DNA from: a virus
Strand: one strand, 5' to 3'
DNA: 28,255 bases
IMG/VR virus record: IMGVR_UViG_3300017958_001591
Location: 1 to 28,255 of that record
Positions 1-28,255 of the stretch are shown here, piece after piece. Made by a program: the position numbers and the translations under genes. The notes beneath the pieces were generated by a model that saw nothing but the letters and a program-made list of their open reading frames with translations, searched no databases and was not told the origin of the DNA. The first letter of the stretch is position 1; the number at the start of each line of letters is the position of its first letter.

Positions 1-3000
1 ACCTTGGTCTTGTGTAAATCTTTTTACCACATGGAAATCTAAAATTTCGCTGTATGCACCACTACCTGCACAACCATTTCTAAATGTTAATGGTGCATTA
101 CTACAAGAACTAATTTTTACATATTCAGTGTCGCTACCAGACACTGTTGTTACAGTTGCACCCGGTATATCAACACACTTGAGATTTTCGGCAAAGCCAG
201 CAAATCCACCTCCCGGTAAACTAACTGACTCGCCATTAATAATTAATACATCTCCTGGTGTTGCACCAATTACATCATCTCTAGAAATTTTCACACTAGG
301 TGTTGGTTTATAGATATTACAGAAAATTGGGTTGCCTGCAGGAATATGTATTCCACCTTCTGTTCTTCTTGTTGGTGTAATAGTAATAACAGGATTTTCT
401 GTATAGTTGAAATCTGTTATGTTTGGATATAAAGTATCATCATCTTGTCCGTCACCTGGGTATCCTGGAATATCTGCTAAAGGCGTTGTTTCTGAGAAAT
501 TAATATCTTTTAGTGTGATGTCACCACTAAATGCATCTTCAGCATATACTGGTACGCCATCTGGCAATCCAGTTGTAATTGGTTTTGGAATACCGAACAA
601 AATATCTTGTCCGTTAGCAATACTCGATATCAACGAACCAAATAATGTGTTAGCACCGTCTCGTGATCTGATCGCTCTAGGGAACAGAGGAATAGGTCTT
701 GGGCTAGGCGTTGCTAGAGGTTTAACTTTACCACCACTTACTCGCTGAGAAGTTGTATTAGAGTAGTTTATACCTGTAGTGCTGATTGGTTTGTAAATGC
801 CATAATTCTGTGCTGACACAAACTTAGTAGGTGTAGTTTTTCTCAATGCTTTTGGAATACTTCTAAATCCAGTCATTGGAGTTTGACTCCAACCTGCAAA
901 GTTTTGATAGTAATTATTTGAATCCCAAATATTAGCATACTTGCCGCCTAAATAACTAGAACCAGTGTAGTATCCAGTTGGAGAATAAATTGGGGTATTA
1001 TAACCTGTGCCTGTTCCGTATGATCCTGTTCCATAGTCACTATCATCGCTACCGCCTGAGGTTGTTTTGCCTCCTGGGTTACTGTTTTGTGATTTTAATG
1101 CATCTTTACTTAATCCGTTCATGGAAGGAACATCAACACACATTGCATATATGCTACTACCAGAGGCCGCTTCTACTACAACTACAACAATCTCACCATC
1201 TGTTGGATTTAGTGTGCCTTCAATTACACCGGTGTACTGAATATAGTCTTTACTGGCAGGCTCTCTAACAAAGTTTTTGCTAACACTGTTTTTGAGACTG
1301 GTTAAGTATTGTGAATTAGCATTGTTAGCACTTGCTAGTAAATAATCTTTTTCGCTTGTTGTTGCGTTTCTAACTTTGTTTTCGCTTAGGCTTGTGCTAA
1401 ACTTTTTATTACTGCTCGATAGTGCTGTACTTTTACTTGCAACCTGATGAACACTAAACTTGTCGCCCGCACTGTATCCGTGGAACACTAGAGAAACTTT
1501 TCCTTTACAATCCAATGTATAGAAATATTTGTGCGACCCTGATGATTGACTGTATGCTCCGCCTGATGCTTGAGTAGCAAAGAATCTCAGCCACTTATCA
1601 CATGTTGCTGGAACCGGTGGTGCAACAGAACTGTTAATAATCTGTGCTACTGCACCATCGTAAAATGTGCTCACAGGATCAGTAGCATACTGAGTATTAG
1701 GTTTATCAAAAAATGTATCACCGATAGCATCCGGAATTAGTCCATTGTCATCTAGTTGTTGATCAGTCAGTGACCACATTAATGATTCTGCTTTTGTTAC
1801 TTCGTTTGTATAGAAATCATAATCTTCTTGTTCATCTATTGCAGTCTTAATTAAAATAGGACCATATGTTGATTGTCCAAATGCAAAATTAATAGGTAAT
1901 CCACCTAGGCCATCGAGACCACCACTACCAGCACCCCCGTTAGACTTCTGTCTAGCACTATTGTTACTTGGTCTAAAGATCCTCAGATCGTCCCCGGTAT
2001 ATCTAGTGCCGTCTGGTAGTTCAATATATTCAATATCTAATTTTCTATCAAGAGAGTTATCATTAAATACATCCTGCTTCCCTAGTTCAGCACTATAGAA
2101 TGTTACCTTATAATCATTCCATGAACCAGAAGTACACAGATACACAGTTTTAGAACTGTCTAATTTACCAGCAGTAATCATTAGTTTTAGCATGCCGCCT
2201 TCTTCAACAGATGGTTTATCATATGTTAATGAAAAACTGTACTCTGGTGGTTCTGGTGGTGGTGGCGGATTGTATGGTGGCTCTGGTTTAATAATAGGAT
2301 CACTTTGCTCACACTTAGACTTCAATCCTGCTAAAGCACCACCATTAGTAATTGGTCCACTGCCACTGGGGCCTGGGCCTGAAGGGCCTGAAGGGCCTGG
2401 TCCTGAAGGGCCTGGTCCGCTTGGTCCCGGTCCGCTTGGTCCTGGTCCGCTTGGTCCCGGTCCGCTTGGTCCCGGTCCTGGAGTACATGTTGTACCAGGA
2501 ATTGGTCCTGGGTCTGGACTAAAGTGTGGATAATTATAGTATTTGTCACAATATAACAAACATGTGGTTGGATCATAATCTCCATCTGCATAAGTGTTGT
2601 TACATGGTGTGGTCTGCTGAAATGTTTTATTATGTGACAGTAATTCACCGACAATATATGTGTGGGCATCTTCTACAGTGATTACCACAATGTCATCTAT
2701 AATATCATCTTCTATACTGACAATATTAACACCCTGAACATTATCGCCTACATGCAAATCTTGTATTTCTACCCAATCATCACCAACTTTAAATTTGTGA
2801 GTGTAAGAACCTATAAATTCAAAGCCGTCATCAAATTTAACTTTGAGTCTTTGCTCTTGTTTAATTTCTACATAGGTTACATTATACAATCCATACTCGC
2901 CAGTATCTTCATGTGCTGTATATACAACATCGCCTACTGATAAATCTCCTGCGGGTTTTGTTTTACCGTCTTGTGATATCTTAATTGGCATCTCAGGTGC

Positions 3001-6000
3001 TGGGCAACTTGTAATAATAGGAATATCAATCGGTTTGATGTCGGTGGTTAGTGTGATAGCATCATCCGTCCATGGTCCTGGTCCTGTAGTATTACTATCA
3101 GCCGGGCCAGTCGGGCCAGTCAGTCCGTCTATATAATCTTGTATAGCATCAACATCGATATTAAAGTTCCACCCAAAACCACTACCAAGTTGTGTGGCTC
3201 CTGAACCGCCATAATTGTCTAACCAGTTTTGAAGGCTGGTTAAGTCCGGTCCTACTGCACTACTAGTACCAGTACTGCTATAATTAACTCCAGGAGTAAC
3301 CGGATTTAAATAACTTGGTAATCCTAGCGGATTAAAATTATCTGGTATTTTGATTGGTGTAGGTTGACTATTCGTGTAACTACTTGGATCAAATGTAGTT
3401 GGTATTGATTCGCTATCAAAATCTAAATTAAATCCTGAATAATCGTTAGCGATAGGATTACTTGTAATTTGCCCTGTTACAGCAATATCAGTCATGTCAA
3501 TAGCACCACTGTTTAATACTTGATTTGTAACATATGGTGTACCACCAGCAGTATTGTTTATACCTCCTGGTATATTTGTTGGATTATCTAACCATGGGAA
3601 GTTCATGCTAAAACTTCCTCGATATCCTAACCATGCCCTCATCATTGCTTGTCGTCTATTAAACGACTCCACCATGCCGTCAGCACTCTTAATGTTATCT
3701 AATTTGATTGTGCTAAAGTTAGGATTAATCACATCATGGTCTAGTGTGCTGACTACTGCTTGAGTGCTAACTTTTGTAGGATATGCATTCAATGTGCCAG
3801 TAACATTACTTGACAATGTGTCTGTGCCTTTGTAGGTAAATGAACCGTTAACTTGTTGCAGTGTTAACACAGAATCGTTCTGTCCTACCACAATAGCAGT
3901 TGCACCACTATTAGCCTGTGTTATTAATTCTCCAGTGATGTCACCTAGGGTAGCAATATTAGCATTGGCTGTTAAAGTAAAGTTTGCATAACTTGTTTTA
4001 TTTTGCCATGGATACAAATCCAGCACTTGCATGTAGTTGTCTCTGGTTAGGTGTGCATTTACAACTTTATTGTAATAACTTATTGGGAAATTGTGAATAC
4101 CAATTTTACCAGTATATCCTGTTATACCTAAGTCTTTATCGAATGTAATCTTAAGGTTTTTAGTTACAATATTACCTGTAGTTGCTGTATTTGCATAGTA
4201 AGGCACATTGATAATAAAAGTATTTGCTGTGGCACTTTCAACATTAAACACACCATTGTATGTACCAGCATCAGTAATTTTAACTTTTTGTCCACTTAAG
4301 AAAGGATGGTCTACTGATGTAACCAATGTCTTACTTCTAGTTTCTAATACCAAATTACCTACATCAACAATACCGTTACCTTGATTAGCCCAGTCAGTTG
4401 TTACAAATGCATTATATTGTGCATTACTTAGACTTACTGTAAATCTTCCTATTTCAACATTACCGACTACAAATGTATTTCCGTATAATGGGAATGTATT
4501 ACCTAATGCAGATCCAAAACTTACTGTAGAGCCATCAAACAAGCCGTCTGTTGCGGCTGTAATTCTCACAGTGTTATTTGCTAGTGCCGCGGCACTTGCT
4601 GAGCTAATTTTGCTAACTGTTGAACTAAAGTTTGTGATTTCATATGTTGAATCAATCGAAGGCGCAATAGAAACAATATTTGCTTCTACCATTTTAACAC
4701 TAGACAGATTACTAATTCTAACTTGTTTAGCATTTACAACTTCCTGGTTGGTCCACACTACAAACTTTTCATTTAAATTTGTATCTTTAACAATTAGATG
4801 ATAATCTAAGAATCTACCAGTATCAATGTCATGTATTTGATTGTTGTCTGTGTATTCAAACAGATCTTTATCAGTGTATAAATATGCACTTCTTTGGCCT
4901 GCTTCGTTTTCAATATAAGATGTATTTGCTTCTATATTCTTAAGTTGGTAGACATTCCATGTTTTGTTTTCGCTTTTTGCAACATGAATTGTGTGACCTT
5001 CATCTGGCTGAACTAAGTTTGTGTCTACAAAAAATGATCTAATGTCTTGCGGTCTAAATGCTCTAAAATCAACATTTGCTTTATGCACATATCCTGCATT
5101 AGGAATTTCTCTAAATTTTTCATCAACGGCGCCGCGCCAATCTATATTTGCTGTTGTTGGCCAAAGTCCGTTTTCTTTAACACCCAAAGGTTTTTTGAGG
5201 AATCGTTTGTTGTCATCTATATCGATTAATATAGTATCATCATTTTTAACATCTGGTGTTATTTCATAAATTCGTTTGCTCTTAACTAGAGCAGTAATAT
5301 TATCTGTAGCAGTAACCTTAATTCTAATTGTAGCATTAGGTAAATCGCCTTGATAGTTTTCATTCAATGTGATCGTAGAATGTTCTTTAATGTAGATGTT
5401 AGCACCTGCGGCTAACATTTTATTTTTTAAACTGCCTACATCATATATTTTTAAACTGGTACTACTTAAAAACTCGTATCGTTTCCAGTCAGGAGTATTA
5501 ACCAATCTATCGCCATTAACATAAACATCTACATGAGGATATATGTTTTCTGTTGCAACAATATTATTTGCATCTACATTAAATGTTTTATTGTTAAATG
5601 GACTGATTAAAGTTATGTTCCCTGAATAAACTGTATCAGGAGAAACTAAGCCACCACTACCAGGAATAATTTTTTGTGAGTTAGGAATACCAGAAGTTAC
5701 AAAACTTAATGCTGTTCTACTACCGTGATCATATACCCAGTTGTTTCCATTGTCAGACGGAACAGCAGTTCCGTTAATTGTCATAGCAATATGAGAAGCA
5801 TTAGTTTCCGAACCTGTGCCATCTGTTTTAGCATCGAATGTGTCTATGCTAAATGATTGCTTAGGTTGATACCTTCCTGGTGTTAAGTTTAAATCACTAA
5901 GTGTGGTTCCACTCTCTGTGAGAGTAAAGTCACTACCAACAATAGATATTCTGCCTTGTACATTTACAGGAGCAATTTCATCTACATCGTAATCGCCATC

Positions 6001-9000
6001 TACTACCATATTAAATGTTGCAAATGATGCTTTAATGTTTGCATTTACATCTGCATTATTATTGATTGCATCTGCAATCATATACAAATTACTTGCACTG
6101 CTTACATCAATGTCAACATTTGCATTACCAAAGTGATCAGTAATAGTAATGTTGCTTAAAGTCATGCCACTTAAATTATCTGATACTATTGCTGTACTTT
6201 GTGCCTGAGGTGATTTAAATAAATGCCTTGTGTCGCTTATTAAAATGTTACTTGCAATAATATTAAGGCCGGTGGTTTGTTCGTATCCAGAGCCTTCATT
6301 TGTAACTTCTATGGAAGAAATTTCTCCTGCACTGTTCAATACTGCTTTTGCAGTTGCCGTAATCTTAGGATCTTTAATAGGCTGATTTATTTCTATTGAA
6401 GGTACACTGTGATATCTATGACTAGTGCTAACCACATTAATTTTATCTACTACGCCGGTTGTGTCTTCAGGGAATGCTAAAGTAATTAATTGAGGATCTG
6501 AAACAATATCATCTCTATCAATCTTCAATTCAATTGCTTGATCATTTTCTAAGTCACCAAAATCTCCAACCTTAACAGCCCATTCATCAAATATTGTCAT
6601 ATTTCCTTGAATGATGTTGTTGCTCTTAGAAATTTTCTGTAGAGAAGGTATAGTACCTTTCTCTCTAATCATACCACTATAAAATTCAAATTGTGTATCA
6701 TCGTCCATCTCTAAATCAGATAGATATGATTTTTCAGTATACCCAAATAGTCCTCTAGCCCTTTCGTATAAGTGTTTTTCAACTGGCACAAATCCTAATT
6801 CATGGTAACGGCCTAAACTTTGTGCCATGTTGTCTAAGTTAGGTTTAAGTTCGTCGCCTTGAATAATAAAACCTTCACTGCTAAATCTACCATCCCAGTT
6901 AGCAGTCTTCTTACCTTTTAATCTTAATCTATTTTGTTTTTGATTGTATAAAGGATTGTAAATTGTATCATTAAATTCTGTTAAATTATCTACAGTCAAC
7001 GCATGTTCAATTTCTTTAGTGTACAACAGGCATCCATAGATTTGTGTGCCGGATGGCGGAATAACTTCTATTCTGTTATCAACACGAACTATTTCACACT
7101 CAGTTGGCTGAATTGCTTTACCATTTTGATCTATAAGATTAAATTGGCTTCTTTCAATTCTGTTTACTTTTGCAATAAATCCGGTCTCACTCTCAAATGC
7201 TACTTTAGTAGCCATCGGTGAAAGTTCGATAGTGTTATTATTTTGCCATCCGCCTGCTATCCAAAATAAGAATTGCTTACCTGCGTATGTCCAATTTCTT
7301 GCGTCATTAATACCAACATCAAATCCACCAAAATCAAAACCTAAACTTTCATGGTAGTTTCCTAATGCTATTAAGAATTCGAACACTTCTTGGTGAGTAG
7401 CAAATACCGTATCGTATTCTACTCTTACTACTTCTGGTAAAGATTCTTGATAAATTACTCCTTTGACCGATCCTCTAGTTGGAAGACCAGATAATGATTG
7501 CCAAAGAGAACTTATAAATGACTCACTGCTGGTCACAAATGTAGGTGCTCGATAAAATCTATCTTGATAAGCAACAATAGTACCTTTCTGATATGCTGTT
7601 AATGGTTCCCATGGAACAAACTCAACTGCTTCGCCACCTACTTCAAATGAACTAGTTGGACCAAATTTGTTAGGTTTTAATGTGTTAAAGTATCCTAAAT
7701 TTTTATCGTATCCTTTAACTTTATAACCATTTTCAATTTTTTGTACAATTACACCACTATAAAAGTTTCTATTTTTATATGGTGAACTATGAATAGTAAT
7801 CTCAATATTTTCATTTGGAATAATGAGACTGCTTCTAGTGCTTGTACTACTAAACTGATCGCTTCTAACTTTCAATGTGTCTTTGTCTGTAAAGCCTTCT
7901 ACTCTATGCGACAGTTTAGTATTTACTGTTCTTATTTTATCTACAAAATCAGTCTTAGTATTAAGTCCTTGATATGTTAACCAAGAATGTATAAATTGTG
8001 TATAACCTGTATTAATAATTGTGTCATTGTTCGCATCTAAGTCGCCATGAATTCTAAAATGGTCTGCTGACTTAAATTTAAATATTTCTCTATCAGTTTT
8101 ATTAATAAGTTTGAAACTTTCTGCAGGAGGTGTTTCAGTATTTGTTGGGTCTGCAAATAATGTTACAAATCTTCCGGGCTTAGCCAGTAACAATGCTTCT
8201 GTTATTGCAAATGGATACGATGAACTATACTTCCATGCATTTTCTACAGGTGCGCCATCGCCAAACTTCCAATCATTAGATATTAAATTACCTGAACCTG
8301 TAACTGTGGTTACTATATCATATGTGCTAGTGATTGCGTTTAATTCACCTACTGTAGTAATATTGCCTGCGTTATTTTCTTCAGGTTTAAGTGCAACGGC
8401 ATAGTATTTGCCTGACCAAGTATATGGTTCACTAGAACCCCATATTGCATCTGTAGAGTCTTTTATTCCACCAAATGCATACGGGAACATAGGGTTGCCG
8501 TTATAATCTACTGTAGTAACATAGTAATAAATAGGTGTTGTAGGAGATTCAGGTGTTACACCATATCTCATGTTGTATTTTGCTAGTCCAGGCTTGAATC
8601 CTACAAAGCCATCTGCACTATCATCTGTTGCATCATATTCATAATCTTCTAAGTATTCACCAGTATGGTACCCGCCTGGGCCACTGCTTCTTGTTCCAGA
8701 TTTAAGTCTAAAAACACTTTTAATATTTGTAATACCACTACTGCTGTCCATAGCATCAGCATAACCATAAGGACCGTAAATTGGTAATCCATCCCATGCA
8801 AATCCTACAATAGGTGAATGCTCTGTTGTACTCCATTCCTCTAAGCCTGCATGTTTAGGCTCAATAATGTAAGTTCCTTTAGGTGCTGTTTCGTTTCTAT
8901 AAATCGGGTTTTCATGCCATGTCCCTGATGCATCTGTTTTGTTTTCATCTTTTAAACTGTAAATAGGCACACCAGTAACAGTAACACCAACAAAGTTATC

Positions 9001-12000
9001 ACCTAGCTCGTCTGCAAATCCCTGGGCAACTACGCCTTCAGGGACAATACTGCTATTTCCCATTTGTTCAAATGTATAATTATAAAGTTGGAAACCAGAC
9101 TCTATATTGTCATTTCTAATATAGATATTTGCAATTTGGAAACTGTCAAACCCAACACCCACAGTATCCCAACCAGTAGTATCCCATGTAATCCTTGCAG
9201 ATGTACCAGTACCGTATGTTACATTAATACCGTTAGGAAGATTATTGTGTCCTTGACTGTCATAAAACTGGTCTGTAATATCTAAACTAGCAACTCTTGC
9301 GTTTGACCAATTAAGTGAGTTTGTTGTAGAACCGTTACTAGATATCTCACCAGGACTTAAAAGTGTACCTGTTTTTGTTACTGGTAATAAATTAGACAGA
9401 CCTGGTCTTGCAAAATTATTTTTAATTTTGTAACTTTCATCGGCAAAGTTTTCTCTAGGCCCTTGCCTAATAATACCTAGTTCTAAATCGTTCCACATGC
9501 TCTCATTTAGAGCAGTGTAGTCGGTGCCATATTGCGTATCCCACCAAGTTGGCTTTTCAAAGAAACCCAACATTTCCCATGGATGAGTATGGGGTCTCAC
9601 TGTATCGTAGTAATAATTGTACCAGCCTCTCCAGTGACCTGGAAGATCTATATTGCCTCTGTAATTCCAAGTCCACTTGTCGTTTTGATCAAAAAACTCG
9701 TTTTTCTGATAATCTGTTTTATTTGCACTAGACCAGATAATAAAATTATGTCTTAATAAATCTGCATATTCTTTAGGCTCAAAATCTGTATCTCTAAAGT
9801 AACCAGCTCGTACATCTGTTGTGTTCAATTTTGGTAAACTGTTTGCATCTCTAAATTGTTTTTGACAACTGTTGTAAATTCTTTTTTCAAACTCTAATAA
9901 AATATCATCAGTGATGTTACCAACTGTTGGTGTTTTACTGCCATCGTGTCCTATTACAACATCTATAGGAGTTTGATACGATGAATCTGTTTCTATTCTA
10001 GGTTGATGTAACGGATATATGCCCATTGCACTCGGTGTAGGAGGACATTCAGCACTGTCTCTGTTTTCATCATACAATTTTACAATAATTGTGTCGCCTA
10101 CTGATAATGTGAATTTAGAAGAATCTAATTGAACCGTAATTGGGTTAGTGCTACTAAATGTATATTCATCATCTAATAATAAAATGCGAGGGAATTCATC
10201 GTTAAATGCTTTATAGTAAACTAGTGCAGTATTTTCTAAAAGTGCAACATCTTTATATTCGTCTAGTGTATATTCAAACTCTGCAACATCTGTAACATCA
10301 AATGTTTGTTCTACAAAGTTATCTCCATACGGTAAAATATAACTAGTTGCAAATACACCTTTACCTATACTGTATGATACTGTATTTCTTAAAACTTTTT
10401 CAAGTAAATATTCATTTGAATAAAGACTAGTATCAAATGTATTATAATATTTTTGTATTTCTGATTTTAATCTGTTTTTAAACTTTTCGTATTCTCTGCC
10501 AACAAATCTAATAGACTCAAGCAAGTTATGTGGTTGATCGTCTAATAAAAACGCACCTAAGATCAAATTATCGTTTGACATGGTAATGTCAGTTGCGTGT
10601 ATTAAATCTTTAGGACTAGAATCAAAATTGTTGCTTGCTAATGCATCACCTGCAAATCCGTCTTGACTTTCTACAAATCTCTTAAAGTGAGGCAAGTACT
10701 GAGGTTCTGCAATAATTTCTATATCATTCTTATCAGGGTTGTTTCTCCAACTTAAAGGAATATCATATCTACTATTATTAATTAATCGTAAGCCATCATC
10801 ACTTACAACTTCAATTTCAATGATATCGCCATTTTTAAAATCAAATTTTGAAAATACGATGTTTCCGTCGTTATAAGTGTAATCAGAAATTATAACACTG
10901 TTCTTTTTAACTATTATATCATAACCACTAGGCGTGCCTAATCTAGTGTTTGGTACTGCACCAATATCGTAAATTAAAGTCTTATCTTCGATAATATTAG
11001 CATCAATAGTGTATGTTGTATGAATTTTTTGACGAGATAAAGCATCTACTGTCTTCCAATAAGAATGATACTCTGTTTTGTTGCCAAGTAATTTATAATA
11101 AAACGCACCTTTTATAGAACTGTTTGTACTACTACCGAATGGTTTATAGTTATATGATGCTGTTTCTATACAGTTCTCAAAACTAATTTCACTAGCACTT
11201 TTAAATTGACTGTAACTTAAAGGGAACCCTAATACACTATCATTTGTGCCTGTTCCTACTTTATAAGAAAATATCTTACAACCGTCAAAAGATGAACTAG
11301 GATAAATGCCAAGATTGTTTAATGATCTATTTTTATCGTCGTATAAATTAAACAGAGGTGCTTGGTTGACATTTGTTTTATTTTGTGCCTGCTGGAATCC
11401 TGCATCTGTTACCAAATAATCTATTCCACTATAATTAATACCATTTTTAATATTAAATGTATCACCTGTAGCAAGCACAGCACCTTCTGCTGTTAAAGCA
11501 ATACTTGAACCTACACCGCTTACTTTATAGATAATGTTTTTATTTGTTTCAGATTCGTTATCAAAAACAATTAACATATTGTTAGTTAAATCAACATTAT
11601 CTATAGTAAATGTTGATTGGCCTTGTATGTCTGATATGAGATTTTCTGTAACAAATAAATCTACTTCACCTCGATAATTTGTACCGTGGTTATACATTTC
11701 TATTCGTCTATCGAATTCTATAATAGGTCTTTGAGCTCTGTATTTTTTATCCGGTAATGTATCACCTACATCTAAAAAGTTATTTCTATGATACCAGTGG
11801 TTACATCTACTCCAAGCAGAACCAACTACTGATCCTCTTTCTATAACCATGTAGTCTGAGTATTCTTGATTTGCTTGAGCACCAAACATTCTATTACTAA
11901 TACTTTGCTTGGTTAGATAAATGCTTTCTCCTACACCACCTACAATATAATTTGTTGCAATATAACTAGAAGGTATAACATAATTACCAACAAAAGAAAT

Positions 12001-12555
12001 AACCATTCCGTTGCGTAATTTTTTACCGTTCATGTTTGGAGATGTTGTGCCATCTACAAATGTGTATTCTTTTTTGCCTATAATATCTTTTTCTATATTA
12101 ATAGGATTGTATTGATCCATTGTGATTGTAACAACACTTGGGCCTGTAAGTGACCAAAAATATTCTGCATGATTTATAAACTTGTCAACATTAATTGGTG
12201 GCATAAATGTTTGATAATTAGAACCAAACAATGTATTATGATTTCTTACATTAACACCATAAGTTTTAAGTATATCTATAAATTCATCATAGAAAATTAC
12301 ATTTTCACTTTCACCAGTAATAGGATTTAAATTGTTTACCGCTGGACTAAAAGCATAGTGGAATCTATCTGGATTCAGTGTGTCAATAAATGCTCCGGAT
12401 AAACCTGTGTCGTCACCGGTCTTCTTACCAATGTATCCGGAAAGCACAGTTGTATTTGCTTGGCTATATAATTGCTCTACAGTACTTTCGAAAAAGTTTT
12501 TAATTGCTGTAGTTTGCAATACAACTGGTAAATTGTTTACTAACTTATCGGCCAT
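1..12555 (-). CDS. Giant baseplate-region structural protein (gp7 position), partial, at least 4185 aa
   Basis: This open frame starts at an ATG whose first residues are MADKLVNNLPVV and runs without a stop to the window edge, so the C-terminus is missing. The start lies 7 nt after the gp6 stop, with an AAAGG ribosome site inside the end of gp6. Its place directly after gp25 and gp6 is that of T4 gene 7 (wedge protein, about 1030 aa), so a baseplate wedge or baseplate-periphery role is inferred from position. I cannot claim sequence similarity to gp7. The first 1000 residues contain motifs I associate with large virion proteins of marine T4-like phages: an IGHDGS motif near residue 870 and HPWEMLGF followed by PTWW near residue 991. 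The middle (about residues 1900-3150) is Ser/Thr/Asn-rich and looks like repeated beta-structure. Residues 3184-3309 form an intein-like Hint domain; residues 3361-3398 form a PGPSG repeat followed by a proline run. The last 870 residues are Gly/Ser-rich with scattered Cys. Confidence 0.85.
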   Translation of the reverse strand, partial: MADKLVNNLPVVLQTTAIKNFFESTVEQLYSQANTTVLSGYIGKKTGDDTGLSGAFIDTLNPDRFHYAFSPAVNNLNPITGESENVIFYDEFIDILKTYGVNVRNHNTLFGSNYQTFMPPINVDKFINHAEYFWSLTGPSVVTITMDQYNPINIEKDIIGKKEYTFVDGTTSPNMNGKKLRNGMVISFVGNYVIPSSYIATNYIVGGVGESIYLTKQSISNRMFGAQANQEYSDYMVIERGSVVGSAWSRCNHWYHRNNFLDVGDTLPDKKYRAQRPIIEFDRRIEMYNHGTNYRGEVDLFVTENLISDIQGQSTFTIDNVDLTNNMLIVFDNESETNKNIIYKVSGVGSSIALTAEGAVLATGDTFNIKNGINYSGIDYLVTDAGFQQAQNKTNVNQAPLFNLYDDKNRSLNNLGIYPSSSFDGCKIFSYKVGTGTNDSVLGFPLSYSQFKSASEISFENCIETASYNYKPFGSSTNSSIKGAFYYKLLGNKTEYHSYWKTVDALSRQKIHTTYTIDANIIEDKTLIYDIGAVPNTRLGTPSGYDIIVKKNSVIISDYTYNDGNIVFSKFDFKNGDIIEIEVVSDDGLRLINNSRYDIPLSWRNNPDKNDIEIIAEPQYLPHFKRFVESQDGFAGDALASNNFDSSPKDLIHATDITMSNDNLILGAFLLDDQPHNLLESIRFVGREYEKFKNRLKSEIQKYYNTFDTSLYSNEYLLEKVLRNTVSYSIGKGVFATSYILPYGDNFVEQTFDVTDVAEFEYTLDEYKDVALLENTALVYYKAFNDEFPRILLLDDEYTFSSTNPITVQLDSSKFTLSVGDTIIVKLYDENRDSAECPPTPSAMGIYPLHQPRIETDSSYQTPIDVVIGHDGSKTPTVGNITDDILLEFEKRIYNSCQKQFRDANSLPKLNTTDVRAGYFRDTDFEPKEYADLLRHNFIIWSSANKTDYQKNEFFDQNDKWTWNYRGNIDLPGHWRGWYNYYYDTVRPHTHPWEMLGFFEKPTWWDTQYGTDYTALNESMWNDLELGIIRQGPRENFADESYKIKNNFARPGLSNLLPVTKTGTLLSPGEISSNGSTTNSLNWSNARVASLDITDQFYDSQGHNNLPNGINVTYGTGTSARITWDTTGWDTVGVGFDSFQIANIYIRNDNIESGFQLYNYTFEQMGNSSIVPEGVVAQGFADELGDNFVGVTVTGVPIYSLKDENKTDASGTWHENPIYRNETAPKGTYIIEPKHAGLEEWSTTEHSPIVGFAWDGLPIYGPYGYADAMDSSSGITNIKSVFRLKSGTRSSGPGGYHTGEYLEDYEYDATDDSADGFVGFKPGLAKYNMRYGVTPESPTTPIYYYVTTVDYNGNPMFPYAFGGIKDSTDAIWGSSEPYTWSGKYYAVALKPEENNAGNITTVGELNAITSTYDIVTTVTGSGNLISNDWKFGDGAPVENAWKYSSSYPFAITEALLLAKPGRFVTLFADPTNTETPPAESFKLINKTDREIFKFKSADHFRIHGDLDANNDTIINTGYTQFIHSWLTYQGLNTKTDFVDKIRTVNTKLSHRVEGFTDKDTLKVRSDQFSSTSTRSSLIIPNENIEITIHSSPYKNRNFYSGVIVQKIENGYKVKGYDKNLGYFNTLKPNKFGPTSSFEVGGEAVEFVPWEPLTAYQKGTIVAYQDRFYRAPTFVTSSESFISSLWQSLSGLPTRGSVKGVIYQESLPEVVRVEYDTVFATHQEVFEFLIALGNYHESLGFDFGGFDVGINDARNWTYAGKQFLFWIAGGWQNNNTIELSPMATKVAFESETGFIAKVNRIERSQFNLIDQNGKAIQPTECEIVRVDNRIEVIPPSGTQIYGCLLYTKEIEHALTVDNLTEFNDTIYNPLYNQKQNRLRLKGKKTANWDGRFSSEGFIIQGDELKPNLDNMAQSLGRYHELGFVPVEKHLYERARGLFGYTEKSYLSDLEMDDDTQFEFYSGMIREKGTIPSLQKISKSNNIIQGNMTIFDEWAVKVGDFGDLENDQAIELKIDRDDIVSDPQLITLAFPEDTTGVVDKINVVSTSHRYHSVPSIEINQPIKDPKITATAKAVLNSAGEISSIEVTNEGSGYEQTTGLNIIASNILISDTRHLFKSPQAQSTAIVSDNLSGMTLSNITITDHFGNANVDIDVSSASNLYMIADAINNNADVNANIKASFATFNMVVDGDYDVDEIAPVNVQGRISIVGSDFTLTESGTTLSDLNLTPGRYQPKQSFSIDTFDAKTDGTGSETNASHIAMTINGTAVPSDNGNNWVYDHGSRTALSFVTSGIPNSQKIIPGSGGLVSPDTVYSGNITLISPFNNKTFNVDANNIVATENIYPHVDVYVNGDRLVNTPDWKRYEFLSSTSLKIYDVGSLKNKMLAAGANIYIKEHSTITLNENYQGDLPNATIRIKVTATDNITALVKSKRIYEITPDVKNDDTILIDIDDNKRFLKKPLGVKENGLWPTTANIDWRGAVDEKFREIPNAGYVHKANVDFRAFRPQDIRSFFVDTNLVQPDEGHTIHVAKSENKTWNVYQLKNIEANTSYIENEAGQRSAYLYTDKDLFEYTDNNQIHDIDTGRFLDYHLIVKDTNLNEKFVVWTNQEVVNAKQVRISNLSSVKMVEANIVSIAPSIDSTYEITNFSSTVSKISSASAAALANNTVRITAATDGLFDGSTVSFGSALGNTFPLYGNTFVVGNVEIGRFTVSLSNAQYNAFVTTDWANQGNGIVDVGNLVLETRSKTLVTSVDHPFLSGQKVKITDAGTYNGVFNVESATANTFIINVPYYANTATTGNIVTKNLKITFDKDLGITGYTGKIGIHNFPISYYNKVVNAHLTRDNYMQVLDLYPWQNKTSYANFTLTANANIATLGDITGELITQANSGATAIVVGQNDSVLTLQQVNGSFTYKGTDTLSSNVTGTLNAYPTKVSTQAVVSTLDHDVINPNFSTIKLDNIKSADGMVESFNRRQAMMRAWLGYRGSFSMNFPWLDNPTNIPGGINNTAGGTPYVTNQVLNSGAIDMTDIAVTGQITSNPIANDYSGFNLDFDSESIPTTFDPSSYTNSQPTPIKIPDNFNPLGLPSYLNPVTPGVNYSSTGTSSAVGPDLTSLQNWLDNYGGSGATQLGSGFGWNFNIDVDAIQDYIDGLTGPTGPADSNTTGPGPWTDDAITLTTDIKPIDIPIITSCPAPEMPIKISQDGKTKPAGDLSVGDVVYTAHEDTGEYGLYNVTYVEIKQEQRLKVKFDDGFEFIGSYTHKFKVGDDWVEIQDLHVGDNVQGVNIVSIEDDIIDDIVVITVEDAHTYIVGELLSHNKTFQQTTPCNNTYADGDYDPTTCLLYCDKYYNYPHFSPDPGPIPGTTCTPGPGPSGPGPSGPGPSGPGPSGPGPSGPGPSGPSGPGPSGSGPITNGGALAGLKSKCEQSDPIIKPEPPYNPPPPPEPPEYSFSLTYDKPSVEEGGMLKLMITAGKLDSSKTVYLCTSGSWNDYKVTFYSAELGKQDVFNDNSLDRKLDIEYIELPDGTRYTGDDLRIFRPSNNSARQKSNGGAGSGGLDGLGGLPINFAFGQSTYGPILIKTAIDEQEDYDFYTNEVTKAESLMWSLTDQQLDDNGLIPDAIGDTFFDKPNTQYATDPVSTFYDGAVAQIINSSVAPPVPATCDKWLRFFATQASGGAYSQSSGSHKYFYTLDCKGKVSLVFHGYSAGDKFSVHQVASKSTALSSSNKKFSTSLSENKVRNATTSEKDYLLASANNANSQYLTSLKNSVSKNFVREPASKDYIQYTGVIEGTLNPTDGEIVVVVVEAASGSSIYAMCVDVPSMNGLSKDALKSQNSNPGGKTTSGGSDDSDYGTGSYGTGTGYNTPIYSPTGYYTGSSYLGGKYANIWDSNNYYQNFAGWSQTPMTGFRSIPKALRKTTPTKFVSAQNYGIYKPISTTGINYSNTTSQRVSGGKVKPLATPSPRPIPLFPRAIRSRDGANTLFGSLISSIANGQDILFGIPKPITTGLPDGVPVYAEDAFSGDITLKDINFSETTPLADIPGYPGDGQDDDTLYPNITDFNYTENPVITITPTRRTEGGIHIPAGNPIFCNIYKPTPSVKISRDDVIGATPGDVLIINGESVSLPGGGFAGFAENLKCVDIPGATVTTVSGSDTEYVKISSCSNAPLTFRNGCAGSGAYSEILDFHVVKRFTQDQG
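2362..2475 (-). repeat. 15-nt tandem repeat encoding PGPSG pentapeptides
   Basis: In the giant frame, residues 3361-3398 read as seven PGPSG units, with one partial PSG between the sixth and seventh. Units are 15 nt with silent changes at third positions. Glycines alternate at spacings of 3 and 2, so this is not a collagen Gly-X-Y helix; it resembles GPGXX turn-forming elastomeric repeats. It is followed by a proline-rich run (PPYNPPPPPEPPE, residues 3426-3438) and probably acts as a flexible or extended linker just downstream of the Hint domain. Confidence 0.9.
2629..3006 (-). other. Intein-like Hint domain inside the giant protein
   Basis: Residues 3184-3309 of the giant frame show the intein/Hint blocks in order. 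Block A begins at Cys3184 (CPAPEMPIKI), followed by DG at 3196-3197 and a GDL...VGDVV segment at 3203-3211. Block B is SYTHKFKV with His3253 and Ser three residues before it. The C-terminal blocks are VEDAHTYIVGELLSHN, with His3298, the penultimate His3308 and terminal Asn3309. At 126 residues it has no room for a homing endonuclease. The residue after Asn is Lys, not Cys, Ser or Thr, so the nucleophile for standard protein splicing is absent. From the family, Cys1 thioester chemistry and Asn cyclisation could still cleave the chain. It resembles bacterial-intein-like domains seen in other phage tail proteins. Confidence 0.85.
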
Positions 12556-12562
12556 TTAAATT

Positions 12563-15500
12563 TTACCTTTTTACACTTAAAGTTTGTTGACTAATTTTTT
12601 CTACAACTTCTATATCATTCACAGTAGCGGTATTTAAAAACAATTCATCTGGTTCACCTTTTACTTGGAAAAGATCACCAAACTTACCACTAGTGTTTCT
12701 AGGTACAATAACTATACTACCTATATTACTGCCCAATCTTTGATGCACATAACTGCTGAGTTCTGTAAAGTAAAAAGTTTCACCAAACTCCCAATTATCT
12801 ACATTAAAGTATGTGTCAAATGCTTTAATAATTCTACTTCGAATTTCGTTGTCGCTAAGTGTAGAACTTTTTAGTTTGACAACTCTAAATTTTGCTTGTA
12901 CGCTTTCGTCTGCATCATCACCAAATAATTTCTTAAATTTGGCACTCTTAAATACCAATGTATCACTTGCTGATTTGAATTCTTGTAAACCTTTAAATTC
13001 GTTTGCTAATTCTGAACTGGTTGGCGGATATGGCCATTCAGTGCCAGGTACTTTTTTGTACTTCAATACATCACTGTAATATGTACTAGTTAACACTAAC
13101 ATTTCAACCACATTACTAATGCTAGGATCAATTCTCACATCTTTAGGTGCAACATGCTTCCATTTAAAAATCACTTCGTCGTTGCTTTGTGATGCAGTAT
13201 TTTGACCTGCTGACCTACCATTTCTCACATAAAATTCGTCTTCGTCTTTTTCTATTGCAGATACAATCTGAGGATTAGTGCTCTGCTTAGTTAATTGAAA
13301 AATCTTTTTGGTATCCACTGCATACAACAACAATCCGTTTAATGCGCCTACATTATTTTCAAATTCACTTACTAAGGTTTGCTTTTTAAGTATTACCAAA
13401 TTTATGTTGTCTAGGCTCTTAGTATTAGCATAACTACCAGGACTAATTTCTCTTGTGCCTATATTAACACTAATACTTGTTTCGTTTCTTAAGTCCTCAA
13501 TAACACCAGTAAAAGGTCTACTATATTTGTAACCATCAAAATCTGTATAGTGGTCAAAGAACACTAAATCATGTTTATTAACAAACTCTCTAAATTGTAA
13601 TGGTCTATCAGGAACTAGATCGCCATCAACATCGTATGCTGATACAATAACTTTACGATTGTCTGTAAATCCGTCATTGTATTTGACCGGCTCTACCACA
13701 GTCCATTTAATATCATTATCAAGTTTATCCTTGTCGTATGAATAATTAACAACCATTTGATCTCTGCTTAATCCGCCTGCATCTCTTACATAAGTATGTG
13801 CGTTTTCATTCCAATTCTTAATCCTAATATTTCCTGTTTGAAGAGTTGGATTGGAATCAAGTAACAGTACTCTACCTGTTGCATTTGCGTTAGCAGTATC
13901 GTTATTAGGACCATAACTGTATGTGCCTGTTGTGGCATTAGCATGATAAATTTCTAATTGCTCAGTATCGCTGTTATAATCTCTATAAATTATTTCACCG
14001 TTAGCGGCCAAAATGTTATATCCAAATGTTGTGTTATTGAATTCAAATGTAACCTGTCCTGGCCAAAAGTTAATAATACCGCTGTTGTTTGAAAGTGTAA
14101 TATTACTATAACTAGCATTGGCACCGCTATCATCGGTTTTAAAATATGTAGGCAAATTTACTATTGCTGGATTAACAAATACATTAGATGGTCGATCACC
14201 ATTTCTAAATATGCCTAAATTTGTTTTCCAATCTACAGTAACATCATACCACTTGGTATTTCTTGCTCTCAAAGGAATATTTGTTAGATATCCGTTTGGC
14301 TGATACAAGTCACCGCTTAAATCACTTCTAAATACATCACCTTTAAACGAATCGCCTAAACCATCTGAATTAGAATCTATCCAAGTAAATGTTTCTGAAC
14401 TACCAGGTTTAAAGTTTAGTTTTGTAAATGTAATTAAATCCTGATTTGCGGCATTATCAGAATCAAGTATTTTTGAGTTTTGTATATTATAAAACTTAAG
14501 ATCTTTTTTACTTTCAACTATGTAATGCTGACCTCTACTAGTAACATTGTATGTTGTTTTTCCGTTGACTGTTCCTGCAAACTCACATAGCACTAACCAA
14601 CTTGCATCAAGTCCATTGCCGGATGTGTTTCTAGAATAAAAAGGTGACCATTCACCGGTCTTGTCTATATTCGTATTTTGTATAACATACCAAAAGTCTT
14701 TTTCTGAATCGTACCCTAATGCAAAGGTTCTTTTGTTTTCTAACTCAGTGCCAATCAATGATCTTTCATTTCTATCAGTGGCAAATTCTTTTCTAATACT
14801 AGGAATATAGTCTGTAACTTTCCAGTTATGTTGAATCTTATCACTTATCTGTATAGGTGCAACTCCTGTGCTTAATCCACTGCTGAGTTCACCATTATTA
14901 TCGACTCGTGTAAGTCTAGCCCAAGTCCAATCGGATGGATCTCTAGGATTCTCAAATCTTAAGAAATTATTTTCTTGGAACATTTTAAACATAAACTTGC
15001 CAGTTGTATTATTAAAATAATTGTTCACCAAAACATTTTCCTGTCCTGCTACAGAAGATTTTTCTGTAAAATAACCTGTCTGGCTTTTGCCTGTTACAAC
15101 TGGTAATGATTTAAATAATATATCATGCCTTTCAATGTTGAATTTGTTTGTATCCAAATCCATCCAGCCTTCTCTGTATTGGTTATAAACAAAATTACTC
15201 AATCTCTGATTTTTAAGTATTTTAGGTAATGTTACTGTTAATACTTCAGAAACTGTATTATTAATACCTACTGTAAATTGGCTTGTAACTGTTTTACTTT
15301 CACTATACAATGCACCATCTTGTGCAAATGTTTCTAAATTCTGATATGTTCCTGTCGGATCATTAATATCAATATATCTACTATGGCCGGCATGAGTTCT
15401 ATTAATTGCTTTTAGTTTTGTAATATTACTGCTTTGACTAAACGGAAACACATTATAATCCTGTGCAGAAACCATTCTGTTTTGTGTATAGAATGCTTGC

Positions 15501-16765
15501 GGTGCTCTCTGTTTAATAGCACCCAATGTTTCTGCTGGCAAACTGTTTTTCACAGTGTACTTTAAACTACATGTAATAGTTAATGTGTGCTTTTCGCCAG
15601 TTGCATTTTCATAAGGAATAGGTATCTGTATGTTTCTTGCCATTGCAGGAGTAATTGTAAATGCTTCAGGTAAACTAACCCTGTGATACATTTTAAATCT
15701 ACCGTAAGGAATATTACCAAATGTACCGTCTGGGAATTTTAATCTTATACCTGCATTATCAATATTTTCTATAGAATATAAATTCTTCTCACCTAGTGTG
15801 AGATCGTTATATGTTAATGTTTGTCCAACAGTGTTAGGTACTCGTTGCCATTTATTTAAAGTTACACCATTTGAATCTAATTCTGATAACCAAACATCAC
15901 TTTCGTTAATGTTTGGTATATTAACATTTTCAATTCTATTTTCAATAGGTGTAATGTAGTTAAAATCGTTAGTACCTAATGTACCCTGCTTAAACATCAA
16001 GAAGAATCCGGTATCATCACTGCCTATACCTTTACCATCGTTTCTGTAAATTAAATTAAAGTTATTAAGTTGATTAGGGTGTTGTTCTTCAAACACGCCG
16101 CCGTCTTTAAAATCTGGATTAACAACCTCAAAGTTTAATTGTCTATTGTTGACACTAATTTTAAAAGGAAAACTAATAGGAGCATTTAATTGAGTTTGTA
16201 TTTCATAAATGTCTGTTGGCACATCTGCTACTTTACCTGACTTTACAGGCGCACTATATCTATTACTACTGCTCATCGCAGAATTTAATACTAATAAAAA
16301 TTGCTCGTAACTGTCAGGATTATTTGCATCATCAAAGAAAATGTTTACATTGTTAAGATTATTACCAGCACTGTCTGTAACAGTTTCTGATGTTCTAATA
16401 GAATCAACTTTTAATAGCCCGCTTGCACAAATATTTCTTCTTGGATTGTAGCCAAGCATTCTTGCAAGTTTAAAAACAGAGTCGCGTCTTTCAGCAGTTT
16501 CTAAAAAGTTTTCTCTGCTGTTGAGATCCATTCTGAATGCCAGTGACTGAGATATAAACGCCAGCATTTCAATGATAGCAATAAACTCAGAACTTTCTGT
16601 GTAGTCGTTAAAGTTTTCAGGAAAGTTTGTTTTGATATAATCGACTAGAGCATTTTTAATGGTGTCAAAATCATACGCCTGGAAATCAACCTGGCTAAAT
16701 GCTTTATATGCAACTTTCCAATCTTCTGCCGCAAATAAATTATTCTGTCTATTAACTAAAGCCAT
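12563..16765 (-). CDS. 6: Baseplate wedge protein gp6-like, 1400 aa
   Basis: This is the gp6-type wedge subunit, which in T4 forms the ring connecting the baseplate wedges. The N-terminal 100 residues (NRQNNLFAAEDWKVAYKAF, then a long helical segment ending in LARMLGYNPRR) match the conserved gp6 N-terminus as I know it. The order gp25-gp6 supports the assignment. The protein is about twice the T4 length (about 660 aa). The extra mass appears to lie in the middle and C-terminal half, which is rich in Asn, Asp, Thr and aromatic residues and contains short acidic stretches such as SNSDGLGDSF. The ATG follows the gp25 stop by 2 nt, and an AGAGAG ribosome site sits in the last gp25 codons, so translation is probably coupled. 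I assign it with good confidence from the N-terminus and synteny; the function of the enlarged part is unknown. Confidence 0.85.
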   Translation of the reverse strand: MALVNRQNNLFAAEDWKVAYKAFSQVDFQAYDFDTIKNALVDYIKTNFPENFNDYTESSEFIAIIEMLAFISQSLAFRMDLNSRENFLETAERRDSVFKLARMLGYNPRRNICASGLLKVDSIRTSETVTDSAGNNLNNVNIFFDDANNPDSYEQFLLVLNSAMSSSNRYSAPVKSGKVADVPTDIYEIQTQLNAPISFPFKISVNNRQLNFEVVNPDFKDGGVFEEQHPNQLNNFNLIYRNDGKGIGSDDTGFFLMFKQGTLGTNDFNYITPIENRIENVNIPNINESDVWLSELDSNGVTLNKWQRVPNTVGQTLTYNDLTLGEKNLYSIENIDNAGIRLKFPDGTFGNIPYGRFKMYHRVSLPEAFTITPAMARNIQIPIPYENATGEKHTLTITCSLKYTVKNSLPAETLGAIKQRAPQAFYTQNRMVSAQDYNVFPFSQSSNITKLKAINRTHAGHSRYIDINDPTGTYQNLETFAQDGALYSESKTVTSQFTVGINNTVSEVLTVTLPKILKNQRLSNFVYNQYREGWMDLDTNKFNIERHDILFKSLPVVTGKSQTGYFTEKSSVAGQENVLVNNYFNNTTGKFMFKMFQENNFLRFENPRDPSDWTWARLTRVDNNGELSSGLSTGVAPIQISDKIQHNWKVTDYIPSIRKEFATDRNERSLIGTELENKRTFALGYDSEKDFWYVIQNTNIDKTGEWSPFYSRNTSGNGLDASWLVLCEFAGTVNGKTTYNVTSRGQHYIVESKKDLKFYNIQNSKILDSDNAANQDLITFTKLNFKPGSSETFTWIDSNSDGLGDSFKGDVFRSDLSGDLYQPNGYLTNIPLRARNTKWYDVTVDWKTNLGIFRNGDRPSNVFVNPAIVNLPTYFKTDDSGANASYSNITLSNNSGIINFWPGQVTFEFNNTTFGYNILAANGEIIYRDYNSDTEQLEIYHANATTGTYSYGPNNDTANANATGRVLLLDSNPTLQTGNIRIKNWNENAHTYVRDAGGLSRDQMVVNYSYDKDKLDNDIKWTVVEPVKYNDGFTDNRKVIVSAYDVDGDLVPDRPLQFREFVNKHDLVFFDHYTDFDGYKYSRPFTGVIEDLRNETSISVNIGTREISPGSYANTKSLDNINLVILKKQTLVSEFENNVGALNGLLLYAVDTKKIFQLTKQSTNPQIVSAIEKDEDEFYVRNGRSAGQNTASQSNDEVIFKWKHVAPKDVRIDPSISNVVEMLVLTSTYYSDVLKYKKVPGTEWPYPPTSSELANEFKGLQEFKSASDTLVFKSAKFKKLFGDDADESVQAKFRVVKLKSSTLSDNEIRSRIIKAFDTYFNVDNWEFGETFYFTELSSYVHQRLGSNIGSIVIVPRNTSGKFGDLFQVKGEPDELFLNTATVNDIEVVEKISQQTLSVKR

Positions 16766-16767
16766 TT

Positions 16768-17130
16768 TTAATTCTCTCTTGTAAACTCAAGATACAGTGC
16801 ATCTTCTGCGTTTAAGTAAACAAAGTTTAATGCTACTTCTACTCTAATAGAATGGTCAGTTCGTAGCATCTTAATATCTCGCAATTCAACTCTTGTTTCT
16901 TTTTCTATAATTCTTTCTATATCTTCTCTAATTTCATTATCTGTAACTAGATCCTCAGGATTCATTAGCAAGTCATGAACAATACAACCAAAATCCGGTC
17001 TCATTACTCGCTCGCCTTTCTTGGTGTAAAATTCATTCAGTAGATCTCTTTTCACCAATTCTATATCTGTAAGAGTATATGGTGCCCTAATATTGTCTAC
17101 TGTATTGAATCCTTTGAATACTGTTGCCAT
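16768..17130 (-). CDS. 25: Baseplate wedge protein gp25 (lysozyme-like GPW/gp25 family)
   Basis: This is a 120-residue protein starting MATVFKGFNTVD. It has the gp25 family core: a conserved YTLTDIELVKRDLLNEFYT helix, RVMRPDFGC, then EIREDIERIIEKETRVEL and a C-terminal beta strand pair. In T4, gp25 sits in the inner baseplate and nucleates sheath polymerisation through a gp25-like fold shared with sheath proteins. The frame is open further upstream (ATGs at 17151 and 17145). I prefer the start at 17130 because a late-promoter-like box (17136-17143) lies just 5 nt upstream and would exclude the earlier ATGs. No Shine-Dalgarno sequence is visible before any of the three. It is the first gene of the gp25-gp6-giant-protein block. 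Confidence 0.9.
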   Translation of the reverse strand: MATVFKGFNTVDNIRAPYTLTDIELVKRDLLNEFYTKKGERVMRPDFGCIVHDLLMNPEDLVTDNEIREDIERIIEKETRVELRDIKMLRTDHSIRVEVALNFVYLNAEDALYLEFTREN

Positions 17131-17135
17131 ACAAG

Positions 17136-17143
17136 TATTTATC
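17136..17143 (-). promoter_or_regulatory. Putative late promoter box GATAAATA upstream of gp25
   Basis: On the minus strand the octamer GATAAATA differs at one base from the T4 late box TATAAATA. The same octamer precedes the gp48-like gene at 24741-24748. In T4 transcription begins about six bases after this box, which here falls at or next to the gp25 ATG at 17130. Confidence 0.55.
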
Positions 17144-17264
17144 ATAATCATTAACTATAGTTTTAATTAAAGAAAAAGTGGTTGACAGGGCGTAAAAAGT
17201 GTGTATAATAAGCAATGTTGTAGTAAATACAACTGTTATTTTTACTAACAAGAGGAACAATTAA
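17144..17264. other. Divergent intergenic region between gp25 and accessory cassette
   Basis: The gap between gp25 and the 83-aa gene (17131-17264) is one of only two real intergenic gaps in the window. It holds the late box for gp25 (minus strand), a sigma70 promoter and leader for the cassette (plus strand), and the plus-strand ribosome site at 17251-17256. I see no hairpin terminator in it. Confidence 0.7.
17182..17209 (+). promoter_or_regulatory. Host sigma70-type promoter for the accessory cassette
   Basis: TTGACA at 17182-17187 and TATAAT at 17204-17209 are separated by 16 nt, a perfect match to both hexamers. The segment before the -10 reads GTGTG. The promoter at 24796-24823 is built the same way. 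It drives the plus-strand gene at 17265 with a leader of about 50 nt. Confidence 0.85.
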
Positions 17265-17516
17265 ATGTTCAAGATCAAAAATGAGTTTGATCGTATTTGT
17301 GTGTTAGCCGATGTTGCTAACAAAAAACTTAACTTTAAGAGGTTCCATACAATGTCTGCTACCAAGCAGAAGTATGCACAGTTTGGAATCTATGATAGTG
17401 TTAACAAAAAGTTTGTTCTTTTTGACACTATTTACTTTGCAGGTCACTATGGCTACGATAAACATGTTAAGCCACAGGAATTTGTAGAGATGGAGAAACT
17501 TATCAAGAATGTCTAA
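17265..17516 (+). CDS. Hypothetical protein, 83 aa, first gene of accessory cassette
   Basis: I do not recognise this family. It is a small basic protein (MFKIKNEFDRICVLADV) rich in Lys, Phe and Tyr, with no signal peptide or membrane segment. A good ribosome site (AGAGGA, 17251-17256) lies 8 nt before the ATG, and a strong sigma70-type promoter is just upstream, so early expression is likely. Its 3' end overlaps the hydrolase gene by 8 nt, which implies translational coupling. The promoter, ribosome site and tight overlap argue that it is a real gene rather than a chance frame. Confidence 0.7.
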   Translation: MFKIKNEFDRICVLADVANKKLNFKRFHTMSATKQKYAQFGIYDSVNKKFVLFDTIYFAGHYGYDKHVKPQEFVEMEKLIKNV

Positions 17517-18141
17517 AATCTTATATCTACATGGTGCTAATGCTTCGCCTGATAATTTTAATTATTATAAATTAATTTTGCCAAAACATGACAGCATAGC
17601 ACCTATGTATGATATGGATGAAGATCCTTTTGATGTTGTGGACTCTGTGACTAGAAAGGTCCGCCGTGAACTAGGTGATGAACCTATCACGGTGGTCGGC
17701 CACAGTTTTGGCGGATTAATTGGTGCTTGGTATAGTGCCATTAATCCCAGCCAAGTTAAACACCTAGTTACTATTGCTACACCGTGGCAAGGCACACCTG
17801 TTGCTAGAATTTTTGGTTATTTTTTTAGAAACTCGAAAATGTTCCAAAACACTAGGCCAGGTGCTGATGTTTTAAATTTACTGCAATCTAAAAAGTTTAA
17901 CGGTATGCATACTAACATTGTTTGTACTCGAGGTGGCAATCCTGTTGCCGGTATGGGCAGTCAAGCCAATGACGGCATGGTAAGTGTTAGTAGCCAAAGT
18001 GCTACACCGCCTCTATTCAAAAACAGCGAAAATTTCTTTATTGAGGCTGGACATAGCGGAATTTTGTTAAATAATACTGCAACAGAGTTATTAACTAAAT
18101 GTATATTCGAGGAAAATTGTGAGCCAAAATCTCAATCTTAA
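17509..18141 (+). CDS. Alpha/beta hydrolase (lipase/esterase-like), 210 aa
   Basis: This is an alpha/beta-hydrolase-fold enzyme. The N-terminus has the first strand and oxyanion loop (ILYLHGANASPDNF). The nucleophile elbow is VVGHSFGG with Ser66. Asp155 in SQANDGMVSV and His182 in EAGHSGILLN complete a plausible catalytic triad in the right order. The ATPWQGTPVAR segment after the elbow is typical of lipases and PGAP1-like esterases. There is no signal peptide, so it should act in the cytoplasm. The substrate is unknown; ester hydrolysis of lipid or acylated compounds is possible. It overlaps the preceding 83-aa gene by 8 nt and the following gene by 23 nt, so all three are one operon. The cassette is transcribed against the surrounding baseplate genes. 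Confidence 0.85.
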   Translation: MSKILYLHGANASPDNFNYYKLILPKHDSIAPMYDMDEDPFDVVDSVTRKVRRELGDEPITVVGHSFGGLIGAWYSAINPSQVKHLVTIATPWQGTPVARIFGYFFRNSKMFQNTRPGADVLNLLQSKKFNGMHTNIVCTRGGNPVAGMGSQANDGMVSVSSQSATPPLFKNSENFFIEAGHSGILLNNTATELLTKCIFEENCEPKSQS

Positions 18142-18319
18142 CAACACACTGGAAGAAGAACTACGACTAGAACTTTGTGATCAACTTAAACTTATACATG
18201 CTTTAAAAGCAGAAATAGATATGCTTAAAAGAAGTGTTGCGGAAGAACAAGATCAGAAATACAGAGCGTATGTGAAAATTTCAGATTTACAAAGACTTTT
18301 AAATAGCAAAGAGCTTTAA
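18119..18319 (+). CDS. Small coiled-coil protein, 66 aa, GTG start
   Basis: I do not recognise this protein. From residue 11 it is almost wholly helical with heptad-like hydrophobics (EEELRLELCDQLKLIHALKA, then IDMLKRSV and ISDLQRLL), so it probably forms a short coiled coil and oligomerises. It uses a GTG start with a GAGG ribosome site (18109-18112) inside the hydrolase gene and overlaps that gene by 23 nt. Its stop overlaps the stop of the convergent gp5 gene by four bases. Phages often encode such small coiled-coil proteins in early operons, but the sequence does not reveal a function. Confidence 0.65.
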   Translation: MSQNLNLNNTLEEELRLELCDQLKLIHALKAEIDMLKRSVAEEQDQKYRAYVKISDLQRLLNSKEL

Positions 18320-20925
18320 GCAGATTCTGAATCTGTAGTCGACCCAGTATTGTTTGGGTTGTACAGTGTTGCAGGTGTTGCACTGAAACCTAAAACACTA
18401 TTTCTCATGTTTCTTAAATCTAATGCTTGTTGTTGCCAAGAAACATTTCTATCACCATAATCAGGTAAAGGTATATAATCAGGAGTTTGAAATAACTCTC
18501 CTTCGAATAATCTACGATAATAAAAGTCTGGCCTTTGTTGAGGTGTCGACCCGTTAACACTTGGGCCGTATGAAAATTCAAGCATTGCTTTTGGAACTTT
18601 TTGAAAATCGCCTGCGTTTGTAAGTGCTAATGCTTTACTACCTGCTAATCCAGTGTTGCCATCCGTTCCTTGGACTCCAATGTGCATAGCCATGCTGGTT
18701 AAAGCGGCCACTTGGTTATCGGATACTAAAAGTTCAGTGCCGTCAGGTTTGACTGGACTAATTAAAGATCTCACTTCTGTTGATGTTGCGGCAAAGTCTG
18801 CTCTAATCAATTGTATGTTTTGACTGTCTGTTAAATGTTCAGCATTTGTAAAGTCATTTATACTTATGCCAGACTGTTTATCCATATAAGTCACAATACC
18901 AACATTTTCTACTTTACTAACACCCATTAAGTCATAAGATTTTTTTATATCAGCAGGATCGGTATCTGCTGAGAGAGCATTTAACTTTTTAACTTTGTCC
19001 CTAAGAACTGCAACATCAGCATTGCTTGAACTAAGTCGTTCTCCTTGTGGACCTAGTGCGATCTGTTTTAAGTCTGCGTCTAAACCATTTAATCTTGTGG
19101 TTGAGCCTATTAATAATGCCTTATCTGGTGTAAGTGTAGCACTTCTAACTGCTGGTATAGAAGTTGCCAATGCTTTTGCTATGTTTGGAGATACTAACGA
19201 TTTATTTAAATTTTTATTCTGTGCCCTAGTCCAATTACTGGGAACTTGCACTGCTGGATTATACATTGGATTATTAAACCCTTGGTAACTTACACCTTGC
19301 TGAAAACCGGATGGACTATTTAATGATGCTGGTATTGGATTACCGTTTGAGTCCGCTGTTCCTGATGATGCTACTGGCTGTCCGTTTGCGGCCGCTGGAT
19401 TTGATGGTTGCGATCCTGGTGCACCACTTGTTCTTGGGTCGCCCATTGCATGGCCTCCCCATGGTTCAGCCGTCATAAATTCTGTTACAATACTTACAAC
19501 TGATGGTGCTGTGCCATCTCTAACACCACCTGTTGGCAAAACATTATCACTATCTTTCTCGTACGGTATTTCTCCGACAGGTTGATCTAAAAATGTTCTT
19601 GTTAGCAAGCCGCCTATTGTTGTTGCATCTGATGCATCATTTGCACTTCCACCACCACTGTTCATTAAAACTTTACTGGCTTTTTCTACAATGTTTCCGC
19701 CGCTTTCTATAACAACATCACCGCCTGCTTTTTCGCTGAGTTTATCATCGGTCTGTAAATTTATTGGTCCTGGTGTTTTTAAGTTTATAGCAGTTCCGGA
19801 TTGCATGTTTGCTACACCTGCAGAATTTAAGTGTATATCGCCTGAGGCTGATGTTGCAAAGATACTTGCGGACGATGCAAATCTTGTTTCTAGTTGTGAT
19901 TCAAATAAAAGATTGCCGCCAATGCCTGTAGGCGGTGAACCAAGTTCTGATGATCCAGCATATTCATCAGTGTAATCACCTGCCGCTTTCATAAGTATGT
20001 CTTGGCCTGCTTCAATGTTAATATTTTTATCTGCTCTCAGATTAAAATCGCCTTTTGTTCTAAAGTGTATGCCTGCTTCTGCATACAGATGTACAGCACC
20101 TTTTTGATCAAATTCTAACCAAACTTTACCGTTGTTAGTAATAAAGTACATGATATTTTCACTGTCATCCATTAAAATTTGATGGCCTTTTGCAGTTCTC
20201 AATCTAATGTTTCTACTTTGTAAACTGTCGTCCATTATAAATTGATGTCCGCCAGTTCTATAATTTGGTTTAATTGGATCTCTAGGACCGGGAGTTAATA
20301 TACCAAATACTTCACTTGGAGATTCTCTTCTTGCACCACTAGTAGATACACCTCTTACGGTATCGTACATCAAACCTTGTTTAACAATACCTTCTGCTAA
20401 TGTATGTGCAATAGGCCTTACAACATCATTAAATGTTTGTTGCGATGTTTTTTTGTTTCTTTCTAATGACGGTAGCAACTCACTGCCTACCTGGAATGTA
20501 GCACTGCCAGGCATGCCCGGTACCATATGATTATGTCTATCATGGAACAAACAACTTATGATAATAGGAAACTTCATGTTACCATCACCAAAGGCTACAA
20601 GCACATGTGTTCCTATATCTGGTGGTATCATCCACATACCATATGTTTGACTTGTTTGTTCAGGGTTTTCTAAATCTGCACCAACTGCTTGTGGGTCTGT
20701 TGTTCCAGCAAACGGTGAGCTCCAAATTGCTTCAAAGTATCCTGTTTTGGTTTGGCTGTCTTGAGATAATGCAGGAACAAATACTTGTAATCGTCCTGTT
20801 CTGCTAACATCCACAGTAGATATAACTTCGCCCATAAAAATTCCGTAGGTAGGATCTTTAAGTTCCTGTATTTTTTGCCTAGGATTCTTATTGCTCTGTT
20901 TATTTAAATTTGCGTTGTAACCCAT
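18316..20925 (-). CDS. 5: Baseplate hub/spike protein gp5-like, 869 aa
   Basis: This protein matches the gp5/VgrG-type central spike. Residues about 25-135 form the OB-fold domain (TYGIFMGEVISTVDVSRTGR, then YGMWMIPPDIGTHVLVAFGD and IIISCLFHD). Residues about 225-425 contain short repeating strands (GHQFIMDDS, GHQILMDDS, GAVHLYAEAGIHFRTKGDF, NINIEAGQDILMKAAGDY) typical of the gp5 C-terminal beta-helix needle. Residues 425-560 are a Gly/Ser/Pro-rich linker. Residues about 660-815 resemble a T4-type lysozyme domain. T4 gp5 has 575 residues with the lysozyme between OB-fold and beta-helix; here the domain order appears changed. The ATG lies 1 nt after the preceding gene, with a GAAGAG ribosome site in that gene's last codons. 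The stop overlaps the stop of the opposite-strand 66-aa gene. Confidence 0.88.
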   Translation of the reverse strand: MGYNANLNKQSNKNPRQKIQELKDPTYGIFMGEVISTVDVSRTGRLQVFVPALSQDSQTKTGYFEAIWSSPFAGTTDPQAVGADLENPEQTSQTYGMWMIPPDIGTHVLVAFGDGNMKFPIIISCLFHDRHNHMVPGMPGSATFQVGSELLPSLERNKKTSQQTFNDVVRPIAHTLAEGIVKQGLMYDTVRGVSTSGARRESPSEVFGILTPGPRDPIKPNYRTGGHQFIMDDSLQSRNIRLRTAKGHQILMDDSENIMYFITNNGKVWLEFDQKGAVHLYAEAGIHFRTKGDFNLRADKNINIEAGQDILMKAAGDYTDEYAGSSELGSPPTGIGGNLLFESQLETRFASSASIFATSASGDIHLNSAGVANMQSGTAINLKTPGPINLQTDDKLSEKAGGDVVIESGGNIVEKASKVLMNSGGGSANDASDATTIGGLLTRTFLDQPVGEIPYEKDSDNVLPTGGVRDGTAPSVVSIVTEFMTAEPWGGHAMGDPRTSGAPGSQPSNPAAANGQPVASSGTADSNGNPIPASLNSPSGFQQGVSYQGFNNPMYNPAVQVPSNWTRAQNKNLNKSLVSPNIAKALATSIPAVRSATLTPDKALLIGSTTRLNGLDADLKQIALGPQGERLSSSNADVAVLRDKVKKLNALSADTDPADIKKSYDLMGVSKVENVGIVTYMDKQSGISINDFTNAEHLTDSQNIQLIRADFAATSTEVRSLISPVKPDGTELLVSDNQVAALTSMAMHIGVQGTDGNTGLAGSKALALTNAGDFQKVPKAMLEFSYGPSVNGSTPQQRPDFYYRRLFEGELFQTPDYIPLPDYGDRNVSWQQQALDLRNMRNSVLGFSATPATLYNPNNTGSTTDSESA
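18481..18948 (-). other. Lysozyme-like (GH24-type) domain at gp5 C-terminus
   Basis: Residues about 660-815 of gp5. Glu673 and Asp682 are nine residues apart with Tyr680 two before the Asp, exactly the spacing of Glu11, Tyr18 and Asp20 in T4 lysozyme. The position of T4 Thr26 is Ser688. Downstream, LTDSQNIQLIRADF matches the helix after the active site, and NQVAALTSMAMHIG, LTNAGDFQKVPKAML and RRLFEGELF match the C-terminal lobe. The glycine-rich motif after Thr26 in T4 is replaced by INDFT, so activity is uncertain. Confidence 0.65.
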
Positions 20926-20926
20926 A

Positions 20927-23452
20927 TTACTCTTCTACTTGTGTTTGAGGTGGTGTTCTTTCTAACTGACTTAATCTGATAGGAGGCATTTTATTTAAAT
21001 CCAGTTCCTGTCTAAATAATCCATTACTGAAACTGCTAACAACTTTTACTAGCCTATAACACCCACTCACAAAATAACTAGTTCCTTGTGGTTTCCAATA
21101 ACCTGTATTTTCATCTTCGTCAGCAGTATTAAAATCAAACAGCCTTGGAGTCTGTAAATCAAATAGTATATAGTTCTCATCAATGTCATACACAGCATTA
21201 TTAGGATTAGATTTTTTCTCTTTAACTGGGCCAGCCAAATATCTAACAACTTCTGCACCTGTATTAGTTGGTCCTAAGTACCATGGATCACCTTTTATAC
21301 CTAAATCTAATGTTACTAGAAAATCAGTTGCACCATGTGCTTGCATGAGATATCCAAATATTGTGTTTTTAGGACTACCATCAAATGTTGCACTTTCTGT
21401 TGGGTTGGTTACCATTCCCTGGAAGTTACTGCTTTGTACATTGTCTCCTGCTTCGTCTGGGTTAGGATTATTAACATCAAAACTATCACCGTCTTCCTGT
21501 GCTCTTGCAAAAGAACGACGAAGGTCTGCAACTTGCTGTCTTGCGCCTGCTAAAGATACTGCATTATCCATATTATCTCTTAAAGTTGCACCTGAAATTA
21601 TATCTTCACTATATTGATAACCACTTGGCTCGTTTAAATAATCGCCACCATCGATTTGCTCGTAACTATCACTGGTTGTGTATTTTGCTTGTTGCTGTTG
21701 AGCATTATTAATTGCTTGATTAAATTGGCTATCTGCTAAAACTGTTGCTAATATTCGTGCGTTAGTTCCTGACCTATTTTCAAGTATATCAGCAACATCT
21801 GCTGAACTAAAACCTAATAATGACCCTAATGCTGTGATATCATCATCTCCTAGATTTTTCTTAATATCGTTTAATGCTTTTCTCTGTTCTTCTTCTTTTT
21901 TCTGAGAGGCTTGTTGATCAGCGGCTCGTTGCTCTTCTGGTGAAAGATTACTGGCCAGTGTTTGCGATTGCGTTGTGCTAAATTCGCCTACTGCTCCACC
22001 CGCAGGCGCTAACAATAATGAATGTCCTGCATTATATTGTATCCTACAATCTGTAATTTGATCGTTCCTGCCAGAGTATATGTAGTGATATGATTTCATT
22101 ATTGTTTCTCTCATACCATCAAATCTTTGCTGGGTTTCTTGTGCTGTTAAATTTCTATTTTCTTCTGGGTGAAATTGTATATGATCACCTGAAGGTCTAT
22201 ACACAGTTGGCTGATATGTTACTTTTTTAGCATAAGTATTACGCAATGGATCGTATCCTAAAAATTCCCAGCCTGCTTGTATCTTGTACCATTTGGTAAA
22301 TGTTTTTCCTCTGTCAAGAATTTTTTCACCTTCTGTGTCGTCTGGGTTTTGTGTTCTAGTAAGTTCGTTAAAGAAATCATCATTCATACTTAAAATTGTT
22401 AAAAACACAGTATCTAATGTAACACCTTCTCTGAATGTTATTTGATCTCCTTCTACTTCAACATCTAATTCACCAATGTCTCTTACATTTAACAATCCAA
22501 CTCCTAACTGATCTCTGTACTCTCCGGGTGTTAAATTTAACAATTCTGGATTCATTATTCTATTAACTGCTTCTGATCTTTTAGCATTATTAGTAACCAA
22601 TCGTTCGTCTGCAATATAGTAACCCTCGCCTCGAGCTGAACTTAATAAACCATCTAGATCAAAATCAATTTCATCTTTGATACTGTAAGTAGTGTTATGT
22701 GTTTCTCTATAATCTGATAAATGTTCTCTTAAAGCATCGATGTGTTCTGTTATTGTGCTACCAGTTGTAGTAATAGTTGCTGGCAGTCTAAAAAATACAT
22801 CATTGTATGCTAGGCCATCTTCAGATACACATGAAACTTGATAACTACTACCTTTTTCATCTATCTCTAATTCTATGGTGCTTAAAATTAATCTATATCT
22901 AAATGGCCCTTGGATTGTTACAGGATAACCTGCACCGTCACCGGTATCGTCGTCACCTGGTGTATATCCTTTAAAATTTATTTCCAAAAATAAAGGAACA
23001 TCGTTTGCAAAAGCAGGCGCACCTAATTGTACTTTTGCAGAAATTATTTGATCTAAAAATGTTGCGGCGCCTGGTTGTATGATTTCAAAATTTACTGTGG
23101 TAGTATGAGGCTTGCCGCCTTGGTCAGCAACATTAACAATTTCTATGTTGTCTATTTGATTACCTGTTGTGCTTGTTTGTGCAAGAATAACTGTTTGCTC
23201 TGGCGGTGCTATATACCAGCCGTGCATGTATCCGCCTTTGGTTCCTCCACCAGGCAAATCAGATCTTGCATCTATACCTGATTGAAATGTTGGATCGTTT
23301 GCGTATTGTCCTAAATCTACAGTAGGTGGTATCATGTATAACCTTGCTGTGTATGCAACATTATCGAAGTAATCTAAAATATTATCATAGACTGTGCCCA
23401 CATAAGGATCATGTGTTGCATTTTCCTGTTCTGGCTTAGGATCGTTTACCAT
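20927..23452 (-). CDS. Virion structural protein, 841 aa, candidate baseplate hub component
   Basis: I do not recognise a named T4 family with certainty. The protein sits between gp53 and gp5 with spacings of 4 and 1 nt, so it is translated with the baseplate genes and is almost certainly virion or baseplate protein. Residues 80-220 look like beta-rich hub folds (IAPPEQTVILAQTS, FRYRLILSTIELEIDEKGSS). Residues about 500-590 are charged and Gln/Ala-rich with coiled-coil character (SPEEQRAADQQASQKKEEEQ). The C-terminus (SGCYRLVKVVSSFSNGLFRQ) resembles the closing beta segment of hub proteins that pair with spike proteins. T4 places gp27 as the partner of gp5. A gp27-like role is my inference from adjacency and fold impression; it is twice as long as T4 gp27 (391 aa). 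Confidence 0.75.
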   Translation of the reverse strand: MVNDPKPEQENATHDPYVGTVYDNILDYFDNVAYTARLYMIPPTVDLGQYANDPTFQSGIDARSDLPGGGTKGGYMHGWYIAPPEQTVILAQTSTTGNQIDNIEIVNVADQGGKPHTTTVNFEIIQPGAATFLDQIISAKVQLGAPAFANDVPLFLEINFKGYTPGDDDTGDGAGYPVTIQGPFRYRLILSTIELEIDEKGSSYQVSCVSEDGLAYNDVFFRLPATITTTGSTITEHIDALREHLSDYRETHNTTYSIKDEIDFDLDGLLSSARGEGYYIADERLVTNNAKRSEAVNRIMNPELLNLTPGEYRDQLGVGLLNVRDIGELDVEVEGDQITFREGVTLDTVFLTILSMNDDFFNELTRTQNPDDTEGEKILDRGKTFTKWYKIQAGWEFLGYDPLRNTYAKKVTYQPTVYRPSGDHIQFHPEENRNLTAQETQQRFDGMRETIMKSYHYIYSGRNDQITDCRIQYNAGHSLLLAPAGGAVGEFSTTQSQTLASNLSPEEQRAADQQASQKKEEEQRKALNDIKKNLGDDDITALGSLLGFSSADVADILENRSGTNARILATVLADSQFNQAINNAQQQQAKYTTSDSYEQIDGGDYLNEPSGYQYSEDIISGATLRDNMDNAVSLAGARQQVADLRRSFARAQEDGDSFDVNNPNPDEAGDNVQSSNFQGMVTNPTESATFDGSPKNTIFGYLMQAHGATDFLVTLDLGIKGDPWYLGPTNTGAEVVRYLAGPVKEKKSNPNNAVYDIDENYILFDLQTPRLFDFNTADEDENTGYWKPQGTSYFVSGCYRLVKVVSSFSNGLFRQELDLNKMPPIRLSQLERTPPQTQVEE

Positions 23453-23456
23453 GTTA

Positions 23457-23756
23457 TCAACCTATAATAGTTTCTATAGTAGACATAGATGGTACTTTAA
23501 TCTCAATTCCTTCTTTAAAATCTCTGAGGGGATCTTTGATAAGATCTGGGTTTCTAAGGGCAAAGACCCACCATAGTCTACTGTTGTCATATAAAGCATC
23601 TGCTAATAAATCTGGCCTTCCGGCATAACCTCTTTCAATTGTGTAGGTTTTGTCGTTGACTGTTCTTGGAATTTTTGGTAGGCTGTTTAAATCTAGGAAT
23701 TGATCGAACACCCCAGCATTTTTTAAGAAACTGTCTCTTCTATGAAAATTAGCCAT
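23457..23756 (-). CDS. 53: Baseplate wedge protein gp53, short form, 99 aa
   Basis: Residues 38-90 carry the gp53 pattern: YTIERGYAGRPDLLA, then LYDNSRLWWVFALRNPD, then DPLRDFKEGIEIKVPS. This is a LysM-like fold in T4 gp53, which joins neighbouring wedges to the central hub and completes the baseplate ring. At 99 residues it is half the length of T4 gp53 (196 aa) and keeps only the LysM-like core with a short N-terminal arm (MANFHRRDSFLKNAG). The start codon overlaps the stop of the preceding gene (TAATG), implying coupled translation. Synteny with gp48 upstream and gp5 downstream supports the call. Confidence 0.85.
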   Translation of the reverse strand: MANFHRRDSFLKNAGVFDQFLDLNSLPKIPRTVNDKTYTIERGYAGRPDLLADALYDNSRLWWVFALRNPDLIKDPLRDFKEGIEIKVPSMSTIETIIG

Positions 23757-24721
23757 TAAATAAATCCGTCTTTATAACCCTTACCACTAGTAAACTTGTT
23801 AAGGTCAAATCTTTTTCTAAGTTTGTGTGGTGTGTAACTTGGTTGTAGTGTAATAGATATGTTTGATAAGGTTGGTACATAAGTTGTTTCTGTTTGGCCA
23901 CCTGATGCTGTTTTTACAGGAACATAATCTATATCATCGCCCAATTGGTATTGATAATCTGTAACCACTACAGGTACTTTGTTAAACCCGTGATCTCCCA
24001 TGTATTCAAATAACATAACAGGAGGAGGTGTACCGTACATTTCATTTATAACTGCTGAGTCACCAAAAAATGCTTTGGTAGCAACTCTGAGGAAATGGAA
24101 TATGCCAAGCAAGTACCTTGCTTCTTCTACTGTGTTTGCTGTAAAGTCTGCAACCACTACTAATTGCGGTGGCTCAGAATGATTAAATGTTACATATGGA
24201 TAGTTTGCGCCAGCAAATACTTGTGTATCGTATGTTGCTCTACCACTGACAAATATATTTGGTGTGTACTGCCAAACCAAACCGCCTGATTCAAATAGCG
24301 GTCTTAATAGATAATCTAATTCTGGCTGTTCAGCCTCACCGTTTGCAACTGTAGTCCCGGACCAAAAAGATGTACCTCTACCTTTAGGTCTTAACCTTGC
24401 TCTCCAATCTGTAGGCGTACTTAAATCTGCGGCGCCTTCCGATGACTCTATACTTGGAAATCCGGTTACAGCGGCTGTGTCAGAGGCAAGTTGTGATAGA
24501 TCTGATTGTTGATATCTAGCCTTATCACTTAAAATGTTTGTATAACCTGTTGTTGTTCTAACATGATCTGGCATGGTTCTAGGCAGTATTCCGCCTTGGC
24601 CAGTTGGCAATCCTAGGACTGAACCCCATGAACCAGTGCTAGTATTAATAGTTTTTGTACCTAATTTATCTCTAATATATTGGTTAAAAACATTTTTTAT
24701 ATTTTGATCAGTACTTGCCAT
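23756..24721 (-). CDS. 48: Baseplate tail-tube cap protein gp48-like, 321 aa
   Basis: This is a 321-residue protein whose second half (PPPVMLFEYMGDHGFNKVPV, DYQYQLGDDIDYV and SNISITLQPSYTPHKLRKRF) fits the tube-initiator group gp48/gp54, which caps the hub and starts tail-tube polymerisation. T4 gp48 has 364 residues. The N-terminal third is Gly/Thr/Ser-rich and probably contacts the hub. It heads the gp48-gp53-841aa-gp5 block and has a strong ribosome site (AAAGGAG, 24727-24733) and a late-promoter-like box 20 nt upstream of the ATG. I favour gp48 over gp54 because of adjacency to gp53 and the overall length. That choice is made from pattern memory, not alignment. Confidence 0.7.
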   Translation of the reverse strand: MASTDQNIKNVFNQYIRDKLGTKTINTSTGSWGSVLGLPTGQGGILPRTMPDHVRTTTGYTNILSDKARYQQSDLSQLASDTAAVTGFPSIESSEGAADLSTPTDWRARLRPKGRGTSFWSGTTVANGEAEQPELDYLLRPLFESGGLVWQYTPNIFVSGRATYDTQVFAGANYPYVTFNHSEPPQLVVVADFTANTVEEARYLLGIFHFLRVATKAFFGDSAVINEMYGTPPPVMLFEYMGDHGFNKVPVVVTDYQYQLGDDIDYVPVKTASGGQTETTYVPTLSNISITLQPSYTPHKLRKRFDLNKFTSGKGYKDGFI

Positions 24722-24740
24722 ACTATCTCCTTTACATAAC

Positions 24741-24748
24741 TATTTATC
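24741..24748 (-). promoter_or_regulatory. Putative late promoter box GATAAATA upstream of gp48-like gene
   Basis: The minus-strand octamer GATAAATA is one base off the T4 late consensus and identical to the box before gp25. It is followed by a normal short leader with an AAAGGAG ribosome site and the ATG at 24721. This arrangement fits a gp55-dependent late promoter for the baseplate block. Confidence 0.65.
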
Positions 24749-24795
24749 GGATTCATTAAAAGAAGTTTTAATTTTTAATTCTGGCTAAATATTAC

Positions 24796-24823
24796 TTGAC
24801 AATGCACAAAGACTGTGTATAAT
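24796..24823 (+). promoter_or_regulatory. Host sigma70-type promoter for gp55-gp47-gp46
   Basis: TTGACA at 24796-24801 and TATAAT at 24818-24823 are separated by 16 nt. The bases before the -10 (CTGTG) resemble those in the promoter at 17182-17209 (GTGTG). The leader contains a strong GAGGAG ribosome site at 24852-24857 before the gp55 ATG. A TATAAATG run at 24832-24839 could also act as a weak late box on the same strand. Confidence 0.85.
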
Positions 24824-24862
24824 ACTAACAATATAAATGAACTATAATTTTGAGGAGAGTTA

Positions 24863-25732
24863 ATGGCACAGCCTAAAAAAGTTAATTATCTTAATAACAA
24901 AGATATCCTAAAAGAGATTCACAAGAGCAAAATGTCATACTGTTTTATCGAAGATGAAAAGTATGAAGGTTTTGACATCATAGTTGAAGATGTTAAAAAA
25001 ATCAACAGAAATACACTAAAACAAGCAAAAGAAAACAAAGCATCTAGATTGCAGTCAGAGGCTTATCAAGCCGCTATGCTAACTCATGATAGAAAGGATT
25101 ATAAAAACAAACCCAAACAAAAAGAGTTTGCTGTTGATCCTAAAAGCATAGACAATGATGATATAGTGTTTAGAGTTATGACTTACGAGCATATTCCAGA
25201 CGAGGAAGGCCGTAAAAAGAACCCTAAGAACATTGCAGAAACCAAAGCAAAAGTAAATTTTCCTCCCTTTAAGCATTATGCATACAAAGGCGATGATCTA
25301 GTAGAGGTTGCTAGAAGTCATTGGCAGGGCAGTTTAAGCAACGGTGATTTCTGCGTTGATCATGGAACTATCACAAACAAATTAGGTACTATGTTTTTAA
25401 AACTTGTTGAACGATATTCTCATAGAGCAAACTGGCGTGGTTACACTTATGTTGACGAAATGCGTGGGCAAGCCTTAGTGCAATTAGCACAAATTGGTTT
25501 GCAATTTAATGAAGCAAAATCAGATAACCCATTTGCTTATTATACTGCCGCAGTAAACAATAGTTTTACTAGGGTGCTTAACATTGAGAAAAGGAATCAA
25601 ACTATCAGAGATGATATCTTAATTGAGCAAGGACATTTACCAAGTTACGGAAGGCAGATTGCACACGAAGAGTCTCTTCGTGCAATGCGAGAAGCGGCCG
25701 AAAGTAGCGAATCCGAATCATTGGCAGATTAA
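24863..25732 (+). CDS. 55: Late-transcription sigma factor gp55-like, 289 aa
   Basis: gp55 is the phage sigma factor that directs host RNA polymerase to late TATAAATA-type promoters. Residues 7-23 (VNYLNNKDILKEIHKSK) match the conserved gp55 N-terminus, and residues 168-262 carry the sigma region-2-like core (LGTMFLKLVERYSHRANWRG, then YVDEMRGQALVQLAQIGLQF, NPFAYYTAAVNNSFTRVLN and IEKRNQTIRDDI). T4 gp55 has 185 residues; here about 140 residues (24-165), Lys/Asp-rich and ending in a segment with KVNFPPFKHYAYKGDD, separate the N-terminus from the core. The C-terminus (AAESSESESLAD) lacks the hydrophobic SLDFLYE-like motif by which T4 gp55 binds the sliding clamp. It is the first gene after a strong sigma70 promoter and lies 3 nt upstream of gp47. 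Confidence 0.88.
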   Translation: MAQPKKVNYLNNKDILKEIHKSKMSYCFIEDEKYEGFDIIVEDVKKINRNTLKQAKENKASRLQSEAYQAAMLTHDRKDYKNKPKQKEFAVDPKSIDNDDIVFRVMTYEHIPDEEGRKKNPKNIAETKAKVNFPPFKHYAYKGDDLVEVARSHWQGSLSNGDFCVDHGTITNKLGTMFLKLVERYSHRANWRGYTYVDEMRGQALVQLAQIGLQFNEAKSDNPFAYYTAAVNNSFTRVLNIEKRNQTIRDDILIEQGHLPSYGRQIAHEESLRAMREAAESSESESLAD

Positions 25733-25735
25733 TTT

Positions 25736-26752
25736 ATGGCTGAACTGTTTAAGACAGCGGCCTGCTTTACGGATATTCACTACGGATTAAAGCAGAACAG
25801 CCGCTTACATTTAGATGACTGTCATCGATATGTAGACTGGTTTATTGCAGAAGCAAAAGCAAGAAATGCAGAAACTTGTATATTTCTTGGTGACTGGCAT
25901 CATCACAGAGCAAGTGTAAATGTTGCTACAATGAATGCCACTATTAAAGATCTCAAAAAACTCAACGATGCATTCGAAAAAGTTTACTTTATAACAGGTA
26001 ATCACGACTTGTATTATAGAGATAAAAGAGAACTTAATAGCATCGAATATGCTCGAGACTTATCTAACTTTGTAATGATCGATGAACATTTTTTACAAGA
26101 TGATGTAGCGATCATTCCATGGCTGGTTGGGAAAGAATATAAAAAAGTTGCCCAAATGAAATGCAAATATATGTTCGGGCATTTTGAGTTACCATACTTC
26201 AAAATGAATGCTATGGTAGAAATGCCTGACCATGATGGCATAAAAGCAGACATGTTAAGCGGACCAGAGTATGTGTTCAGTGGGCACTTTCACAAAAGAC
26301 AATACAAAAACAACATTCACTATATTGGCAATGCTTTTCCACACAATTACGCAGATGTAGACGATAACGAGCGAGGTGCTATGTTCCTAACATGGGGCGA
26401 AGAACCTCAATATGTAAATTGGGATGACGCACCAAAATATCGTGTGTTTACACTTAAACAATTATTAGATGACCATGCAGAATTATTAGATCAATACACT
26501 TATGCTAGAGTAAAACTAGACATCAGCATCAGTTATGAAGAGGCCAATTTTGTTAGAGAAAAGTTTGCAGAACAATATAATGTTAGAGAACTTCAATTAA
26601 TTCCTATTAAAGAGGAAGAAGAATATGAAGGCGGAGACATTATATTTGAAAGTGTCGATCAAATTGTTATACAGCAATTAGAAACTATCGAAAGTAATAC
26701 TGTAAACAAACAAAAACTTATAGACATCTATAATGAAATTGAGATTCAGTAA
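25736..26752 (+). CDS. 47: Recombination endonuclease subunit gp47 (Mre11-like), 338 aa
   Basis: gp47 is the nuclease subunit of the gp46-gp47 complex, the phage counterpart of Mre11-Rad50/SbcCD, which resects DNA ends for recombination-dependent replication and host DNA breakdown. All metallophosphoesterase motifs are present: DIH (Asp13, His15), GDWHHHR (Asp53), GNHD (Asn89-Asp91), FGHFELP (His149) and SGHFHKR (His184, His186). The length equals that of T4 gp47 (339 aa). The C-terminal third is acidic and probably binds gp46. The ATG lies 3 nt after the gp55 stop with no strong ribosome site, so coupling is likely. Its stop overlaps the gp46 start (TAATG). Confidence 0.96.
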   Translation: MAELFKTAACFTDIHYGLKQNSRLHLDDCHRYVDWFIAEAKARNAETCIFLGDWHHHRASVNVATMNATIKDLKKLNDAFEKVYFITGNHDLYYRDKRELNSIEYARDLSNFVMIDEHFLQDDVAIIPWLVGKEYKKVAQMKCKYMFGHFELPYFKMNAMVEMPDHDGIKADMLSGPEYVFSGHFHKRQYKNNIHYIGNAFPHNYADVDDNERGAMFLTWGEEPQYVNWDDAPKYRVFTLKQLLDDHAELLDQYTYARVKLDISISYEEANFVREKFAEQYNVRELQLIPIKEEEEYEGGDIIFESVDQIVIQQLETIESNTVNKQKLIDIYNEIEIQ

Positions 26753-28255
26753 TGTTAAAAATTAAAAATGTAAGTGCAAAGAATTTTATGAGTGTTGGTA
26801 ATAATACTCAAGCAGTTAATTTTGATAATTGCCAACTTACACTGGTTCTTGGTCATAACTTAGATATGGGTGGTGACGGTAGCAGAAATGGTACTGGTAA
26901 AACTACTATCATTAACGCACTCAGTTATGCACTATATGGCGAAGCACTAACAAACATCAGGCGTGATAACCTTATCAACAAAACAAATGGTAAGGGTATG
27001 ATTACTACAGTTGATTTTGAAATTGAAGGCCGAGATTATCGCATCGAACGAGGTCGCAGACCAAATGTGTTAAGATTGCTAGTCAATGGTGAGGATGCGT
27101 TTACCGAAGAACAACAAGGTGATAGTCGTGAGACGCAAAAAGAAATTGAGAAAATTATAGGATTTCCTCACAACATGTTTAAGCATCTCATTGCTCTCAA
27201 TACCTATACAGAACCTTTCCTCAGTATGAAGAACAATGATCAGCGAGATATGATTGAGCAGTTGTTAGGTATTACTGAACTTTCGCAAAAAGCAGAAGTA
27301 TTAAAAGAAAGAATGAAGTCTACTCGAGAAAATCTTAAAGAAGAAGAAATTCGTATTAATGCTGTCGAAGAAAGTAACAAACGAATAGATAAAAATATTA
27401 AAGAAATTGAAAGTCGTAGTAAAGCATGGGAAGTACAAAAAACAAACAAACTCGGTGAGTTTAATAGTTTAATAGATACTCTAGAAGAAATTAATATTGA
27501 TTCAGAAATTAATAAACACAAACACAATACATTTGTTACAGAACAATCTACAAAGTTTACAATTTTAAATAATGAGCGTGAAGTTTACGATAGAAGTCTT
27601 GTAAGAAGTATCGAAAAACTATCTACATTAAAAGACAACTTACAAAAAGCAATAGAGGGTGTTTGTCCTGCATGTGAGCAAAGTACAGCACACTTAGATA
27701 CACACGAAGCATACACACAAGAGTTGCGTGAAAAAATTGTGGAAGAAGAAGATTATAATGCCGGTTTGAAAAAAAGAGATAAAGAAATACAAGACGAGCA
27801 AGATGCATTGGGAGTAATAGGGGAAACAGTAGAAACATTTTATTCTAAACTAGAAGATGCTCTAGAACACCGACACAATTTAGAAACACTTAAAAATCAA
27901 CTAGAAGAAAAAGCCAACGAAATAAATCCTTATCTGGAGCAAATAGAAGGTTTAAGAGACACAGGTATTCAAACTATAGATTTTGAAACTATAAACGAAT
28001 TAACATACTTGCAAGAACATCAAGAGTTTTTGTATAAACTACTCACAAGTAAAGACAGTTTTATCCGTAAAAAGATTATAGATCAGAACATAGCATACCT
28101 AAATCACAGGTTAGCACACTATTTAGACAAGTTAGGATTACCTCATGATGTTAAATTTGCGAGCGATTTAGGCGTCGAAATTACAGAGTACGGGCGTGAC
28201 TTAGACTTTGATAACCTCAGTAGAGGTGAACGAAATAGGCTCATTTTAGGGCTAT
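26752..28255 (+). CDS. 46: Recombination endonuclease subunit gp46 (Rad50/SbcC-like ATPase), partial
   Basis: This frame begins MLKIKNVSAKNFMSVGNN and runs off the right edge after 501 codons; T4 gp46 has 560. It is the SMC-like ATPase partner of gp47. Visible features are a Walker A motif (GSRNGTGKTT, Lys50), a Q-loop-region helix after it, long charged coiled-coil arms (about 190-300 and 310-440), a zinc hook CPAC at residues 305-308 at the tip of the coiled coil, and an ABC signature LSRGERNR starting at residue 489. The Walker B motif must lie just beyond the window. The start overlaps the gp47 stop by one base. Replication-recombination role and synteny with gp55-gp47 are as in other T4-like phages. 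Confidence 0.96.
   Translation, partial: MLKIKNVSAKNFMSVGNNTQAVNFDNCQLTLVLGHNLDMGGDGSRNGTGKTTIINALSYALYGEALTNIRRDNLINKTNGKGMITTVDFEIEGRDYRIERGRRPNVLRLLVNGEDAFTEEQQGDSRETQKEIEKIIGFPHNMFKHLIALNTYTEPFLSMKNNDQRDMIEQLLGITELSQKAEVLKERMKSTRENLKEEEIRINAVEESNKRIDKNIKEIESRSKAWEVQKTNKLGEFNSLIDTLEEINIDSEINKHKHNTFVTEQSTKFTILNNEREVYDRSLVRSIEKLSTLKDNLQKAIEGVCPACEQSTAHLDTHEAYTQELREKIVEEEDYNAGLKKRDKEIQDEQDALGVIGETVETFYSKLEDALEHRHNLETLKNQLEEKANEINPYLEQIEGLRDTGIQTIDFETINELTYLQEHQEFLYKLLTSKDSFIRKKIIDQNIAYLNHRLAHYLDKLGLPHDVKFASDLGVEITEYGRDLDFDNLSRGERNRLILGL

Follow-up and report, generated by a model that had tools for sequence, protein, structure and literature searches.

The giant virion protein of an uncultured jumbo-type phage (at least 4185 amino acids) carries a Hint domain that is not a canonical intein, and is a member of a large, little-studied phage-tail Hint family. 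The gene lies in the 28,255-nucleotide window analysed here, in which all features described below are on the minus strand. Judged by its sequence the domain is catalytically intact, and it probably works as an autoprocessing Hint similar to the type A bacterial intein-like (BIL) domains, placed in a disordered insert, where it would cut, and perhaps partly rejoin, this baseplate-region protein. The new element is a lysine signature after the terminal His-Asn, of which no description was found in the literature.

The Hint Domain and Its Catalytic Residues

Positions 2629–3006 translate exactly to CPAPEMPIKISQDG...VEDAHTYIVGELLSHN, 126 residues (residues 3184–3309 of the protein). The initial annotation had described a complete intein-like Hint domain here, and this is confirmed by the translation, the predicted fold, profile matches, and numerous homologues with intact catalytic residues. 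Structure prediction with AlphaFold2, one of the checks suggested at that stage, returned a Hint fold (pLDDT 97.5). In Foldseek, the predicted fold matched inteins and BIL domains (E ~1e-8 to 1e-7, TM 0.80–0.86), and the top PDB matches were solved inteins and BIL domains. The suggested search against Hint and intein profiles gave a divided answer. As a single sequence, the domain stays below the Pfam thresholds, both for PT-HINT (PF07591; E=6e-5, 23.7 bits against a curated cut-off of 27.7, which some relatives just pass) and for Intein_splicing (E=0.0096), while the alignment profile matches the solved Hint structures 6y75 (BIL, 2.6e-11, the lowest E), 7cfv (mini-intein, 6e-9), 2lwy (BIL, 1.7e-8), and 6qaz (intein, 7.6e-8).

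The catalytic blocks are easily recognized. Cys1 (Cys3184, positions 3004–3006) is the predicted nucleophile of the N-S acyl shift; block B is SYTH (residues 3250–3253, positions 2797–2808), with His3253 as the predicted catalytic histidine; block F is DAHTY (residues 3296–3300, positions 2656–2670); and block G is His3308-Asn3309 (positions 2629–2634), the predicted site of Asn cyclisation. The fold, Cys1, the block-B His, and the C-terminal His-Asn place the domain in the Hint (hedgehog/intein) superfamily, and a chance motif is ruled out by the fold together with the homologues. As stated earlier, there is no standard splicing nucleophile at +1, this residue being Lys3310 (codon AAA, positions 2626–2628). 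Purifying selection acts on the domain: the median dN/dS is 0.12 over 25 independent pairs, and the value between the window Hint and that of the relative L004 is 0.14.

The Giant Protein and Its Insert

The gene of the giant protein (positions 1–12555, open at the window edge) encodes a virion structural protein orthologous to PA5oct gp355 (phrog_10938, E=6.6e-254; tblastn and blastp matches to jumbo phages). It follows a gp6-like baseplate wedge gene (positions 12563–16765; phrog_10646 baseplate wedge subunit, E=0) and a gp25-like baseplate wedge gene (positions 16768–17151; Pfam GPW_gp25, E=3.5e-12), and a baseplate hub or gp5-like gene is found at positions 18316–20925 (phrog_13211, E=2e-41). 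This T4-like gene order upholds the baseplate-region location that had been assigned to the protein. The name "gp7-position" is right as far as synteny goes; homology of the protein to T4 gp7 was rejected, as the search gave no PDB sequence match.

On either side of the Hint domain there is a conserved part of the protein, and the domain itself is found within a disordered, lineage-specific insert of ~2000 residues (positions 1–4947, from about residue 2537 past the window edge; boundaries by blastp, the far one inferred from the relative L027). The virion structural protein gp355 of the Pseudomonas phage PA5oct (3857 aa) has orthologous N- and C-terminal conserved parts and shares the gene order, but it has no Hint and only ~72 aa where the window lineage has the insert (blastp). 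The comparison with homologues that the initial annotation had called for thus finds the domain absent from the three cultured orthologues examined, PA5oct gp355, Atu_ph07, and SCTP-2. Among four giant-protein homologues, conservation spans from the TS-Cys1 junction to the Lys at +1 and falls at once on both sides, where the flanks cannot be aligned; a model of the Hint with its flanks built from four sequences has low confidence (pLDDT 41), with the Hint still outlined and the flanks as coil. A Gly-Pro-rich repeat of GPGPSG units (positions 2369–2478; tandem repeat finder) closely follows the Hint on its C-terminal side and is predicted as coil at low confidence. Within this protein family the host part has diverged to ~38–51% identity, and the Hint has been retained.

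A Family of Phage-Tail Hint Domains

The family is widespread among phages, and residues were counted over 97 non-redundant complete members, with the columns taken from the reference. The conservation of the catalytic residues expected of a working domain was borne out: every member has Cys1, the block-B His, and the terminal His-Asn (97/97 for each) at a median pairwise identity of 0.35, the AHTY of block F is found in 93–95 of the 97 at each position, and Cys, Ser, or Thr occupies +1 in a single member. One homologue search pattern omitted the Lys codon and another both omitted it and did not touch the C-terminus; in the subset found with the latter, His-Asn is present in 31/31 members. Search bias as the source of the conservation is therefore discarded, because the patterns skip the Lys codon and the statistics hold in the subsets.

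Members occur in many unrelated tail proteins, and the host, wherever identifiable, is a tail or virion protein. Some sit in the middle of a protein or in a linker, others form C-terminal caps or tandem arrays, and others again lie at the break between the two halves of a divided tail gene. At least seven relatives already have the gene divided beside the Hint, with the catalytic residues intact. Prophage copies were seen in Sphingopyxis, including Sphingopyxis flava, and in Sphingomonas. No close relatives in cultured phages were found by tblastn, the best matches being distant inteins or Lak-phage Hints.

The Lysine after His-Asn

In 95 of the 97 members Lys stands at +1 or +2, against 5% expected, and the two exceptions carry it at +3/+4. 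The initial annotation had read Lys3310 as the residue that should prevent standard splicing; the splicing nucleophile is indeed absent, but the lysine is a hallmark of the family rather than a defect. On the tree it switched between +1 and +2 no fewer than 11 times. In 39/97 members another residue stands at +1 and Lys at +2, which weakens the reading of the lysine as an N-degron exposed by Asn cyclisation. A nucleotide-level artefact was rejected on the use of both codons, AAA and AAG, tracking GC content. A role as mere positive charge is also weakened: Arg alone at +1/+2 is found in 0/95 members, whereas Lys and Arg are freely exchanged at block B of the same proteins (54/33; Fisher p=5e-13). 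HN-RR was seen in one tandem array. Selection maintains the lysine throughout the family, and the residue most likely takes part in the chemistry, as acyl acceptor or as a group that positions the C-terminal junction.

Relationship to Inteins, BIL, and PT-HINT Domains

Class 1 inteins have Cys, Ser, or Thr at +1 and a conserved, critical host site, while the window domain has Lys3310 and an insert that the three cultured orthologues lack. Class 3 inteins have no Cys1 but a block F Cys and a WCT motif; here Cys1 is invariant in the family and the block F stretch of the window, VITVEDAHTYI, contains no Cys. The phage Hint domains that we found reported in the literature are inteins of replication, nucleotide-metabolism, and packaging genes, such as that of phiCbK TerL with Ser at +1 (PMC3556154). 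These phage inteins (gp41-1, TerL, PolB, RNR) share the Hint fold and blocks A, B, F, and G with the window domain, but they occupy conserved sites of DNA-metabolism and packaging genes and carry Cys, Ser, or Thr at +1, in contrast to a structural-protein linker and Lys.

Type A BIL domains are defined by a C-terminal His-Asn with no +1 nucleophile (PMC4031507), as found here, and lie in hypervariable regions of non-conserved proteins (PMC7765530); the window insert is hypervariable, although the host protein itself is conserved. They yield mainly cleavage products and some splicing (PMC4031507; PMC7664689), and are described only as lacking a +1 nucleophile, with no lysine rule stated. The type A BIL of Clostridium thermocellum (PDB 2LWY) resembles the window domain in its fold (Foldseek E 5e-7, TM 0.83), Cys1, C-terminal His-Asn, lack of Cys/Ser/Thr at +1, and hypervariable, linker-like location. 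Unlike it, the phage family has tail or virion hosts, a near-invariant Lys at +1/+2, and the signatures TxHExT and AHTYI...SHN, and its members often cap a C-terminus or border a site of gene fission. The best profile match, the Tetrahymena BUBL BIL2 (PDB 6Y75/6TMM), is likewise a Hint without canonical splicing, but it comes from a ciliate BUBL locus and its PDB chain is named ADP-ribosyltransferase. Pretoxin HINT, the nearest Pfam family despite the sub-threshold score, also has a C-terminal His-Asn followed by a conserved residue at +2; this residue is however Cys (HN-x-C in 19/21 bacterial loci read, some of them near-duplicates), whereas the window has HN-Lys-Thr, and no toxin domain was seen downstream of its Hint.

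Proposed Mechanism and Alternatives

The chemistry set out here, in all its steps, and the role in the phage are inferred. After folding, the Ser3183-Cys3184 bond would most likely shift to a thioester, and Asn3309 would most likely cyclise. The Hint would thus be freed and an N part of 3183 residues separated from the C part; the former size fits the earlier estimate, while the latter, claimed as at least 876 residues, is ~2470 aa in the near relative L027. A fraction might be rejoined by attack of an amine of the C part on the thioester. This type A BIL-like autoprocessing is consistent with the fold and the profile matches to BIL and mini-intein structures, the invariant catalytic residues with Cys/Ser/Thr at +1 only once, the His-Asn kept in the sample chosen without reference to it, the low dN/dS with sharp conservation edges, the position between two conserved parts that lie ~72 aa apart in PA5oct, and the His-Asn without +1 nucleophile of type A BILs (PMC4031507; PMC7765530; PMC7664689). 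Against it, known type A BILs are described without a lysine rule, and because some genes are already split beside the Hint, breaking the chain cannot by itself be what the domain is generally for. Division of the chain into two also explains only part of its function, given the range of unrelated hosts and how often the Hint caps a C-terminus or marks a point of gene fission.

A tentative alternative is a domain that only cleaves, in which thioester hydrolysis and Asn cyclisation would cut both junctions with no ligation, and Lys would position the junction or aid cyclisation. The mainly cleaved products of type A BILs (PMC4031507; PMC7664689) and the flexible Gly/Pro linkers on either side suit it, but lysine specificity without Arg is unusual for a purely electrostatic role and the catalytic residues stay intact even beside split genes. 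In a rather unlikely variant, the Cys1 thioester would be attacked by the conserved lysine through its side-chain amine; cyclisation of Asn would then release the Hint and leave the N part linked by an isopeptide bond to the C part, a short tail, or a neighbouring subunit. The lysine statistics, with no Arg-only member, two codons, and repeated +1/+2 switches, speak for such an acceptor, as does the conserved nucleophilic Cys that bacterial PT-HINT domains have in the same place; on the other hand, the product in C-terminal caps would bear a tail of only 2–25 residues, one array has HN-RR, and Lys could serve a specific contact instead. Moreover, unless activated, the amine of lysine reacts poorly as a nucleophile at neutral pH, and no Hint with a lysine acceptor is known to us. 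An inert decoration of tail-protein surface loops and ends, comparable to phage Ig-like domains, would account for the many unrelated hosts, tandem arrays, C-termini, and linkers; it is improbable because residues needed only for chemistry should drift, yet members otherwise ~35% identical share Cys1, the His, and the His-Asn without exception, and almost all share the Lys after the junction. Least probable by far is a canonical self-splicing, selfish mini-intein, despite the fold and blocks A, B, F, and G: the +1 residue, the location in a non-conserved linker instead of an active site, and the absent endonuclease rule out a canonical class 1 intein, and the domain was retained while its host diverged.

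Significance

The results describe a large phage Hint family with tail or virion hosts wherever these are identifiable, non-splicing by sequence, and with a lysine-specific rule at the C-terminal junction. Since Lys nearly always follows the predicted cut site, phage tails may allow a test for a new chemistry of self-processing, and the Sphingopyxis and Sphingomonas prophage copies give access to the family for this. If the lysine is an acyl acceptor, the intein world would offer a genetically encoded way of forming isopeptide bonds between proteins, usable in protein engineering, and tail proteins, including those whose gene is split in two, would undergo a natural branched ligation. Activity of the domain would mean that phage tails process themselves by way of a thioester, a possible explanation for the maturation of oversized or branched tail proteins.

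The Hint Domain of the Giant Protein

The Hint domain lies at window positions 2629-3006 (-), which correspond to residues 3184-3309 of a giant open reading frame (ORF), 4185 residues or longer, that is cut off by the window edge. A single copy is found on this 28,255-base fragment of an uncultured virus. The translation proposed in the initial annotation was reproduced exactly, including the lysine at +1 (Lys3310), directly after the terminal His-Asn. In a single-sequence search the domain is below the cut-off of the Pfam models; a profile from an alignment of 13 relatives matches solved Hint structures with E-values down to 2.6e-11. The expected fold was recovered by AlphaFold2 (pLDDT 97.5), and Foldseek places two mini-inteins, Ssp DnaB and Npu DnaB, at the top of its matches to the model together with a Tetrahymena bacterial intein-like domain (BIL); the C. 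thermocellum BIL is a further significant match.

On the minus strand, the genes for a hub (gp5-like), a gp25-like protein, a gp6-like protein and the giant protein follow each other in the T4 baseplate order. This order agrees with the gp7-like slot initially suggested for the giant protein, but homology to T4 gp7 was looked for and none was seen. The protein belongs to a virion structural family (PHROG) and is orthologous to the jumbo-phage virion proteins PA5oct gp355 (annotated as detected by mass spectrometry), Atu_ph07 gp180 and SCTP-2 gp140, of 3800-4450 residues each. The Hint is absent from all three of these orthologues. PA5oct has about 72 residues between the conserved N and C parts, and L027, a near relative, has about 2000; in L027 the Hint lies within this stretch and is followed by a C part of about 2470 residues. 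Four homologues of the giant protein can be aligned from the junction before Cys1 through Lys+1 and diverge immediately on either side, so the conserved unit is the Hint with its junctions. According to the paper on phage CBB, a Hint domain was not found in CBB and was detected in the large terminase of RaK2 and K64-1 (PMC5259590).

The giant protein also contains a YHYH domain (Pfam PF14240, E=7e-19; positions 8500-8997 (-), residues 1187-1352), within a stretch without counterpart in the PA5oct alignment, and a weak, below cut-off match to carbohydrate-binding module 5/12 (E=0.008; 7501-7611 (-), residues 1649-1685); the Pseudomonas phage PAC2 orthologue is annotated as chitin-binding. Amid the baseplate genes, the other strand carries an alpha/beta-hydrolase-like ORF with a GHSFGG motif (17509-18141 (+)).

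A Family of Phage-Tail Hint Domains

IMG/VR was scanned with the query, with an alignment and with two DNA patterns; the matches listed include more than 200 Hint loci, some sharing one contig. They are a sample and not a census, and the E-values of these searches are relative to candidates. Clustering at 80% identity left 97 complete members among the matches listed, with a median pairwise identity of 0.35. Cys1, the block-B His and the terminal His-Asn are each present in 97/97. One of the DNA patterns makes no use of the C-terminus, and the new members that it contributed, taken by themselves, retain both Cys1 and His-Asn (31/31 each). The median dN/dS is 0.12 (25 independent pairs).

By homology, the only basis on which functions were assigned, the identifiable hosts are tail or virion proteins: the jumbo giant protein (phrog_10938), a tail fibre (phrog_5616), tail-tubular-B-type proteins and, in a Sphingopyxis flava prophage, a tail-tip protein encoded after a tape measure. 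Large DUF4815/phrog_358 proteins, which carry no functional assignment, are other hosts, and many host proteins have no family match. The two bacterial-genome loci with this domain are both prophage-like (Sphingopyxis and Sphingomonas). In the open-access papers searched, phage Hint domains are reported as inteins, in genes for terminase, polymerase, ribonucleotide reductase, helicase or dCTP deaminase. Neither the lysine rule presented below nor a tail-protein Hint family was found described in these papers; some uncultured phage proteins are already labelled 'Hint' in database entries.

The Lysine After His-Asn

A Cys, Ser or Thr occupies +1 in one of the 97 members, while Lys is found at +1 or +2 in 95 of them, against 5% expected from the lysine frequency of 2.5% at +3 to +12; the remaining two carry Lys at +3 and +4. 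The lysine codon was in none of the search patterns. Most internal Hints have HN-K; at C-terminal caps the sequence is either HN-K or HN-(Ile/Leu/Val/...)-K. The tree shows at least 11 shifts of Lys between +1 and +2. Both AAA and AAG are used, the choice tracking GC content. Arg alone never replaces Lys (0 vs 95), whereas beside the block-B His of the same proteins the two residues swap freely (54 and 33; Fisher p = 5e-13, a guide only since it ignores kinship of the sequences). In a control of 21 bacterial pretoxin HINT loci (HN-x-Cys), some of them near-duplicates, 19 have Cys at +2; the remaining two have it at +3 or +4. Each of the two Hint families thus retains a single reactive residue immediately behind His-Asn: Cys in pretoxin HINT and Lys in the phage-tail Hint.

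Taken together, the conservation, the codon use, the absence of Arg and the pretoxin control indicate that the lysine is selected as lysine. The data favour a lysine-specific role, and the residue may be an acyl acceptor (giving an isopeptide product) or a positioning residue. At L007 and L015, the ORFs with the Hint (after residue 630 and 150, respectively) have a degenerate second Hint-like domain directly following the first; both of these second domains are without Lys at +1/+2.

Split Genes, Arrays, and Proposed Mode of Action

Among 99 members scored for position, 46 are C-terminal caps (tail of at most 25 residues), often preceded by a Gly-rich stretch, and 53 are internal, flanked by Pro/Gly-rich sequence. 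At L099, L142, L154, L158 and similar loci the Hint is at the extreme N-terminus (4-10 residues before Cys1) of an ORF of about 460-510 aa, with a Pro-rich segment after it. Tandem arrays also occur (L119, L076, L074, L089, L141, L129); in one type, of two neighboring copies one lacks the inner His-Asn and the other the inner Cys1, and the outer end is HN-Arg-Arg.

In at least seven loci (L177, L161, L229, L187, L199, L114, L245) the tail-tubular-B-type protein, a single ORF in HTVC010P (gp13) and BPP-1 (bbp13), is encoded by two ORFs that lie next to each other or overlap (offset -4 to +9 nt) and whose products align side by side on HTVC010P gp13 around residues 173-187. At the end of the N-half come a linker, a complete Hint and a short tail, HN-K or HN-Ile/Leu-K, and the split point coincides exactly with this added linker and Hint. 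If cutting were the sole task of the domain, it would be redundant in a gene that is already split; its catalytic residues are nevertheless intact. This points beyond mere cutting, to self-removal, ligation or crosslinking.

As for the window Hint, its sequence would allow thioester formation at Cys1 and cyclization of Asn3309, and it lacks an intein-type +1 nucleophile, a combination that fits the definition of a type-A BIL. These domains mostly cleave and sometimes splice, a free amine attacking the thioester (PMC4031507, PMC7765530, PMC7664689). It has the sequence feature and the location of a type-A BIL, and its structural matches include both BILs and inteins; we file it as one that 'works like a type-A BIL', a predicted activity. 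Applied to the window protein as a working model, this would part 3183 N-terminal residues from about 2470 C-terminal ones within a flexible insert, and partial rejoining would be possible.
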